Assembly (NCBI GenBank): GCA_003054665.1
Contig: QAYY01000014.1
Coordinates: forward strand, 62,001-126,000
Length of the DNA: 64,000 bases
Direction: 5' to 3'
DNA from: Opitutaceae bacterium EW11
GTDB taxonomy: Bacteria > Verrucomicrobiota > Verrucomicrobiia > Opitutales > Opitutaceae
Part shown: piece by piece, positions 1 to 64,000 of the stretch
How the letters are laid out: the number at the start of each line of letters is the position of its first letter
Position numbering within the stretch: position 1 is the first letter of the stretch
Notes under the pieces: generated by a model
Database searches by the model: none
What the model was told of the DNA's origin: nothing
The model's input: the letters and a program-made list of their open reading frames with translations, nothing else
Translations under genes and position numbers: made by a program

Positions 1-2
1 CC

Positions 3-791
3 GCGCTCGGCCGCGAGTATGCGGAGACAGAAGTGCGGGGTGTCTTGGACCGGACGCCGGCGTCCTCCCTCCATTTGATCGCTATCCGGCTAGTCGAGAG
101 TTGGCGCGATGCCGCCTGCGCCCCCGGCGTGATATCGGTCATCGAGCGTTTCACGTCGAAGCCGACATTCTTTCAACGAGTCTTCCGGAAGTTACCAGCC
201 GACAGCTCTGAGACGGTACGCCCGCGCAATGGTCTGCTCGTCGCGGCGGCGAGAATTGCGTTCATATACAGCGAGCCGGAGATGCTGCCAGCGCGATGGC
301 GAGCGGTTCTGCTGCGGGCACTCCAGGGCGATCGCGCAGGGTGTGATGCCGAAGCGGGATTGATGCTCTTCCTGTTGGATCCGATCCAGGGCATAGCGAA
401 GCTCAAGGCTAACCTCCGAAACAGGGTTCCAATCACTCGTTCCGAATCCGCCATTTTCCTGGGGATGATAGGCACATCAGACGCCATGCGAATACTTGTG
501 GAGAGCGCCGAAGGATCGCCCGACGATGGCGGCCATGAAGCGGCTTGCGTACTATCGCTGCTCGATCATCCGGCTGCGATCGCCGCCGCGGAACAGTGGA
601 CCCGTCGGAACGACGGCTACGAAGAATCCGAGGGCCGCGATGTGACGATTGGCGGCCGCACCATCAAAACGTGGAAAATGGATGAAGTGAGGCGTGCGTC
701 GATGCGGGAGCATATTCGCTATGGAATGGAGCGATTGAGAAGGGACTACGGCCTGCTGCTACTGCGGTGGAGCACGCCCCACGGAGGTTGA
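3..791 (+). CDS. HEAT-like alpha-helical protein, 5' end outside window
   Basis: The reading frame is open from the first bases of the window, so the gene probably begins upstream; the first internal start is a GTG at 33. The visible 250 or so residues are mostly helical, and around residues 150-200 they show short paired helices of HEAT type (for example the EAACVLSLLDHPAAIAAAEQW stretch begins with such a helix). No catalytic motif, signal peptide or membrane segment is visible. HEAT-like solenoids usually mediate protein contacts; the partner here is unknown. The next gene follows in the same direction 52 bases later, so the two may be co-transcribed. Function is not assigned. Confidence 0.55.
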   Translation, partial: ALGREYAETEVRGVLDRTPASSLHLIAIRLVESWRDAACAPGVISVIERFTSKPTFFQRVFRKLPADSSETVRPRNGLLVAAARIAFIYSEPEMLPARWRAVLLRALQGDRAGCDAEAGLMLFLLDPIQGIAKLKANLRNRVPITRSESAIFLGMIGTSDAMRILVESAEGSPDDGGHEAACVLSLLDHPAAIAAAEQWTRRNDGYEESEGRDVTIGGRTIKTWKMDEVRRASMREHIRYGMERLRRDYGLLLLRWSTPHGG

Positions 792-843
792 CAGAGCGGC
801 AAATGCGTTCGCATCACACCATAAGTGAGTCGATACTGCCAAC

Positions 844-1317
844 GTGAGAACACTCGATCTGCTGTTCAAAAGAGCACGCGGGCAAGCAGCTCGAGAAGAC
901 TACGTTGATTGGGCAACCGAGCTACTCGGCTCTGGCCGCGACGCACGAGCATTGATGAAGATCGCGGCGGATCCCGACATCGATGCTACTGAGCGTGACC
1001 GAGCTCTCGCCGAAGTGTTACCGGAACTTGGCTTCAGAATGCCGACTGACTCTCAGGATCTCATCGCGCTGCTTGAGGAGGAGTTGATCAAGGAATACTC
1101 AGATGGACTGATCTCTGGCATGGCCCTGATCCAGCGATGCTACGAGTTCTGGCGCCTGTCCGAGTATTCGCCGCGATTCCGACTTTGGCACGACCTCGGC
1201 GAGGACATTAGGCTGTCGGAAGAGGGCTACGGGCCGATTTTCTACGACCTGAGAATGGACGATCTGGAAGGCGGTATCCTGACTGTGCTACGAAAGGAGC
1301 ACCGCGTTCCAACATAA
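844..1317 (+). CDS. hypothetical acidic protein
   Basis: A GTG-initiated 157-residue protein with an acidic, soluble composition and no signal peptide. It contains a charged helical stretch (ALLEEELIKEYSDGLISG) and a C-terminal part rich in aromatic residues. I do not recognise a family. Small acidic single-domain proteins of this kind are common as immunity or regulatory proteins in accessory DNA, but nothing in the sequence proves that here. It lies just before a tRNA 3' fragment and may be the last gene of an element whose body lies to the left of this window. Confidence 0.5.
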   Translation: MRTLDLLFKRARGQAAREDYVDWATELLGSGRDARALMKIAADPDIDATERDRALAEVLPELGFRMPTDSQDLIALLEEELIKEYSDGLISGMALIQRCYEFWRLSEYSPRFRLWHDLGEDIRLSEEGYGPIFYDLRMDDLEGGILTVLRKEHRVPT

Positions 1318-1413
1318 CTGCCCAGTTCGTAGGCCGAAATCCATTTTCCTTCTTTCGAAACCACCAAAAACCACCAAATCGACGTCGCTCAGTTCCCTAC
1401 GAGGGAAGCAGAC

Positions 1414-1461
1414 CTTGAAAAACGCCGAGCGGCGCGGGTTCGAGTCCCGTACATCCCGCCA
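1414..1461 (+). tRNA. 3' fragment of a tRNA-Ser-like gene (integration scar)
   Basis: The bases run from an anticodon-loop-like CTTGAAA (which would give anticodon UGA) through a variable region and a good T arm (GCGGG-TTCGAGT-CCCGT) to ACATCCC-G-CCA. The encoded CCA and G discriminator fit serine tRNAs. No matching 5' half (acceptor GGGATGT and D arm) lies upstream, so this is only the 3' part. Tyrosine integrases often recombine in the anticodon loop or T arm and leave exactly such a fragment. By the usual layout the inserted element would lie to the left. The isotype is tentative because the variable arm is short. Confidence 0.6.
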
Positions 1462-1465
1462 ATTT

Positions 1466-1501
1466 GAAAACCTGTTAACCCTTAAATGGTAGCGGGTTTT
1501 C
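1466..1501 (+). terminator. hairpin after the tRNA fragment
   Basis: The arms GAAAACCTG (1466-1474) and CGGGTTTTC (1493-1501) pair over nine positions with one G-T wobble and an 18-base loop. It lies five bases after the tRNA 3' end and probably came along with the tRNA gene as its terminator. The loop is long and no T tract follows, so activity is uncertain. Confidence 0.4.
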
Positions 1502-1631
1502 TGCTTCAAAAATCTGCGTAACTGGGCAACAAGCCCACCCCTGCGCATGGCTGTTCACCGACGTTCATGAGGCAAAGAAACGCACGGCCGGACACGATAT
1601 CACGACGATGATGGGTCAGGCGTCTGCCAGC

Positions 1632-4600
1632 TTAAATTCGGGCGTCGAGGACGATCGACCGCACCACGGCCGGTGTCTCGGTTCCGTCATGTCGGCGCAC
1701 CAACTCAGCCAGTTCGTCGCGCGCAGCCACGACCGTTTTCGCCTTCATGCGCACCTTTCGCGTGTCGTTCGGATCGTTCCATTTTTTGCAGTCTGTCCAC
1801 ACGACCAAGTAGATCCCGTGCGTTTTCCCTGAACGTAGGAGGTAGTCGTCGACCAGTTGGTCTTGGTGCGCGGTCCGCACCTTCGGGTGCCAGCAACCCT
1901 TCACTTCGACGGAGATTTCCAAAGGCCGCACGTTCACAACATCGACGGCAACCGCCCGCACCTCGAAGTCGGTCCGCTTGTCCCACTGCACTTGCACTTC
2001 GCGCTGGATCGTAACCCCGCGCCCCGGCGCCAAGTCGGCCTGCAACCAGGTGGTAATGAGGCGGCTCATTTCCACTTCGTCGTGCGGAGAGTAGTAGCGC
2101 ACGCCATTGCGTCCCTTCCGCTCAGGCTTCCAGAAATTCCGGCGCCACGAATTGGGCTGGTTGGTGAGGTTGTCGTCCAGCCGCCGGAGCGATTCCAAGA
2201 CCAGCGCCAGCAGGTCACTCTCGTCCACGAGCAGCCGCGAGTTTGCTCGCCGCACGAGCGTCAGCACCGTCTCTGACGTCGGGGCGCGCCACGCAGCGCG
2301 TCGGCGCGCTACGATCGCCTCACGCCACCGCCAACGGATCCACAGGCGGTCCTTAGCGGGCACCGCGTTGGCAACCCGCAGGAGCGCGTCTACCGCCGCG
2401 TCCGTGCCGAGTGCCGCGAGGAGGCCGGGAAACTCATCCCGCAGTCGGGCAATTTCCATCCGTGGGGTCGGTGAACAGCTCCGACCGACGGGCGTCGGCG
2501 GGTCCTTTTCCGGCGGAAAAAGCTTCCGCATCTTCAAGTAGAGGTCGGCGAGCTGCTCCTCTTTCCCCGCGCCGAACTTCTCCAAGAATTTCCGCTGCTC
2601 GTTGCGATCGAAACGCAGGAAAACGCGATAGGCGAAGCGCGCATTCGCGCGTAGGACCGGCCACACCTCGTCCCACACTTCAAACAGCCGCCAGCTGGCG
2701 AGCACGGCGGTGGCTGTGACAAAGCGAAGTCCTGCGGTTTTGTCCGCCCGCAGAGCCCTCCATAATGCGAGCGCCGCGGGTAGGTCGTGCTCGGCGAGAT
2801 GCTGCTGGATACAGCCGACGGTCGTGGGATTCGTCACGTCGCGCGCCGTGAACCTGACCACGAAGTCCGCCAAGGCCTGGTCCCAGCACAGCGCGAACTC
2901 ACCGAGAGCAATGGTGAGGCCGTTGTCCTTCTTCGCTTGGCGCAGCACCTCCGACTTCAGCATTCGGCGCAACGTCGCGCCATCGAGTCGATACGCAATC
3001 GCCATCAGTTCCAAGTGATGCTCGTCTGCGTTGCTGAACTCGTCGTAGATGATCGGGAGCCAATATTTCCGGACGGCATCGCTCAACTCCTTCGACGCCT
3101 CGATTTCGTCCTTCACGAGGTAGATCGCCTTGTAGGCCCAGCGGTTGAACTCGCACAAACCTCCTGGCCGGTGTTTCGGGTTGCCCTTCACCTGGAGCAG
3201 GAACCGCCGAGCGCCTGCCACGATTTTTGCCCGCGTTGTCTTGTCGTGATGCTTCCACCCCGGCGACGTCCGCAGGTCGATCTTGTCTTCGTCGTCGGCG
3301 CGCTCTTGGCCACCGAGATAATACAGGTTCGATGCGAGATTGAGCCAATGAACTGGCTTGCCCACCGCGAGATGTGCCAGATCGCGGTTCCAGACATCAA
3401 CCGGATCGGCGCGCGGCTTCCCTTTCGTCCGCTCTTCTGCCTCCCGCTGCCACTTGAGGTGCTGCCGGTAGTCCGCCTGCGCTTTCTTCGTTTCGGGCGA
3501 GTTCAATTCCCACACACGCAGCAGCCACGCGAACGCCTTTTTCACCTCCAGCGATCGGTCGATCGCCGCCAGCAATTGATCCCAAAACGGCACGTGCAGG
3601 TCGCTGTTGTAGGTCCGTAATGCGAGCTGCGCATACGCGTTCCGCCGCCGCGGCGAACCCAGTTGGGCCCGCTCCAAAAACCGAGGGAAATCCTCGGTGA
3701 GCGTGAGCTCGGACATCCGCCACGAACGGTCCTCCTCGTCCTTCGCCGAGCAATCGATCATGTCGGCGACAAATTCGAGCCGCAGCGCAGCATTGGCCCG
3801 CAGGGTTGTGTCCAACCGCGGTCCTTTCTCGTGCGTGGGCGGGAGGAATCCGTCCTGCAGAAAGCCTCGCCGGGCTCGCCACCACACGCGCGCCAGGAGT
3901 CGTCGGATCCGGGGCTCCCCGATGCGCGCCAGACCGAGATCATGCGCTTGTCGGACGAGCGGATGATAGCGGCTCAAGGTGTCGAAGCACCCGTTCCACC
4001 GCAGGCATCCGCGGAGGAGCGCTTCCGCATCCCCGGCCACCGCGTGCTGCGCGAGTATGTGCCCGCCCGTGTCCCGCTTTTGCAGGGCGCCGTCGGCGAA
4101 CGACAGCGCCTGGGTGAGGCTCCAGCCATGTTCCATCAACGCATGTAGGATCGACAACTGCACTCCCGCCGCGAGCGGCTGTGCTCGTTTCGCCTTCAGG
4201 AAACGCTCCAGCTTCGGCAGCGAGGCGTCATCCATCATGTCATCGAGCGATGCTGCCGCGCGTGAGCACATGCCATCCTTCGGATCGCGGAGGCACGCGA
4301 TCGCGTCGTCGACCAACTCGGCCACGTTGCAGGCTTCCGTGATCGCAAACGCCATCCGGCGCACGACGTGGTTTGTCGTGCGGTCGCGAATGAACGGTCG
4401 CAATTGCTGCGCGAGGCCCGGATGCTTCAGGGTGTGATAGAACCGCTCGAGTCCGCGGGCGTCGAACAACTGCTCATCATGCGCCCGAGCTAGCACGGCG
4501 TCCACGATCGCGGCCCGGGCCGTCTCCTTCAAAGCCGAGACGTCGCTGCGCAGGAGCGTTTCCGGGTCGTGCGCTAGCAAGTGCTGGAGGAATTCTTCGG

Positions 4601-5894
4601 AGTCGGCCGACATCCACGCCGCCAGCTCCGCGAGGTGCGGATAAACAAATTCGCCATGCCGGTCCTTCTGGCAGAGGAGCGAACGCTTCTGCGGAAATGG
4701 TAGGTCGCGGAGGTATTCCGCGGCGAGGCTCTCCGCGAAGGTCTGGTGGTAGAAACCGACGCGGCCTGTCTCACGCGGCCAGAACAGCGGCGACTCAAGA
4801 ACGACCGTCACGAAGGTCGGTGTCACATTGAAGTCGCTCGCGCCTACGTGATCGTCGGCGGCGCAGATTTCATCGACCGTTAGGTCGGACGCCGCAGCCT
4901 TGACTGCCTGGCCAGTCCAGATCGCCGACCGTCCGCAGACCAGCATCAACGCCGCGATGCGTCCGGCCACGCGTTGCCTGATCGCGGGCGTCACCTGCAG
5001 GCTCGGCGATGGCTGATGCTTCAACCGGATCCGCCGCGCTTCGTCCGGATCGAGACAAAGGTGGAGGCAGAACTTACGATAGAGTTCGCGATGCGTCTTC
5101 GAGAACCCGCCGCCGCTCCGATACTCGTGCAGCAGCATCTTCAACGTGAGCGGCCGCGTCGCGAGTCCGTGTAACTGGTGCCGTCGCACCGCCCGGATAA
5201 AATCCACCACGGCCCGCGATCCCTTGCCCGTAAGCACCGTCTCCGCCGCGAGCCGCGCGTCGCGGTCCCGCAGTGGGCACAACTCGAAAACGCCGGCCAC
5301 GCCCTTGGTCCGCCACAGCCCCATCAACCGCTGGCCCTCGCTCCGCGGCCATTCTAGCGACCGACAAGCCAGGATTACCTGCAGCCGATCGACCGGTTCC
5401 TCGCGCAGCAGCCCGGTCAGATAATCAACGAAACCAGGAATCTTGATCAGGCCCTCGTCGATCCCGTCGACAACGAGCGTCAACGTGCCGGTGCCGCTCC
5501 GCCACGCGGTCCACACCGCCGACTGCAACGTCATCTCCTTGAACCGGCCTGTATCCGGCACATCCCTAAATTCGACGTGGAGCCGATTCGCCGCCGGCAA
5601 CGGTTCGTAGTGAGACCGCAGCGCCTGGCTTTTGCCCATGCCGGGCTCACCGCAGAGAACCTGGCAGCCCGGCGCTACCTCGAGAAGCTGGGCAGTGGTT
5701 TTCAGATGCTTGTGCTGATGCTTTCCGACGATGCTGTCCTCCGGATCTTCGAGGAAGCCGGGCGAGCCATCCAAACTGGACCCCATGACGATGTGACCGT
5801 CCTGCGGCACCCAAAACCGCGTCCACGGGAAAATCATTTCCTCGATATTTTCGAGATTCGTCGACGCGGAAGAATTGCCGGAGCCTGCTGCCAT
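1632..5894 (-). CDS. NACHT/STAND ATPase with C-terminal PD-(D/E)XK-like nuclease motif
   Basis: A predicted protein of about 1420 residues. Near the N terminus it has a Walker A GEPGMGKS (about 82-89) and a NACHT-style Walker B LTLVVDGIDE (about 138-147). A long helical region of solenoid type follows. Near the C terminus there is an E ... TDFEV ... ISVEVKG pattern with the EVK at about residue 1330, as in PD-(D/E)XK nucleases. STAND ATPases of this shape act as switches that oligomerise on sensing a trigger; many bacterial ones defend against phage. Here the nuclease-like part is C-terminal, where known Avs proteins usually carry the sensor. The start is uncertain: ATGs at 5975, 5894 and 5837 are possible, and none has a good ribosome site. 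It is divergent from the Avs-like gene at 6054. Confidence 0.75.
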   Translation of the reverse strand: MAAGSGNSSASTNLENIEEMIFPWTRFWVPQDGHIVMGSSLDGSPGFLEDPEDSIVGKHQHKHLKTTAQLLEVAPGCQVLCGEPGMGKSQALRSHYEPLPAANRLHVEFRDVPDTGRFKEMTLQSAVWTAWRSGTGTLTLVVDGIDEGLIKIPGFVDYLTGLLREEPVDRLQVILACRSLEWPRSEGQRLMGLWRTKGVAGVFELCPLRDRDARLAAETVLTGKGSRAVVDFIRAVRRHQLHGLATRPLTLKMLLHEYRSGGGFSKTHRELYRKFCLHLCLDPDEARRIRLKHQPSPSLQVTPAIRQRVAGRIAALMLVCGRSAIWTGQAVKAAASDLTVDEICAADDHVGASDFNVTPTFVTVVLESPLFWPRETGRVGFYHQTFAESLAAEYLRDLPFPQKRSLLCQKDRHGEFVYPHLAELAAWMSADSEEFLQHLLAHDPETLLRSDVSALKETARAAIVDAVLARAHDEQLFDARGLERFYHTLKHPGLAQQLRPFIRDRTTNHVVRRMAFAITEACNVAELVDDAIACLRDPKDGMCSRAAASLDDMMDDASLPKLERFLKAKRAQPLAAGVQLSILHALMEHGWSLTQALSFADGALQKRDTGGHILAQHAVAGDAEALLRGCLRWNGCFDTLSRYHPLVRQAHDLGLARIGEPRIRRLLARVWWRARRGFLQDGFLPPTHEKGPRLDTTLRANAALRLEFVADMIDCSAKDEEDRSWRMSELTLTEDFPRFLERAQLGSPRRRNAYAQLALRTYNSDLHVPFWDQLLAAIDRSLEVKKAFAWLLRVWELNSPETKKAQADYRQHLKWQREAEERTKGKPRADPVDVWNRDLAHLAVGKPVHWLNLASNLYYLGGQERADDEDKIDLRTSPGWKHHDKTTRAKIVAGARRFLLQVKGNPKHRPGGLCEFNRWAYKAIYLVKDEIEASKELSDAVRKYWLPIIYDEFSNADEHHLELMAIAYRLDGATLRRMLKSEVLRQAKKDNGLTIALGEFALCWDQALADFVVRFTARDVTNPTTVGCIQQHLAEHDLPAALALWRALRADKTAGLRFVTATAVLASWRLFEVWDEVWPVLRANARFAYRVFLRFDRNEQRKFLEKFGAGKEEQLADLYLKMRKLFPPEKDPPTPVGRSCSPTPRMEIARLRDEFPGLLAALGTDAAVDALLRVANAVPAKDRLWIRWRWREAIVARRRAAWRAPTSETVLTLVRRANSRLLVDESDLLALVLESLRRLDDNLTNQPNSWRRNFWKPERKGRNGVRYYSPHDEVEMSRLITTWLQADLAPGRGVTIQREVQVQWDKRTDFEVRAVAVDVVNVRPLEISVEVKGCWHPKVRTAHQDQLVDDYLLRSGKTHGIYLVVWTDCKKWNDPNDTRKVRMKAKTVVAARDELAELVRRHDGTETPAVVRSIVLDARI

Positions 5895-6053
5895 CGTCGT
5901 GCATACTACGACGCTCTGCGGCCGAGGCGAGTCACCTCGCACGCGGCCACAAGATGGGATCCCACTTCGCCTCATCCGCGAAAGGATTGGGATGGTGATT
6001 GATATTTCCTGAAATAGTTTGCCCAGCAATGCTGCCGCATACGCGGTAGAGCC

Positions 6054-9000
6054 ATGTCCAACTTGAACGAGATTACAGCGGCTGACGTGGAGCACTCCTT
6101 CGGGGTCGCCACCGAATCCGGCAGATTCGCGAGCCTGTGCAACGCGCTCCTCGCCGCCAAGGCTGCGTCGGCTGCGGTCGGCTATCCGGCCCTCTCTGAG
6201 AAGCCAGGCGCCGATGGATCGTTCGATGGCGAATGGACTCTTTCATCGGACGCAGGAACGGTGGGCGGCCTCGCTATTCCCGGCTGGAATGTCTTTCAGT
6301 TTAAGGCTCGGAGCATCGCCGGGCAAACGCGGTCGCAGGTCGTTTCCAAGCTGAAATCCTCGCTAAAGGGAGCAGCAATCGAATTGACGAAACGGCTGAG
6401 CACCGCGAACAAGAATCCAAGTCACTACGCCCTCTTCACGAACCTGCAATTGGGCCTCGCCACGCCGACGGAGACCGCTGCGGGGGCCACGCTTTCGAAA
6501 GATCGTGAGGAACTGGAGGCCGCGATCCGCGACGGCTCGCCGGGGGACTTGGCCGTTACGATCATCGATGCCGGCAATATTGCGGCCGAGCTCAATGCCA
6601 ACGCTGCGCTCAAGCTTACATATTTCGCGCCGGGGATCGCGACGACTTGGGAGGACAAGTGGAATGCGGAGCGGGCAACGTCGGGACAGGATCATCTGAT
6701 CCCGTTGATAGGACGGGACGACGTGCTCAAGGAGTGTGCGAGTTGGCTGGCCGACGATGCCGTGCGGATCATCGCGCTCGATGGAGCCAACGGCATGGGA
6801 AAGACGCGGCTGGCGTTAGAGGCCACCCGCGTCCACCGCAGCCGCACGACTGTCGTGGAGGCGGCCGACGAATTTGAGCGCCTCCCGCTGGCGGCACTCG
6901 CCGTAGCTCCGGTGCCTCGTATCTTCATACTCGAGGACCCAGATGCCGATCAGGCCAAGCGTATCGCGACGATGGTGATGGCTCAACCGCGTCTCAAACT
7001 GATCATCACGCTGCCGACTCGCGACAAGGCTCCTTGGTTCTCCGCCAACGAAACGGGGATGAAGTATCACTCACTCGCGCCGTTGGAGCGCGACCCGGCC
7101 GCCAAGCTGCTGAAGGCCGCGAATCCGAACATCGACGGCAGCGTGGCAGACTGGATTCACCAGAGCGCGGGCGGTATACCGTTTGTAATTCTCAATGCGG
7201 CTCACTACGGCAATGAACTGCGCGACAAGGTTGGCACACTGAAGCAAGTTTTGGCGCAAAAGTTCATCGCGCGGATCGAAAAGGAAATCGGCCCCGAAGG
7301 GGTGGATGCCCTCCGGCTCATCAGCCCGCTGCAATGGACCCTCGTGGCAGGAGAGAAAAGCGAATTGCCGACGCTTGCAGAGATATTCCGCCCAAATCTC
7401 GCGGTCCCGCGCATCTTGGAGTTGATCGACCGCCTTGCCCGGATGGGATTCGCCGGCCGTCGGGGCGAATACAGGACGGTCACCCCGCCGATCTTCGCCT
7501 CGGCCTTGGCCGAGAACGTCTTTGCTGCGGTGCCTACAATCGTGCGCGCGTTATTCGATCGAGCAACGGATGACGGTCGTCGTCGTCTGCTGGAGCGGGT
7601 CGTTACCCTTGAACTCAGCGATGTCGAACCGTTCTGGACGCATGTGTTCGAGCGCTGCGGCGCCAACGCGGAGAAGGTCCTTGCTCACGCAGGCATGTTT
7701 CATCCGTTGGCCCGCGCCAACCCGCTCGCGACGGCTCGCTGCCTCGAACGGAACGTGGCCGAATTGGTGCAGATTTACTCCGGCCACGCGAATTCTACGG
7801 CAATCAGTCACCTAACCACGGCGACTCGCGAGCTAATCTATCATGATCGCACCTGCGCCGCCGGCATGCGCATCATGCAGGTTCTGGCAATCGGTCTTCC
7901 CGACGGATCGGCGGACCGGCATTTCCACGATGCCTTCGTGCACTGGTTCTATTCTTTCCCGCTGCCGTATTCGGAGCGACTCGACTGGTTGAAGCGTCTC
8001 CTCGGATCGACCAATCCCGCCGAGCGCCAGCTTGGCGCAGAAGCCCTGGAGCACGCGACTTCGATCCCGCATACTATGTCGGGCTACGAGGTGACTGCGC
8101 GCCGGATGGGAGCGGCTCCCGTCTCTCGACTATGGTCCGAAGTGCACGACTACCTCGAAGGCATCTTCAGCCTTCGGTTCCAGCATCTCGCCGATTCCGA
8201 TAGAATCATCGCGAGCTCGATGGCGAAGGGCCTCACCAACGCTCTGACTCGCCTTGCCGACTTTCTTCCGCCCGAGCGCACGATCAAGGTCTTGGGCGCG
8301 TTCATGCAACTCTACCGCGGTGGAGCGGTATCGGCGGCACCGGTCGACGTTCGCCGCCTCCTCGAATTCACGTCGTCCTCCTATGGCGAGAAGCAGCAAC
8401 GAGCGGAAGCGCAGCACCGGCCCCGATGGGACGCGCCCCTCGCGCAGCTTGAGATCTGGCGCAAGGAATTCGATGAAGGGCCGTTCGCACTGCGCTTCAA
8501 ACTCGCGGTCGCCCGCGTGCACGATTGGAAGGAGGTGGAATTCGAAGATCGGAAAATGAGTGCCAATGACATGCGCGCCCGACAACTCGCCCGCGAGGTC
8601 ATCACCAACCCAACTCTCATGACGGAGGAGTTGTGGCAGTTGAGCGAGAGTCCCGAAGCGTGGACCTTCCATCCGTTCATTGCCGCGCTTTGTGAATACG
8701 ACGCCGAACGCAAGTTCTTGCCTCTGCTGGAGGCGCGCGCCCAGCGGGCTGCCGGTGAGCGCAACCTCGCGACCTACCTCGTGGTGCTGAATCAAAGCGA
8801 CGCGAACCTCGCTCGCGCACGATTCGACGCGCTGGCCCTGACTTTGCCCAAATCTGCGCTTCTCGCCATTATGGACATGTTCCGGCATCCGCCGGAGCAC
8901 CGACAATTGCTTAGGCTCTGGATGGCAGAAAAGAGCGTCACGCCGGAGGCGGTCGGCATTAGCCTCGGTCGCCGGAGCATGGACGATGTGCCGCCCGATG

Positions 9001-9791
9001 AACTGGCCGCCATCTTGGAATATGTAGCAACCGATCCGAACACCGACCAGCAAGTGATACACGTCCTGAGCAGCTACGTGTATCGCGACAAGCCGCTGCC
9101 GCGGGAGTTGTTTCCTCTCGCCCTCCGCTTGCTCAAATCAATCAAGTGCTCGAACAACGTGCATTACGAATGCTCAGTCGTGGCGGTCGCGATCTCGCGC
9201 ACCCACAAGGAAACGGCCTTTGCGCTCTTCCATGACCAGGTGACGAACATACACAGCGCCGCGAACTACCCACTCGACGACCATTGGGACCCGCTAGGGC
9301 GCTTCAAGGCCCACAATTTTTGGGAACATCTCGTCGCGACGTGGCCCGACGATGCCTATCGCGCGTTGCTCGGCTTGAAGGGTATCGACTTCAACGAAGT
9401 CAGTGGGCCGCTCCTTAATCTGACCAAGCATCGCGAGATCCTGTTTCAGTTGTGCAAGGACGTCGTAGCCGCGCGGTTTTTCGCCGCTCGTCTCGGCGGC
9501 GCGCAGGAGGGTTTCTTCGATCTCGCCTACGCGTTGCTATCGCTTCATCCCGCCGATGCCGAACTGCGCCAAGCTCTGATTGTGGCCGCGATGTCGGAGA
9601 GCTTTGATCAGTCCTTCAGTGCGGATCATTTCCGCCAGGTAGTGGCGCGGCTCGAAACGCGCCTCAAGGACACGACTACGCCGACGCAGCACCGGTCTTG
9701 GTTGGAATCCGCCCGCGAGCGGGCGCTGGATGGTCGTAGGGAAGAGGAAAGAATGTGGGGCACCATCGACCAGCGGCCCGATTGGGATTAG
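6054..9791 (+). CDS. Avs-like protein: N-terminal Mrr-like nuclease, STAND ATPase, helical C-terminal part
   Basis: A protein of 1245 residues. Residues 1-190 resemble an Mrr-type PD-(D/E)XK nuclease: PGADGSFDGEW (51-61) is followed by WNVFQFKA (78-85) and a HYALFTN strand (124-130). A P-loop ATPase follows with Walker A GANGMGKT (244-251) and Walker B IFILEDPD (290-297). The remaining 800 or so residues are helical and repeat-like, a plausible sensor. This order, nuclease then STAND ATPase then long C-terminal sensor, is that of Avs antiphage proteins, which bind a phage protein and then cut DNA. The protein is shorter than well-known Avs members, and the sensor specificity cannot be read. 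The ATG at 6054 is the only early start. The gene is convergent with the AlbA_2 gene. Confidence 0.75.
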   Translation: MSNLNEITAADVEHSFGVATESGRFASLCNALLAAKAASAAVGYPALSEKPGADGSFDGEWTLSSDAGTVGGLAIPGWNVFQFKARSIAGQTRSQVVSKLKSSLKGAAIELTKRLSTANKNPSHYALFTNLQLGLATPTETAAGATLSKDREELEAAIRDGSPGDLAVTIIDAGNIAAELNANAALKLTYFAPGIATTWEDKWNAERATSGQDHLIPLIGRDDVLKECASWLADDAVRIIALDGANGMGKTRLALEATRVHRSRTTVVEAADEFERLPLAALAVAPVPRIFILEDPDADQAKRIATMVMAQPRLKLIITLPTRDKAPWFSANETGMKYHSLAPLERDPAAKLLKAANPNIDGSVADWIHQSAGGIPFVILNAAHYGNELRDKVGTLKQVLAQKFIARIEKEIGPEGVDALRLISPLQWTLVAGEKSELPTLAEIFRPNLAVPRILELIDRLARMGFAGRRGEYRTVTPPIFASALAENVFAAVPTIVRALFDRATDDGRRRLLERVVTLELSDVEPFWTHVFERCGANAEKVLAHAGMFHPLARANPLATARCLERNVAELVQIYSGHANSTAISHLTTATRELIYHDRTCAAGMRIMQVLAIGLPDGSADRHFHDAFVHWFYSFPLPYSERLDWLKRLLGSTNPAERQLGAEALEHATSIPHTMSGYEVTARRMGAAPVSRLWSEVHDYLEGIFSLRFQHLADSDRIIASSMAKGLTNALTRLADFLPPERTIKVLGAFMQLYRGGAVSAAPVDVRRLLEFTSSSYGEKQQRAEAQHRPRWDAPLAQLEIWRKEFDEGPFALRFKLAVARVHDWKEVEFEDRKMSANDMRARQLAREVITNPTLMTEELWQLSESPEAWTFHPFIAALCEYDAERKFLPLLEARAQRAAGERNLATYLVVLNQSDANLARARFDALALTLPKSALLAIMDMFRHPPEHRQLLRLWMAEKSVTPEAVGISLGRRSMDDVPPDELAAILEYVATDPNTDQQVIHVLSSYVYRDKPLPRELFPLALRLLKSIKCSNNVHYECSVVAVAISRTHKETAFALFHDQVTNIHSAANYPLDDHWDPLGRFKAHNFWEHLVATWPDDAYRALLGLKGIDFNEVSGPLLNLTKHREILFQLCKDVVAARFFAARLGGAQEGFFDLAYALLSLHPADAELRQALIVAAMSESFDQSFSADHFRQVVARLETRLKDTTTPTQHRSWLESARERALDGRREEERMWGTIDQRPDWD

Positions 9792-9795
9792 CGCG

Positions 9796-9828
9796 GGCCG
9801 AGCGAGGTGAGTGCCCCGCTCGCCGGCC
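9796..9828. terminator. GC-rich hairpin between convergent genes
   Basis: GGCCGAGCG pairs imperfectly with CGCTC...GGCC across the 39-base gap between two convergent genes. It has no T tract. It may serve as a two-way terminator, but this is judged by position only. Confidence 0.3.
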
Positions 9829-9830
9829 AT

Positions 9831-11198
9831 CTATTCAAAGCCCAATATGCCGTTCACGCGCTTCCCTCCATTTACGAGCTGCGTCAGCTCACTCGGATCA
9901 GGTTTCACCGTATTCGCACCACGTCGTGTCCAGACGTCTTTCGTCCGCACGTCCGCATACGGTTTGTTTTTTCCTTCCTCAACGATGACCCGAATGACCA
10001 TCAGGCCGGCAACTTGGATCGCTTCAATGTGGTAAAGAAATTGGCCCATCACCCGGTCGCAAATCTTCGTTCTCGCCTTCGCACAATAAATTCGCGCGCA
10101 CTCATCGAGCGAATGCTTCGCTTCGGGGGGCGACAATTCTCGCAGAGCTTTTTCCACCCCAACTATCTCCTGATGGTTGCCTATGCCGAGGTAGACCGTG
10201 CCGCCTCTTTTATTCGCAAAGGCGATTACGGTCTCGATTAATTCGTCGAACTTGCCCGGTTCGAAACTGAGAAGTGGCTTGAATTCGACCTCCTCGTTTT
10301 CACCTGCGTGAATTTGGGCGAGCACATTCGCGTGATCGCCGCTGTGCTCGCGTGTGTTTGGAAACAATACGCGGTGTATGCGCGTGCATCGGTGTGCGTC
10401 TTCGTAAAACCAATCCGTAACGAGCGAGTCAGGCAGAGTCAGCCAGAGGGCGACGCGTTCTGCCCAGTCGGGGCGAACGATGTCAATCGACGACGTCACG
10501 ACTTTTTGTCCGAAAGGCTCGATTTGGTTGCCGTCCCCCGACTGCCAAACACCCGTCAGCTCCGGCACCAAGCTACGCGGCACCTGATCGATCGTGACTC
10601 GCATCATGCCGTTCTTCTGCATCATCACTTCACCAATCCGTGGGGCGGCCAAAGGCACCTCTACGATAACATTTCCCTTCCGAGCGTCGTTGTGCCCGTG
10701 AAACGGCCGGAGTGGAATCCACGCACGCACCGCCTGTTCAATCGATTCGTAGGACAGCAGGCCATAGTTTACTAGAGGCCCAGATCCCCCCAAGTCGCCC
10801 TTCTTTTTTGCGCCTACCTCGATTAGATATTTCGCGGGTTTAGTGCCATCCGGCGATGGCAATAGCTCCATGGAGACAGGCGACTCGATTTCTGTGCTTA
10901 GCCCATCGGTGAGATCAAACGATCCAGCTTTCTCCACAGCGCAACTCAGCCGCCTTACTAGGGCTGCGACTGTGGTAGATTCGCGGGCGAGGTGCAATTC
11001 ACCGTAAGACTCATGTCTGGTCATGTAGGGCGTTTCACCGCTCGCCTGATAGTGAGCTAAAATGAGCTCTTCTTGCCCGCTAGGTGCTCGCCGCCGCATG
11101 GCGACACTCCCGTTGAGGACGGCATCACTATCTAGCAGTCCGTTTTTGGTCAGTCGTTGGACCGTATCAGGCAAAGAGATGTTGTAATATTTTATCAT
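9831..11198 (-). CDS. AlbA_2 (Schlafen AAA_4-type) domain protein
   Basis: About 455 residues. The last third carries an AlbA_2/Schlafen-type divergent AAA domain: EVEFK (about 305-309), then FDELIETVIAFANKRGGTVYLG around 319-340 (GGTVYLGI is the hallmark strand), and an IVGV strand. A C-terminal stretch ends in VWTRRGANT. The first 300 residues match no family I know and could sense or modify something. AlbA_2 proteins bind nucleic acid; many act as regulators, and some sit in defence systems. The start is taken as the ATG at 11198; a TTG at 11204 is also possible. It lies between an Avs-like gene and a SPARTA operon, which supports a defence role by context only. Confidence 0.7.
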   Translation of the reverse strand: MIKYYNISLPDTVQRLTKNGLLDSDAVLNGSVAMRRRAPSGQEELILAHYQASGETPYMTRHESYGELHLARESTTVAALVRRLSCAVEKAGSFDLTDGLSTEIESPVSMELLPSPDGTKPAKYLIEVGAKKKGDLGGSGPLVNYGLLSYESIEQAVRAWIPLRPFHGHNDARKGNVIVEVPLAAPRIGEVMMQKNGMMRVTIDQVPRSLVPELTGVWQSGDGNQIEPFGQKVVTSSIDIVRPDWAERVALWLTLPDSLVTDWFYEDAHRCTRIHRVLFPNTREHSGDHANVLAQIHAGENEEVEFKPLLSFEPGKFDELIETVIAFANKRGGTVYLGIGNHQEIVGVEKALRELSPPEAKHSLDECARIYCAKARTKICDRVMGQFLYHIEAIQVAGLMVIRVIVEEGKNKPYADVRTKDVWTRRGANTVKPDPSELTQLVNGGKRVNGILGFE

Positions 11199-11343
11199 CC
11201 TCAACGACTCATATTCTCTAGTCAGTCTGCACCAAGGACCGGTGTCAGCTCGGATTTCGCCATGCTGGCCCTCTGCTCGAGCGCCAGCCGATGCCGCTGG
11301 CTGCTCCCTTGCTAGCGTGGTGAATCGGCGCGAAAACGCGCCG

Positions 11344-11369
11344 AAAGGAGCCGGCGATGAGGCTCCTTT
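11344..11369. terminator. hairpin with T tract in the 11.2-11.6 kb gap
   Basis: AAAGGAGCC pairs perfectly with GGCTCCTTT around an eight-base loop, followed by further T. It lies downstream of the Argonaute gene and could end that leftward transcript. The T tract is better on the plus strand. Confidence 0.5.
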
Positions 11370-11493
11370 TGCTTCGGTTTGACGCCGAAATTCGTCCTCG
11401 CGCGCGCCCCGTTTTGCTCGCGAGCGCCGCGTGCCGTGGTGTCCCTGCGCCCCGCGCGGGAGGGCCGTCGGCGGCGAAGAACAAGCGATGGCG

Positions 11494-11511
11494 GGTTCCC
11501 TTTAGGGAACC
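11494..11511. repeat. perfect 18-base inverted repeat
   Basis: GGTTCCCT-TT-AGGGAACC has eight-base arms and a two-base spacer, placed in the roughly 450-base non-coding stretch between the AlbA_2 and Argonaute genes. The rest of this stretch (11199-11646) is GC-rich and I see no gene in it. The palindrome could be an operator or part of a second terminator. Confidence 0.4.
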
Positions 11512-11646
11512 TTCGTTTGTTCTGGTCGCGCAGCGACGACGCCGATGGCGGGACCCGCCAGCGTGGACGCCACGGATCGCGGCGCCAGCCTTGCTTAAGA
11601 ACTCATAAGGGTTCTGCGTTTCTGACCCGTGGTTAACCGGGACCGA

Positions 11647-13257
11647 CTACATGTAGAATTTGAACTTGGTTTTCGGCACGACGTCTTTCGGCAGCTCCGC
11701 CAGAATCTTCCCGACGCTTTGGGAGAACCGAAGCGTGATAGGCAGCCCACCTGCGAATGAACAATTATTCCAATTCAGTTTCGTGAGGCAGAGGACTTCT
11801 TCTGCGATTTGTTGTGGTGTAGAGTCCCCGTGATGTTCAACCACCTCTAATGGGTGAGGTATTCGCATGCCCGGATAGATGCGAAAGAATGGCACGTAGC
11901 CCTGAGTGAAGACGAGGTAGTTCCTCGCCTGGAGCTGAACGACAGTCCCACGGAGCGGCGCGTGCTCTCCCGGTCGCATGAACCGTTTGCCAAGAAACTC
12001 GAGAGCCAGGAAATCGTGCAGCCCGACGTTGCCTAGTCCTCTGCGTAGACCAATCAGCTCTTCGGGCCAGTACCGTGATGATTTGTGAATTACGACTCGA
12101 CTCGGCGGTACGCCATTACGGCTGTTGGTGTAGCTCGCGATCGCGGCCTTCAGGAGGGACTCAGCGCCGGATTCGGTAAGGTGCGGTTTCCGATCGCGCT
12201 TTTTGTCGAGCACTGCTCGTGAGCCCTTGAGTACGATTCCTTCTCCAGCCCCGAACACCTGGGCGAGGCTCGTCTCAATATTCGCGCTCGCGGACGGCGA
12301 CTCGCGGTAGAACGAAATTCCGACGAAACATGTGTTCTCCGGCATTCGCTGTGGCTGCCAGGGAATACTACCAGACTTGTAGTAGAGCGCGGTGAACAGG
12401 TTCCACGCGATAGAGGCCGGATCTTGCCCTTTGCCTGCTGGGTCAAGGGTGCTCTCCCAGAGAATCTGGGTACCGATTTCGTACTGCATCGCCCGCGCCT
12501 TGAATGCGTGGTGGAGGTTCCAGTACCCGGTAGCTGAAGAGTTTGAATCGCTGTCCTCAGTGAACTCCAGATCGAGCAATGGGATGTTCGATTTCTCAGA
12601 ATCTCTCTCGAGCTTTCGCTTGAGCTTTTCGACAGGAGTGAGCGTCAGACGAATCTTCTGAAAATTGCCACCAACGTTCGCGCATTCAGCTTCAACATTT
12701 CTCGGAAGCACCACGACCACCACGTCGGGTTGGGTGTCAAGTTCGGCCAACGCCTCAATGTGGGGCAGTACGACTGCGACGACGTCACGGAGCTTTGCGC
12801 TGACGGTTCCATTCTTCAGTGCACTGTCGAGCTGTTGCTCTGCCACCGCCCGTTGGTGCGTTTTCTCGGAAACAAACGTGCAGCGAAGTGGCGATTCCCG
12901 TGCATTTCCCGGATAGTCCGGGAAGCAGACCGGGTCGAAGGGCTTGCCCTTACTGTTGAATCCGGCAGCAATGCGTGATTCGCATCGGCTGAGATAGGCG
13001 AGAAACGCACCGATGCTTTGTCCGGTTCCGACTACACCGATTCGAATCGTGCGCTCGGTCCCGCGGGAGGAGCCGTAAGGCCCGAACAGCTTCAATCCTG
13101 TCTTGGGATCAACGAACGTTTGGCCGTCGGCGAAAACCAACTTAGGTTCCGCGACGTAGAACGCCTCGAATGACGGCTGAGTTTGGGCGAGTAGATCGTC
13201 CACTACCGTGCTCTTTCGGAGCGTATGCGAAGCGAGCGACGTTCTATTCCGCAGCAT
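11647..13257 (-). CDS. short prokaryotic Argonaute (MID-PIWI), SPARTA subunit
   Basis: About 536 residues consisting of MID and PIWI domains only, with no N or PAZ domain. PIWI-type segments include WNLFTALYYKSGSIPW, CFVGISFYRE and VVIHKSSRYWPEE. In nucleases the second and third of these carry catalytic aspartates (GID, HRD); here they read GIS and HKS, so the protein should bind guide and target without cutting. In SPARTA systems it pairs with TIR-APAZ: an RNA guide and a DNA target trigger the TIR NADase. The ATG at 13257 is chosen because AGGAGG lies nine bases upstream and gives a 14-base overlap with the TIR-APAZ gene; an ATG at 13308 is possible but overlaps by 65 bases. Confidence 0.88.
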   Translation of the reverse strand: MLRNRTSLASHTLRKSTVVDDLLAQTQPSFEAFYVAEPKLVFADGQTFVDPKTGLKLFGPYGSSRGTERTIRIGVVGTGQSIGAFLAYLSRCESRIAAGFNSKGKPFDPVCFPDYPGNARESPLRCTFVSEKTHQRAVAEQQLDSALKNGTVSAKLRDVVAVVLPHIEALAELDTQPDVVVVVLPRNVEAECANVGGNFQKIRLTLTPVEKLKRKLERDSEKSNIPLLDLEFTEDSDSNSSATGYWNLHHAFKARAMQYEIGTQILWESTLDPAGKGQDPASIAWNLFTALYYKSGSIPWQPQRMPENTCFVGISFYRESPSASANIETSLAQVFGAGEGIVLKGSRAVLDKKRDRKPHLTESGAESLLKAAIASYTNSRNGVPPSRVVIHKSSRYWPEELIGLRRGLGNVGLHDFLALEFLGKRFMRPGEHAPLRGTVVQLQARNYLVFTQGYVPFFRIYPGMRIPHPLEVVEHHGDSTPQQIAEEVLCLTKLNWNNCSFAGGLPITLRFSQSVGKILAELPKDVVPKTKFKFYM

Positions 13258-14698
13258 CGCTTTCATCCTCCTCCTCGTCCTGCTCAGTTTCGACGAATTT
13301 ATCGACACCAGCTGTGTTCAAGTCTGCAGCAGCCTCGTCCAGATCACTGACCTTTTGCTCGAGGAGTGACTTGATTCGAACCTGGTCGTCGGCGATTCCG
13401 ACCGGCAGCTTCGCCACGGCAAGCGTTGAGTCCGCAAGGATCCCACTACTGCCCCCAATGTAAAAGCGCCCGACTCCGCTCCCGATTATCCGTGCCCAAA
13501 ACGAAACATTCCGCAGCACGTCGACATTGCGCTGCATTCCTGTCCACTGGATCGCCAGCTTTCCAGCGGCTTTCCCGCCCAGTGGATTTTGACCATCGGA
13601 CGTGAAGACGTAGTTCGGCTCCAGTTCGATGAAGAACCGAGACCCAATCCGCCGAAATTTCGCACGCAGCCCATAATGTACCCAGAAGGTGGAACCATCA
13701 GCCTGAAACGTCTTTCGTGCAGCGACAGTACGGGGGCGCTCTCCCGGAACGGTCCACACGCGATCGCCGTCATCATCTGATGGCCTGAAAAAGTACCGCT
13801 CCTTTGTGTCGTAGCTCAGCGGCAGCTTCAGCAGATGCTGATGAAGGGATCGATTGAGGAGTTCTTGAAGCCACTTCGACTTGTCCTCGTTGAGCAGCCA
13901 ATCGGTCGTCGCCTCAGAAGAGATCTTGGCCGTGTCGATCACCGAGCGATGTGGCGCATCACTTGATCGCAGATCCGCGAACGTGAAAAGCTGGCCCTTC
14001 CGCAGAACAAATGCCGGTGGGCGAACCGTATTCTCGAACACATTCTGGCGCTTCGTGAATTCGGTCGGTGCTCCGCAGATTGTACTCGGGATGGAGATTA
14101 CCGGAAGCAAGTTTCCGATGATAACATCGGGTACTTGGTCAGGCTCCCAAGCATCCTCGGTTGGCTGAAACGTTGGGAGTGAATCAGCCCGGGTCCGTGA
14201 CCGAGACATCAGGGACGGGCGTCGCTGACCGCGTTGCGGCGGTAGTCCCCGGATGCGCCTAATCAGATCAGCGAACTTTCGGACGTACAGCGCGTCGTCT
14301 GTGAAATCGATGTACTTAAGAGTGAGGAACGGTGCGGGAAGATCGATACGTTCATTCCCATCGAGCGACTTGCTCCTCCGTAAAATCGGAATCAATCGGC
14401 GGCTTCGGTTCGTCGGATCCCGAGCCACCATATGGGTCCATTCCAGCTCCGGAAACGGCTTCGACAGATACTCTGGAGACAGAATTGTCGCAACGAACTG
14501 CGACTCCTTCAGCCCTTTGTTGATGTGACTGATGATATTCTCGCCTGAATCGATGTCCCATTCGTCGAACCAGACCTTGAGACGGCGCGAGGATTCCTCG
14601 CCGTCGATTGTCTCTGACTCAATTTGAGCTGCCAGTTCCTCCACCCACATCTTGTCGGCTCTATTGTAGCTCAAGAAAATGTCGTTAGCGTAGGACAA
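13244..14698 (-). CDS. TIR-APAZ protein, SPARTA effector subunit
   Basis: A 484-residue protein. Residues 4-150 form a TIR domain: DIFLSYNRAD at 6-15, a VWFDEWDI box at 42-49 and LSPEYL at 73-78, followed by PELEW with Glu84 or Glu86 as likely catalytic residue. From about residue 190 on comes an APAZ domain, the stand-in for Argonaute N/PAZ regions that binds the short Argonaute partner. The C terminus is strongly acidic (EQDEEEDESDAAE); as I recall, acidic tails have been linked to autoinhibition in SPARTA structures. On activation such complexes degrade NAD(P)+ and stop growth of cells carrying invading DNA. It is first in a two-gene operon with the Argonaute gene, divergent from the integrase. 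Confidence 0.88.
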   Translation of the reverse strand: MSYANDIFLSYNRADKMWVEELAAQIESETIDGEESSRRLKVWFDEWDIDSGENIISHINKGLKESQFVATILSPEYLSKPFPELEWTHMVARDPTNRSRRLIPILRRSKSLDGNERIDLPAPFLTLKYIDFTDDALYVRKFADLIRRIRGLPPQRGQRRPSLMSRSRTRADSLPTFQPTEDAWEPDQVPDVIIGNLLPVISIPSTICGAPTEFTKRQNVFENTVRPPAFVLRKGQLFTFADLRSSDAPHRSVIDTAKISSEATTDWLLNEDKSKWLQELLNRSLHQHLLKLPLSYDTKERYFFRPSDDDGDRVWTVPGERPRTVAARKTFQADGSTFWVHYGLRAKFRRIGSRFFIELEPNYVFTSDGQNPLGGKAAGKLAIQWTGMQRNVDVLRNVSFWARIIGSGVGRFYIGGSSGILADSTLAVAKLPVGIADDQVRIKSLLEQKVSDLDEAAADLNTAGVDKFVETEQDEEEDESDAAE

Positions 14699-14890
14699 TG
14701 TAGATTCCTGATAGCTGAAACCGCGTCATGTGTCCGGCAAAATCCGCCGGAACGTTCGGCGATAGCGCCTCTGCGGCTATCTTGGGCGCCGGAACAACCG
14801 GAGGCTATGTGGGCAAAGGCGAACGCTTCCGGGAGGCAGAGGCACTGTTTAAAATGGACATTATAACCGGTCCCCTCTCCTTTTCCCTCC

Positions 14891-15871
14891 GTGCCTCCCT
14901 CCCGCACCGAGAAACTCCTCTCCGCCTACCTCGATCGCGAAAACGCCACCACCGCCCTCAACTACCGGCACAGCCTCCTCGACTTCGCTGCGTTCTGCCG
15001 GTGCGGCGATGACATCCAAGCCGCCGTCGACCAGCTCCTCGCCGGCGGCGCTGTCGCCGCCAACGAGTGTGCCAGCCGGTGGAAGCGATCGATGGTCGGC
15101 ACCCGCGACAAACGGGGGAAGCTTGTCAGAGGCCGCGGTCTGGCGGCAGCCACAGTAAACCTGCGGCTTACTGTTCTTCGTGGCCTGGTCCGGAAGGCAT
15201 ACCGAGCGGGATTGATTCAATGGGAGCTCGACGTCCCAGGGATCCAGACCGAGCGGGTCCACGACGTGCGCGGGCCCGGAATGGACGCCCTGCGCCAACT
15301 CCTCGCGGCCGCCCAGGCCTCCCCCGGGGCCCAAGGTAAACGCGATTACGCCATCATCCGCGTGTTCTGCGAAACAGGCCTGCGCCGGCGCGAGTTGTCC
15401 GGTCTCGACTTGGACGACTTCGAGCCGGGCGACTCCCCTGCCCTCTGGATTCTCGCAAAAGCCCGCAGGCAGAAGGAGAGAGTCGGGATTTCGCAAAAAT
15501 GCGCGGAGGCGATCAACGCGTGGCTAGCGGTCCGACCGGAGTGCCGGGACAAGGCGCTCTTCACGAACTTGATTCCCGGGAGAACGGGACGGATTTCGTC
15601 AACGGCGGTATACGATCTGGTTGTCGCGCTCGGGAAACGAGCCGGAATTCGGAAAGTGCGGGGCAAGAATAGAGTCCACCCTCACGCGTTGAGGCATACA
15701 GTATTCACGGAGGCGGCGCGCGAGGTGACTCGTTCCGGGCGTGGCGTTGAGACGCTCGTGAGATTCACACGACATAAGGACCCACGCGTTGCCCAAGGAT
15801 ACCTCGATGCGTCTGACGATGCAGCGGCATCGGTCGGGGGAGCAATTGCAACTGCGCTTGACGGGCTTTAG
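14891..15871 (+). CDS. tyrosine recombinase / integrase
   Basis: A 326-residue phage-type integrase with a SAM-like N-terminal core-binding domain and a complete catalytic set: Arg165 in ETGLRRREL, a likely Lys near 191-196, His265 and Arg268 in HPHALRH, His295 in TRHKD and nucleophile Tyr304 in AQGYLD. It starts at a GTG, preceded by CT-rich sequence and no strong ribosome site. It lies at the right edge of the defence genes and probably moved some or all of them. I did not find a matching attachment repeat next to it. Confidence 0.88.
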   Translation: MPPSRTEKLLSAYLDRENATTALNYRHSLLDFAAFCRCGDDIQAAVDQLLAGGAVAANECASRWKRSMVGTRDKRGKLVRGRGLAAATVNLRLTVLRGLVRKAYRAGLIQWELDVPGIQTERVHDVRGPGMDALRQLLAAAQASPGAQGKRDYAIIRVFCETGLRRRELSGLDLDDFEPGDSPALWILAKARRQKERVGISQKCAEAINAWLAVRPECRDKALFTNLIPGRTGRISSTAVYDLVVALGKRAGIRKVRGKNRVHPHALRHTVFTEAAREVTRSGRGVETLVRFTRHKDPRVAQGYLDASDDAAASVGGAIATALDGL

Positions 15872-16247
15872 TTGTGTTCTTGCGGGCACCGGAGGGGCAA
15901 ATAGAGGAGGTGGAAACACTTAAGCCAGTTCCGGAGGCGTCGTCTGCTACCAGCCAACCTAGGTGCTTTCACCATCCTGCAAGTGGTAGCGATGCATCCA
16001 CCGAAAAGCCGTACTTGAGCCCTGAAACTATGCCGAGCTTGCGATGCGCTGCGTCTACGTTGCCTTCCGTCGCGAAACGTCTCGGCCTGCGAAGCAAATA
16101 GTTCGGCACCAAAAACGGAAATGGCGAGCTCTCGGCTGTGCCTCTTTTCCTCAAACCGTGTTCGGAAAACTTCCCACCCCTGGGGGGCCATCGCATCATG
16201 TCCCGAACTGCCAACTGCGTGTTCAAAAACCGACCGGTTCCTGTCAC
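15872..16247. other. non-coding stretch after the integrase
   Basis: About 375 bases with only weak, unconvincing reading frames on either strand. No tRNA, clear repeat or terminator is visible. An attachment site would be expected near here but cannot be identified without the partner end. Confidence 0.4.
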
Positions 16248-16478
16248 TCAGCGGCCTACGTAGACAACCTTCCGCACCGTTTTGTCGGATCTTTGAAGTA
16301 TGATACGTACATTCATGCCCACCTTATCTGCATTAGTCACGATGGCCCAAACAGTGAACCCAGGAATGATCCTGATCGGATCCAAACAAGGCCACCCATT
16401 CGAAGAACAGACTGAATGCGCAATCTCGTTTGCCTCTGACTCAGTCAGTGATCCACGGGTGAAGAGATTGAACATCAT
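16248..16478 (-). CDS. hypothetical 76-residue protein
   Basis: The ATG at 16478 has a good ribosome site (GAAGAAGG, about six to nine bases upstream). The protein has an N-terminal helix (LTESEANEIAHSVC) and then a sheet-like part with alternating hydrophobic residues (IIPGFTVWAIVTN, VRIILQRSDKTVRKVVYV). It looks like a small folded domain, but I know no family. The start overlaps the stop of the 52-residue frame before it, so the two appear translationally coupled. Partner or immunity functions are possible but unproven. Confidence 0.55.
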   Translation of the reverse strand: MMFNLFTRGSLTESEANEIAHSVCSSNGWPCLDPIRIIPGFTVWAIVTNADKVGMNVRIILQRSDKTVRKVVYVGR

Positions 16479-16633
16479 CGGCTGCCTTCTTCAAGCAAGT
16501 AGACACTGCCTCCGAAAACTGAACCTCCAGTCACTGTTTCCCCGAGAATGCCCCATGCAGTCAAACGATAGCTTCCATTCAGCGGGAATTCAAGGCCGGT
16601 TCGGACCGCTTGCGTAAGTGACATTCCTGTCAT
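16475..16633 (-). CDS. small ORF (52 residues) coupled to the next gene
   Basis: A short frame starting at ATG 16633 (or 16624) and ending in a TGA that overlaps the ATG of the 76-residue gene. The protein begins MTGMSLTQAV and has a glycine-rich beta-like end (GETVTGGSVFGGSVYLLEEG), which looks coding rather than random. It starts where an IS110 remnant ends, so it may be the tail of a gene cut by that insertion. The ribosome site is weak. It could instead be a coincidental frame. Confidence 0.4.
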   Translation of the reverse strand: MTGMSLTQAVRTGLEFPLNGSYRLTAWGILGETVTGGSVFGGSVYLLEEGSR

Positions 16634-16899
16634 GTTTCTCGTTCGGCAATCAGTCGGGTTTTGCCCGGATGCGAAAGAACGACTTCGTCCAACTCAGGGA
16701 CCTCACAAAGATAGTCGAACAGCCAACCCCAATTCCAGCAGGCCTCCATGACTGCCTTGGAGTGGGGCCCAAGCTCGCGAAAATAGGCTGCAAGCACAAC
16801 CGGGTCGTTCCTCTCAATGCGAGCTTCGCGAACCACGGTGTCGTCTTCGTCAATGGTGCAGAGCACCGAGTAAGCCTTGTAGTAGTCGATGCCAGCGTC
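16630..16899 (-). pseudogene. remnant of an IS110-family transposase (N-terminal part)
   Basis: The translation matches the start of IS110-type transposases: AGIDYYKAYSV, then EACWNWGWLFDYLCE and VLSHPGKTRLIAE, typical of the RuvC-like DEDD domain. Only about 90 residues of roughly 350 remain, there is no proper start codon before AGIDYY, and the frame stops right after RLIAERET. It differs from the complete IS110 gene at 37726. It marks an old, decayed insertion. Confidence 0.7.
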
Positions 16900-17004
16900 A
16901 CGGCAAAGACCCGCTCTCGTACCTGCGCGATGTCCTCCGCCGGCTCCTGTCTATGTCCAACCAAGACGATCTGAGCCCGCTTACCCCAGCAGGTTGGCAG
17001 CCAG

Positions 17005-17087
17005 CGTAGCCGTCACATCTACGCTGATGCGCCGTTCGTAGACCTCATCTATACGATACCCGGCTGAACGTAGACCTCACATCTACG
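17005..17087. repeat. three 19-base palindromic units with exact 32-base period
   Basis: Units start at 17005, 17037 and 17069. The best is CGTAGACCTCACATCTACG, an inverted repeat CGTAGA/TCTACG; the other two are CGTAGCCGTCACATCTACG and CGTAGACCTCATCTATACG. The 13-base spacers differ. Three units of this kind are too few and too degenerate to call CRISPR; iteron-like or operator sites fit better. The surrounding 16900-17331 holds no gene I can support. Confidence 0.55.
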
Positions 17088-17331
17088 TGTCAAGGGCACC
17101 GGGTCGGACGCTTACGGCCGCTCATAACACGCACATGGATAACGGGGCGGCAATTCTCGGATCGTTCGAACGGCTGCGCCGCGTATTGATCAGCTTTTTC
17201 GGTGCGAGACTTGTGCCGTGTGAAGGAGGCGCTCGCGTAGGACACTTACCCAGCTAATCCAGCTGCGTCACGCTCTTCGTCATCCCGCGGGTCGACGAGC
17301 AGGGGGTAATGCACCAAGCTAAATGCCCGCC

Positions 17332-17652
17332 CTAACACGCGAAATTATCGTCAACGAACATTTCAGCAAACTGCTGCGGCGCGAGTGTAGCCGAGTGCTG
17401 CTCTGCAATTACAAGATTCTCAGCCCAGTTCGTCCGAATGAGTTCCGGCATATTGGCCGGCAGACTCATTGCACCAGCGATGATCTCGCGCCAATTCCCG
17501 GGCTGATTGAGCACCTTTCGAAGCTTCGGCTCCATTTGAGCCAGCGCTTGTTCTTCTTTTGGCTCAAGCTTGCCGATCGCCCAAAGCACGTAGCATTCAA
17601 GCAGGCGAAGCATCGGCTTCCCATCGTAGCGATTGCTGGCAGTCATAGACAT
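17332..17652 (-). CDS. hypothetical 106-residue protein, third gene of the Rhs operon
   Basis: The ATG at 17652 overlaps the TAA of the gene before it (TAATG), a sign of coupled translation. The protein is mostly helical (LRLLECYVLWAIGKLEPKEEQALAQMEPKLRKVL), without signal peptide or membrane span. Its position after an Rhs toxin and a candidate immunity gene suggests a second immunity protein or an accessory factor. I do not recognise the family. Confidence 0.6.
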   Translation of the reverse strand: MSMTASNRYDGKPMLRLLECYVLWAIGKLEPKEEQALAQMEPKLRKVLNQPGNWREIIAGAMSLPANMPELIRTNWAENLVIAEQHSATLAPQQFAEMFVDDNFAC

Positions 17653-17930
17653 TAGGCGTCGTTGATCGCGTAATCGATTAGGCGCTGGCAGCGTTCATTT
17701 GCGGAAGGCTTCTTCGGTAAGGATGCTTCCAAATCTTCGATGAAGTCTTGCGCGACAGATATCTCCAAAAAGTAGGACATACCGCGCGATTCAGGATCCG
17801 CGGGCACAGTACCTTCCTGCGGCTCAGCACCAACAATGGCCGTTGAAGTTGGCGACCAAGGCTCAACCGCGTAGATTGTGTGCTCAGGGTCAAACTCACC
17901 CAGTTTGTTGGTGGCTTCGAGTAGCGTCAT
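17652..17930 (-). CDS. candidate immunity protein for the Rhs nuclease
   Basis: A 92-residue acidic protein whose ATG at 17930 overlaps the TGA of the Rhs gene (ATGA); an in-frame ATG at 17939 is also possible and lies inside the Rhs end. It begins MTLLEATNKLGEF and has a sheet-like centre (HTIYAVEPWSP) and a helical end. Immunity genes of polymorphic toxins nearly always follow directly after the toxin tip in this way, and acidic proteins suit binding to a basic nuclease. No family is recognised, so the role is inferred from position. Confidence 0.65.
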   Translation of the reverse strand: MTLLEATNKLGEFDPEHTIYAVEPWSPTSTAIVGAEPQEGTVPADPESRGMSYFLEISVAQDFIEDLEASLPKKPSANERCQRLIDYAINDA

Positions 17931-20900
17931 TTTCCCCATATTGAGTAGCCGCCCTTCCCCTCCGGATGCAAGAGATTCTGCCAAAGACTACCGGGGGCGT
18001 GCTGGGACCGCGGAACGAGCTCCAGCCATCCTAGCTCGGGAGCATGATGCCAGGTCCAACCAACTGGCGAGCGTCTCGGAGCGAGACCTGTCGGCGTGCG
18101 TTTCAGGTTGACGCCGATATCGTTCATCGCTTGCGCAAAGCTTTCATCAGCTTCCGTCAACCTCAGGAGGTTTGCGTTTGCCTCTCGGAAGTGCGCTCCG
18201 CGCGAGAGTCCAGGATATGACTCCGGCGCGAGTCGTGTTCGATATGCTACAGAGTAAACTTTCGGCGCTGCTGCCGCCTCCACAGTGGCTGGCGTTCCCA
18301 GTTTTCTGGTAGCCCAGATCAGAATAGCATTGAACGTAAGTGCTCCGGCTCCCTCCGGAGTGGTAAAAAGGTCAACGAAGCCCTGCATCTGTTCAGCTTG
18401 CCAAGCTTCCGTACCCGCAATGAAGCCGCCCGGATGCGAAAAAGCGTCTTTCATGTGCCAAAGCTCAGCAACTCCCGGAGGAATAGGCATAAACGCCCCT
18501 TTGGCTGCACCCAAGAATCCCCGCCCGAACCTTGTTCCGGTGCCCCCGCGAGGATCCTCACGGTAGAAGCTCTCCTCTGGATACGGGTCGTCTCTGTATC
18601 GTATAGCGGTTGGCAGATCTAGGTCAGCCGCTAAATCGCTCTTTCGCAGTTCCTCTGCCTTCTTCTTCGCTGCATCATTGCCGGCTTCATTTGCTGCCGC
18701 ATTGACGCTCTTGTCCTCGTAGTTAAGACCACCTAAGAAAGCCCTCTGGGCAACGGAGGTCATTATCTGCGCTTCCCTTTGCCTTGCTTCAGCAGCAGCT
18801 CGTTCGCCTTCCTCTCGGATTGCCTTGTCCTTTTCTGTCTCTTCCGGCTTGGTTTTTGACTCCTCCTCTTTCGAATCCCCAGTCAGCATCGACAAGAACC
18901 CACTGAAGGCATCCCAAATGGAGCCCTGACCCAGGACGTCATAGCGGTTAACTGCGTCATTTCCACAGAATCCATAGAGGTTAAGCCCACCTTGCTCTTC
19001 GATTGGGTCTCGGTTTATGAAGCGACCTAATCTGGGACAATAATACCGCATTCCAAAGTAGACCAATCCCAATTCAACGTCCTCATATTGAGTCGAAAAC
19101 CGGAACGGTGGCGCGGCATAGTTCATTTTTGCAATCACACGCCCAAATGCGTCATATTCGTAAGTATATACGTCATAGCGTCCGTTTAGGTCGAAATATG
19201 AGATAATATTGCAAGATGGGTCATAGACTGGGGTAAAGGTCCCCCCTGATCCTCCATCCACGAATAGGAGCCCGCCAACACCACCACCGCCTCCAATCAA
19301 ACCCGACGCATCCAGTCCCCAGACGTATAGGCTCTTGAAATAACCGGTCGAATAGAGCTCAGCGAGCATGGACCACCCCGAATACACGAAGCGAGTTATA
19401 GTGGTTACCTTGCGCCTTGTAGTCGCTTTCTCCACCCGACGGCCAAGGTAGTCGTATTTGAATGTTACTATAACGCTTGTTGAGGTAGTAACCGCATTTG
19501 ACGCTGAGGAGAGCCGATTCTCAGCATCATAGGTATAAACATAGCTCCCGTCATTAAGAAGATTTCCATTCGCATCGTAGGCATTCGCCGGTAGTGCCCC
19601 GACTCCAGGCAACATAGTGTACTGATTCAGTTCATTGGGTGTTCCGTAGGTCTCCACCCCAGCACTACCCAACTCCGAAAGGCGATTCCCGATGGAATCG
19701 TACGTATAATCGAGACTTGTTCCGCTACGGAGGGCACCCAATGTCCAGTCTGTATTTAGCAGATATTTACCGGAACTGTCGAGTTCGTCTCTGTCGGTAT
19801 AAGTATAATCCGTGTGCGTGCCCGGAGCATACACTCCCCCGCCGAGAAGGACATACTTCTGCGCCATTGTTTTCTCGGTGTTACGCCGATTGAATTCGTC
19901 ATACGTCACTCGTGTCTCTATTGAATTCGCCGCAACCCCTCCCCATCCATGCTTAAGGGTATCGAGACGGTCACTGTCAGTGCGATATACGAACTCCCGG
20001 ATAGCAGAACCTTGAGTGACTGTTCCGACGAGATTTGAGTTAGGGACATAGGTGTATATAGCATCAGAAAGCGACCCATACCCCACCCTATTCAACCGCA
20101 GTGTTTCATCGTAGCCGTATGTAACGTTGTATCTTGTTCCGGTGTCGAGCCTAAGGGTCTGCGGGACACCATTAGCCCGACCACTGACGCCGTGTTGGTA
20201 TCCGTATGTTATAACATGAGAGCCGAGCGTTGCAGGTAGCGTCTCTGAGCTGAGTCGGCCATTGCCCTGCTCCGCCGTTCCATTTGGATTCTCATTGTAG
20301 GCGAATGTTCGAGTTCCGACACAATCCGTGACGGACAGCAACTGACCAGTCCTACGATAGGTGTAGCTCACACCTGTTGTGCCGTCCGAATAGCTCACCG
20401 TGCCAAGGCGACCGCGGGCATCATATTCGTAGGTTGTTGTGATATTACGCGCGTCAGTCCTGGTGCGCACCCGATCCATCGTATCGTAGGTGTACGAAAT
20501 CCCTCCTGATTTTGCGTCAGTCTTGCTCTTTAGGAGCCCACTTTTGTCTTCGTATTCCCAAGTGGTCGTGTCGCCTGCACCAGCAAAGCCGTCCGGTACC
20601 GTCGTTCCGCTCCAGGTTCCAGACCGGTAAGTGTGTAGTTTCGTTCTCTGCCCGGCATCGTTGTATTCGAAGCGAGCCGGGTTAACCGTGTCTCCCCACT
20701 GGCAAGAAACGTTACCCGCTGCATCGTAGCTGTAACGCGCACTCTTTCCCGCAAATGTGCTTACGACAGTGTGTCCATCAGCGTCATAGGAGAAGCTCGT
20801 CACTTTGCCGTCTGTCGCCGTGATAGTTGAGGGAAGGGCTGTCCCTGGATAGTAATCGTAGCTTGTCGTTCCAATGCGTGGATCGCTTACCGCCTCAAGG

Positions 20901-23900
20901 CGTCCAATACCATCATATGTCCGGAGAAACGATTGGCCCTGTGCATTCACGGACTTGACCAAGAATGCCCCGAGGTACACCTCCTGCAATGTACAGTTGC
21001 TGCCTGTGACCGTCGTACTTATGGTCCGGCTTCCGCATGTTCGATCATACGAGACCGTTGTTTCCCGTACATTACCGTCACCATCTTTGACGATTACGTG
21101 GGAGGAGACTGCTGCTGATAGCCCGCTAATCTGTTCCTGAGTGGTTTCTGACGTACGCGAGGTTCCAGCGTTTGCCCCGTCGTAAGGCCAGACGAGCCTT
21201 ACGGTTTCCGTGTACCAGTTGGCGCCACCGCCGGGAGTGCTGATCTGCACATAACGCCTACGACTTTCCTCGATATAGAAATCTGTTGTCGGATTTATGG
21301 TCGCAAGCGAGCCGAGGGCTCCCTCACGGTAGAATGTACGCTGAAGAGCTCCGTACTCATCATACACATACGCTTTCGTGGGATAGACGGACGTGCCAGA
21401 GGAGGTGACCGTCTCTGTCTCCACCTGCCCCTTGGAATTGTAGCTCTTTGTTAGAGTTCGGACCGAGCCATTCCATCCCGGCGTGTCCACCTGGCGGACC
21501 CGACCTGCCCAATCGGTGTATGTGACCGACGAGCGGCCAAACGTTGTTGCAGTGGTGGTCGTTTTGAGAAAGCCCGTCGAAGAATCGTACGCATAGTCGT
21601 AGGTCACGTCCGGTACGGCACTGCCCGACGCAGATTTTGGTCTTCCGTCCTTATAGACCTCGTCTATGCGCAAGCCCCCGCCAGGAAGTGTAGTAGTAAC
21701 CTTGGTCGGTAAGTCGTAACTGATATTTGTAATTGCAGTGCCGCTCTTTCCTGTGCCGTCCGTAAAGCCGGCAGCCTGAGTTGTGGTCCTGACTCGACTT
21801 GAAGTATCGTAGGTATAGCTCTTCCCGAGCGAGTCGGTAACACCAGGCGCGCTCACGGTCTCAGCGACGGTTCGGCCGATGGCGTCATAACTGTAGGTCG
21901 TCACTGCTTGCGGGACGCTACTCGTACCAGTCGAGAGTGCGGCCCGAGTAGCTGTGTACAGCTGATCATAATCCGTATAGGTATAATCCACGCGCACACC
22001 CTGGGCATCCCGTTCCCATTGCTTTTTATACCCAACGTAGAATGCTTCATAGAGAACTTGACCTGGTTGGGTGCCTCCAGAAATGGGTTGGTCGGCCTTG
22101 ATTACAACATTGCCGAAGTCGTCATAGCCGTAGTACACGCTAGCAAGCTGAATGAACTGCGTGCCGCTATAAAGACAGCTGGTCTCACGTAGTGTTCGGC
22201 CTGCCGAATCGATTATCCGTTCATCCACAGTCGAAACGTTGTCCTGCAGATCAATCGGATCGACCGATACTCCTCCATAGCTAGTCACCGTTGTTCCACT
22301 CTTCCCGCTGAGTCTGGCCGTCCAGAGGTGCGGACCTGATGCCGAAGGCGTCCACGTTGAGCCAGTCAAAGTTCCTCGGGTATAAGCATAGGAGATCTTC
22401 GTCTGATCAGGGCGGGTTTCCGAGAGAGAACGACCCCGATAGACGCTATCAGCCAACCGCTTACTGTAATGCTTACTCACCGTTGTCAGCGTTGTTGTGG
22501 CATCCGCGCTGATAGTACTCGTCGTTACAATGACCGCATTGCTGTTGAGCATTTCTTGGCTGTAGCCATACATGGTCTTTCCTACGACAATGTCGCCCTG
22601 AGTCTTCGTTTCCTGCGAGAGCACGGTCCTGCCGTCAACGAGATCAGCCGCGTACTTATAGCTGGTCACAACGCTGGTCGCGCCAAGATCGTCGTCTTTC
22701 CAGCTTCTCGTCTCTTTCTTTGGCTGGTCTACGGCAAGCCACGGATCTGACATATCCATATTACTCGGGGTTTGGTCGGGTAGCACTGGCCAGTTCACCA
22801 CCAGATCGCGTTTTCCTCCTGTAGAACTCATTTCGGTGGCATGACCGCCTGCTACTGGCGCGGCAGCGCGACTAGACCCAGGATGCTGGTCGGCTCCGGC
22901 TCCGAGCGTGATATTCGCATCACCCAACAGAAGCGGATCATCCGAGAAACCTAATTCACTGTACTCGAGCACGGATGATCTGTTGTCGTCAGAATAGCTC
23001 GTCACCGACAAAGCCGGCCCGTCCATGGGGCCAAAAATGGACCCTGTTTGATACACGGTTTCCGTTTGCGTCGCGTAGGCGATCACTTCTGCGAAACCCT
23101 TTTTCGGGGCGCTAACTGCCCTCCAAGGGTAGATCCGAGCAAGCGCTCCCCAAATGTGGTGTACAAAGGTCGCTTGAGTAGCAGGTGGAGGCTGATAGGG
23201 CCCGAGTTCGGACCAGGTGGTTCCAACCCACCGGCTCACGAGTTCGAGTGTGCGTACATCGCTTCCGATGGTGCGTGTGAAGACGATCTTCTGTCCAGGC
23301 GGAGGCGTGCCGCCGTTCAGAAAGTCCGCTCGTACGTTATTGGCCGGGGCCAAGATCGCTGAATCTGGAATGCTGACATCGATTTGATAAGTGGCAAACG
23401 GGACGGATGTGAATGTCAGCAGGCCTCCAGAAACGCTGACAGACGCAGCTGCGTTGTAGTAGCTCACTGTGTAGCTGCGCGCCGTTCTCTGGATATCTAC
23501 ATAGCCTGCTGGCGCCTTAAGCTGTAGTCTGAGATGATCTGCCGACTCCCAGCGGTCGAGCAGTGCCGGACCGGCCGAGAAGGTCATCATCCGGAAATCC
23601 TCTCCAGGTCGTCCTGCTGCTCCAATTCCGCCGATCAACGGCTGCGCATCAAACAGGAGCGCGCCGACTGACTGTCCTGAGATATCTTCCCCTAGCCCAA
23701 ACCTAACCAGCCGGGTTGTCTGAAGTCCGGAGAAGTCAACCGCCCCGAATCCCTGAGGAGCGACCGGAAGGGTCGTGACTGTGAATGCGCCCCCTAAAAC
23801 ATCGTTCATCGTGATCGCATCGGTATGCTTCCCGTTGAGGAGAATCCGGCGCGTGCCGCGCCTGACCGAAGAAGACGCATCCTGCTGAACTAGAATACAG

Positions 23901-26900
23901 TAGTCACTGACACCGGTAGAGGAGACTCCGATCGAGACATTTTTCTCATCTGGCACAACAAACTTATAGACTGGGGTCTGGCTCGGTGTGCCAGAATAGG
24001 ACCACTCCGATGCATGATCGAAGGTATATGATAACGCGGTCCCATCAACGGTGATGGTCACAGTCCCTCGCCCAGATCCTGTGTTCTTGGCGAGTATCTT
24101 CAGAGTCACACGGGTACCGTGATATCCAAGTGGGTCCCAGTTCGGAGCCACTGCGGGTGGCGACACTTGAACCTGATAGGGATTATCCACGGCGGTATCT
24201 GCGGGCGCCGTGACCTCGCTGCCTTTTACGAGCTTAAAATTCCAAGTCCCTGCTGTGTCAAAAACGACCGCCGGTACCGTGACGGTAATTGTGCCGGTTC
24301 CTTGACTGGACCCTAGCCGGAGCCATTCCCCTCCTGGCCGTTGTCCAATGATACTCCGCGTTGTTACAGAATCCGTCGTCGGAACATTCACTTCGCAATT
24401 AAGGGCGTAAGATGCAGCGGTCGACGCAATAATCGTCCCTGATGGCGGGGGATTCAGACTCCAACCTTTACTTGGCGTGGGATTCGGATCGGGGTTGGGG
24501 TCGGGATCGGGAGGCGGAACGGCGCTCACGCTTATCGAAAAACTCTCTGGACTTACCGTCGTATCGAAGGTCAGGGTACCATTCAACTCAGCGCCTTTTA
24601 TTACCCTGAATTCCCAAGTGCCTTCCGTATCAAGAATGAGATCGGTCTTGCTGATCGTGATGTAGCCTCTACCCGCATTCGCTGAGACGAAGAACCAGGG
24701 GGAGGCGGTGGACTTTCGACCGATTATGGATCGCGTGGTGATAATCTCATCGTCGGGAACCCGCAGTGTGCATGTCAGCGAATATTTGTTCGTCGCCGAC
24801 GCGATGACCGGCTGTGTTGCCGATGTTTGCCATCCTACCGTGTACGCTGAGATGTCGATTGGGACATCGTCGGCCGGATTGTACGATGTGTTTCCCGCCT
24901 GCGACGCAACCACATGGGCAACCCCTTGTGATGTGAGCGTCAGTACATTGCCATTCAATGTCGCCGGTCCGCTTACAAGGGTCAAGGTGACCGGTAGCCC
25001 AGAACTCGCCGTTGCATTCAGGGTGTAACTGATGCCGACCTGCAACGGGCCTGGGTTGGGGAACGTAATCGTCTGGCTCTTCCTTGATGCGTCCCAGGTG
25101 ACTTCCTGTGTAGCCGAGAGGTAGTTCGAGTCGCCATTCTGAACGGCCCGAATTTTGATCGTGCCCGTTCCCGTGATTAGCAGCTTGCTGCCTGATTCAA
25201 TCGAAGCTGGCCCGCTAATGACCGAATACGAAGAAATAGCCAACCCTGAGCTGCTCACCGCGTTGATCTCGAACGCTGGATCGCCGACCGTGTGATTCTT
25301 TAGGTCTACGGGAAACGTAATCGTCTGACTGGCGCGGCCAACAGAGATCGTTGTGGATCCGGGGACAGCATCGTATTTTGACGTATCTGAAGGTGTGAAT
25401 GTGACTGTCAGCGGTTGGTTCTCCCCTGCTGAAAGCTTTGTTCCGGCTGGAGGGTCGTAAACGAACGAACCAGTCACTCCGGCTCCCATAAAACTCGCAG
25501 ACGCATTCAACTGCGTGCTGCTCAATGCTGTACCGTAGCTAATCCCCGCAGGCGTGGGCCACGTGATTGTTGGTTTACCTTTCTGAACCACGAGGGTTAC
25601 ACTAGCGTCTACCGCGCTGTAGTTATTGGCGTCCGTTTGGGATGGCTCAAAATGGACGCGGAGCACCTGGTTTCCAGGCAGAAGCACTGTTCCGGGCCCG
25701 TAGTTGTATGTAAAGGTGCCTCCCTGCAGATTCGTGGTCGCATTCAGCGGTGCCGTTCCCGTCGCCGGCAAAGGAGTCCCGTAAACGATTGGAGTCGGCG
25801 TTGGCCACGTTATAATGGGTGCTGCTTTCCCCACGCTGATCGTCGTCGAAGCAGAGGCACTGTTCAGATTGACGCGGTCGGCATCGCTCGGTTGGAATGT
25901 GACTGTCACCTGGTTTTCGCCCGCCGGCAAAATCGCCCCTGGGCCAGGCGAGTAGGCGTAGGTGCCTCCCTGTAACGTAGTTCCTTTGAACTGAGCCGCA
26001 GCGTTTAGCGGCGCGGTGCCTGCAGCCGGTAACGGGGTTCCATAAGTCATCGTCGATGTTCCCCATGAGAGCGTCGGAGTGCCTTTTGAGACAACGAGAT
26101 CGCGCGTAACGTCCGGCGCCGGATTATACAGGTCCGAGCCCGTCGAAAAGGCAGTCACTCGTATGGTACCGGCACCTTCGATAACCAGCGTCGGGCTTAG
26201 GGTCCAACCACCGATCCTCCCAGGACCAGATACAACTTTATATTGCACAGCAAGTCCCGGAGCCGAGCTAGCATAGGTGTTCAGATCTATAGGTGCGTCA
26301 CCGTATGTAGCAGGAGCAAATTCCGGGAACGTAATTGTCTGATTTCCCTTTACCGGAAAGATAATCTCAGGCACGGTTGAGGGTTGGGTTCCTGCGGGAT
26401 CATAGAAATTATAGACTGCACGGAGCTTCCAGTAGCCGACCGAATCAAGGACCATCGCCCCAATCGCAGTAACAACACCAGTGTCTGCCGCCCCCTGACC
26501 GACCATCTTCCATTCTCCAGCTGGATTCTGCCGGAACAAATAGATATTGGTATGTGCGCCATTGAAGACAGCGGCAGTGCAGCTAATCGGATAGCTTGTG
26601 GTGGGGTCTGCCGTGACTGGATTTGGTGGACGCGTCCCCCAACCGAGAGAGACTCCATTGATCTGTTGAGCGGTCTGGCTGGCAAAGAAGTTCGTACTTT
26701 CTGGTACAGACGCGTATACGTTAATCTGCCCGGTACCGGTTATTGTGAGTGTCTTCGCAGCTTGATCTATTGTAGCGGAACCTTGCACGGAGTAGCTGAT
26801 TGGTTGGCCGCAGTTGGTCGTTGCAGTTAGCGCGATGGTTGTGCCCGGGCTAAGGTTCCCAATGGCAGGCCATTCCCACGAAGGATATGCTTTTCGTACG

Positions 26901-27571
26901 TTGAAGTGCTTCGTCACCGGTGTCGCCGCAGAAAACTTTGCGTTATCACCAGGCTGGCTCGCCGTAACGTAGACGTCTCCCGCGCCCGTAATTGTCAGAA
27001 TACCGCCACTATCGACTGTAGCCGGGCCTTGATCGACGTTATAGCTGACCGTAAGGCCTGAGTCAGAGTATGCACCTAGCTGGAACGGCGCATCCAAATA
27101 TACGTGGTTCGCGATATCTGGGAACGTAATCGTCTGCCCTCCCAGAGGGGACTTAACAACCATCAGATTTGTCCCTGCCACGGTCTCCCCTCCCATCGGA
27201 GCATTTGCATCAGTTTGAGCAGTCACCTTGAGATACCAGGAGCCCGCTACGTCCGCTGTGAACGGGTGACTCCCGGACCCGGTCACGGGTGTGCTCGAGT
27301 ACATCGCCGAGATTGTGGTTAATACGTGATGCGTCCAGGTCCCGGAAGGATTCTGAATCCACAGAATGACGTATATCAACGAGGATTGAGGCGGGTATAC
27401 CGTGTGCGATGCTGCGACGGTTATCGTATCACCAAACTTTGCCTCCGAGGGCGGTGGGGTTGTCCAAGCCGCGTATGCAACTGAAGCAACGGCGGAAAAG
27501 GTGATAAATGCCAATAGCCGCAGCGTGCGGCAAAGACATGGGAACGCGGTAATCTGCGAGTGCTGGAGCAT
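17927..27571 (-). CDS. giant secreted Rhs/YD-repeat protein with C-terminal WHH-type HNH nuclease toxin
   Basis: A predicted 3214-residue polymorphic toxin. A signal peptide ends near AVASVAYA-A. Residues 30-900 hold many MBG/Ig-like modules (repeated GQTITFP, ITWPTP, YGTPLPA motifs). YD repeats fill about 1800-2860 and form the Rhs shell. The closing motif YFGMRYYCPRLGRFINRDP is at about 2850. The variable tip of some 330 residues ends with GWTWHH (WHH at about 3174), then LVPRSQH and GGYSIWGK, which matches the HNH/EndoVII nuclease toxins with a conserved WHH. There is no PAAR domain; export is by signal peptide. The ATG at 27571 is used; a TTG at 27604 would lie before the signal peptide. 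By eye this gene is less GC-rich than its neighbours. A coupled immunity candidate follows. Confidence 0.9.
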   Translation of the reverse strand: MLQHSQITAFPCLCRTLRLLAFITFSAVASVAYAAWTTPPPSEAKFGDTITVAASHTVYPPQSSLIYVILWIQNPSGTWTHHVLTTISAMYSSTPVTGSGSHPFTADVAGSWYLKVTAQTDANAPMGGETVAGTNLMVVKSPLGGQTITFPDIANHVYLDAPFQLGAYSDSGLTVSYNVDQGPATVDSGGILTITGAGDVYVTASQPGDNAKFSAATPVTKHFNVRKAYPSWEWPAIGNLSPGTTIALTATTNCGQPISYSVQGSATIDQAAKTLTITGTGQINVYASVPESTNFFASQTAQQINGVSLGWGTRPPNPVTADPTTSYPISCTAAVFNGAHTNIYLFRQNPAGEWKMVGQGAADTGVVTAIGAMVLDSVGYWKLRAVYNFYDPAGTQPSTVPEIIFPVKGNQTITFPEFAPATYGDAPIDLNTYASSAPGLAVQYKVVSGPGRIGGWTLSPTLVIEGAGTIRVTAFSTGSDLYNPAPDVTRDLVVSKGTPTLSWGTSTMTYGTPLPAAGTAPLNAAAQFKGTTLQGGTYAYSPGPGAILPAGENQVTVTFQPSDADRVNLNSASASTTISVGKAAPIITWPTPTPIVYGTPLPATGTAPLNATTNLQGGTFTYNYGPGTVLLPGNQVLRVHFEPSQTDANNYSAVDASVTLVVQKGKPTITWPTPAGISYGTALSSTQLNASASFMGAGVTGSFVYDPPAGTKLSAGENQPLTVTFTPSDTSKYDAVPGSTTISVGRASQTITFPVDLKNHTVGDPAFEINAVSSSGLAISSYSVISGPASIESGSKLLITGTGTIKIRAVQNGDSNYLSATQEVTWDASRKSQTITFPNPGPLQVGISYTLNATASSGLPVTLTLVSGPATLNGNVLTLTSQGVAHVVASQAGNTSYNPADDVPIDISAYTVGWQTSATQPVIASATNKYSLTCTLRVPDDEIITTRSIIGRKSTASPWFFVSANAGRGYITISKTDLILDTEGTWEFRVIKGAELNGTLTFDTTVSPESFSISVSAVPPPDPDPNPDPNPTPSKGWSLNPPPSGTIIASTAASYALNCEVNVPTTDSVTTRSIIGQRPGGEWLRLGSSQGTGTITVTVPAVVFDTAGTWNFKLVKGSEVTAPADTAVDNPYQVQVSPPAVAPNWDPLGYHGTRVTLKILAKNTGSGRGTVTITVDGTALSYTFDHASEWSYSGTPSQTPVYKFVVPDEKNVSIGVSSTGVSDYCILVQQDASSSVRRGTRRILLNGKHTDAITMNDVLGGAFTVTTLPVAPQGFGAVDFSGLQTTRLVRFGLGEDISGQSVGALLFDAQPLIGGIGAAGRPGEDFRMMTFSAGPALLDRWESADHLRLQLKAPAGYVDIQRTARSYTVSYYNAAASVSVSGGLLTFTSVPFATYQIDVSIPDSAILAPANNVRADFLNGGTPPPGQKIVFTRTIGSDVRTLELVSRWVGTTWSELGPYQPPPATQATFVHHIWGALARIYPWRAVSAPKKGFAEVIAYATQTETVYQTGSIFGPMDGPALSVTSYSDDNRSSVLEYSELGFSDDPLLLGDANITLGAGADQHPGSSRAAAPVAGGHATEMSSTGGKRDLVVNWPVLPDQTPSNMDMSDPWLAVDQPKKETRSWKDDDLGATSVVTSYKYAADLVDGRTVLSQETKTQGDIVVGKTMYGYSQEMLNSNAVIVTTSTISADATTTLTTVSKHYSKRLADSVYRGRSLSETRPDQTKISYAYTRGTLTGSTWTPSASGPHLWTARLSGKSGTTVTSYGGVSVDPIDLQDNVSTVDERIIDSAGRTLRETSCLYSGTQFIQLASVYYGYDDFGNVVIKADQPISGGTQPGQVLYEAFYVGYKKQWERDAQGVRVDYTYTDYDQLYTATRAALSTGTSSVPQAVTTYSYDAIGRTVAETVSAPGVTDSLGKSYTYDTSSRVRTTTQAAGFTDGTGKSGTAITNISYDLPTKVTTTLPGGGLRIDEVYKDGRPKSASGSAVPDVTYDYAYDSSTGFLKTTTTATTFGRSSVTYTDWAGRVRQVDTPGWNGSVRTLTKSYNSKGQVETETVTSSGTSVYPTKAYVYDEYGALQRTFYREGALGSLATINPTTDFYIEESRRRYVQISTPGGGANWYTETVRLVWPYDGANAGTSRTSETTQEQISGLSAAVSSHVIVKDGDGNVRETTVSYDRTCGSRTISTTVTGSNCTLQEVYLGAFLVKSVNAQGQSFLRTYDGIGRLEAVSDPRIGTTSYDYYPGTALPSTITATDGKVTSFSYDADGHTVVSTFAGKSARYSYDAAGNVSCQWGDTVNPARFEYNDAGQRTKLHTYRSGTWSGTTVPDGFAGAGDTTTWEYEDKSGLLKSKTDAKSGGISYTYDTMDRVRTRTDARNITTTYEYDARGRLGTVSYSDGTTGVSYTYRRTGQLLSVTDCVGTRTFAYNENPNGTAEQGNGRLSSETLPATLGSHVITYGYQHGVSGRANGVPQTLRLDTGTRYNVTYGYDETLRLNRVGYGSLSDAIYTYVPNSNLVGTVTQGSAIREFVYRTDSDRLDTLKHGWGGVAANSIETRVTYDEFNRRNTEKTMAQKYVLLGGGVYAPGTHTDYTYTDRDELDSSGKYLLNTDWTLGALRSGTSLDYTYDSIGNRLSELGSAGVETYGTPNELNQYTMLPGVGALPANAYDANGNLLNDGSYVYTYDAENRLSSASNAVTTSTSVIVTFKYDYLGRRVEKATTRRKVTTITRFVYSGWSMLAELYSTGYFKSLYVWGLDASGLIGGGGGVGGLLFVDGGSGGTFTPVYDPSCNIISYFDLNGRYDVYTYEYDAFGRVIAKMNYAAPPFRFSTQYEDVELGLVYFGMRYYCPRLGRFINRDPIEEQGGLNLYGFCGNDAVNRYDVLGQGSIWDAFSGFLSMLTGDSKEEESKTKPEETEKDKAIREEGERAAAEARQREAQIMTSVAQRAFLGGLNYEDKSVNAAANEAGNDAAKKKAEELRKSDLAADLDLPTAIRYRDDPYPEESFYREDPRGGTGTRFGRGFLGAAKGAFMPIPPGVAELWHMKDAFSHPGGFIAGTEAWQAEQMQGFVDLFTTPEGAGALTFNAILIWATRKLGTPATVEAAAAPKVYSVAYRTRLAPESYPGLSRGAHFREANANLLRLTEADESFAQAMNDIGVNLKRTPTGLAPRRSPVGWTWHHAPELGWLELVPRSQHAPGSLWQNLLHPEGKGGYSIWGK

Positions 27572-27644
27572 AGAAACGTTCCATCCGGCCTCCGCGCAGA
27601 CCAATCCAAGACTAGGGCACGCGTGATGGCACGCCCATAGAAAG

Positions 27645-27682
27645 GCCTCCGGCCAAATACAAAAGAGAAGCTGAAACTGGAA
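27645..27682 (-). promoter_or_regulatory. 38-base upstream element, copy 1 (Rhs gene)
   Basis: It lies 74-111 bases upstream of the Rhs start and matches 34 of 38 bases of the element at 29731-29768, in the same orientation and at the same distance to its gene. It contains GCCTCCGGCC at one end and AAGCTGAAACTGGAA at the other. It is probably a promoter, regulator site or leader structure shared by the two secreted-protein genes. Confidence 0.6.
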
Positions 27683-28615
27683 CGCAGAAGGTCAAAGCGT
27701 ATCGGGATGCAGTGTCAAAACATAACTAGACCGAGGAGCACGCGCACCATCGATACATCGGAATACTTTAGGAAGTCGGTAACTCATTATGCTGCAGCGA
27801 AAACTGAGCTAAACTACGGCGAAACGCACGAGAAGCCGCTTCGCAAACTCAATAGCGACGGGTAAATTCATGCATAACACTACAGCGCGTATCCTGGTTC
27901 TCACTACACATAGACTGCAGTTTTCCACTAATGTTAAGAGCCAGTACGAGCGAGATAGTATCAAACCGATTCTAATGCACCGATTCGTTCAGTGCTAATA
28001 GCGATCGGGCGCCGCGGCAATTCCGCGTCCCGGCCACGAGCGGCATTCGATGATCATGCATCGAGCCATGCGGACTACTTTGAACGCGGAGAAAGGGCGC
28101 TCTTGCGCTCGCGCTGTAGCTGCGCTGGAAATTATGATCCGACCCTGGGCGGGTCCTCAGGTTTGCTGAGAGCGAATCGCGACGAATCTCATACAGAGCC
28201 ACTCCGCGTTTGCAGAACGATCAAGTTGAGTGTCCCCTGCCCTCGCGTCGCTACAGGATTTCCGGTTCGCGAACCCCGGTGGTCGTGAGTTCGCCGCCAT
28301 CCGCGACATTTGGCCGCAACACTGAAGGGATTGCGGGTTGCCCCGAGGCTCGACTTTCATGTGTCTGGGCGGCCCGAGCGTACTCAAGCTAAACGCGATC
28401 GTTCGAGACATTACTGCCACGGGTGCACGATGAGGCGCCTAGCTCTCCGATCACCTCGCGAGTAACAGATCGGATGCTCGGAAATCGGCAGCTGTGCCTC
28501 GGCATCCATAGATACGTATTCGGGATTCGGAAATCTGATCCGTGCGATCAAGGTGCCCCCACTGCTGGCTCGCCTTCAGCATCCCCGATGCAACACTTGC
28601 GACGCCGCTCTCAAC
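27683..28615. other. non-coding stretch upstream of the Rhs gene
   Basis: About 930 bases with only short scattered frames on both strands, none convincing. A piece resembling the flank of the second element copy (CAGTGTCAAAAC at 27711) lies just beyond the regulatory element. I see no RNA gene or mobile element in it. Confidence 0.4.
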
Positions 28616-29647
28616 CTAGCGGTTCCTCGGCACGGTGCGAAGGCGGAAGTTGTCGGACTCTAGCTTCTGAATACGGAGCTCCTGTTCCGCAACGCGCTTG
28701 TCCTGCTCAATTAGGCGCAAGGTAAGTTCTTCAACTTTTGCGAGCAAGGTTGTCTGCATCTCACCAATACTGATCCCGCCAGCAGCCACTTCCTCTGCAC
28801 TCGGTACGCCTGGCAAGTGCTTCTCCTTCTTGATCAACTCTTCGACATTCGAAAGCGGCATCAGCGAATAGGTGTTCGCAAAAACGTAATCCGCCCATTT
28901 TGTGTCGACCACAATTGCTTCGGCTCGGATCCTACCATTTACCGTCAGCTTCGCTCCGGAGGACGTATCAGACGTACCTATACCAACTGCACCGGTAGCC
29001 GGGGCAACATAGATGGCTGGTTTCTGAAGCCCGTCGGGCGTCTGCTCACGCACGGCGAAGCCATTTAGCGTTCCTTTACCTTCCGGGTCCTCAATGGAGA
29101 GTTGCCATGCGTAAGACACGTTCTGGTTGTAAAGCGTCATATAGCTGCGCGCCGTGTTTTTCCCATCGAGTGCACCACCGGGATTTATGAATAACCGCGG
29201 TTTTGCCAAACCGTCTTCTCGCGACGGATCTGTGGCGCATAGCGCGAACCCGTTGCTGACTCCCGTGCCATTCTCATCCTGGAGCGAAAGCTCCCAGCCA
29301 AAGAACGGATTCTGATTATCAATCCGAATGAAGCTACGCTGCCAGTAGTCTCCGAATACTCCCCCAGGTGAGAAACGCGCAATCATCCCATCCCAAGAGC
29401 TAAGTCCGACGTGAAACGGAGCAAGGGGAACCTGCACTCCGATCCCCAGCCAATCGTTCAGCCTCTTTAACGTCACCTCCCCATAGCCCTGCTCCCAGGC
29501 GAACGGATTCGCTGAATCAACATACTCTCGCGTGGCTGAGTCTTGAGGAGTTGCGGCTGCCGCTTGGGAGATAGATCCCCCGAGCAAGGCGGCGCACAGA
29601 ATACCTAAACTGAGAATGCACGTTTGAAGCCGGTTAATATGGCACAT
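28616..29647 (-). CDS. secreted protein with C-terminal coiled coil (tail-fibre-like)
   Basis: A 343-residue protein with a signal peptide (CILSLGILCAALLGGSISQAAA). The middle has repeated beta-type modules: paired FFGWELSLQDENGTG and YAWQLSIEDPEGKGT segments, each followed by NGFA. The end, from NTYSLMPLSNVEELIKKEKHLPG to a long helix ending near RIQKLESDN, resembles the trimeric coiled-coil ends of fibre-like surface proteins. It probably forms a trimeric surface fibre or adhesin. It stands upstream of the Rhs gene on the same strand and shares the 38-base upstream element with it, so the two are likely expressed together. Confidence 0.7.
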   Translation of the reverse strand: MCHINRLQTCILSLGILCAALLGGSISQAAAATPQDSATREYVDSANPFAWEQGYGEVTLKRLNDWLGIGVQVPLAPFHVGLSSWDGMIARFSPGGVFGDYWQRSFIRIDNQNPFFGWELSLQDENGTGVSNGFALCATDPSREDGLAKPRLFINPGGALDGKNTARSYMTLYNQNVSYAWQLSIEDPEGKGTLNGFAVREQTPDGLQKPAIYVAPATGAVGIGTSDTSSGAKLTVNGRIRAEAIVVDTKWADYVFANTYSLMPLSNVEELIKKEKHLPGVPSAEEVAAGGISIGEMQTTLLAKVEELTLRLIEQDKRVAEQELRIQKLESDNFRLRTVPRNR

Positions 29648-29730
29648 GGTTTCGTCTGGATAAGAGGCTGCGTTTCATCCTCGCCTCCACACGACCAATG
29701 CAAATCCACGGACGTAGAACCGCGAATCAC

Positions 29731-29768
29731 GCCTCCGGCCATTTACAGAAGAAAAGCTGAAACTGGAA
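29731..29768 (-). promoter_or_regulatory. 38-base upstream element, copy 2 (fibre-like gene)
   Basis: It lies 84-121 bases upstream of the gene at 29647 and differs from copy 1 at only four positions. The CAGTGTC(A/C)AAAC piece just beyond it is also shared, although at a different spacing. Such conservation between otherwise unrelated genes points to common control. Confidence 0.6.
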
Positions 29769-30580
29769 AGTCAGTGTCCAAACCGCTTCTACCGTGGCCT
29801 GTCAATAGGCAATCATGAGCGTGCGTTTCCTGATTCTCTATTGCCGCCGGGACGCATTTCAAAGAAATGCGCACCAGCGCTCAGAGCGAACACCTATGGT
29901 ATTTGCTATCTCGCTACGGTGCTTTTTACGTTCTGTCTCGCTAAGATCTACAGCATCTTCCTGGCCCCATAATAGTCGTTTCCCCTACAGCAGAAATTCT
30001 GACTTCACCGATTCTACTCGACCGCATGGCTGGCGACAGTAGCCGCTCACGACTAGTCGCTGCAGACCAAACACCTGCCCCCTGCGAGTCGGATGGCGGT
30101 GTTTGCGTATAGTCAACACAAGCGCGCGCCCCGCGGAAAGCTCTGCCGGGCGCTCGAACCTTTCAGCGTTTGGCCCCCGTCAGGTCGGGCACGATGATCT
30201 TCAGCTCGATACTCTGCTGCTCAAGTTGCTTCGATCACTTCTGCCCAATCGACCGCAGTATGCCGGCAGAGACAAAACGTGCCGCTGGGAATCGTTCGGA
30301 TTCGATTGGACCATCCCGGAGTCCGTCAAGATCCGCAGGGCGGTCGCTAGAGCCGGTGCTTGAGAAGTGAACTCGAGGCATATTTCCGTGCAACTCCCCC
30401 CGTTCAAGTCGCAGCACCGTCCGGCGGCCCCCAGATCTGAGGGCTCCTTACAAGGCTCCCACAAGATTGTGTCGTTCTCTTGTTTGTTATGTGCGTACGC
30501 GCAGAAATCGGTGCACTGCTCTGATGCCGACGGGGCTTTGCTTGAAGTTGTCCACGCGAACACTGGGCGAGGCTTTGCAG
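29769..30580. other. non-coding stretch
   Basis: About 800 bases. A minus-strand frame near 30150-30420 reads partly like a coiled-coil tail (QLEQQSIELKIIVPDL) but has an internal stop and no clear start. It may be a decayed relative of the fibre-like gene. Nothing else can be supported. Confidence 0.35.
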
Positions 30581-31453
30581 TTACAGCTCCTTGTTTACCT
30601 CAAGTTCTATTCTGTCCTGAACGGCGACGGGCAACCCTGAGAAGAAATTAAGCCCTGTCCGCCTCTCTACCTCACGAATAGAAACCGCGAACTCCTTTGG
30701 TTTGTGCCCTGATGCGTGCTCTTGCGGCATGATGTAAGCGACGGCATGAACTGCTCCAGCCGAGTCTCTTGCGACGACTATCTTGAAGCAGGCGACCGGG
30801 ATGCAAATCTGCTTAACGCCATATCGCATGGCCGGGTTCACCGGTTCATCAGGAGCATTAGTGTAGACTGGTCCCGCAATTGTCCAAAGATCGTGGTAGG
30901 TAGTTACCCAGTCTGTCCTCTCCTCAGTTTCAACGCTCTTCCACGGTCCCGCATTCAAACCGTGCCTCTGCGGAACCATGTTCGTCATCAGGAATGTGGA
31001 TCTTTGGCCATCGGACCCGAAAAACTGACCAATCGTTTCGTTACACGCCATATGGCCTACATCATAGCCGGGCGGATAGTCTTTCGAGGAGACGAGCGAA
31101 GTGCTACGCTCATCGGTTCTGTACGGTGGCCTTTTGCTTCCCGGATCCCAGATCGGTACGCCTGAAATGTGGTACGCAACCCAAGCAGGGTTTTTGAAGG
31201 TCTCGTCGTAAGCGCTCTCGTAGCCAACGCTCACAAGTACTGTCCAGGAGTTAGGATACCCGTTGGCGACCGGCGCATCAGCGAAAACATATTGCGCCGA
31301 ACCGACAGTGGCACTTCCGGGGAGACTCCTAAGTGTTTGCCTCGTCTGGTCCTGTGGCGCGACTGGACGAGAAACGCAGCTGCTGAGCGCAAGCGCACCT
31401 AGCACCGCAACGACTGGCAGTAGAGGAAACAGAACCCTTTTCGCCATGTTCAT
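30581..31453 (-). CDS. lipoprotein DNA/RNA non-specific endonuclease (NUC family)
   Basis: A 290-residue protein with a lipoprotein signal (LALSSC, Cys26) that would anchor it in a membrane facing away from the cytoplasm. The nuclease part has DVGHMACNE around His134, in place of the usual DRGH box, and FLMTNMVPQRHGLNAGPWKSVE around 154-175, where Asn167 should bind the metal ion. These are the core motifs of beta-beta-alpha metal nucleases, which cut DNA and RNA without sequence preference. Val in place of Arg in DRGH is a tolerated change. It may serve nucleotide scavenging or degrade incoming DNA. It is a single gene, oriented like the fibre and Rhs genes but with a long gap. Confidence 0.82.
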   Translation of the reverse strand: MNMAKRVLFPLLPVVAVLGALALSSCVSRPVAPQDQTRQTLRSLPGSATVGSAQYVFADAPVANGYPNSWTVLVSVGYESAYDETFKNPAWVAYHISGVPIWDPGSKRPPYRTDERSTSLVSSKDYPPGYDVGHMACNETIGQFFGSDGQRSTFLMTNMVPQRHGLNAGPWKSVETEERTDWVTTYHDLWTIAGPVYTNAPDEPVNPAMRYGVKQICIPVACFKIVVARDSAGAVHAVAYIMPQEHASGHKPKEFAVSIREVERRTGLNFFSGLPVAVQDRIELEVNKEL

Positions 31454-31699
31454 CTGTTCCTACATACGAAAACCGGGTTCGATGTGACGAGCCAGCGGAA
31501 ACGTCCGAACCTCATCCCGATTCCAACATGCGTGGCGCTCATGAGCGATTACGTCGATCGTGGTTCGCAGACTTTCTGCCGAAGAGACTCAGAAAACCTG
31601 ACTCGACGAAGCCATGCCCTGTTCGTTGAGGGCTCTGCAGGCTTCGGATGCTAAGAAAATATTCATTGACCCTGTTCTATTGTCTCAATCCTAGAGTAC

Positions 31700-32320
31700 A
31701 TGCCGGTGCGTCGCCTTATTGCGCCCAATTTTGAGAAACGAGTTATCATCCCGTCGGAGGGAGAGTCGCCCGTGGAATACCTCGAATACCCGGAGCTGCC
31801 TGCAAACGGCCCGGTATACGCGTCGAAACAGCACTTCGTTTCGTCACTGGCGGACGGACAGGTGGTCGGGATTCGGCATCTGCGTCACTACGAGGTTTTC
31901 TTCAAGCTCTTCCAACGCCACTGCGAACGCCACGGCTTGAATCAGACGATCACTCGCCGGCAGGTAGCCCCGGACCTCTGGTTCCTGATCCCTCGCACGC
32001 AGTCCGGCAACAAGCCCGGCATCATGCTGCGCAGCGGATGGCGCCATCGTGGCCGGTACAGGTTCCTCGCGGAAGCACTCCAGAGAGGTGAATCCGTGGA
32101 GCTCGAGAGTCCAGTGGAGGCGCGAAAGGTTCGGCGAGCGTGGATGTACTATTTTCGCTCGGAATCACGCTCCGGCCGAGAGTGTGTGATCGAGCTTCGT
32201 CGCAAGAACACCTTCCAGCTCGCAGTTCGAACCGCGCTGCGCAAAGACGCTGCCATCCGTTCACGCCCCCATCCTCGCCGTGATCTTCCCCAAGGGGGCG
32301 GGCCCGTTGCTGCGTCTTAA
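31700..32320 (+). CDS. hypothetical basic protein
   Basis: A 206-residue basic protein starting at ATG 31700. The first part contains VEYLEYPELPANG and a region around residues 55-110 with HYEVFFKLFQRHCERHG; the rest is rich in arginine and could bind nucleic acid. The last 20 residues are of low complexity and may be read-through of a lost stop. I know no family. It stands alone at the left side of the genes belonging to the Tn7-like element and might be the first cargo gene. Confidence 0.5.
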   Translation: MPVRRLIAPNFEKRVIIPSEGESPVEYLEYPELPANGPVYASKQHFVSSLADGQVVGIRHLRHYEVFFKLFQRHCERHGLNQTITRRQVAPDLWFLIPRTQSGNKPGIMLRSGWRHRGRYRFLAEALQRGESVELESPVEARKVRRAWMYYFRSESRSGRECVIELRRKNTFQLAVRTALRKDAAIRSRPHPRRDLPQGGGPVAAS

Positions 32321-33037
32321 CGATCTGCCCAGTGCAGTGGGTAACACTGCTCCCTGAAATCGAAGAGCACTCACGTTCAGATGAGCGGGGGGCCGGCGGT
32401 GAACACCACGTACGGTGCTTCCCGCTGGACCATGGTCGCCGGTAGTAACGTGCAGGGACTGTACGTCGCGCAAAAAGTGGCTGGCCATCGGTGTTCTGAT
32501 CGCAGAACGGGGGCGCAATATCTCCCGGATTTGTATGCAGATTCCAATGACCAGGAATCGGAAACAGCTAAGCCTGGACGGCAGGTCAGAACGTCCGGTG
32601 CGGAGCACCTCTGCTGCCGGGGTAGCTGAAAGGCCCAGGCTGACGGGGAAGCGCGGGCGCTGCGAGCCCTAGGAGCTGCGGGGAACGTGCGAATGGTCGC
32701 ACAAACGCGATCGCTGTGCCGCTGAGAAGCTCTAACTAAAGTGACCGCGAGCAGATACGGACTCGGCGATATTGGGCGATCGAAGGTCCCGGTGGTTTCA
32801 CGAGGAAGTCGCTCGTTCTCAATGATGCGAAAGCGAAGCAACGTTCGAACATGCGCAGCCCAACAGTGGAGAGGCATCCTTCTTGGAGGCGGTGGTTGTC
32901 GCGGAAGATCGCACAGCTCGACCAATCCCTCTAGTGCCAGCGTAAGCGCCAGCCTTACGCGTATTGTTAATGATCGCGTTCATTGCACGGATTCGGCCAG
33001 TTAAAAAAGCCTCCTTCTTTGTAAGCATCATAGCGTA
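32321..33037. other. non-coding stretch
   Basis: About 700 bases with frames on both strands of poor codon use and composition (many Arg, Ser and Pro), so I do not call a gene. No repeats with other parts of the window were seen. Confidence 0.35.
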
Positions 33038-33060
33038 GCAATGTTGCTCGTTAGCATTGC
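33038..33060. repeat. inverted repeat upstream of HTH gene
   Basis: GCAATG and CATTGC are separated by 11 bases and lie 57 bases before the HTH gene at 33117. This fits a self-control operator, though short arms also arise by chance. Confidence 0.3.
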
Positions 33061-33116
33061 GCCTAGCTCCTTGGCTTGCGCCAGATAGAATCTCGTGCGT
33101 TTTTAGCTGCACTACC

Positions 33117-33398
33117 ATGAGCCACTCGATTGATCGGGGGAAAATTCTCGCACGTTTGGCCAGTCAACCACCGGGGAAAAAGCTTTCACTGGCCGCTCAA
33201 ACGGTGGCTGAACATCGGAGCCTCATCCGCCGTGCGATTCGGCGCGGACACTCGCTGGACACCCTTGCCAAGGCACTTCAGTTGCCAAAAAGATCGCTCC
33301 AACGGCACTTGAATTTGGCCGGCCTGTTTTTCCGCAAACCTCGGAGAAATCGCGGGGTGGTCATTCGGCCGTACAAAATGCGGAAGAATAGCCGATAA
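33117..33398 (+). CDS. small helix-turn-helix protein
   Basis: The ATG at 33117 gives a 93-residue basic protein. A helix-turn-helix is seen in IRRGHSLDTLAKALQLPKRSLQRHLNLAG, and the end (FFRKPRRNRG) is strongly basic. Similar small proteins bind DNA in plasmids and integrating elements. It is followed 53 bases later by a tyrosine recombinase in the same direction, so it may regulate that gene or act as a directionality factor. Confidence 0.6.
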   Translation: MSHSIDRGKILARLASQPPGKKLSLAAQTVAEHRSLIRRAIRRGHSLDTLAKALQLPKRSLQRHLNLAGLFFRKPRRNRGVVIRPYKMRKNSR

Positions 33399-33451
33399 AT
33401 TCGAGGAAGTTTCTGGGGAAACCGGCCTGCGTTCCGTTTACGCCTCATAAC

Positions 33452-34480
33452 ATGACTTATGCGGCCCTAAGCTTGCCGCGCGGATTTTCCCAAAATAGTG
33501 GGAGGACCGTGAAACCGGCCCTCGCCCCTCCCGCCTCTCCTCCCCCGGCCGCTTTAGGCCTCGACGCTCCCCTGCCCCCGGTCATCGCCCGCGCCGGTCC
33601 CAAAGCCCGGTCCCGCTTTGTCGAATTCTTTGCCGCCCATATCCGAAACCCGAATACGCGCGAAGCCTACGCCCGGGCTCTCGCCCGCTTTTTCCACTGG
33701 GCCGAAACCCGGGGCCTAAAACTTCGGCAGCTTAAGCCGGTCGTCATCGCCGCCTACGTGGAAGAACTGGGCCGCGAACTTTCGCCCCCCAGCGTCAAAC
33801 AGCACCTCGCGGCCATTCGGGTCCTGTGCGACTTTTTTGTCCTAGGACAGGTCCTCCCCTGGAACCCCGCGGCCTCCGTTCGGGGCCCCAAGTACGTTGT
33901 GAAGCGCGGAAAAACGCCGGTTCTCACCCGCGCTGAGACTCGCAAGCTCCTCGATTCCATTCCCGTCGATACCGTGATCGGGCTTCGCGATCGCGCTTTG
34001 ATCGGGGTTCTCCTCTTTGGCTTCGCGAGGATTTCGGCTGCTGTCGGAGCGCAGGTATGCGACTATCGACCCGAACGGCGTGTCGTCCGGCTTTTGGAAA
34101 AAGGCGGAAAACCCCGCGAGGTACCGGTCCACCGGGATTTGGCGGGGTATCTGGACCCGTACCTCGAGGCGGCGAAGCTCGTTGGGAGCTCCCCTCTTTT
34201 CCCGAGCGTGGCCGGGAAGACAGGGAAATTCACGGACCACGCCATGACCCGCGGCGACGCGCTTCGCATGGTCAAGCGACGCGCGAGCGCGGTCGGGCTC
34301 TCGCTGGAGATTTCCTGCCACTCCTTCCGCGGCACGGGGATCACCGCGTACCTCGCGGCCGGCGGCACTATCGAAAGAGCCCAAGCCATGGCCGGGCACG
34401 AATCGCCGCAGACCACCAAGCTCTACGACCGCACGACGGACGAACTAACGCCGGAAGAATTGGAGCGGGTTCACTTCTGA
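33452..34480 (+). CDS. tyrosine recombinase (second)
   Basis: A 342-residue site-specific recombinase. It has a Pro/Ala-rich N-terminal lead, a core-binding domain (about 50-145) and a complete active site: Arg193 in FARIS, Lys near 217-220, His290 and Arg293 in CHSFRG, His316 in AGHES and Tyr325 in TKLYDRT. It resembles XerC/D-like and integron-type recombinases more than phage integrases. Its place among Tn7-like cargo suggests a nested element or a resolvase for cointegrates. It ends convergently with the LuxR-type gene. Confidence 0.85.
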   Translation: MTYAALSLPRGFSQNSGRTVKPALAPPASPPPAALGLDAPLPPVIARAGPKARSRFVEFFAAHIRNPNTREAYARALARFFHWAETRGLKLRQLKPVVIAAYVEELGRELSPPSVKQHLAAIRVLCDFFVLGQVLPWNPAASVRGPKYVVKRGKTPVLTRAETRKLLDSIPVDTVIGLRDRALIGVLLFGFARISAAVGAQVCDYRPERRVVRLLEKGGKPREVPVHRDLAGYLDPYLEAAKLVGSSPLFPSVAGKTGKFTDHAMTRGDALRMVKRRASAVGLSLEISCHSFRGTGITAYLAAGGTIERAQAMAGHESPQTTKLYDRTTDELTPEELERVHF

Positions 34481-34516
34481 GCGCGATCGCCAGCAACACT
34501 CCCACCAGAAGGTGCC

Positions 34517-35170
34517 CTACGCTGCGTCCGAAGGCCTCAGAATTGCGACCAGCTGGGTCCGTGAGGAGACCGATAACTTGGAGTAGATCGCCCCGAGCTG
34601 GGACTTGACCGTGGTGACGCTTTTGCCGAGCGCGGCCGCGACCTCGCTGTTGCGGAGCCCCTCGGCTACAAGTTTCGCGACCCGCCGCTCTGCTAGGGTA
34701 AGAAGGGCCAGCTGCTCTTTGCGCCCCGCGCGTACGCTATCCTTCAGCGTGTCCTGAAAGAGAACGCAGAAGATAGCGCAGCGGCGATCTCGGGGACTGC
34801 GGTCCAGCGCTACCACGGCCGTAAGCCCCGGCTCGTCCGGATGTCGCAGCAAAATTCGCCCGCCGAAACTGGGCCGAGCCGCCTTAGTGCCGGGGCGGCG
34901 CACTCCCTCCCGGAGTCGCTCGCATGCGGAGATGATTTCCGGAGGAACGGCGGTCGCGTTTAGCCGAGCTTTCGTTACGGCGCGGCCCGTATTCCAACGG
35001 CTAAGGAGGTCGATGCCCTCCCGATTACAGAAGAGGACCCGGCCGTGCGCATCCAGCGCAGCGCCTCCGATGGGCATCGAGTGGCAGAGCTGCTCCACCG
35101 CGAGCCTCCGCAGCCCATCGTCCGGGGGACGCCGCGTCGCGGCCGAAAAACGATAGGTTCGGGGCTTCAT
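34517..35170 (-). CDS. PAS-like / LuxR-type transcription regulator
   Basis: A 217-residue protein. The first half has a PAS-like fold (MPIGGAALDAHGRVLFCNREGIDLL), the second a LuxR-type helix-turn-helix (LTLAERRVAKLVAEGLRNSEVAAALGKS, then VTTVKSQLGAIYSKL). It probably senses a small molecule or partner protein and binds DNA as a dimer. It is divergent from the XRE gene; two GTGTCA-type palindromes lie between them, the first only seven bases before this start codon. A relative with the same layout is at 40856. Confidence 0.8.
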   Translation of the reverse strand: MKPRTYRFSAATRRPPDDGLRRLAVEQLCHSMPIGGAALDAHGRVLFCNREGIDLLSRWNTGRAVTKARLNATAVPPEIISACERLREGVRRPGTKAARPSFGGRILLRHPDEPGLTAVVALDRSPRDRRCAIFCVLFQDTLKDSVRAGRKEQLALLTLAERRVAKLVAEGLRNSEVAAALGKSVTTVKSQLGAIYSKLSVSSRTQLVAILRPSDAA

Positions 35171-35177
35171 GAAAGTG

Positions 35178-35192
35178 GTGTCAGTCTGACAC
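35178..35192. promoter_or_regulatory. operator GTGTCAGTCTGACAC
   Basis: A perfect palindrome with three-base centre in the LuxR/XRE divergent promoter. It matches the site upstream of tnsA at 41534 in every arm base. It is likely bound by the XRE or the LuxR-type protein encoded beside it. Confidence 0.65.
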
Positions 35193-35222
35193 CCTGGGAG
35201 CCTTAGGTTTCGCTAGGCTGGG

Positions 35223-35237
35223 GTGTCAACCAGACAC
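35223..35237. promoter_or_regulatory. operator GTGTCAACCAGACAC
   Basis: Second copy of the palindrome, with one mismatch in the arm, 45 bases from the first and directly before the TTG start of the XRE gene. Binding here would block transcription or ribosome access. Confidence 0.6.
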
Positions 35238-35241
35238 CCTT

Positions 35242-35511
35242 TTGAAACGAGCTGCACAACGAGGCCATAACATCCTGGGCCGGCGCATCCGGGAAGCGCG
35301 CCTGCACCACCGCGCGGGGATGACGCAGGCCGATCTCGCTGCTCGGCTCACGGTGCGAGGGGTTGTGCTGGATCGGGCGTCGATTACCCGCGTTGAGAAT
35401 GGGAAGCGCTACCTGCGCGACTACGAGATTCGCGCGATCGCCTCCGTGCTTCGGGTTTCGGTGGCGTGGCTCTTCCGAGAAACGACCGACCCCAAGCCCG
35501 TGCGGCGCTAG
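35242..35511 (+). CDS. XRE-family helix-turn-helix regulator, copy 1
   Basis: An 89-residue Cro/CI-type protein: LGRRIREARLHHRAGMTQADLAARL, then RASITRVENGKRYLRDYEIRAIASVL, as in XRE repressors. The TTG start at 35242 is supported by the second copy at 51811, which has GTG at the same place. A 15-base palindrome precedes the start, so it likely represses itself. It is followed by two genes of unknown role, and the block of about 510 bases is repeated at 51812. Confidence 0.82.
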   Translation: MKRAAQRGHNILGRRIREARLHHRAGMTQADLAARLTVRGVVLDRASITRVENGKRYLRDYEIRAIASVLRVSVAWLFRETTDPKPVRR

Positions 35512-35573
35512 GCTCGGCGATTTCCCACCTTTGGCGGATTCCCGGGGAGCGCGGGTCTGGTATCGTGGGATCG

Positions 35574-35927
35574 ATGAGCCAAAGCTCCTCGAATCCACCG
35601 CCTAACGACGCCACCTCGCCAGCTGCCCGACTGGAGCAGCACTTACGGTCAAAGTCGTGCATCGCGTACGAAGAGAACCTGAAGGATCGTGAGTATCCCT
35701 TCGTGACCTGCTCCATTTATGGAGCGCCGAAGACGAACGAACTCTTTGTTCGCCTTACGAATGGGCAGATTAGTTTCGTCGACGTGACGCAGTCCCCACT
35801 CCTCTACCCCGCCATGGCCGACAGGATTTTCGGCATGGACGTCGCCGATTCCCAGGTCGCGTTTGGACTTGCGGAGAAGCTTTGGGAAAAACACCGCGAT
35901 GAGTTGCTTGGGGCCCCGCAGCCATGA
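35574..35927 (+). CDS. hypothetical protein downstream of XRE, copy 1
   Basis: A 117-residue protein starting at ATG 35574; a longer frame from 35466 overlaps the XRE gene and is unlikely. It has a polar N-terminal lead (SQSSSNPPPNDATS) and then a mixed domain with VTCSIYGAPKTNELFVRL strands and a C-terminal helix. I know no family. The first 60 residues recur in the truncated copy at 52142. The stop overlaps the next start (ATGA), so the three genes probably form one operon with the XRE gene. Confidence 0.6.
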   Translation: MSQSSSNPPPNDATSPAARLEQHLRSKSCIAYEENLKDREYPFVTCSIYGAPKTNELFVRLTNGQISFVDVTQSPLLYPAMADRIFGMDVADSQVAFGLAEKLWEKHRDELLGAPQP

Positions 35928-36331
35928 GGCGAACGCGAACTGATAAGCGGCAGCTCCAGGAAAGCTGCGCGTGGCTCCGAGTGCACTGGAACCCCACGAA
36001 CTTGGACGTCCCGGAGCATCTCCGTGAGCAATGGATGTACGAAGCCGACGGCGACCACGCGAACCCCGAAGGTTTTCAGCTAGCCGTGTTCACGTTCGGG
36101 TTCATGCAGCACGACGTAGTCTCAAACCAGGTTCCTGCGGGCGAAAAACGCTCCTACTCCGGGAATCGCCTGCTAGCGCTCTTCTCACGCTGGCAGCTCA
36201 AGCTCGCTTTGGCGGAGGTTCACTCGAGGACACACCTGCGTACTAAACCTCTCCCGCTATTTGATTTTGCGGACGATGAGCAGGTCGAAGTTTGGCCCGA
36301 AGGCGACCCTGCAACGGACCCATGCGGTTAG
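35924..36331 (+). CDS. hypothetical 135-residue protein
   Basis: It is coupled to the gene before by an ATGA overlap. The start is basic (MRRTRTDKRQLQ), the middle is aromatic (LAVFTFGFMQHDVVSNQVP) and the end acidic (DFADDEQVEVWPEGD). No family is recognised. The tight spacing suggests it works with its neighbour, perhaps as a complex under XRE control. Confidence 0.55.
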   Translation: MRRTRTDKRQLQESCAWLRVHWNPTNLDVPEHLREQWMYEADGDHANPEGFQLAVFTFGFMQHDVVSNQVPAGEKRSYSGNRLLALFSRWQLKLALAEVHSRTHLRTKPLPLFDFADDEQVEVWPEGDPATDPCG

Positions 36332-36604
36332 CCACAGAGCGCCCCAACAGATGAGGCTGCCTAGACGAGGCTCAACCGTCGTACTCCGAAAGGTCGTGCA
36401 GAAGTCGCCCGCAGCTTCTGCACGGCTGTGAGTTGGATATGAAGTCGAGGGGATTCTCGCGGCATCCATCCGGGTCGGCGTCCCCCTCGTCGTCTGGCGG
36501 CAGCGGAAAAACGACGTCCAATGCCCAGGGGTTTTCGTTTCCTCCAAAATCGTCCGCGTAGACCCGGGCCGCATCGTTACGGAGAATTCTATCTATACGA
36601 TCAA

Positions 36605-37324
36605 ATGAAGATCCTTGCGATTGGAGATATTCACCAGGCTCCGAACCTCGACGAAATTGAAGCGACGATCACCCAGGTCGCGCCTGACCAGACTGTGTTC
36701 CTGGGGGACTATTTCGATCAGTGGTTTGATACGCCGAACGACGCTGCCCGCACGGCTAAATGGCTTAAGTGGAGCCTGGATCAGCCGAACCGTGTTCACC
36801 TTTGGGGGAATCACGACTTGCCATACGCCCTCCTCGGACGTTGCCCGGGCTGGACTCAGGAAAAACAGGCTGCCGTACAAGAGGTCATTCCAACCGACGG
36901 ATGGGGCCGGCTAAGGCTTTGGCATTTTCTTGAAGGGTGGCTCTTCACCCACGCAGGTCTGAGCAAATCGGTGTGCCCTCGGATTGCGCGCCCGAGTAGC
37001 CTAGTGCCGATGCTTCGGCGAGAAGAAGAGCTCGCCTGGAAACAGCTCAAAAGGGGCGAGTCGCACTGGATTTGGAGCGCGAGCGCGATCCGCAGTGGCA
37101 ACGCCAAGGTGGGCGGTATCCTATGGTGTGATTTGGCCGAATTTACGTCGCTGAATGGGATCAACCAAGTGTTTGGGCACACCCCATTACGCACGCTGGC
37201 CCGCATGCCTGGACCCAAGTGCGTGAATTGGTGCATCGACGTGGCGACTCGCGAAGGGGTTTCTGAGGCTCTAGTCATTGATGGTAACGAAGGCTTCCCT
37301 GTGCGAATCGGGCAGCGTGACTGA
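36605..37324 (+). CDS. calcineurin-like metallophosphoesterase
   Basis: A 239-residue protein beginning MKILAIGDIHQ; the ATG at 36605 is chosen because the first motif follows at once. Metal ligands are GDIH (7-10), GDYFD (34-38), GNHD (68-71), His116 in THAG and a later FGHTP. This is the complete set for a two-metal phosphoesterase. The fold is shared by protein phosphatases, cyclic-nucleotide esterases and RNA or DNA phosphatases, so the substrate is open. The gene is 270 bases from its neighbours and close to an IS110 gene. It is likely cargo of the Tn7-like element. Confidence 0.82.
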   Translation: MKILAIGDIHQAPNLDEIEATITQVAPDQTVFLGDYFDQWFDTPNDAARTAKWLKWSLDQPNRVHLWGNHDLPYALLGRCPGWTQEKQAAVQEVIPTDGWGRLRLWHFLEGWLFTHAGLSKSVCPRIARPSSLVPMLRREEELAWKQLKRGESHWIWSASAIRSGNAKVGGILWCDLAEFTSLNGINQVFGHTPLRTLARMPGPKCVNWCIDVATREGVSEALVIDGNEGFPVRIGQRD

Positions 37325-38799
<1,475 letters not shown>

Positions 38800-39069
38800 C
38801 ACATAGCGGCGTGCGCCGTTCTCGTTTGTCAGTGTAATCGACCTGGACGGTCGACAATGGATCGCTCCAATCCTGGATCCCGCGGCCAAACTCAACCGTA
38901 ACTCGTCCCTCGGAAAGTCGTTGCGCATCCAGTAGTGGGAGATCCTGCTGCTGATCGTCGCGTTGCGAGCTGGTCTCACCGGAGTAATCGGCAAGGTCGC
39001 CAGCAGTGGATGGGTCTCACCTTCCGCCACCGTCGCGCTGCTCGGTCTTCGTGAAGAGCGTTTAGCCAT
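38800..39069 (-). pseudogene. frameshifted gene fragment beside IS110
   Basis: A minus-strand gene start with a strong ribosome site (GGAGGG) before ATG 39069: MAKRSSRRPSSATVAEG. After about 26 codons the good reading moves to another frame, as if one base were lost in ACCTTGCC, and continues as DYSGETSSQRDDQQQDLPLL and VTVEFGRGIQDWSDPL until the IS110 boundary. The gene is therefore broken twice, by a frameshift and by truncation. Its family is not known. From 39073 to 39897 no gene can be supported. Confidence 0.5.
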
Positions 39070-39897
39070 CACGGTTCCCTCCGCAATTGAGAGAAAATCG
39101 AACCCATTTGAGGGGACTGTCGGCTAGCACACTTACGTAAATCGTTGCCAATAGTCATCACAGGCACCTTAGCGTGCATTAAACTCCGTTTAGCCCAGTG
39201 ACCCCAGCTAGGGCAAGTTGGTCGAATCGCGCACGACGTTCGCACTCTCGGTGTCGTCGACTCGCTGCACGGATATTTCCAGCTCCGATGATTGGCCGTG
39301 GAGACTGGGAGGAAGCAGCCCCGGGACCGGCTCGATTCTCCACTCCAGGTAAGGGGCAGCGGTAGCGGAACGGGGTTGCTCCTGGACACCCGCTAAAGTG
39401 ACGAGATGCAGGCGTCGTCGGCCCGCTCCGACAAATTGCGGCTCTCAAACATCACGGTAAGGATGGCCGAAGCGCCGGGTGCAAGTTACTCGTCCGCCTC
39501 CTTCGATGTGGCGCAGCCGCAATCCGCGTTTATCTTTAGCAGGGTACCACAGACGAGCGGCTGGAGTGCTCAGTCGAATCTCGCGCCGGAGCACCTCGTG
39601 GTGGGCGATTCCGTACGCCAATCGTTGGCGTAGTCGACAGCCGGATACATTCGCGACCAATAGCGCTGTCAAATTCTTTGTAGCGACGACCGACGCTCAT
39701 TTTCGGCTCATCAGCGTGGGAGAGACACGACCTGTGAACTCACCATTGTGGTTCTCGTCGCACGAACTTCCCCGACGGGTGACTTCCGCGCTCCCGAAGA
39801 ACGCGTTCAGGATGATGCGTCCCTTGCGATCGCCGACCGGACCCTGCAGGAAACGGCAGATCCGCGCATGACGGCCTTGAGTCTTGGGAAAAGGAAT

Positions 39898-39915
39898 GGT
39901 TCTTTCGAAAGAACC
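39898..39915. repeat. perfect 18-base palindrome
   Basis: GGTTCTTTCGAAAGAACC reads the same on both strands and lies 87 bases before the winged-helix gene at 40002. It may be an operator for that gene or part of a terminator array with the hairpin that follows. Confidence 0.45.
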
Positions 39916-39938
39916 CACGTTGCGCCTCGAACACGCGA

Positions 39939-39960
39939 GGGGTTTCGAATACCCCTTTTT
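39939..39960 (+). terminator. Rho-independent terminator
   Basis: GGGGT and ACCCC pair around a seven-base loop and are followed by TTTTT. It would end plus-strand transcripts arriving from the left, although no gene is called just upstream. It could also act as an attenuator for the gene at 40002. Confidence 0.55.
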
Positions 39961-40001
39961 CAACCTTGCTCATGGGTTCAAACAGATGCATTCATGAACC
40001 C

Positions 40002-40493
40002 ATGCCACGCAAACGCGCTGACTCGCGATCCGAGGTCGTAGAGCAAATCCGGGCCAATATCGCCCGTAAGGAGCAAGAGAAGGCTTCCCTATTGCGGAAG
40101 ACCGAGCAGTGCGATCAAGAGCTTTCCGCCCTACAGGGAGCATTGCACGTCGTGCTGCGCATGGCTTGGGGGCAGCCAGAGGGTAAAGCTCAACCCGCAG
40201 AATCCGCGCAGCCAAGCCCCGGGCGCGAGGACGCAACGGAGTCCATGCAGGCGGCCATTCGACGCGTTGCGCTCGCGCAAGAAGGTCGGTACACGCCGAG
40301 ATCCATCGCCGATATTATTCACCGGGAGTACCCACAGGTGGCGGCGCGCATGCCAAAAAACTACGTCGCCAGCACGCTGTGGAAAATGGCCCACCGCCGT
40401 TCACCGAAGATAATCATCGTGAAGTCCGACGGCATCGGCACCTCCAACGAGTACGAGAATCCGAAAGTCGGCCAGGCGTCTGCGGCCGCTTGA
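40002..40493 (+). CDS. coiled-coil plus winged-helix (HARE-HTH-like) protein
   Basis: A 163-residue protein starting at ATG 40002, MPRKRADSRSEV. A coiled coil (about 10-50) is followed by a linker and a winged-helix-like domain in the last 80 residues: MQAAIRRVALAQEG, YTPRSIADIIHREYP, and a wing with KIIIVKSDG. It resembles small HARE-HTH-type DNA-binding proteins. It probably dimerises through the coiled coil and acts as a regulator in the mobile element. The family assignment is by pattern only. Confidence 0.6.
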   Translation: MPRKRADSRSEVVEQIRANIARKEQEKASLLRKTEQCDQELSALQGALHVVLRMAWGQPEGKAQPAESAQPSPGREDATESMQAAIRRVALAQEGRYTPRSIADIIHREYPQVAARMPKNYVASTLWKMAHRRSPKIIIVKSDGIGTSNEYENPKVGQASAAA

Positions 40494-40855
40494 AACCCGC
40501 GCACCACCTATGAACGATCAAATAAGAAGGCCGGCCAAGTGATTTTCCCACGAGGCCGGCCAAAATTCTGAACGCTCCGAAAGACGTTTTCACGAATCCC
40601 AAGCGACAGACAACAACGCAGGGATTAGTGTTCTGACGTCCAAGGTCAAGCGTTATGTCGCGCTTTGCCGCGCCCGTGTAGCGCGGATAGTGGTTTGACG
40701 CCACCGCCCGGCACCGCACGCGAAATCGCATCGGTCCAACTCGATGCTGCTGGAACGATACCGTCCTGAGCAAGGCATACATCTGCCTCAATAGGCGGGA
40801 GGCTACTGTCTGACTTGCCGTCAATCCTCAGACGTCCGTGAGACGTCGAACACTA

Positions 40856-41368
40856 ATGTCCCTATCGCTTCATATCGGTTCGTCGGCGCCGCGAATGCGG
40901 CGCGACAATTTTGGTGAAATGAGTCCAGCGTTCCTCTTGCTTGATACGCGACTGCGTGTTGTGCGATGGAATCGGGCTGCAACCGCGCTGCTGCGTCACT
41001 GTGCCTATCCAAGCCCGTACACCAAGGCACCGCTACCGGAAGAGTTCTGCCACGCTTGCCGCCTGGCGATCGCTCAGTCCAAACCGCAGCTATTTTCCTC
41101 GGGTAGTTTGACCGCGAAAATCCTGCCACTACCGGATATCGAGAGGCAGACGGAACGCGTGAAGCTCTGCGTTTTGTTGAGCGGCACGCATATGCTATCT
41201 CCGAGCGAGTTCATAGTTATCGCGCTCATCGCGCGAGGACTTCGAAACAAAGAGATTGCGGCTCTAAGAAGTACGGGGAAGGAGACGGTCAAAACGCATG
41301 TGCGACAGATTCTTGCGAAACTGGGTGTGAAATCCCGATCCAAGGTCGCCGCAATATTTTCCCAGTAG
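40856..41368 (+). CDS. PAS-like / LuxR-type transcription regulator, second
   Basis: A 170-residue protein; ATG 40856 is used, while GTG 40838 would add six residues. It has a PAS-like N-terminal half (MSPAFLLLDTRLRVVRWNRAATALL) and a LuxR-type helix-turn-helix (LSPSEFIVIALIARGLRNKEIAAL, then VKTHVRQILAKLGV). It matches the layout of the protein at 34517. It lies just before tnsA in the same direction and is a good candidate for transposition control. Confidence 0.78.
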   Translation: MSLSLHIGSSAPRMRRDNFGEMSPAFLLLDTRLRVVRWNRAATALLRHCAYPSPYTKAPLPEEFCHACRLAIAQSKPQLFSSGSLTAKILPLPDIERQTERVKLCVLLSGTHMLSPSEFIVIALIARGLRNKEIAALRSTGKETVKTHVRQILAKLGVKSRSKVAAIFSQ

Positions 41369-41531
41369 CTCTTTCAGGAGCACAGCGGCGATCAAGGTGC
41401 CTGTTCGAAGCACCGCGTAAGGACGCCGTAGGTGAACGATAGACCCTCGGCGGCGCCCATCTTAAGCGCGAAATCCTAGTAAAACTGTGGACGATGTTCC
41501 GGAAAGGTACCGTTTTATGACGCAACTATGG

Positions 41532-41550
41532 ATGTGTCAGGATGACACAT
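41532..41550. promoter_or_regulatory. operator upstream of tnsA
   Basis: ATGTGTCAGGATGACACAT is a perfect palindrome with a three-base centre. It contains the same GTGTCANNNTGACAC core (41534-41548) as the LuxR/XRE promoter sites. It lies about 70 bases before the tnsA start, so a bound regulator could control the whole tns operon. Confidence 0.65.
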
Positions 41551-41618
41551 CATAGCTGGTGAACCTGCCCGACATATCGTGTGGTCGCGCGGCTGTATCC
41601 AGCGTTATATACCATACA

Positions 41619-42348
41619 ATGAATAACACAACAGATATGACAAACAGTCGGAGCGTCTTTTTCCGATACGGTTCGTTCCTTCAAAAGCGGCCGGTAAATT
41701 TGCGGGGCTACCGACCGACATATTTCAGCCCCACCAACTGTCGTTGGGTGAGCGCGCCCTCACTGGCGCACTACAACCGTGGACTGGAGCTGGAGTTCGG
41801 CAACGTCGATCAATACGAGCTCGCCAACTATCGGGTGTGCGTCGCTGCCGAACGAGGACTTGCGAAGGGAGTCCTAGACTGTTGGGTTGCGCGAGGGAAA
41901 ACCGAGTGGGTGGAGACGTTTGCTACCGGCGGCGATCCAGAGATCAATGAGTCCCCCCGGACTGAGCGGCTTTGCGCCACGGAAGTGGTGCGCCGTGCGC
42001 GGAGTCTCTCATAAGTTTGTTTCAAGGGGGCCACTGGCCCGGCGAACGACGCTGCGGGAAAGCCGCCGAAGAATCGTCGGCGCTTACAAGGCGGAACTCT
42101 ACAGCTCACGGACCGCTGAGGTTCGGCGTTGGTCGGTTCATCTTCTCGAGCACCTTCAATCCGCTGGGACCTGTACGGTTTCGCAATTGCTGAAGCTGTG
42201 TCAGACGTCTGTGCCAGGCGAACTGGCGAGCATGGCCGTTTGCGAGCTTATCCGCACTGGGAAAGCAGATGCCGGACTCGCGGATCGGCCATACGACGCC
42301 GCATCAAGCCTGAAGGTCTCGCGCGGGATTTTACCAGCCGTCAAATGA
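41619..42348 (+). pseudogene. tnsA: TnsA-like transposase endonuclease subunit, frameshifted
   Basis: The first frame (to the TAA at 42012) carries a TnsA-like nuclease part: LAHYNRGLELEFG, YELANYRV, GVLDCWVARGKTEWVETFA. The second frame continues as HKFVSRGPLARRTTL and a winged helix, HLLEHLQSAGTCTVSQLL, up to the TGA at 42348. Joined, they give about 243 residues, a normal TnsA length. The break falls in a TCTCTC run near 42005-42012, so a two-base slip is likely. TnsA cuts the 5' ends of the element; the EVK motif reads ETF here, so the active site may be dead anyway. Programmed frameshifting is an alternative. The end overlaps tnsB by ATGA. Confidence 0.65.
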
Positions 42349-44234
42349 GCCCCAGGTCCCTCGATTCGACGCGGCTCGACTGGAGAAAGTGGCCCGACGT
42401 TAACACCGCCGAGATGGATGAGTTCGAAAGGAAGTATTTTCTCTGTCGAAAGCACGCACTGTGCATGTACGTCGATGGGCACCCAACCGCCAGTATAGCG
42501 GCGGCGACCGGCATTCCGCGGCAGCACCTTTCAGTTCTGCTGGGCAAAGCCATGGACATTCACCATGACGGCCATATCTTCGGCTTTCGCGCCTGTCGCT
42601 ACTATGCGCGGGTCAAGCGTTACAAGCGGCAGATGCGGCCGCCCCGGCCTGGCACAAAATTTGGCTATGCGGGCGCTCTCCAGCAACTACTCGAAGCCTA
42701 TCCAGCCATCGCCCGCGGCTTCCGGCAATTCGTGATGGGCGCTAGCCCCGAAAAAATCGCGCGACTCAGCCAGGCAAGGCTGAACAAGAAGTTCGAGGAA
42801 CTGTGTCGAACGGAGGGGCTTACCGAGGCTGTCTACCCGATGAATTTGCCGTTTGGGGCTCTATCCTCGGTGGTGCGGCTGGTCAAACGTTGGATAATGG
42901 AAGAGGCGCAGCGCTTCGCAGCCATACGTGGAGGTGCCCGCGCGGCTAGGAAGTTCGGCAGCGGAGTGCGGGAACCTCGAGCCCGACTTGCCACGTACCA
43001 GAGGGTCGAATTCGACGGGCACCTGATCGATGGGTTCTTCACGATCCGCGTGGTCAATCCGGACGGGCTGGAGGCCACGCTTACCTTGGAACGCATTTGG
43101 TTACTGCTCGTCCGTGAATGCGCAACTGGCGCAATCCTCGGATACCACTTGGTGTTGCGAAGGGAATACTCGGCCGAGGACGTTCTCACATGTATTGAGA
43201 ACGCGATCCGGCCGTGGACGCGAAAGACGCTAACCATCCCCTCCCTTGAGTATCCGCCGGGCGCGGGATTACCGAGCGGCTCAATTCCCTCGCTCTCTTG
43301 GGCGGTCTGGCAGGAACTCACTTTCGACAATGCTGCTGCCCACGGAAAATCGATCGGTTCTTGGGTGTGGGATACCGTCGCAAAGCAGATAGGGTGCGTC
43401 ATTGACCCCGGTCCAGTGGCAACCCCGGATTCGCGCCTTATCGAGGGTCTGTTCCGTAACTTGACGGGAAATGGATTCCAAACGCTGCCGGGCACAACCG
43501 GCAAAGGCCCCGGGGATCCCCGGTGCGCCAATCCCGAAAAGGAGGCGCTCGCATATGACGTCTCTCTCGATGAGATAGAAGAGGTTTTGGACGTCTACTT
43601 AGCGGACTTTAACGCGCGCCCCACCCAAACAACCTACGGGCGATCACCCCTTTCGGCGCTCGAATATTCTCTCGGCCAAGGCACCGAGAGCATTAGTCAC
43701 ATCCCGGAAAACAAACGTGAGGATTTCTGCCTTACCCGGCAAACAAGACGAGTGTTCATACGGGGACCGCTCGAGAAAGGTTACCCACTGCATGTCAACT
43801 TCATGCATGTCCCATATACGAGCGCACAACTCTCCGGAGCGGCGGCGCTCGAGAACACGTGGATGCTCGCCGATATAAATACCAGGGATCTGCGTACGAT
43901 TCGTTTATCGCTTCCTAACGGGGATCACTACGGCGTCATTACCGCCACGCGCGGCTGGGGCGTCACAAAGCATGATCAGCGGGTTCGCGGGGCGATTTTC
44001 GATCTCGTGCGTAAGGGCAAGATGTTCCTACGAGACCGCGACGACCCCATCGAAGTGTACCTCCGGCACCTTGAGGAGAAGAAGTCACTTAGGGTGAAAC
44101 GTAAGCGTAACATGCTGGCTCATACGAGGCGCGCCGCAGAGCGGCCGCTGTGTGACCCGATCGCCCCCGCCAAGTTGATGCCAAAGAAGCTGGCGCCGAT
44201 CCGCCCACGTAAACCGAACGCCGACTCAGGCTGA
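42345..44234 (+). CDS. tnsB: TnsB-like DDE transposase
   Basis: A 629-residue protein starting at ATG 42345, which overlaps the tnsA stop. The N-terminal part has helix-turn-helix character (HPTASIAAATGIPRQHLSVLLGK). The rve catalytic domain shows Asp224 in VEFDGH, Asp328 in TFDNAAAH and Glu367 in RLIEGLFRNL, a complete DDE set with 39-residue spacing. A beta-barrel and a basic end (LRVKRKRNML) follow. TnsB cuts and joins the 3' ends of Tn7-like elements and binds repeats at both ends. It works with TnsA, TnsC and TniQ encoded beside it. Confidence 0.88.
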   Translation: MSPRSLDSTRLDWRKWPDVNTAEMDEFERKYFLCRKHALCMYVDGHPTASIAAATGIPRQHLSVLLGKAMDIHHDGHIFGFRACRYYARVKRYKRQMRPPRPGTKFGYAGALQQLLEAYPAIARGFRQFVMGASPEKIARLSQARLNKKFEELCRTEGLTEAVYPMNLPFGALSSVVRLVKRWIMEEAQRFAAIRGGARAARKFGSGVREPRARLATYQRVEFDGHLIDGFFTIRVVNPDGLEATLTLERIWLLLVRECATGAILGYHLVLRREYSAEDVLTCIENAIRPWTRKTLTIPSLEYPPGAGLPSGSIPSLSWAVWQELTFDNAAAHGKSIGSWVWDTVAKQIGCVIDPGPVATPDSRLIEGLFRNLTGNGFQTLPGTTGKGPGDPRCANPEKEALAYDVSLDEIEEVLDVYLADFNARPTQTTYGRSPLSALEYSLGQGTESISHIPENKREDFCLTRQTRRVFIRGPLEKGYPLHVNFMHVPYTSAQLSGAAALENTWMLADINTRDLRTIRLSLPNGDHYGVITATRGWGVTKHDQRVRGAIFDLVRKGKMFLRDRDDPIEVYLRHLEEKKSLRVKRKRNMLAHTRRAAERPLCDPIAPAKLMPKKLAPIRPRKPNADSG

Positions 44235-44246
44235 GTAGAAAGCTCT

Positions 44247-44640
44247 ATGCACGACCCGAACCACTCCATGGGAAACAAGCCTAGCGATCCTCCGCCCCAA
44301 CCGCCACTTTTTCCGAACTTCCAGCATCCGATCGAACTCGACGACAATATGGTCCAAACGAGTTTGGCACTCACGTCGGTTGTTGTGCCCGCGTTGGCGC
44401 GAAACGCAACCGGATCCATTCTATACGGCAGCGAACGTCGCGGGAAATCGGCTGCTACTACACATCTTCCCATCGAATTCTGCTAAAGCTTCCCCGGACT
44501 AGCAACGTACACGATCGTATGCCCACGGTCCTGAAGTCGATGGTGTCGGCCGCTGTGTTACCCGATTACTCACATAATGAAAAGGCAATGCAAGCTGCCG
44601 CCGATCGGGCCACATAATCTGCGCGCCTAACAATATATCT
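44247..44640 (+). pseudogene. truncated, decayed copy of tnsC
   Basis: The first 79 codons resemble the start of the intact tnsC that follows: Pro-rich lead, NFQHPIELDD, LALTSVVVPALARNATGSIL and a Walker A-like GSERRGKS, against QHPVELG, RWVARNATGNIL and GNQRHGKS in tnsC. After a stop at 44484 the similarity goes on in pieces (SFPGLATYT-like in DNA). The copy thus arose by tandem duplication and then decayed. It keeps its own start and may still be translated as a short peptide. Confidence 0.65.
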
Positions 44641-44661
44641 GCGCATGACTCAATTCCCTCC

Positions 44662-45699
44662 ATGAAGAAAAAATCCAAAGATACCCCGGCCCCTCAGCCA
44701 CCTCCCCCGGGCTCGCCGAATGGCCAGCATCCGGTCGAGCTCGGTCATTATACTATCACCACCCCTATGCTTTCGGCCCTAACACCGATCGTTGTGCGCT
44801 GGGTCGCGCGAAACGCGACCGGGAACATCCTGCGTGGCAACCAGCGTCACGGGAAATCGCACGCCTGTCCGTATTTCTCCGGCAAACTCAGCGAGAAATT
44901 CCCCGGCATACTCACGTACACGATCATCTGCCGCACGGCCCTAAAGCCGACAGAACGGGCGTTCTTCGAACGGCTATTAGAGGCAACGCATCACCTTGAC
45001 CCGAGCCGGGGTACAGCCTCGGCGATGCGCAACCGCCTTACGGGATTTCTTGTCGAGGAGGTGCGACGTTCGAATCAGAACCGGATCGTGCTCTTCATCG
45101 ACGAAGCACAAAAGTTACTAGAGACGCACTACGACTGGCTCATCGATCTCCACAACGAACTGCGGTTGGTGCACGTGGACATGACTGTGATTCTCGTCGG
45201 ACAAAACGAACTGATCGATCAGCGAAGCGACTACAAAGCACGGCGAAAAAACCACATTTTTGGTCGCTTCATGCGTGAAGAATACGAATTGGCACCGATC
45301 CGGACCAAAGCGGAACTCGCCGAGTGTCTGAAGAAGTTCGACGACCCCAAAGCATGCTGCTGGCCAGAAGGCAGCGGAATCTGCTACACGGCACACTTTT
45401 TCAAAGAAGCGTACGCGGCGGGTTGGCGATTGGCGAACATCGCAGACGTTCTTTGGGAATCTTTTGATGAAGTCAGGGTCCGAAATGGAGTATCCCAGGC
45501 GCGGCTCGAAATCGCACTCGAAGACTTCTTCCTCACCATTAAGACGTTCCTCATTGAGGTCGGCAGGCGCAAATCCACGGATCCTGACGTCAAGAAGGAA
45601 GAGCTGATGCCAATGATCGTGGAAGCCGGCTTTGGCAGCGCAGAGCTTCCTCCTGAAGATCCGGGCGAGGACTCGGACGACGATCCGGATGAAAGCTGA
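44662..45699 (+). CDS. tnsC: TnsC-like AAA+ ATPase
   Basis: A 345-residue ATPase with Walker A GNQRHGKS (59-66) and Walker B RIVLFIDEAQ (141-150), followed by VDMTVILVGQNEL (sensor 1 region). TnsC polymerises on DNA at the target chosen by TniQ/TnsD and recruits the transposase. The C-terminal tail is acidic (PGEDSDDDPDES) and encoded where the next gene starts. It is longer than TniB and nearer to Tn7-type TnsC. The ATG at 44662 is preceded by a CCTCC-like stretch rather than a good ribosome site. Confidence 0.85.
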   Translation: MKKKSKDTPAPQPPPPGSPNGQHPVELGHYTITTPMLSALTPIVVRWVARNATGNILRGNQRHGKSHACPYFSGKLSEKFPGILTYTIICRTALKPTERAFFERLLEATHHLDPSRGTASAMRNRLTGFLVEEVRRSNQNRIVLFIDEAQKLLETHYDWLIDLHNELRLVHVDMTVILVGQNELIDQRSDYKARRKNHIFGRFMREEYELAPIRTKAELAECLKKFDDPKACCWPEGSGICYTAHFFKEAYAAGWRLANIADVLWESFDEVRVRNGVSQARLEIALEDFFLTIKTFLIEVGRRKSTDPDVKKEELMPMIVEAGFGSAELPPEDPGEDSDDDPDES

Positions 45700-47071
45700 C
45701 CTGCGCGTATGTTGGCCGCGAGACTGGTTCCAACCCCACGAGTCGCTCTGGTCCATCTTCTGGAAACTCGGCCTCGCCAATGCGACGTCTCCAGAACTCC
45801 TAGCCCGACATTTTGCCGCCACTGCCGAGGACGCTCGTGCCCGTCAGATACGCCTTCCTCATCTACTTGCGGCGCGTCGCTTCGATTTGGAACGCTTGGC
45901 TCAGGCAGCGCGGATTCGTGTATCGGACTTAGGGGTGGTCGGCGTCGATCAGATCCTAGGTTTCGAGCATAGATTCCAGCAATGGTGGGTTTGGCAAACA
46001 GCACAGTTCTGCCCATGCTGTTTCGAGGAAGGATTCCATTCCGTCGTGTTCCAGTTGCGCGGGGTTTGTCGGTGTCCCCGCCACCACGTTGCCCTCGTCT
46101 CGGCGTGTCCTGCGTGCAGCCAGCCTATCCCGCTAGGGTTCGGTTCAGGTGGGCGATTTATATGTGCAAAATGCGGTCATGCCATCGGCATGTTTGCAGC
46201 TCGTTCGACAATTCGGTCGAGTTGCGGGCCCGAGTTCGATGAGCTCATCGCGTGGGCAGGCAGGATTGCGACCGGTGACGCAGACAACCCAGCTTGCGTG
46301 ATGAATCACGGCCTTTCCGATGCTCAGCCCAGTGGGCTTAGCCTGCACACCCCAGGGTATCATCGATCGAATCTTTTTCGTTACGCGGCCGAGTTTTATG
46401 ACGGGACGCACTCATGCCCGGCGCCGTTCGCGCTGTCGGCAGAGAACTGCCCAGTGATTGTACAGCACCGCGCACGTATTTCCCGTCCGCGTCTCCGCGG
46501 CTCCGTAACCGCGCAACATGGTTACTTCCTCTTGCTGGCAAAGCACTATCTCCGCCTCTTACGCCGGTTCAGGCGTCGTATGCGGTCGCCAAGAAAGGTA
46601 CATTCTGTCTTTCGATCCGCTTCAGACGCGCTTCGTCCAGGGGATTGGTGCTACCTTTTGGCTCGTGCTCTTTGGGAGGAGTGTTCGGTGTGGTCGCTCG
46701 CCGACTACTCGACAGTGCAAGGTAGGCTGAGCATCGCCGATTTGACAGAGCTTGGTGCGGCCCTTGATCGATCCGCCCAAAAGTACTTCAAATTGCCCGA
46801 ACCAACCGGGAAAGGCCGACGGTGGAGCGACTGCACTTGGGCGAACCTTCACGTGTGGACAGCGGCATTCATGCAAACCGTCCGGATCGTAGACGAGCAC
46901 TTGGGCTGCGGACGCTCTCCGGACCACGTTGAATCTCAGGTCCGCGCCTTCGACTGCGAACGCCTTCCGGTCGTGCTGCTTCGCACGGGCGACAGCTCCA
47001 AAGAGAACGCTGACTTGTACATCTGGTCATTTCCAACAGCGCACGAGGTTGCGAATCGACGGTCGGAGTAA
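45689..47071 (+). CDS. tniQ: TniQ/TnsD-family target selector
   Basis: A 460-residue protein; the ATG at 45689 overlaps the tnsC end by 11 bases. An N-terminal TniQ domain (ESLWSIFWKLGLAN) is followed by zinc-binding cysteines: Cys108/110/111 in FCPCC, Cys127/129 with His132 in VCRCPRHH, Cys140/143 in CPAC and Cys159/162 with His164 in ICAKCGH. This matches TniQ/TnsD proteins, which choose the target and bring TnsC. The size is between short CRISPR-linked TniQ and full TnsD, and no Cascade or Cas12k genes are in the window, so it probably binds a DNA site by itself. Confidence 0.85.
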   Translation: MKADLRVCWPRDWFQPHESLWSIFWKLGLANATSPELLARHFAATAEDARARQIRLPHLLAARRFDLERLAQAARIRVSDLGVVGVDQILGFEHRFQQWWVWQTAQFCPCCFEEGFHSVVFQLRGVCRCPRHHVALVSACPACSQPIPLGFGSGGRFICAKCGHAIGMFAARSTIRSSCGPEFDELIAWAGRIATGDADNPACVMNHGLSDAQPSGLSLHTPGYHRSNLFRYAAEFYDGTHSCPAPFALSAENCPVIVQHRARISRPRLRGSVTAQHGYFLLLAKHYLRLLRRFRRRMRSPRKVHSVFRSASDALRPGDWCYLLARALWEECSVWSLADYSTVQGRLSIADLTELGAALDRSAQKYFKLPEPTGKGRRWSDCTWANLHVWTAAFMQTVRIVDEHLGCGRSPDHVESQVRAFDCERLPVVLLRTGDSSKENADLYIWSFPTAHEVANRRSE

Positions 47072-47332
47072 CTCGACAGCCCCCCGGTCCGACGGCCAAG
47101 TTCCCGCCGAAGAGCAGTCTATCCGCGATAAGCACAGGGCCGCGACTCGCGGTAGGATGCTGCCGGTTGCGCGTATGACTGGCATACCGCGGCCACTATG
47201 AGAGCCGCGCGTTGGCCGTGCCGTTTACGACGGGCACATCAAGGATAACCGCAGTCTGACGTACTGGGCCGCCAGCTTGCCCGAGTCCTCCACGTGCCCA
47301 CCCTCTTTTCCCAGCCCTACCTGGCGTTATCC

Positions 47333-47484
47333 TGTCACAACTTTTCTGCACAGTGGCCGCACCGCGAATGTTGTGACGTTTTCGAGCACACTTGTAGCGA
47401 CATTCCTTTAACCCATGTAGTGATCGATGTTTACCGATCGTTAGGCGCTCTGTTGCGATGTCACAACAATTGCGCCACTGTGCG
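47333..47484. repeat. cluster of GTCACAAC sites, candidate transposon end
   Basis: GTCACAAC occurs at 47333-47340 and 47460-47467 and inverted at 47369-47376. CACTGTGC-type pieces accompany them at 47345-47355 (inverted) and 47475-47484. The cluster lies some 260 bases after tniQ, where an element end with TnsB sites would be expected. The mixed orientation is unlike classical Tn7 ends, which carry direct repeats, so an operator array is possible too. I found no second cluster at the left side. Confidence 0.45.
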
Positions 47485-47968
47485 TGTTCGGCCCGGTAAT
47501 TGTTGCACGATCTACGGGTAAACGTCGTCTGGTACGGCGATGGACGCTCCTCGTCGGCGTCCCTGCGGGCAGCGAGGTCAGTCGAGCAGCGGGCGCCAGT
47601 TCCTACCGACCGCGTATGCGTTCAGCAGAGCATACCCGGTCACCCGCGTCTTCCCCTTCCACATAGGTCGCACGAGGCGTTCAGCCGATTCGTTGGGACA
47701 ACGTTCGTGTCGTGGTTTTCGGATACGCCGAGCGAGAACCGATCGCGCCAGATCCGTTGCGTAGAGTTTTCGCACGGCGCGATGCTTGGCGCAGGGACCG
47801 CAGGTCCTCGCACCGCTGGTGCCACTTTGGTGGAGTGGCCGATCCGATATGTCTCGATGTCCAGGCCGTAACCTGGATTTAGCAATGCAACCGTTGCCCG
47901 CGGGGCAGATGAATGGCTTCTCGTCGTGCCATGCATCACAGGTCCCGACCGGACCTACATCGAATACC
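47485..47968. other. non-coding stretch before the PEP-CTERM gene
   Basis: About 480 bases with weak frames only. It includes the promoter region for the PEP-CTERM/ExeM pair and perhaps the outer edge of the transposon. No RNA gene is visible. Confidence 0.35.
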
Positions 47969-48661
47969 ATGAACACGAAAAAACTGCTGCTGCTAGCACC
48001 TCTATGCCTCGCCACGTCTGTCTGGGCGCAACTCGTCTCGCTGCCCGCGTCGGATTCCGGATGGTATGACTCCTACGGATACCACGATACCGCCAACACG
48101 AGCTACGTCACCGGACAGGGTTATGACCTGACCCGAAGCTTCTTCGTCTTTGACCTGCCTACGTCGGCTTCGTCGGCAATCGGTGCTAGCCTCCGACTCT
48201 ACAATCCAGCCTTTGGTTACGACTCTCCGGACAGCTCCGAAACGTTCTCCCTCTTCGAGGTCACCTCCGATCTGGACCAGTTGATGTCAGGGGCCGGTGG
48301 TTTGGCGGCTTTCCAGGATCTCGGTGATGGCGCCCTCCTCGGCAGCGTCGACCTGACTCCGTCGAACAACGACGGCTGGATCACCATCTCGCTCAGTCCG
48401 GCCTTGCTCTCCCAACTCCAGGGCGGCGCGGGCCGGATCGCTCTCGGCGGCGCGCTGACGTCTCTCGATCCTTCGAACACGTTCTGGAACGAGCTCGTAT
48501 TTGCGTTCTCGGACTCCGCGGAGCACGCGCCGACGCTGGACCTCCAGATCGCGGCCGTACCCGAGCCGTCGACCTATGCCCTCGGCGGCATCGTCCTGGC
48601 GGCCTTCGCGTTTCTGCACCGCCGCACGCGCAGATCGGCGCAAGTCTCCTCCAAAGCCTGA
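47969..48661 (+). CDS. PEP-CTERM sorting-signal protein
   Basis: A 230-residue exported protein: signal peptide (MNTKKLLLLAPLCLATSVWAQ), a beta-rich central domain (SFFVFDLPTSASSAIGASLRL) and a C-terminal sorting tail of VPEPSTYALGG, a hydrophobic stretch and basic HRRTRR. Exosortase cuts such tails during sorting to the cell surface or matrix. The middle resembles DNRLRE-like surface domains. The nuclease gene follows after 13 bases, so both are probably expressed together as surface proteins. Confidence 0.85.
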   Translation: MNTKKLLLLAPLCLATSVWAQLVSLPASDSGWYDSYGYHDTANTSYVTGQGYDLTRSFFVFDLPTSASSAIGASLRLYNPAFGYDSPDSSETFSLFEVTSDLDQLMSGAGGLAAFQDLGDGALLGSVDLTPSNNDGWITISLSPALLSQLQGGAGRIALGGALTSLDPSNTFWNELVFAFSDSAEHAPTLDLQIAAVPEPSTYALGGIVLAAFAFLHRRTRRSAQVSSKA

Positions 48662-48674
48662 AACCGTAACGCCC

Positions 48675-51437
48675 ATGCACTTTTCTTCGCATTCCACGGT
48701 TCGCTTCCTGAAAGCGGCCGTCCTTTTCGTCTCTGCGGCCCTCGGTCAGGCGACATTCGCGCTCTCGCCGGGCGATGTCGTCATTGTCGGCCGCACAAAC
48801 AACACGTCTCCCGACGCGTTCGCCATCGTTCCGCTCGTCGACCTTCCCTCCGGCACTACGATCTACTTCACCGACAACGGATGGACTGGCGCGCAGTTTC
48901 GCGGCGCTTCTGCGACCGACGGCAATGGCAATGAAGACCTGACGAAGTTCACCGCACTTTCGACTATCCCCGCCGGCACGATCATCCGGACGGGCACCAC
49001 GTCCGCCTCGTACGCGTGGACAACCTCCGGGACGATCCCCGGCGTATCCACCGCCTACGCGATGCTGGCGCTCGCGACCGCCGGTGATCAGATCTACGCC
49101 TTCGAAGGTCCCACGAACAACCCGCTCCTGTCGCCGACGACCCACTTATTCGTGCTCGACGACACCAATCAGTTCGAGAACGCGACGAGCTCCAACTCGG
49201 GAGGAATTCCGCCCGGCCTGAGCCAGGGAACCACAGCAGTCACGGTCAACGCTGCGACCGGCGGCACGATCAGCGTCAACCCAAACCTTCTTTCGGCCAG
49301 CAACGACCGCGCGGGATGGCTCGCCGTGTTCGGGAACCCGGCAAATTGGGTGACGCAAGCGGGTTCTCTCCCCGCCGGTAGCATCACCGTCTCGCAAGGT
49401 GGGCTGCCGCTTGTCTCCATCTCCGCGCCGGATTCCACCGCCGCTGAAGCCGCCCTCGATCCCGCGACGTATCGTATCGAGCGAACCGGTGATATGAGCG
49501 CCGGCCTGTCTGTGAATTTCTCCGTCGGCGGCACCGCTTCGCTCGCCTCAGACTACACCCTCTCCACTGCCAGTCCCGTCGTCATCCCCGCCGGGGCTTC
49601 CTTCATCGATGTCACGCTGACGCCGATCGACGACGCGGAGATCGAGGGCGACGAAACCGCCACCATCACGTTGCAGAGCGGCGCCGGCTACACGCCCGGG
49701 GCGACACCCGCCGCGTCTATCACGCTGGTGGACGACGACGCGCCGGACTCCGGCGTCACCTTGATTCATCAGATTCAAGGCTCCACCGACACCAGTCCGA
49801 TGGCCGGCTCCGCCGTGACGATCGAAGCGGTGGTCACCGGAGTCTTTCCGGGAATGGGCGGCTTCTTTGTCCAGGAGGAGGATTCGGATGCCGACTCCAA
49901 CCCCGAGACGTCCGAAGGCCTTTTCGTCTACAGCAACCTGGGGGCGTCGCTCACGACCGGCGATCTGGTGCGCGTCAGCGGCACCGTCACGGAATACAAC
50001 GGGCTGACCGAACTCAGTCCGGTCGCCAGCGTTAGCAAGCTCGGGACCGCACCCCTGCCCGCAGCCTCCTCCGTCGCGCTGCCCCAGGCCAGCTCACTCG
50101 CCTTCGAACGTTTCGAGGGCATGCGGGTGGCCTTCCCCCAGACCTTGTACGTCACGGACACGTCGGGCCTTTTCCAATACGGAGAAATCGCGGTTTCCGC
50201 GGGCGGACTCCTCGCCACCCCGACCAATGTCGTCGCCCCCGGCGCCGCCGCCAACGCCCTTCAGGCAAGCAACAATCTGAACCAACTGGTGATCGACGAC
50301 TCCACCAATGCCGCCTATCCGGACCCGACGCCGCACCTCTTCGGGGCGGAGAACACCCTGCGGCTCGGAGACACCGTAACGAACGCGGAGGGAATCCTTT
50401 CGTATCAGTTCGGCAGTTACGCACTGCGGAGCGCGAACCCGCTCGCCTTCGTTCGGGCCAACCCGCGCCCGGCTCCGCCGAACTTCGGTCGCACCCTCCG
50501 GATCGTTTCGTCCAACGTGCTGAACTACTTCAACGGCGACGGCATGGGCGGAGGCTTTCCCACCTCGCGCGGCGCCGATACCGCCGCTGAGTTCGCCCGG
50601 CAGCGCGCACACATTCTCTCCGCGCTGACGCAGCTCAACGCCGATATCATAGGTCTGCTCGAACTGGAGAACGACGGCTTTGGCCCGACGAGCGCCATCC
50701 AGGATCTGGTCAACGGGCTCAACGCCGCCGCGCCCGCCGGCGTGACCTACTCCCCGATCGTCGTCCCTGCGCCGATCGGTACGGACCTCATCACTTGCGG
50801 GTACATTTACCGCAAGAACACCGTGCAGCCGGTCGGCGCCGCGGCAGTCAACATGTCCAACGTGTTCGATCGTCCCCCGATCGCGCAGACCTGGCGCGCG
50901 GCCAACGGCGAGTTGTTCACCACCGTGATCAACCACTTCAAATCGAAGCTGCCGTCCGGCGCTACCGGCGCCGACACCGACCAGGGCGACGGACAAGGAG
51001 CCTGGAACGCCCGCCGTGTGAGACAGGCCGCCGCGCTCACCGCGTGGCTCGCGACCAAGCCGACCGGATCCAGCGATCCCGATGTGTTGATCATCGGCGA
51101 TCTCAACTCCTACGCGATGGAAGACCCTGTGACCGCCATCCGCGACGCCGGCTACGTGGACCTGATGCGCACCTTCGAGGGCGTGGGCGGTTACTCGTAC
51201 GCGTACGACGGCCAAGTCGGACATCTGGACCATGCTTTGGCCAGCGATAGTTTCTACCGGCAGGTCGTCGGTGCCGACACCTGGCACAACAACGCGGCCG
51301 AGCCGGACCTCCTCGACTACAACCTCGAGAAGAAGTCCGCGGCCCAGCAGACGCTCAACAGCGGCACCACTCCTTGGCGCGCCTCGGACCACGATCCTGT
51401 AGTGATCGGCTTCAAACCCGGTCGCCCCCTTCGCTAG
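48675..51437 (+). CDS. ExeM/NucH-type extracellular endonuclease
   Basis: A 920-residue secreted enzyme starting at ATG 48675 with a signal peptide (FLKAAVLFVSAALGQATFA). A lamin-tail-like domain comes first, then a Calx-beta module (IDVTLTPIDDAEIEGDETATITL), an OB-like domain (VTIEAVVTGVFPGMGGFFVQE) and a C-terminal endonuclease/exonuclease/phosphatase domain. The latter shows SSNVLNYFN, LLELENDGFG with the metal-binding Glu, VINHFKSKL, IIGDLNSY and SDHDPVVIGF. Such enzymes degrade extracellular DNA for biofilm remodelling or phosphate supply. There is no C-terminal sorting tail of its own. It forms a pair with the PEP-CTERM gene. Confidence 0.88.
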   Translation: MHFSSHSTVRFLKAAVLFVSAALGQATFALSPGDVVIVGRTNNTSPDAFAIVPLVDLPSGTTIYFTDNGWTGAQFRGASATDGNGNEDLTKFTALSTIPAGTIIRTGTTSASYAWTTSGTIPGVSTAYAMLALATAGDQIYAFEGPTNNPLLSPTTHLFVLDDTNQFENATSSNSGGIPPGLSQGTTAVTVNAATGGTISVNPNLLSASNDRAGWLAVFGNPANWVTQAGSLPAGSITVSQGGLPLVSISAPDSTAAEAALDPATYRIERTGDMSAGLSVNFSVGGTASLASDYTLSTASPVVIPAGASFIDVTLTPIDDAEIEGDETATITLQSGAGYTPGATPAASITLVDDDAPDSGVTLIHQIQGSTDTSPMAGSAVTIEAVVTGVFPGMGGFFVQEEDSDADSNPETSEGLFVYSNLGASLTTGDLVRVSGTVTEYNGLTELSPVASVSKLGTAPLPAASSVALPQASSLAFERFEGMRVAFPQTLYVTDTSGLFQYGEIAVSAGGLLATPTNVVAPGAAANALQASNNLNQLVIDDSTNAAYPDPTPHLFGAENTLRLGDTVTNAEGILSYQFGSYALRSANPLAFVRANPRPAPPNFGRTLRIVSSNVLNYFNGDGMGGGFPTSRGADTAAEFARQRAHILSALTQLNADIIGLLELENDGFGPTSAIQDLVNGLNAAAPAGVTYSPIVVPAPIGTDLITCGYIYRKNTVQPVGAAAVNMSNVFDRPPIAQTWRAANGELFTTVINHFKSKLPSGATGADTDQGDGQGAWNARRVRQAAALTAWLATKPTGSSDPDVLIIGDLNSYAMEDPVTAIRDAGYVDLMRTFEGVGGYSYAYDGQVGHLDHALASDSFYRQVVGADTWHNNAAEPDLLDYNLEKKSAAQQTLNSGTTPWRASDHDPVVIGFKPGRPLR

Positions 51438-51492
51438 TCCAGGTCAAAGTCGGGCTTTGTCACCGGCGCGTACCTCGACTGACTCCGCAACG

Positions 51493-51810
51493 TCACGAAT
51501 CGCCGGTGCCAATCTGCTCGACAACGTAAACGTTCCGCAAGCGGCCAAGTAACGCCTGTACCCGAGGGTCCTTGGCCGTTTGCACGGGGCATTCTGGGCG
51601 CGGCCACAGACGCTCCCCGTCGGCGATGGATGAAAAACGCATATTTCGTTCAGCCCATCCGCTTATCAAATAGCGCGCCTCGTCAAAACGCATGCCCCGA
51701 GTGTCCTCGTTTACTAGACAATCTGAAGGGACAAACGCCACCGTTCCCTTGGTCAAGCCCTCAAAGACGGAGCCGCGCTGTCCGTCAATCACCCATTGCA
51801 GTGCATTCAC
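51493..51810 (-). pseudogene. 3' fragment of an unknown gene cut by the XRE block
   Basis: About 105 codons of plausible protein (for example ARYLISGWAERNMRFSSIADG, LLGRLRNVYVVEQIG) end at a normal stop, but the upstream part is replaced at 51811 by the duplicated XRE block read on the wrong strand. The missing N-terminal part is not seen elsewhere in the window. The family is unknown. Confidence 0.45.
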
Positions 51811-52080
51811 GTGAAACGAGCTGCACAACGAGGTCATAATAGCCTAGGCTGGCGCATCCGGGAAGCGCGCGTCCGTCACCGCGCAGGGATCTCACAGGCG
51901 GATCTCGCGGCTCGGCTCACGGTGCGAGGGGTTCCGTTCGATCGGGCGTCCATTACTCGCCTAGAGAACGGGAAACGTTACCTGCGTGACTACGAGATTT
52001 GCGCGATCGCATCGGTGCTCAGGGTGTCGGTGGCTTGGCTCTTCCGAGAAACAACCGCCCCGAAGCCCGTGCGGCGCTAG
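51811..52080 (+). CDS. XRE-family helix-turn-helix regulator, copy 2
   Basis: An 89-residue protein nearly identical to copy 1, starting at GTG 51811 (a TTG at 51796 in unrelated flanking DNA is less likely). Helix-turn-helix residues (GISQADLAARL, RASITRLENGKRYLRDYE) are kept, so it may still bind the same operators, those at 35178, 35223 and 41534. Its own promoter and operators were not copied, so expression would depend on new upstream sequence. Confidence 0.75.
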   Translation: MKRAAQRGHNSLGWRIREARVRHRAGISQADLAARLTVRGVPFDRASITRLENGKRYLRDYEICAIASVLRVSVAWLFRETTAPKPVRR

Positions 52081-52322
52081 CGTCGGTGATTTCCCACCTT
52101 TGGCGGATTCCAGGCGGAGCGGGTCTGGCATCGTCGGATCGATGAACCGAAGCTCGTCGAATCCACCACCTAACGACGCCACCTCGCCAGCTGCCCGACT
52201 GGAGCAGCATATACGGTCAAAGTCATGCCTCGCGTACATAGAGAAGCTGAGGGACCGTGAGCATGCCTTCGTCACCTTCTCCATTTACGGAGCACCGAAG
52301 ACGAACGATCTCTTTGTTTGCC
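51812..52322 (+). repeat. 511-base duplicated XRE module (second copy of 35243-35753)
   Basis: The two blocks have the same length and start with the same TGAAACGAGCTGCACAACGA. They differ by scattered substitutions that mostly preserve the proteins. The copy starts right at the XRE start codon, without the palindromic operators, and ends inside the downstream gene. Both neighbours, an unknown gene on the left and araC-type on the right, are disturbed at the junctions. Confidence 0.75.
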
Positions 52323-52429
52323 GCCCGGCTGTATCTTCTCTCCCAGCAGATTTGGCGCTGGTCTTGCTGCGCTGCCCGCGCCGGATAGCGCCTGGAGCCG
52401 TGCCGATGTATCGCTTGAACGCGCGATGA
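52142..52429 (+). pseudogene. truncated copy of the gene downstream of XRE
   Basis: The first 60 codons match the gene at 35574 (MNRSSSNPPPNDATSPAARL, FSIYGAPKTNDLFV). After 52322 the frame runs into the antisense of the AraC-type gene and ends at 52429 with unrelated residues. The C-terminal half of the domain is missing, so it is likely non-functional. Confidence 0.7.
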
Positions 52430-53289
52430 AACGCAGCCTCCGACTCGTAGCCCAGGCGGCTCGCGAGTGCGGATATGGGCGTGTCCTCTTCTTTCAACCA
52501 GATGATCGCAAGCTGCATTCTCCATCGGGTCACATAGTGCATCGCCGGCTCGCCTACTATTTCGGTGAAGGTGGCCGCGAACGCAGAGCGCGACATCGCC
52601 GCTTCCGCGGCAAGCGATTCGAGGCTCCAGTCGCGCGCAGGGTCGCGATGCACCAGCGAGAGCACCCGGCCAATCTGTCGATGCTGCAGGGCTCCCAACC
52701 ATCCCCGTTGGCCGCCGGGATCGCGTTCGATCCAAGCCCGTAATGTCTGAATGACGAGAATGTCGGCGAGCCGGGTGATCACCGCTTCAGCGCCTGGACG
52801 CAGGGTCTCGGCTTCGGCTGCCATGAAACGCAAGGTACTGTTGATCCACTCCATGTGGCGTGAGCTCGATCTTGGAATGTGAATCAACTTCGGCAGGAGC
52901 CTTACGAGCTGCCCAGCGGCCGGATGATCGAACCGCACGGCACCGCAAATCATGCTGGTCGGAGCGCCACCTCCGCCAAGCCGGAGAATATCGTAGCGGT
53001 CACTGACGCTTTCGCGGGGCGAATCGAACAACTTCGTTCCGAACGCGCCAGCACCACTGCCGATCCGGTGCCCTTCCCCGTGCGGCACCAACACGAGATC
53101 CCCGACCTCCAACGAGCACGGCGCGGCGCCGTTGACCTCCAGCCTGCAACGGCCCGACGTGACGAGGTGAAACATCATTGAGCCTTTTATGGCTGGGAGG
53201 AACAACCCCCAGGGCGCACTGAACTCCGAGCGCGTGTAGAAAATGCCGTTCATGCGGAAGAGGTGCAGCGCCTCTCCGAGCGGATCCAC
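52285..53289 (-). CDS. AraC-family regulator with cupin_6-type sensor domain
   Basis: About 334 residues. The N-terminal cupin-like part begins DPLGEALHLFRMNG and includes SAPWGLFLPAIKG and GDLVLVPHGEGHRI; the C-terminal part has two helix-turn-helix units (WSLESLAAEAAMSRSAFAATF and ISALASRLGYESEAAFHRAFKR), then GTAPGAIRR. The GTG at 53289 is chosen because family members begin with M-DPL at this point. The last 11 or so residues (KRSFVFGAP) come from the duplicated XRE block, so the original stop was lost. It is divergent from the NmrA-like operon and probably controls it. Confidence 0.82.
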   Translation of the reverse strand: MDPLGEALHLFRMNGIFYTRSEFSAPWGLFLPAIKGSMMFHLVTSGRCRLEVNGAAPCSLEVGDLVLVPHGEGHRIGSGAGAFGTKLFDSPRESVSDRYDILRLGGGGAPTSMICGAVRFDHPAAGQLVRLLPKLIHIPRSSSRHMEWINSTLRFMAAEAETLRPGAEAVITRLADILVIQTLRAWIERDPGGQRGWLGALQHRQIGRVLSLVHRDPARDWSLESLAAEAAMSRSAFAATFTEIVGEPAMHYVTRWRMQLAIIWLKEEDTPISALASRLGYESEAAFHRAFKRYIGTAPGAIRRGQRSKTSAKSAGREDTAGRQTKRSFVFGAP

Positions 53290-53496
53290 GCACGTCCATA
53301 TAGTCTCCGAGTTCACACCGCCAACATCCGCGGGTTTTCGCGGATCGCGAGCCGGCTGGAGACGAATGAGCAAGAAACCGAGATGCCCGGTCATTGTGAG
53401 CGCTCCGTCACGGCGATAGACTCACGGCACAGTTCGCGTTCAGCGGACCAAAATCAATCAAGCCAACAACCGAGCCCTCTGGGGCCGCACAGAAAC

Positions 53497-54327
53497 ATGA
53501 ATACAATGAAAACCTTGGTTATCGGCGGCACGGGAAAAACCGGCCGCCGAGTGGCGGCGAAACTGAAGGAACGCGGTGTTCCCGTGAGGATCGGCTCGCG
53601 CTCGTCGACGCCGCCCTTCGACTGGCAGAACGAGTCCGGTTGGTCGTCGGCGCTGCGCGATATGCAGGCCGTCTATATCGCCTACGCTCCCGATATCGCT
53701 GTTCCCGGCGCGGTGGCCACCCTGCGCAGATTGGTCGCGGCGGCGAAACGCGAAAAGATACAACGGCTGGTGCTGCTGTCTGGTCGCGGCGAAGAGGAGG
53801 CGCAGGCAGCCGAGCGCGTGATCCAGGAGTCGGGCCTTGAATGGACGATCGTGCGGGCGAGTTGGTTTGCCCAGAATTTCAGCGAGGGTTTCCTTCTCGA
53901 CCTCGCCCGCGCGGGAGAAATCGTGCTGCCGGCGGGCAGTGTCGGCGAACCGTTCGTCGATACGGACGACATTGCGGATGTCGCCGTCGCAGCGCTCACC
54001 GAAGACCGCCATGTCGGCCAGCTCTATGAAGTGACGGGCCCGCGCCTGCTCACCTTCTCCGAAGCCGTAGCGGAAATCGCCCGCGCTGCAGGCCGGGACA
54101 TCCGCTACGTCCAGGTACCAGCTGAGGCGTTCTCAGCGGCGATGCTCCAACAGGGCGTTCCTGCCGACGTCATCTGGTTGCTGGATTACCTGTTCAACAC
54201 CGTGCTCGACGGTCGGAACGCGAGCGTGACCGACGGCGTGCAGCGCGCACTCGGACGAGCGCCGCGGGACTTCGCGGAATACGCCCGGCAAACGGCCGCC
54301 ACCGGCGTTTGGTCCGTCGCCACCTGA
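53497..54327 (+). CDS. NmrA-like NAD(P)-binding protein
   Basis: A 276-residue Rossmann protein starting MNTMKTLVIGGTGKTGRRVA (dinucleotide-binding GGTGKTG). ARLVLLSGRGEEEA-type strands and a WTIVRASWFAQNFSEG segment follow, as in NmrA/SDR-a5 proteins. Members act as redox sensors or as quinone or azo reductases. Divergent AraC-type control and the next genes (DUF1772, cytochrome c) form a common operon type responding to toxic compounds; the substrate is unknown. Confidence 0.82.
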   Translation: MNTMKTLVIGGTGKTGRRVAAKLKERGVPVRIGSRSSTPPFDWQNESGWSSALRDMQAVYIAYAPDIAVPGAVATLRRLVAAAKREKIQRLVLLSGRGEEEAQAAERVIQESGLEWTIVRASWFAQNFSEGFLLDLARAGEIVLPAGSVGEPFVDTDDIADVAVAALTEDRHVGQLYEVTGPRLLTFSEAVAEIARAAGRDIRYVQVPAEAFSAAMLQQGVPADVIWLLDYLFNTVLDGRNASVTDGVQRALGRAPRDFAEYARQTAATGVWSVAT

Positions 54328-54339
54328 ACGGAACGCATC

Positions 54340-54861
54340 GTGAAGACTCCGTTTATGGACTCCTACGTGCAACCCGCGCTCGTTCTCACGTCCACGGTCG
54401 GCTGTGGTTTGATGGCGGGAACGTTCTTCGCGTTTTCCGCCTTCGTGACGCGCGCCCTCGCCTCTCTGCCAGCCCCGCAAGGCATCGCAGCGTTTCAATC
54501 GATCAACACTACGGTTCTCAACCCCGTGTTTCTCGGAGTATTCCTCGGCACGGCCGGATTGTGCATCGCGCTCGGTATCCACTCGGTGTCGTCGTGGTCC
54601 CGACCGGACGCAGCGTGGTTGCTCGGCGGTTCCCTGCTTTATCTCCTCGGCAACGTCGTTGTCACCGGAGTCGGCAACGTGCCCCTCAACGATGCCCTTG
54701 CCGCTGTAGATCCGGCCAGTGCGGAAGCGGCCAAGGTCTGGCGCGACTTCCTCGCCTCATGGCCGGGCTGGAACCATGTGCGCACGGTGACCGCCACAGC
54801 GGCGATGGCCGCGTTCATGGTTGGTCTGATCCTTTCCCGCGCTCACGACGTCGCTCTCTGA
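54340..54861 (+). CDS. DUF1772 (anthrone-oxygenase-like) membrane protein
   Basis: A 173-residue protein with four likely membrane helices (LVLTSTVGCGLMAGTFFAF, VFLGVFLGTAGLCIALGI, WLLGGSLLYLLGNVVVTGV, ATAAMAAFMVGLIL) and the conserved NVPLND and WNHVRT motifs of DUF1772. It begins at GTG 54340, 12 bases after the NmrA-like stop; an ATG at 54355 is also possible. Fungal relatives oxidise anthrones; the bacterial role is open. Confidence 0.82.
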   Translation: MKTPFMDSYVQPALVLTSTVGCGLMAGTFFAFSAFVTRALASLPAPQGIAAFQSINTTVLNPVFLGVFLGTAGLCIALGIHSVSSWSRPDAAWLLGGSLLYLLGNVVVTGVGNVPLNDALAAVDPASAEAAKVWRDFLASWPGWNHVRTVTATAAMAAFMVGLILSRAHDVAL

Positions 54862-54863
54862 CC

Positions 54864-55346
54864 ATGCAGGCTCCAACAAGCGTATCTGTATTGGCCTTAC
54901 GCGAACGCAGCGGCCTTCACCTGCTGATCCTTGGCTTGTTTCTGCTCGCCTCCAGCCTGGCCCACGCAACCCCGGGGGCCGCGCATGTGGCCGGGCCGAC
55001 GAGCCGCGGAGCACTGCCAACGGACATCACTCCCGTCACCATCGCAGAGGGGCGAAACATCTTCCATGGTGTCGGCAATTGCTACCAGTGCCACGGCAAG
55101 AACGGCACCGGCACCTTCTGGGCTCCTGCATTGAACGATGCCGAACATGTTCACCTCGTTTCGGCCAGTTTCGATGAAATCGAAAATCGGATACGCACGG
55201 GGGTTCCGAAGCCGAAACGTCACCTCGCCGCCATGCCGCCTCTCGGCGGAGCCGATCTCACCGAATCACAGCTACGCGCAGTTGCCGCTTACGTCTTCAG
55301 CATCGATCGAAGCCACAGCCGTGGAGAGTTGGGAGCAACGCGCTGA
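54864..55346 (+). CDS. secreted c-type cytochrome
   Basis: A 160-residue protein with a signal peptide (LHLLILGLFLLASSLAHA) and one haem-binding site CYQCH, followed by GKNGTG. A later AAMPPLGGADLTESQL gives the distal Met. This is a class I cytochrome c, placed in the periplasm or on the outer membrane. It begins two bases after the DUF1772 gene. It may carry electrons for an oxidoreductase of the operon. Confidence 0.85.
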   Translation: MQAPTSVSVLALRERSGLHLLILGLFLLASSLAHATPGAAHVAGPTSRGALPTDITPVTIAEGRNIFHGVGNCYQCHGKNGTGTFWAPALNDAEHVHLVSASFDEIENRIRTGVPKPKRHLAAMPPLGGADLTESQLRAVAAYVFSIDRSHSRGELGATR

Positions 55347-55375
55347 AAGCTCCGATGCTGTGCTGACGACGATCC

Positions 55376-55945
55376 TCAGGCCCGGAGCGATCCGACGTGC
55401 CGATACGTGTTGATCAGCAAACCCGTGGGCGTGCCTTTCGTGTCGACAAGAGCGAATGCCCGCGCACTAGCGCTGTCCGACAGCACGCGTTTGCCGCGTC
55501 CAAGCAAGACGGGGTAAATTATCAGCACCAATTCGTCGACCAGGCCGCGATCGAGCAGGGGTGATGTCACCGTCGAACTGCCCCATATAATCAGATCCGG
55601 ACCCTCTTCTGATTTGAGACGCCGAACGCCTTCAATGACGTCCGATCCCAAACCGTTCGCCGGCCCCCACTCCAGGCTGTCCGGGCGGTGGGTGGCAACG
55701 TACTTCGTTGCGGAATTGAGAGCGTCGGCCATGGGGCTTCTCCCCGCGTTGGGCCAGTAAGCGGACCAGGCATCATAGGTGCGGCGGCCCAGCAGCAGAT
55801 CGAAGCGCGGGCCCTGAGCACCCAGAACGGCCTTCAATCCCTCAGGGCTGCGATAGGGAGCCGTCCATGCGCCATAGGCATAGTCGCCCTCGTGCTCGAC
55901 GACTCCGTCGAGAGAGATGTGTTCGAAGATTCTGAGCTTTCTCAT
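55376..55945 (-). CDS. RibD/dihydrofolate-reductase-like protein
   Basis: A 189-residue protein starting MRKLRIFEHISLDGVVE; the ATG at 55945 is preferred to 56014 because the DHFR-like strand follows at once. Further family marks are LLGRRTYDAWSAYWPN, KYVATHRPD, LIIWGSSTVTSPLLDRGLVDEL and YPVLLGRGKRVL. These stand-alone RibD-C proteins bind NADPH; their substrate is mostly unknown. A second member is at 61430. Confidence 0.83.
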   Translation of the reverse strand: MRKLRIFEHISLDGVVEHEGDYAYGAWTAPYRSPEGLKAVLGAQGPRFDLLLGRRTYDAWSAYWPNAGRSPMADALNSATKYVATHRPDSLEWGPANGLGSDVIEGVRRLKSEEGPDLIIWGSSTVTSPLLDRGLVDELVLIIYPVLLGRGKRVLSDSASARAFALVDTKGTPTGLLINTYRHVGSLRA

Positions 55946-56186
55946 GTGCGTTCTCGGTTGTGGTGAAGGTTGTATTTCAACACTCCAACGAACGAAGAAC
56001 GTCGTTTCGGACATGCTGGCGCGCTATGCGCATCCCCCGCGTCCAACGAATACGATCAGGGTAACGTAGGAAACAGACGGGCGAGCTCTCTCGTTCGATT
56101 TGTTTGTCATCGATGCGGCCTGCTGCCGCCCTCTCCGAGCCGCCGGCCGCTACACCACTTCCTCACCCGCGCGTGCGACGGACCTC

Positions 56187-57104
56187 TCAGAGGCTCTCAA
56201 CTTCTCTTCCGAAAAACTGTGCGAGTTCCTCGGCTGTCGGCTGAGGAAGCTCTTCGGGAAAGAAATGCCCGGCTTGGACCGCGTGTCCGCACACGTTGGC
56301 GGCCCACGTGCGCCAGATCTCCAACGGGCCGCCGTCGGCGGCGTACCACGTGTGCAGCGGGCCGTGAGCGCTCCACAACACGAGCAGAGGCGCCGTGATA
56401 CGACGCCCACTGGCTAGCGCTTCGCGATCGTGTTCACGGTCGACCGTGGCAGCGGCGCGATACTCCTGGCATATCGCGTGAGCTTGCGCGGGGTCGCGCA
56501 GCGCTTCGACGTACGCCGCGCGAATCTCCGGAGGGAAGGCCGCGCCCGCCGACCCCCAACCTTCGAGGGCACCCTGCACGATCGCGTCGGCGGTCGCCGT
56601 GAGGATGCGTTCGGGCAGTGGTTCGTCTTGCGCAAGCAATGACCACGGCCAGAACGCCGTCGCGAATCGCGCGTCCGCCCGCGCCCAGGCCGTTTCGGTT
56701 GGCACAATGTCGAGCACCGCCAAACGTTCGACGCGTTCAGGATGGTCCAACGCGAGCCGATACGCCACGCGCCCGCCGCGATCGTGGCCGGCGATCGAGA
56801 ACCTGGCGAACCCAAGGTGCTCCATCACTGCGATCATATCGCGAGCGAACGCGCGCTTGCTGTATCGGCTGGTGTTCTGCGCGGAAGACGAGGCTTTGCT
56901 CCGGCCGTAGCCAGGGAGGTCGGCGAGCACGACGGTGAAGTGCTGCGCCAGGATGGGCGCAATCCGGTGCCACATGAGATGGTTTTCGGGAAAACCGTGC
57001 AGCAGCAGCACCGCGGGGCCGCGTCCGCCCGAGCGAGCGAAAATGACCGCGTCACCCGTATCGATCTCAGCAGCGGTGAAGTCGTCTAGTAGTGCAGATG
57101 GCAT
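56187..57104 (-). CDS. alpha/beta hydrolase, haloacetate-dehalogenase-like
   Basis: A 305-residue protein. HGFPENHLMW forms the oxyanion region, Asp108 in AGHDRGGRVAYR is the nucleophile with Arg109 and Arg112 nearby, and the catalytic His is in AGHFFPEE. These are the marks of fluoroacetate/haloacetate dehalogenases. In those enzymes a His-Trp pair helps bind the halide; here the same place seems to read Pro153-Trp154, so dehalogenation, particularly of fluoroacetate, is doubtful and another ester or epoxide substrate is possible. Start at ATG 57104. Confidence 0.78.
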   Translation of the reverse strand: MPSALLDDFTAAEIDTGDAVIFARSGGRGPAVLLLHGFPENHLMWHRIAPILAQHFTVVLADLPGYGRSKASSSAQNTSRYSKRAFARDMIAVMEHLGFARFSIAGHDRGGRVAYRLALDHPERVERLAVLDIVPTETAWARADARFATAFWPWSLLAQDEPLPERILTATADAIVQGALEGWGSAGAAFPPEIRAAYVEALRDPAQAHAICQEYRAAATVDREHDREALASGRRITAPLLVLWSAHGPLHTWYAADGGPLEIWRTWAANVCGHAVQAGHFFPEELPQPTAEELAQFFGREVESL

Positions 57105-57214
57105 TACGCAAAAGAACACGGGGCGTCGGGCTGGTTCCGCGGCCGACGGCCGACACTCCTTGCGGGTCCGCCCAGCGACGTTCCGCTGTTTCCGCTACCG
57201 TATGGTAGGTACGC

Positions 57215-59383
57215 CTACTTCGAGTAAATCGGCACGACGCCCGGCGGAGCGGAGGACGGAGTCGGAGCAGGTGCCCCCACCGCCTTGACGAGCAGATCGT
57301 CGAAGTACGGCGTGCTATACCGTTTCTCGATTCGGCACGCCATCAGACCCGCCATGCCCCGGGAATACAGACTATCCTGTGCCTGCACGACGGGCGCGCC
57401 GTCGACGTATCCGACGAGGTGATTGCCGTCCATCCGGAGCAGCAGTTGATGCCACGCGTTCGGTCGAACGTTGGCCACCCTCGCGCTGGCCAATACCAGT
57501 TCTCCGCCCCGAGGTGCTCCATTTGCTTTCTGCAGAGCCTGCTGCTCTGCATCGCCGCCCTTCGGATTCTCCACCGGCCCCCGAATGACAATCAAGTCGC
57601 AGCGCCCGTCGCTGCCGAGTTGCAGGCAGTAGGCTTTCGGAGTGCTGCCCCACCCCGTTCCCACGTGGTTGACGCGCCCCAGCACGCCGGCGCGATCTCC
57701 GGGCGGAAGAAAAACGCGGGCGCTGACGTCGTAGTCTCCCCAATCCTCGTCGCCCAAAATCGTGTACGGCTGCCATTCGGGCGCCCATGAGAGCGACGGC
57801 ACGGCAACGATCTGCTTGAGACACTTTCCCGGCCCGCTCGGCGATTCGCTCAACTCAAACATCCCGGCGATATCGGCGGTGTAGCGAGGCAGCCAGCCCC
57901 AGCGAGCGGGCTCGGTGTAGCTGTCGAAGGTTTCGAGATATGGAAAGGGAAACCGCTGGGCGGCAGGAATCGCGTCAAAGCCGCCCTTCCGTTGGCCGCG
58001 TGTCGTCGAAAGGGAGTAGATGGAGCCCGGGAGCACCGTGAGTTCGAACGCGCCGTTCACAGGCCGCAGCGAGGGCCGAAGGACGAATTGTTCGTTGGCG
58101 TCGCTGAACCAGACACACAGTTCACCTTGGGACAGTCCGCCGCCCAGGGTGAAACGAAGCGTCTGCGGCGTCTTGGCCTCTTTGGTCTCGATGATGACGC
58201 TGTAATCTTGGTCGGGGGACTTGAGTGTGACGAAGCTGCCTCCGCCCCCAAGCTCTCCGCAGCCGCCGTTCAAGTATTCCCAACCGACGCGGGTAAACTG
58301 CCCGTAGTGCGCGTAGCCCCACAGCGCCTCGCGCACGAAGTAATGGCCGCTCCAGGGAGAGTTGGCCACGATCATGGCAGGATCCTGCGAATAGGGCTCC
58401 AGCGGATACACGCCGGCGATGTCGTACCAATTCACTATCTTGGTGGCGCCGCTCCTGACGAAGTTGAGGTTGAAGGCCCGGACAATGCTGATCGCACAGT
58501 CGAAACCCTTCAGGTAGATGTGCTCCTCCGTGTTCCAGATCGGTTTTCCGAGGCGGAGAGCCAGCGCCTGATTCTCCTTTGAAACCGGTATCTCCGTGAA
58601 CGTATGCGCGCTGATGATACTCATCGCCCGGGCCAGGGACTCGTCGGCTGCCAGCGACGGCACGAAATCGAGCTTCTTCTCGCCCCAGTTGTCGAACCCG
58701 TGGATTCTGAGTTTTCCGAAACCGCGAGCGTCGAGGGTCGTCCGGAGCAGCTTGGCGAATTCAGAACTGTCCCCGCGTTCGTTGCGGCAACCGATGGCGT
58801 TCAGTTCGAGCCCATACACATCCCGCAGCCCCTCGAGCCATGCGGCATAATAATCGGCCGCATCTTGCGACCAGAACTCTCCGTCGCCGATCCATCCTGG
58901 CGCGCTCCACGCCGTGCCATCGAGCGTCAGCTCGTGATTACGCTTTTTCGCCTCGCGCATGATCCACCAGGTATAACCACGGGTGAAGTTCAGATCCGCG
59001 CGAGTGTGCATATGGCTGGGCATGGAGCCCTGCGTCGCATTTCCGTCGCCGGGGATCTCCACGAGAAGCGCGCTGATCGATGCGCCGAGATTCGGTGAAT
59101 ACACGAGGTCCAGGATCTGCTCTCGTTGCGGCGAGGGGTAGTCCTTCAACAATACGGACGTGGCGCCACCGCCGTTGACCGCTCCGATCCCCTCAAACAG
59201 GCGTCCTCCCGCGGCGCCGTTGAGCACGATGGTTTGCGGTCCCGCAGGTTGCGCAGGCAGCGAGTCCGCGCCGTGCAATCGCGCCCCCGCGAATATCAGA
59301 ACCGGCGCCAGAACGAGGGCGAAGAGACGCCGAGGCGAAGTGGAAAACGCTCTGCAGGGGGAGAAATCCATTGGGATGGTCAT
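57215..59383 (-). CDS. GH59 galactosylceramidase-like glycoside hydrolase
   Basis: About 722 residues with a signal peptide (RLFALVLAPVLIFAGARLHGADS); start at ATG 59383 or 59371. The (beta/alpha)8 domain shows FEGIGAVNGGG, WSAPGWIGDG, GCRNERG with the acid/base Glu at about 202 and IWNTEEHIY with the nucleophile Glu at about 286-287. The end is a lectin-like beta-sandwich (YVDGAPVVQAQD). GH59 enzymes release galactose from galactosyl lipids or related beta-galactosides. It is divergent from the GH62 gene, with a 367-base shared promoter region (59384-59750), so both may respond to plant-derived sugars. Confidence 0.88.
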   Translation of the reverse strand: MTIPMDFSPCRAFSTSPRRLFALVLAPVLIFAGARLHGADSLPAQPAGPQTIVLNGAAGGRLFEGIGAVNGGGATSVLLKDYPSPQREQILDLVYSPNLGASISALLVEIPGDGNATQGSMPSHMHTRADLNFTRGYTWWIMREAKKRNHELTLDGTAWSAPGWIGDGEFWSQDAADYYAAWLEGLRDVYGLELNAIGCRNERGDSSEFAKLLRTTLDARGFGKLRIHGFDNWGEKKLDFVPSLAADESLARAMSIISAHTFTEIPVSKENQALALRLGKPIWNTEEHIYLKGFDCAISIVRAFNLNFVRSGATKIVNWYDIAGVYPLEPYSQDPAMIVANSPWSGHYFVREALWGYAHYGQFTRVGWEYLNGGCGELGGGGSFVTLKSPDQDYSVIIETKEAKTPQTLRFTLGGGLSQGELCVWFSDANEQFVLRPSLRPVNGAFELTVLPGSIYSLSTTRGQRKGGFDAIPAAQRFPFPYLETFDSYTEPARWGWLPRYTADIAGMFELSESPSGPGKCLKQIVAVPSLSWAPEWQPYTILGDEDWGDYDVSARVFLPPGDRAGVLGRVNHVGTGWGSTPKAYCLQLGSDGRCDLIVIRGPVENPKGGDAEQQALQKANGAPRGGELVLASARVANVRPNAWHQLLLRMDGNHLVGYVDGAPVVQAQDSLYSRGMAGLMACRIEKRYSTPYFDDLLVKAVGAPAPTPSSAPPGVVPIYSK

Positions 59384-59750
59384 CGGTTCTAGGGCATGCC
59401 TCGCAGGAGGAAACGTCATGATTGGGCTCACACTCGGGCCTCCGCAAGCGCACACAGGTTTCGCGATCACGGTCGGCGATATCGTCGACGATTCAGCGCT
59501 GGAGGCGCACGTCGCGTCACGTCACTCACGTTGCGCATACGGACTTGTCCCCTGTTTTGGCGACACGATGTTGTGAGCCTATTCTGGCGCCGGGTTGGCG
59601 CGCAGGGGCAGTATCATCGCACGAACGCCGGAATCTTCGGCGACTTTGTCGAGGTTCCAGCAGCCGAGATCCCCTTCCCGTTCCGCTAGGGCCGACGTAC
59701 CGGAAGCAATTTCTATCCGACCGCGCACAGGCAGCAGAACAAAACCCAGC

Positions 59751-60821
59751 ATGAAACCCGCCTCCCATTCACTATTCCTCGCCACGCACTGGCTTCGCAC
59801 CGGTGCCGCGCTGGCCCTCGTCTCCCTGGTTCCTTTGCGTGCCACGACACTGGCTCCGCGCGCGTGGACGTCGACGAACCCTCTCGTATTCCCAGTCGCC
59901 GACGCGGCGCATCCGATCGTCTCCGTCAAAGACCCGAGCGTCATCTATCACAACGGTCGCTGGCACGTCTTCGCCACGACCGCCGCCACGACGGGAGCTT
60001 GGGGCATGGCGTACTTCAGTTTTGTTTCTTGGGACGACGCGCCGCGGGCAAAGCCGTTTTATCTCGATCAGAACGTCAACCTCGCCGGCTACAACTGCGC
60101 GCCGCAGGTCTTCTACTTCCGACCGCAGAAAAAATGGTATCTGATCTTCCAGTCGCCGCAGCCGCGTTTTTCGACAAGCAACGACCTTGCCGATCCGATG
60201 TCTTGGAGCGCGCCGCAGGATTTTTTCGCGGGCACGCCGAAGAGCGTGACGGAGGGCTGGCTCGATTACTGGATCATCTGCGACGAAACTCACGCGTATC
60301 TCTTTTTCCCAGACGACCACGGCAGATTCTACCGCAGCCGTACGCGCCTCGAGGAGTTCCCACACGGTTTTAGCGAGCCCGTCGTCGTCATGCGCGAAAC
60401 GAACCCCGGCGATCTCTTTGAAGGCTCGTGCGTCTACCGCGTGAAAGACACGAACCAGTACCTCGCACTCGTCGAGTGTATCGGACAACACGGCGCGCGT
60501 TACTACCGCGCCTTCACGACCGATCGCCTCGACGGCGAATGGAAACCGCTGCGCGATGGCTCCACGGAGTCGACACCGTTCGCCGGCGCCAAAAACGTTG
60601 CGACCGAAAACGGAGGCCCGCTCTGGACGGCCGACATCAGCCACGGCGAACTGCTGCGCGAGGGCTGCGACGAGACGATGACCGTCGATCCGCAAAACCT
60701 CCGCCTGCTCTACCAAGGCATGTCTCCGGGCACGCGCGAGCCGAACTACGTTCTGCTGCCCTACCGACTCGCGCTGCTTCGCCCCGCGAGCAAAACGCCG
60801 CCTGAAAAGGGCCGCGAGTAA
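59751..60821 (+). CDS. GH62 alpha-L-arabinofuranosidase
   Basis: A 356-residue protein with a signal peptide (WLRTGAALALVSLVPLRATTLA). The five-bladed propeller shows VKDPSVIYHNGRWHVFATT with the catalytic-base Asp, YNCAPQVFYFRPQKKWYLIFQ, GWLDYWIICDETHAYLFF, LFEGSCVYRVKD with the general-acid Glu, and NYVLLPYRLALL, all typical of GH62. It removes arabinose side chains from arabinoxylan. The ATG at 59751 is the first before the signal peptide. There is no carbohydrate-binding module. Confidence 0.9.
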   Translation: MKPASHSLFLATHWLRTGAALALVSLVPLRATTLAPRAWTSTNPLVFPVADAAHPIVSVKDPSVIYHNGRWHVFATTAATTGAWGMAYFSFVSWDDAPRAKPFYLDQNVNLAGYNCAPQVFYFRPQKKWYLIFQSPQPRFSTSNDLADPMSWSAPQDFFAGTPKSVTEGWLDYWIICDETHAYLFFPDDHGRFYRSRTRLEEFPHGFSEPVVVMRETNPGDLFEGSCVYRVKDTNQYLALVECIGQHGARYYRAFTTDRLDGEWKPLRDGSTESTPFAGAKNVATENGGPLWTADISHGELLREGCDETMTVDPQNLRLLYQGMSPGTREPNYVLLPYRLALLRPASKTPPEKGRE

Positions 60822-61429
60822 CGCTGGGGATCGCCCAAAGGCTCCGGCCGTCGGGCGTTCCCGCAGGCTCGAAGGCCTGCATTCAATTCCCCGAAGATTC
60901 GTCGCGCAGTGCCGAACCTGCGCTCGGATGCGTCCCCGGAGTCGGGCTGGATCCCAGCCAACTCCGGCGGCGGCTATCAGCCATCTCCTTTCCCGGAAAA
61001 AAGTCACGTGCGGCGCCCAAACGCACGCGTTCGATAGACCGGACCGGCGAGTTCTCCACTGTCCTGCGGAAACTCCGGTCGAGCGTTCGCTCGGTGAGGC
61101 TCACGAGGGGTCGCCTCGGCCCGCAGCTCGCGATTTGGAGAAGCGATCCCCGCAAAGCCGCGGTCCAGACGTTCTCCGAAACGCGAACGACGCACGAATA
61201 AAACGAGCCGAGCGTGTCGGATATCTACACACTCATCCGTCGGGACATTAGCCGGACTCAAGATGCCCACCCCACCGCCCGTTTTCGTTGGCCACACGAC
61301 CAAAAACATTATTCAGCCGTTGCCTACGCTGCGGCATCAGGGTCGGAGATTTATCAAGCAAGCGAGCGTGGAATTCTAGGAAATACGATTGAACCCGCAC
61401 TGCCTGCTGCGGGACTAGAGGAGACGATC
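60822..61429. other. non-coding stretch with hairpin
   Basis: About 600 bases without a convincing gene. A hairpin GCAGGC-TCGAAG-GCCTGC (60863-60880) lies 40 bases after the GH62 stop and could end that transcript, although no T tract follows. Confidence 0.4.
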
Positions 61430-62077
61430 ATGTCCAAATTAAGAGCACACTGTTTCAGTTTATCCGTCGATGGATTCGGCGCCGGTCCGAACCAGACTCG
61501 CGAAAACCCACTCGGGGCTGGCGGCGAGGCGTTGCACGAATGGTTCTTTCCGACCCGGACGTTCAAGCAGATGACCGGAGAAGCGGGCGGCACGACGGGC
61601 ATCGACGAAGAGTTCGCCGTCCGAGGATTCCACAATATTGGGGCATGGATTCTCGGTCGTAACATGTTTGGTCCGATCCGGGGCGATTGGCCTGATGACG
61701 CATGGAAGGGCTGGTGGGGCGACAACCCGCCGTATCATGTTCCGGTGTTCGTGCTGACCCACCACGCCCGGCCTTCGATTTCGATGGCGGGCGGCACCAC
61801 GTTTCACTTCGTCACGGACGGAATCCACTCGGCCCTGCGTCAGGCGCGTGAAGCGGCGGCCGGCAAGGACGTGCGGGTCGGCGGAGGCGTCTCTACGATT
61901 CAACAATATCTACGCGAGCGACTGATCGACGAACTGCACTTCGCGATCGCGCCCATTCTGCTGGGCTCCGGGGAATCCATGTTCGGGGGCATCGACCTCG
62001 TGAAGCTCGGCTATCGCTGTGCCGAGCATGTGACGACGCCGAATGCCATGCATCTCCTCCTGCGCAAGGTTTCCTAG
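61430..62077 (+). CDS. RibD/dihydrofolate-reductase-like protein, second
   Basis: A 215-residue protein starting at ATG 61430 with a good ribosome site (GAGGAG). Marks are SLSVDGFGAG, WILGRNMFGPIRG, VFVLTHHARP and VGGGVSTIQQYLRERLIDELHFAIAPILLGSGE. Members of this branch bind NADPH; some are annotated as deaminase-reductases. It is followed after seven bases by an alpha/beta hydrolase gene. Confidence 0.83.
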   Translation: MSKLRAHCFSLSVDGFGAGPNQTRENPLGAGGEALHEWFFPTRTFKQMTGEAGGTTGIDEEFAVRGFHNIGAWILGRNMFGPIRGDWPDDAWKGWWGDNPPYHVPVFVLTHHARPSISMAGGTTFHFVTDGIHSALRQAREAAAGKDVRVGGGVSTIQQYLRERLIDELHFAIAPILLGSGESMFGGIDLVKLGYRCAEHVTTPNAMHLLLRKVS

Positions 62078-62084
62078 TTGCCCT

Positions 62085-63272
62085 ATGGACACCGTTCGCA
62101 CCCCGCGGGCCATGTCTTCCTTTTTCCGATACATGCGTGCTACCTTGCTCCGCGCGACTCTCGTTACCCTCGGGACAACGACGGTGTTGACGGCTGAGGC
62201 GCCGCCTCCGCATGACCGTGCGGAGGCGACCAAGATCATTGCGGATATGCGCCGTATCGTGACGTCGGAAGGAGTCGAGCGGTTGGAGAAGGTACGGATC
62301 GGAGGCATCGACCAATGGGTCTCGATTCGCGGCGTCGATCGCCGGAATCCGATTCTGCTCTATATTCACGGCGGCCCGGGATACGTCGAGATGCCCACGA
62401 GCTGGTACTTTCAGCGCGGCTGGGAGGAGTACTTCACCGTTGTCCAATGGGATCAGCGCGGCGCAGGCAAAACGTACCTCGCCAACGATCCGAAAGTGGT
62501 CGCGCCAACGATGACGCTCGAGCGCATGAACGCGGATACGGATGAAATGATCCAGTGGCTGCGCAAGGAATTCGGGAAGCAGAAGATTTTCGTGCTCGGT
62601 CACTCGTGGGGCAGCTATCTCGGGCTGATGGCCGCGCAGCGCCATCCCGAGTGGCTGCACGCCTACATCGGCATGGGCCAGGCCACCAACATCCCGGAGA
62701 GCGAACGTCGCGGCTGGCGTTTCGCGATGGACCGAGCACGCGCGGCCGGAAACGAAGCCGCGGTGCACGAGTTGGAATCGATTGCGCCCTATGGCGCGGG
62801 AAACAAATCGATTCCCCTGGAGCACATCCTGATTCAGCGCAAATGGGTCGGCTTCTATGGTGGAGTGATCGGAGGGCGCACGGACAATCGAGCCATCTCG
62901 GCTGCGACGTCGCTCTCTCCTGAATACACGGACGCCGAGATTGCCCGGTTGTGGGACGGCAACGGTTACTCCGAGGAATTTTTCCTCAGCCGGCTGCTGA
63001 CGATGGACCTCAGTTCGGTCACCGAACTGAAGTGTCCGATGATCCTGTTCAACGGCCGCGACGACTATAACGTCTCAGCCAGCGTGGCAGCCGAATGGTT
63101 CGAGCGACTCAAAGCGCCGTCCAAAAAACTCGTGTGGTTTGAGCACGTCGCTCACGAACCGCAAAACGAAGCTCCGGGTCGGACACTCGTTGCTCTCGTC
63201 CAATACGCTCTGCCCATCGCCGAGCGAGCCGGAGATGTTGCGCCGCACCAGAACTCCGCGTCAGACCGGTGA
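62085..63272 (+). CDS. alpha/beta hydrolase, proline-iminopeptidase-like
   Basis: A 395-residue protein. The start at ATG 62085 precedes a possible signal or membrane anchor (ATLLRATLVTLGTTTVLTAEA). HGGPGY gives the oxyanion hole, GHSWGS the nucleophilic Ser, NGRDDYN the Asp and EHVAHEP the His. WDQRGAGKTY is characteristic of S33 prolyl aminopeptidases. It probably cleaves N-terminal proline or a similar amide or ester, outside the cytoplasm if the leader is real. Confidence 0.82.
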   Translation: MDTVRTPRAMSSFFRYMRATLLRATLVTLGTTTVLTAEAPPPHDRAEATKIIADMRRIVTSEGVERLEKVRIGGIDQWVSIRGVDRRNPILLYIHGGPGYVEMPTSWYFQRGWEEYFTVVQWDQRGAGKTYLANDPKVVAPTMTLERMNADTDEMIQWLRKEFGKQKIFVLGHSWGSYLGLMAAQRHPEWLHAYIGMGQATNIPESERRGWRFAMDRARAAGNEAAVHELESIAPYGAGNKSIPLEHILIQRKWVGFYGGVIGGRTDNRAISAATSLSPEYTDAEIARLWDGNGYSEEFFLSRLLTMDLSSVTELKCPMILFNGRDDYNVSASVAAEWFERLKAPSKKLVWFEHVAHEPQNEAPGRTLVALVQYALPIAERAGDVAPHQNSASDR

Positions 63273-63335
63273 CGCCTTTGTGAATTCGGCAGCTGCGCGG
63301 GCCACCAGAGAGCGCGGGGAAAATTGGAGGAACCG

Positions 63336-63905
63336 ATGAAAGTGCGCGACAGCGGAATGCCCGAACAGAACTACTGGGAAAGCTTGTTCGATATTGCCGG
63401 AATATTGAATGGACTGGAGATCAATCAGGAGATTGCCGACGCCGTCGAGGTCGGTTGTGGCTACGGCACATTCACCTTGCCCGTGGCGCGCCGGATCCGA
63501 GGCACATTGCATTCATTCGATATCGAGGCCGACATGGTCGCGACGACACTCGCACGGGCAAGGGACAGCGGAGTACTGAATGTGCGCGCAGCCGTCCGCG
63601 ACGTGGTCGCGAGCGGTTTTGATCTCCCGCCCGACAGCGTCGATGCCGTTCTGCTTTTCAACATCCTTCACGCGGAAAACCCGACGCAGTTGCTCCAGGC
63701 AGCTGCCACGGTGGTGCGTCCGCATGGACGCGTGCTCGCGATCCACTGGCGGTCGGATCTTGAAACGCCACGCGGGCCCGATCTCAGCATTCGACCGCGA
63801 CCGGAGCAGATTGTCACCTGGGGATGCTCCGTCGGTCTCGCACCGGAAAAGAACGTCCTGCTACCGCCGTGGCATTTCGGCGTCGTGTTGCGCCGGCGCA
63901 AATAG
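63336..63905 (+). CDS. class I SAM-dependent methyltransferase
   Basis: A 189-residue protein with a strong ribosome site (GGAGG) before ATG 63336. The SAM-binding motif EVGCGYGTFTLPVA, then FDIEADMV and AVLLFNILHAENP, are those of methyltransferase domain 11/25 type. The substrate is unknown. It lies 63 bases after the S33-like hydrolase gene and may belong to the same transcript. Confidence 0.83.
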   Translation: MKVRDSGMPEQNYWESLFDIAGILNGLEINQEIADAVEVGCGYGTFTLPVARRIRGTLHSFDIEADMVATTLARARDSGVLNVRAAVRDVVASGFDLPPDSVDAVLLFNILHAENPTQLLQAAATVVRPHGRVLAIHWRSDLETPRGPDLSIRPRPEQIVTWGCSVGLAPEKNVLLPPWHFGVVLRRRK

Positions 63906-63935
63906 CTACGCGAACCGGTGATCTGCGGTGGGTGG

Positions 63936-64000
63936 CTACGTGCGGAGCACCTTTTCGAGCGGTTTCCCCTTGGCCAATTCATCGACCAGTTTGTCGAGGT
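63936..64000 (-). CDS. C-terminal end of a DUF2200-family protein, cut by the window edge
   Basis: The last 20 codons on the minus strand read LDKLVDELAKGKPLEKVLRT, followed by TAG. This ending is characteristic of DUF2200, a small family of unknown function. The rest lies beyond the window. The gene is convergent with the methyltransferase gene. Confidence 0.7.
   Translation of the reverse strand, partial: LDKLVDELAKGKPLEKVLRT

Follow-up and report, generated by a model that had tools for sequence, protein, structure and literature searches.

A Tn7-like element with a broken tnsA in an Opitutaceae genome may belong to a transposon family that keeps a disarmed TnsA

The window (the whole stretch of DNA analysed, 64,000 nucleotides) contains a single Tn7-like operon, tnsA-tnsB-tnsC-tniQ, at 41619-47071 (Table 1). 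As the preliminary description had it, tnsB, tnsC and tniQ are all intact open frames. Its statement that the genes overlap applies to tnsC and tniQ (11 bp) and to the second tnsA frame and tnsB (ATGA), but not to tnsB and tnsC: they lie 427 bp apart, where 78 related loci have a median distance of 12 bp. This gap contains a diverged tandem copy of 44142-44546, which comprises the tnsB tail and the tnsC start.

Table 1. Features of the Tn7-like element and its surroundings, in window coordinates
Feature	Coordinates	Strand	Remarks
tnsA N-terminal (nuclease) half, frame 0	41619..42014	+	open frame, stop 42012-42014; weak TnsA similarity to ~41924
tnsA frame-change interval	41925..41973	.	profile matches of both frames end/begin here; CCCCCC 41953-41958
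tnsA C-terminal half, second frame	41947..42348	+	stop 42346-42348; TnsA profile positions 105-211 from 41974
tnsB, DDE transposase, 629 aa	42345..44234	+	open; Asp224, Asp328, Glu367 invariant in family alignment
decayed tnsC-start copy	44249..44546	+	in the tnsB-tnsC gap
decayed tnsB-tail copy	44547..44661	+	tandem copy of 44142-44546 starts here, continues into tnsC
tnsC, AAA+ ATPase, 345 aa	44662..45699	+	AAA_22 match; plasmid relatives
tniQ, about 460 aa	45689 (ATG)..47071	+	PF06527 2.4e-9
GTCACAAC motif x3, mixed orientation	47333..47480	.	candidate remains of an end

TnsB has no Pfam match; it is homologous to the TnsB genes of plasmid and genome relatives, and its three acidic residues are invariant across a nine-sequence alignment. 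Beside it lies an AAA+ ATPase gene, tnsC (AAA_22, 1.2e-10; TniB, 0.00049, which is below the Pfam cut-off for TniB), with relatives in 63 plasmid records, and the Pfam match of the last gene is to the TniQ/TnsD target selectors. Repeat and inverted-repeat searches gave no convincing pair of ends for the window element, and no copy matching the GTCACAAC motif was found upstream of tnsA. At E 0.001 there is no second copy of the element in its own genome. Relatives were found only in this genome in an order sample of 372 genomes, and only in this genome and one other (G616) in a phylum sample of 387; the viral contigs scanned contained no relative. In the search for an empty site, one flanking gene proved to be present in 14 of 199 further genomes of the family at E 1e-60.

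The tnsA-like gene ahead of tnsB is spread over two frames. That the gene is interrupted by a frameshift was correctly noted in the preliminary description; the site it named, TCTCTC (42004-42010), can be rejected, since the second frame already resembles TnsA upstream of it (profile match with E 2.7e-7 at Z=30). Judged by the profile matches, the frame switch is located within 41925-41973, where a run of six C is found, and the frame-0 stretch after ~41924 is probably out of frame. The nuclease half gives almost no TnsA signal (E 0.13 at Z=30); the protein is degenerate as well as frameshifted. In profile comparison the C-terminal half is the better conserved one, and the ATG at 41947 is a possible start of a 133-aa protein in the second frame. 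The family alignment places a His at the catalytic Glu position and shows the Asp kept; the third triad position is without Lys both there and in a hand alignment. The window element lacks the full Glu-Asp-Lys set of a TnsA endonuclease, a feature not universal among Tn7-like elements. Read from these alignments, Glu and Lys are missing quite apart from the frameshift, and the active site may already have been worn away when the frame broke.

It is unlikely, though with an appreciable share of the probability, that the break is a sequencing or assembly error in the C run, with tnsA truly in one frame and TnsA whole but degenerate like that of the relatives. A six-C run is a common place for indel errors and this one lies inside the switch interval, the combined tnsA region has no other stops over about 730 bp, and relatives have whole tnsA genes. 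Even a misread run would leave the absence of the catalytic residues as it is.

A total of 89 loci with tnsB were collected, two of which (L018, L043) are truncated at the edge of a contig, leaving 87 with enough sequence. Taking as one-frame tnsA a single frame of at least 170 aa directly upstream of tnsB, we found tnsA in one frame in 81/87 relatives and a broken or short tnsA in the other six (L009, L042, L045, L075, L080, L091). Among the 81 single-frame homologues the Glu-Asp-Lys triad is complete in 14, at least one residue is missing in 67 and at least two in 62; profile A7 comprises 15 rows called intact, L012 being among them despite a Gln at the Glu position. The catalytic Glu position aligns with residue 63 of Tn7 TnsA; the other two correspond to what we take to be Asp114 and Lys132. 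By their sequences, the proteins lacking triad residues (hereafter disarmed) do not have the nuclease signature. The Asp is retained in 75/81 homologues, and a metal site may therefore remain in the disarmed proteins. A placement of the window outside the disarmed group was tested and not borne out: uniting it with the 66 rows gave a tree better by 14.2 log-likelihood units (p-AU 0.8).

The disarmed tnsA genes are under purifying selection, with a median dN/dS of 0.195 compared to 0.128 for tnsB (25 pairs picked by hand, one of them without a value). Both sequence and fold homology make the disarmed proteins members of the TnsA family. Their profile aligns with the TnsA-motif-bearing profile over 210 columns (probability 99.8, E 2.3e-28). 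A structure model of one of them, built from an alignment that contained six intact rows, reached a pLDDT of 91.4; all four of its Foldseek matches with E up to 0.001 are TnsA entries, to which it compares with Z of 8.9 to 10.3. Disarmed proteins are thus predicted to keep the TnsA fold. The Pfam TnsA model PF08722 matched none of 42 disarmed TnsAs, and a sequence-profile search of the PDB with a disarmed TnsA gave no match. Pfam named none of six fourth genes tested from small elements, including those of L008 and L096; in these elements the fourth gene is termed tniQ from its position alone.

Ends were found for 18 disarmed elements in the size comparison, 15 of which measure 4.6-5.2 kb and have no cargo space. 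A cis 5-bp duplication is absent in 18/21 disarmed copies. It is exact in three of these 21 copies, which are not independent, versus 3/5 intact elements, the only five intact ones with ends (Fisher p 0.06). Five of the 14 members of the intact group yielded ends (L021, L023, L029, L031, L096), those of L021 and L023 having left and right on different contigs; the direct repeat is exact in three of the five and near-terminal in two. The rows kept for this count were hand-picked, with ends matching at 15 to 18 of 20 positions and lying near tnsA. Left out were L046 and L083, whose ends match at 14 of 20 and show no duplication; L039 and L086 (13 and 14 of 20, unlike the family ends, with an apparent duplication judged to be chance); L081, L094 and L095 (right end not found); and L052 (ends unsure). 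For L084 there is an alternative candidate for the right end, likewise without duplication. L098-L100 are one element, as are L101-L102, and L077 is 97% identical to L101.

Copy-in predicts a duplication shared in trans, and this pattern was seen between copies on different plasmids, on both sides for p1/p2 of Robbsia BLB1 and on one side for the p1/p3 copies of PGU19, against a chance level of 2/462. The flanks ccggg, attat, attga and gatgc in these two strains stayed without a partner. The near-identical copies in Robbsia and PGU19 could also recombine, and homologous recombination between cut-and-paste copies might account for both the missing and the trans-shared duplications. We find this doubtful, as the absence of duplications is general in the disarmed set, while all five intact elements show an exact or near-terminal direct repeat.

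The family can be compared with several known systems. It shares the gene order tnsA-tnsB-tnsC-tniQ, the TnsA fold and domain order and, in some members, inverted ends and 5-bp duplications with Tn7, Tn6022 and type I-F3 CASTs, which have an active TnsA; it differs from them in the loss of at least two TnsA catalytic residues in 62/81 homologues and in the size of most elements with known ends, which leaves no room for cargo. Copy-in with cointegrates is expected as in the TnsA-less, replicative Tn5053 and type V-K CASTs; unlike these, the family has a tnsA homologue, present in 81/87 loci and under purifying selection. Like IS26-type copy-in insertion sequences, which are small and often lack duplications after intramolecular copy-in, these elements are small and their duplications are often missing, yet transposase and gene content are unrelated. 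Mutants of the TnsA active site made in the laboratory for Tn7 and for the V. cholerae CAST (D90A) resemble the family in that the nuclease appears lost and the protein kept, whereas the family shows a natural, long-standing and selected loss, which affects several active-site positions in most cases. According to PMC8188705, mutation of the TnsA active site in a CRISPR-associated system leads to cointegrates (>95% for V. cholerae CAST D90A). Type V-K systems are also without resolvase, as stated in PMC11406308.

The disarmed enzyme persists as an unbroken gene in many transposons of this kinship, which suggests copying into new sites, not excision. We hold it probable that the window element is a decaying member of a family moving by copy-in with a non-catalytic TnsA. 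Its TnsA no longer has the Glu and Lys needed for catalysis by the 5′-strand nuclease, and the frameshift in the C-rich stretch would have arisen before or after this loss. In many family members TnsA would persist under selection as a folded but non-catalytic subunit, presumably devoid of nuclease activity and helping with the assembly of the TnsB-TnsC complex. If TnsA makes no 5′ cut, TnsB would cut and join the 3′-ends only; replication would follow 3′-end joining, and the joined molecule would be turned into a cointegrate or rearranged intramolecularly (copy-in). The window copy itself might still be able to move, though it is the only one in its genome and no convincing pair of ends was found for it. 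The preliminary description had offered movement without TnsA, by copy-in, as one of two alternatives. Its copy-in part is the better of the two, given the missing catalytic Glu and Lys in the window and, in relatives whose TnsA is just as disarmed, duplications that are mostly absent in cis and in two strains shared in trans; relatives do not move without TnsA, because the protein is kept under selection.

There is a small chance that the break is a gene fission, with the C-terminal winged-helix domain made separately from ATG 41947 and serving as a reduced TnsA. The C half is the better conserved one and ends in the ATGA overlap with tnsB, and L016 has lost the nuclease core in frame while keeping the N-terminal and C-terminal parts. 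In L091 (a Paraburkholderia MAG) the ATG of the second tnsA piece overlaps the stop of the first; its C part resembles TnsA upstream of this ATG too, so it looks like a plain frameshift. In the window, second-frame similarity begins downstream of ATG 41947, after a short unrelated leader, and a fission would be known from one genome.

PD-(D/E)XK enzymes are known for active-site migration, and disarmed TnsAs might still cut with catalytic residues at other positions, an explanation we rate as decidedly improbable. Nearly invariant among them are the Asp, another conserved Glu, one Lys and one Arg. The Lys and Arg are, however, also conserved in intact TnsAs, the disarmed set has no newly invariant candidate Lys (new conservation is seen in the replacement of CEQP by CERP and at a few positions towards the C-terminus), and cis duplications are scarce.

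Programmed frameshifting that joins the two halves, the other alternative of the preliminary description, is not supported and very unlikely. In its favour, both halves are open, and the tnsA of L091 likewise changes frame in the equivalent region next to a C run. Against it, the L091 shift has the opposite sense, the five other broken genes are disrupted by stops, by a deletion or by frame changes at other positions, the TCTCTC lies away from the switch, and the proposed inspection of tnsA in related elements yielded a single frame in 81/87.

Taken alone, the window finding, one broken gene in one genome, is ordinary. For the family as a whole, we lean towards the view that a widespread Tn7-like branch (chiefly in Burkholderiales, while relatives from Bacillota and Verrucomicrobia would have undergone losses of their own) has made TnsA a pseudonuclease, a selected structural subunit of the transpososome that commits the element to copy-in and to a small, cargo-free, insertion-sequence life, the window element and L016 reducing further towards the C-terminal winged-helix domain alone. 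No natural group with a disarmed but retained TnsA is described in the literature covered, a scope that includes the accessible portions of PMC10293859, PMC11406308, PMC8649781, PMC8188705 and PMC13228271 and leaves most subscription papers outside. Should TnsA be retained in a large group despite the loss of its active site, the presence of tnsA would cease to predict the transposition pathway, and an unrecognised disarmed TnsA may be hidden in elements that Pfam models score as lacking tnsA. The structural and nuclease roles of TnsA would then be separable in natural systems, which would bear on why CRISPR-associated transposases need TnsA.

The four transposition genes of the element run in one direction (see table). 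In a Pfam search of the window proteins, no match was found for TnsB or for either TnsA piece, and the identity of TnsB rests on homology. TnsB is single-copy in the EW11 genome (6.4-Mb draft, 45 contigs; own-genome search). Its relatives were found in 4 of 252 family genomes, EW11 counted, and in 65 plasmid records; genome contigs yielded 157 relatives, and the best 80 of them were used.

The Tn7-like element lies within ~16 kb enclosed by a direct repeat. GC content in the region around the element is ~55–60%, lower than in the flanks of that region (~62–66%). Two regulators flank the IS110 region, and the motifs that follow tniQ are possibly a transposon end or a regulatory site.

Features of the element, its surroundings and related loci (L-numbers are loci with related tnsB genes; other positions are those of the window)
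Feature	Position	Direction	Remarks
tnsA, two frames	41619-42014, then on to 42348	same as other three genes	
tnsB	42345-44234	same as tnsA	
tnsC	44662-45699	same as tnsB	Pfam AAA_22, 1.2e-10
tniQ	45689-47071	same as tnsC	Pfam TniQ, 2.4e-9
513-bp direct repeat	35243-35754 and 51812-52322		87% identity; right copy contains HTH gene
Tyrosine recombinase and IS110-family transposase	33452-34480 and 37726-38799		upstream of element
LuxR-type (GerE) regulators	34517-35170 and 40838-41368	- and +	similar build
Three GTCACAAC motifs	47333-47480	mixed	two form 46-bp imperfect palindrome
L016 tnsB			461+190 aa; ATGA overlap between pieces
L017 tnsB			470+286 aa
L096 tnsB			about 491+194 aa
5.6-kb block	L039 10739-16362, L064 10841-16461, L086 10809-16465		94-95% identity
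L008 gene set (Klebsiella grimontii plasmid)	722-5210		directly upstream of tnsA
L098 tyrosine recombinase	16417-18078		553 aa

The preliminary description had tnsB and tnsC overlapping; they are in fact 427 bp apart, against a median of 12 bp in 78 related loci, and a decayed tnsC start sits inside this gap. Positions 44142-44546 align lengthwise with 44547-44960 with four internal gaps, and BLAST matches between them, 74 to 95% identical, lie at a common offset of 405 to 409. Stretch 44142-44960 is best explained by a tandem duplication of this junction between tnsB and tnsC that has since diverged, with one tnsB tail and one tnsC start decayed. By a rough estimate, the 730-bp tnsA should have gathered about seven indels had it gone unselected for as long as the junction copies; a single frame change is seen, which points to retention of tnsA until recent times.

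That tnsA is broken by a frameshift proved correct; its placement at a TCTCTC run did not. We compared a profile of 81 single-frame TnsA homologues, encoded beside related tnsB genes, with both window pieces (Z=30). Since the weak match of the first-frame piece (E 0.13) stops at ~41924 and that of the second-frame piece (profile positions 105-211, E 2.7e-7) begins at 41974, the profile matches place the frame change within 41925-41973, an interval that includes six consecutive C. The TCTCTC run lies downstream, where the second-frame match is already under way, and is ruled out as the site. Clear TnsA likeness is left only in the C-terminal half, which on translation could start alone from an ATG at 41947. 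By itself the break is ordinary. Among 87 relatives with enough sequence to judge, tnsA is broken or short in 6, and the window break is therefore one among several sporadic ones. One of the six (L091) has a frame change of opposite sense in the corresponding region, adjoining a C run.

The catalytic residues Glu34, Asp71 and Lys87 of PseCAST TnsA, as given in PMC13228271, and Tn7 residue 63 align with Glu36, Asp73 and Lys89 of L008 TnsA in a profile of active-type relatives. Scored at these columns, the 81 homologues retain all three residues in 14 cases, lack one in 5 and lack two or more in 62; Glu is lost in 64, Lys in 64 and Asp in 6. The 14 intact proteins are spread over Bacillota, a Klebsiella plasmid element, Nitrospira, Blastocatellia and a single genome of the window's family; the mainly Burkholderiales group has none in 59 rows. 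Window TnsA aligns His with the catalytic Glu and Thr (Phe by hand alignment) with the catalytic Lys. In L016, an element of genome G616, an in-frame loss has removed the nuclease core and left the C-terminal domain.

Homologues without the catalytic residues (disarmed) are under purifying selection. Among 25 hand-picked pairs of disarmed elements, one of which gave no value, median dN/dS was 0.195 for tnsA (range 0.12–0.34) and 0.128 for tnsB; three intact pairs gave 0.18 and 0.11, respectively. Profile-profile comparison of 42 disarmed with 15 active-type TnsAs gave a probability of 99.8 (E 2.3e-28, 210 columns). The predicted structure of a disarmed TnsA (L089; input of 38 disarmed rows aligned with 6 intact ones) had a mean pLDDT of 91.4; all four Foldseek hits with E <=0.001 were TnsA entries, and VIA-align against TnsA entries gave Z 10.3, 9.0 and 8.9 (rmsd 4.5–5.8, 180–191 residues). 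The Pfam TnsA model matches 14/15 active-type proteins versus 0/42 disarmed ones, and a sequence search of solved chains with the disarmed profile found no TnsA; this invisibility would explain why disarmed TnsAs are annotated as hypothetical. In the window's family, TnsA would be a maintained pseudonuclease.

According to PMC11406308 and PMC8649781, Tn7-like elements with tnsA move by cut-and-paste and those without it replicatively, often with a resolvase; the latter study searched with Pfam PF08721 and PF08722. A TnsA active-site mutation in a CRISPR-associated system gave >95% cointegrates (PMC8188705). Removal of the first 12 residues of PseCAST TnsA abolished transposition, which its authors read as a role of TnsA in TnsB activation (PMC13228271); such a role would be a reason to retain a disarmed TnsA. 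In the accessible parts of the literature searched on Tn7-like elements and TnsA, we found no report of a natural, selected, disarmed TnsA.

Mapped on the TnsB tree, TnsA state requires 6 changes, at least 4 of them forced by well-supported branches, and so, on this tree, has switched more than once. One well-supported group of 66 rows, nearly all Burkholderiales, lacks any intact TnsA. The window is a long branch; since a tree joining it to this group has a higher likelihood and is not rejected (p-AU 0.8), its loss may be shared with the group or separate.

Element ends, derived from near-identical copies, are TGTCAAACG...CGTTTGACA in Robbsia and CGT-type in Paraburkholderia and others. Ends are available for 18 distinct disarmed elements; 15 of these measure 4.6–5.2 kb, space for tnsA, tnsB, tnsC and one tniQ-position gene. 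An exact 5-bp cis duplication flanks 3/21 disarmed copies versus 3/5 intact ones (Fisher's test on these exact counts, p 0.06); the remaining two intact elements show a direct repeat within 4 bp of the ends (10 and 6 bp long), a feature of no disarmed copy. Flanks from different elements match by chance exactly in 2/462 and by this looser criterion in 3/462 cases.

Several relatives carry further features. The tnsB gene is split into two open frames past the DDE domain, at about the same place, in L016, L017 (both G616) and L096, possibly by natural fission or frameshift. The 5.6-kb block directly follows the transposition genes of three different elements and may form a separate mobile cargo module. 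The tyrosine recombinase past the tniQ-position gene of an 11-kb Robbsia element is a candidate resolvase, absent from the 4.6-kb elements. The L008 genes, annotated as nucleotidyltransferase, ThiF, Mov34/MPN and SAVED, resemble a CBASS-type defence operon.

In Robbsia andropogonis BLB1, the 5-mers GCTGT and ACAGT are exactly swapped between the p1 and p2 copies, and in Paraburkholderia PGU19 the p3 left flank equals the p1 right flank (ACGAG). Such flanks are expected after copy-in (replicative transposition); recombination between copies could also produce them. The family-level pattern, a maintained, putative pseudonuclease TnsA together with insertion patterns fitting copy-in, is more interesting than the single break in the window.
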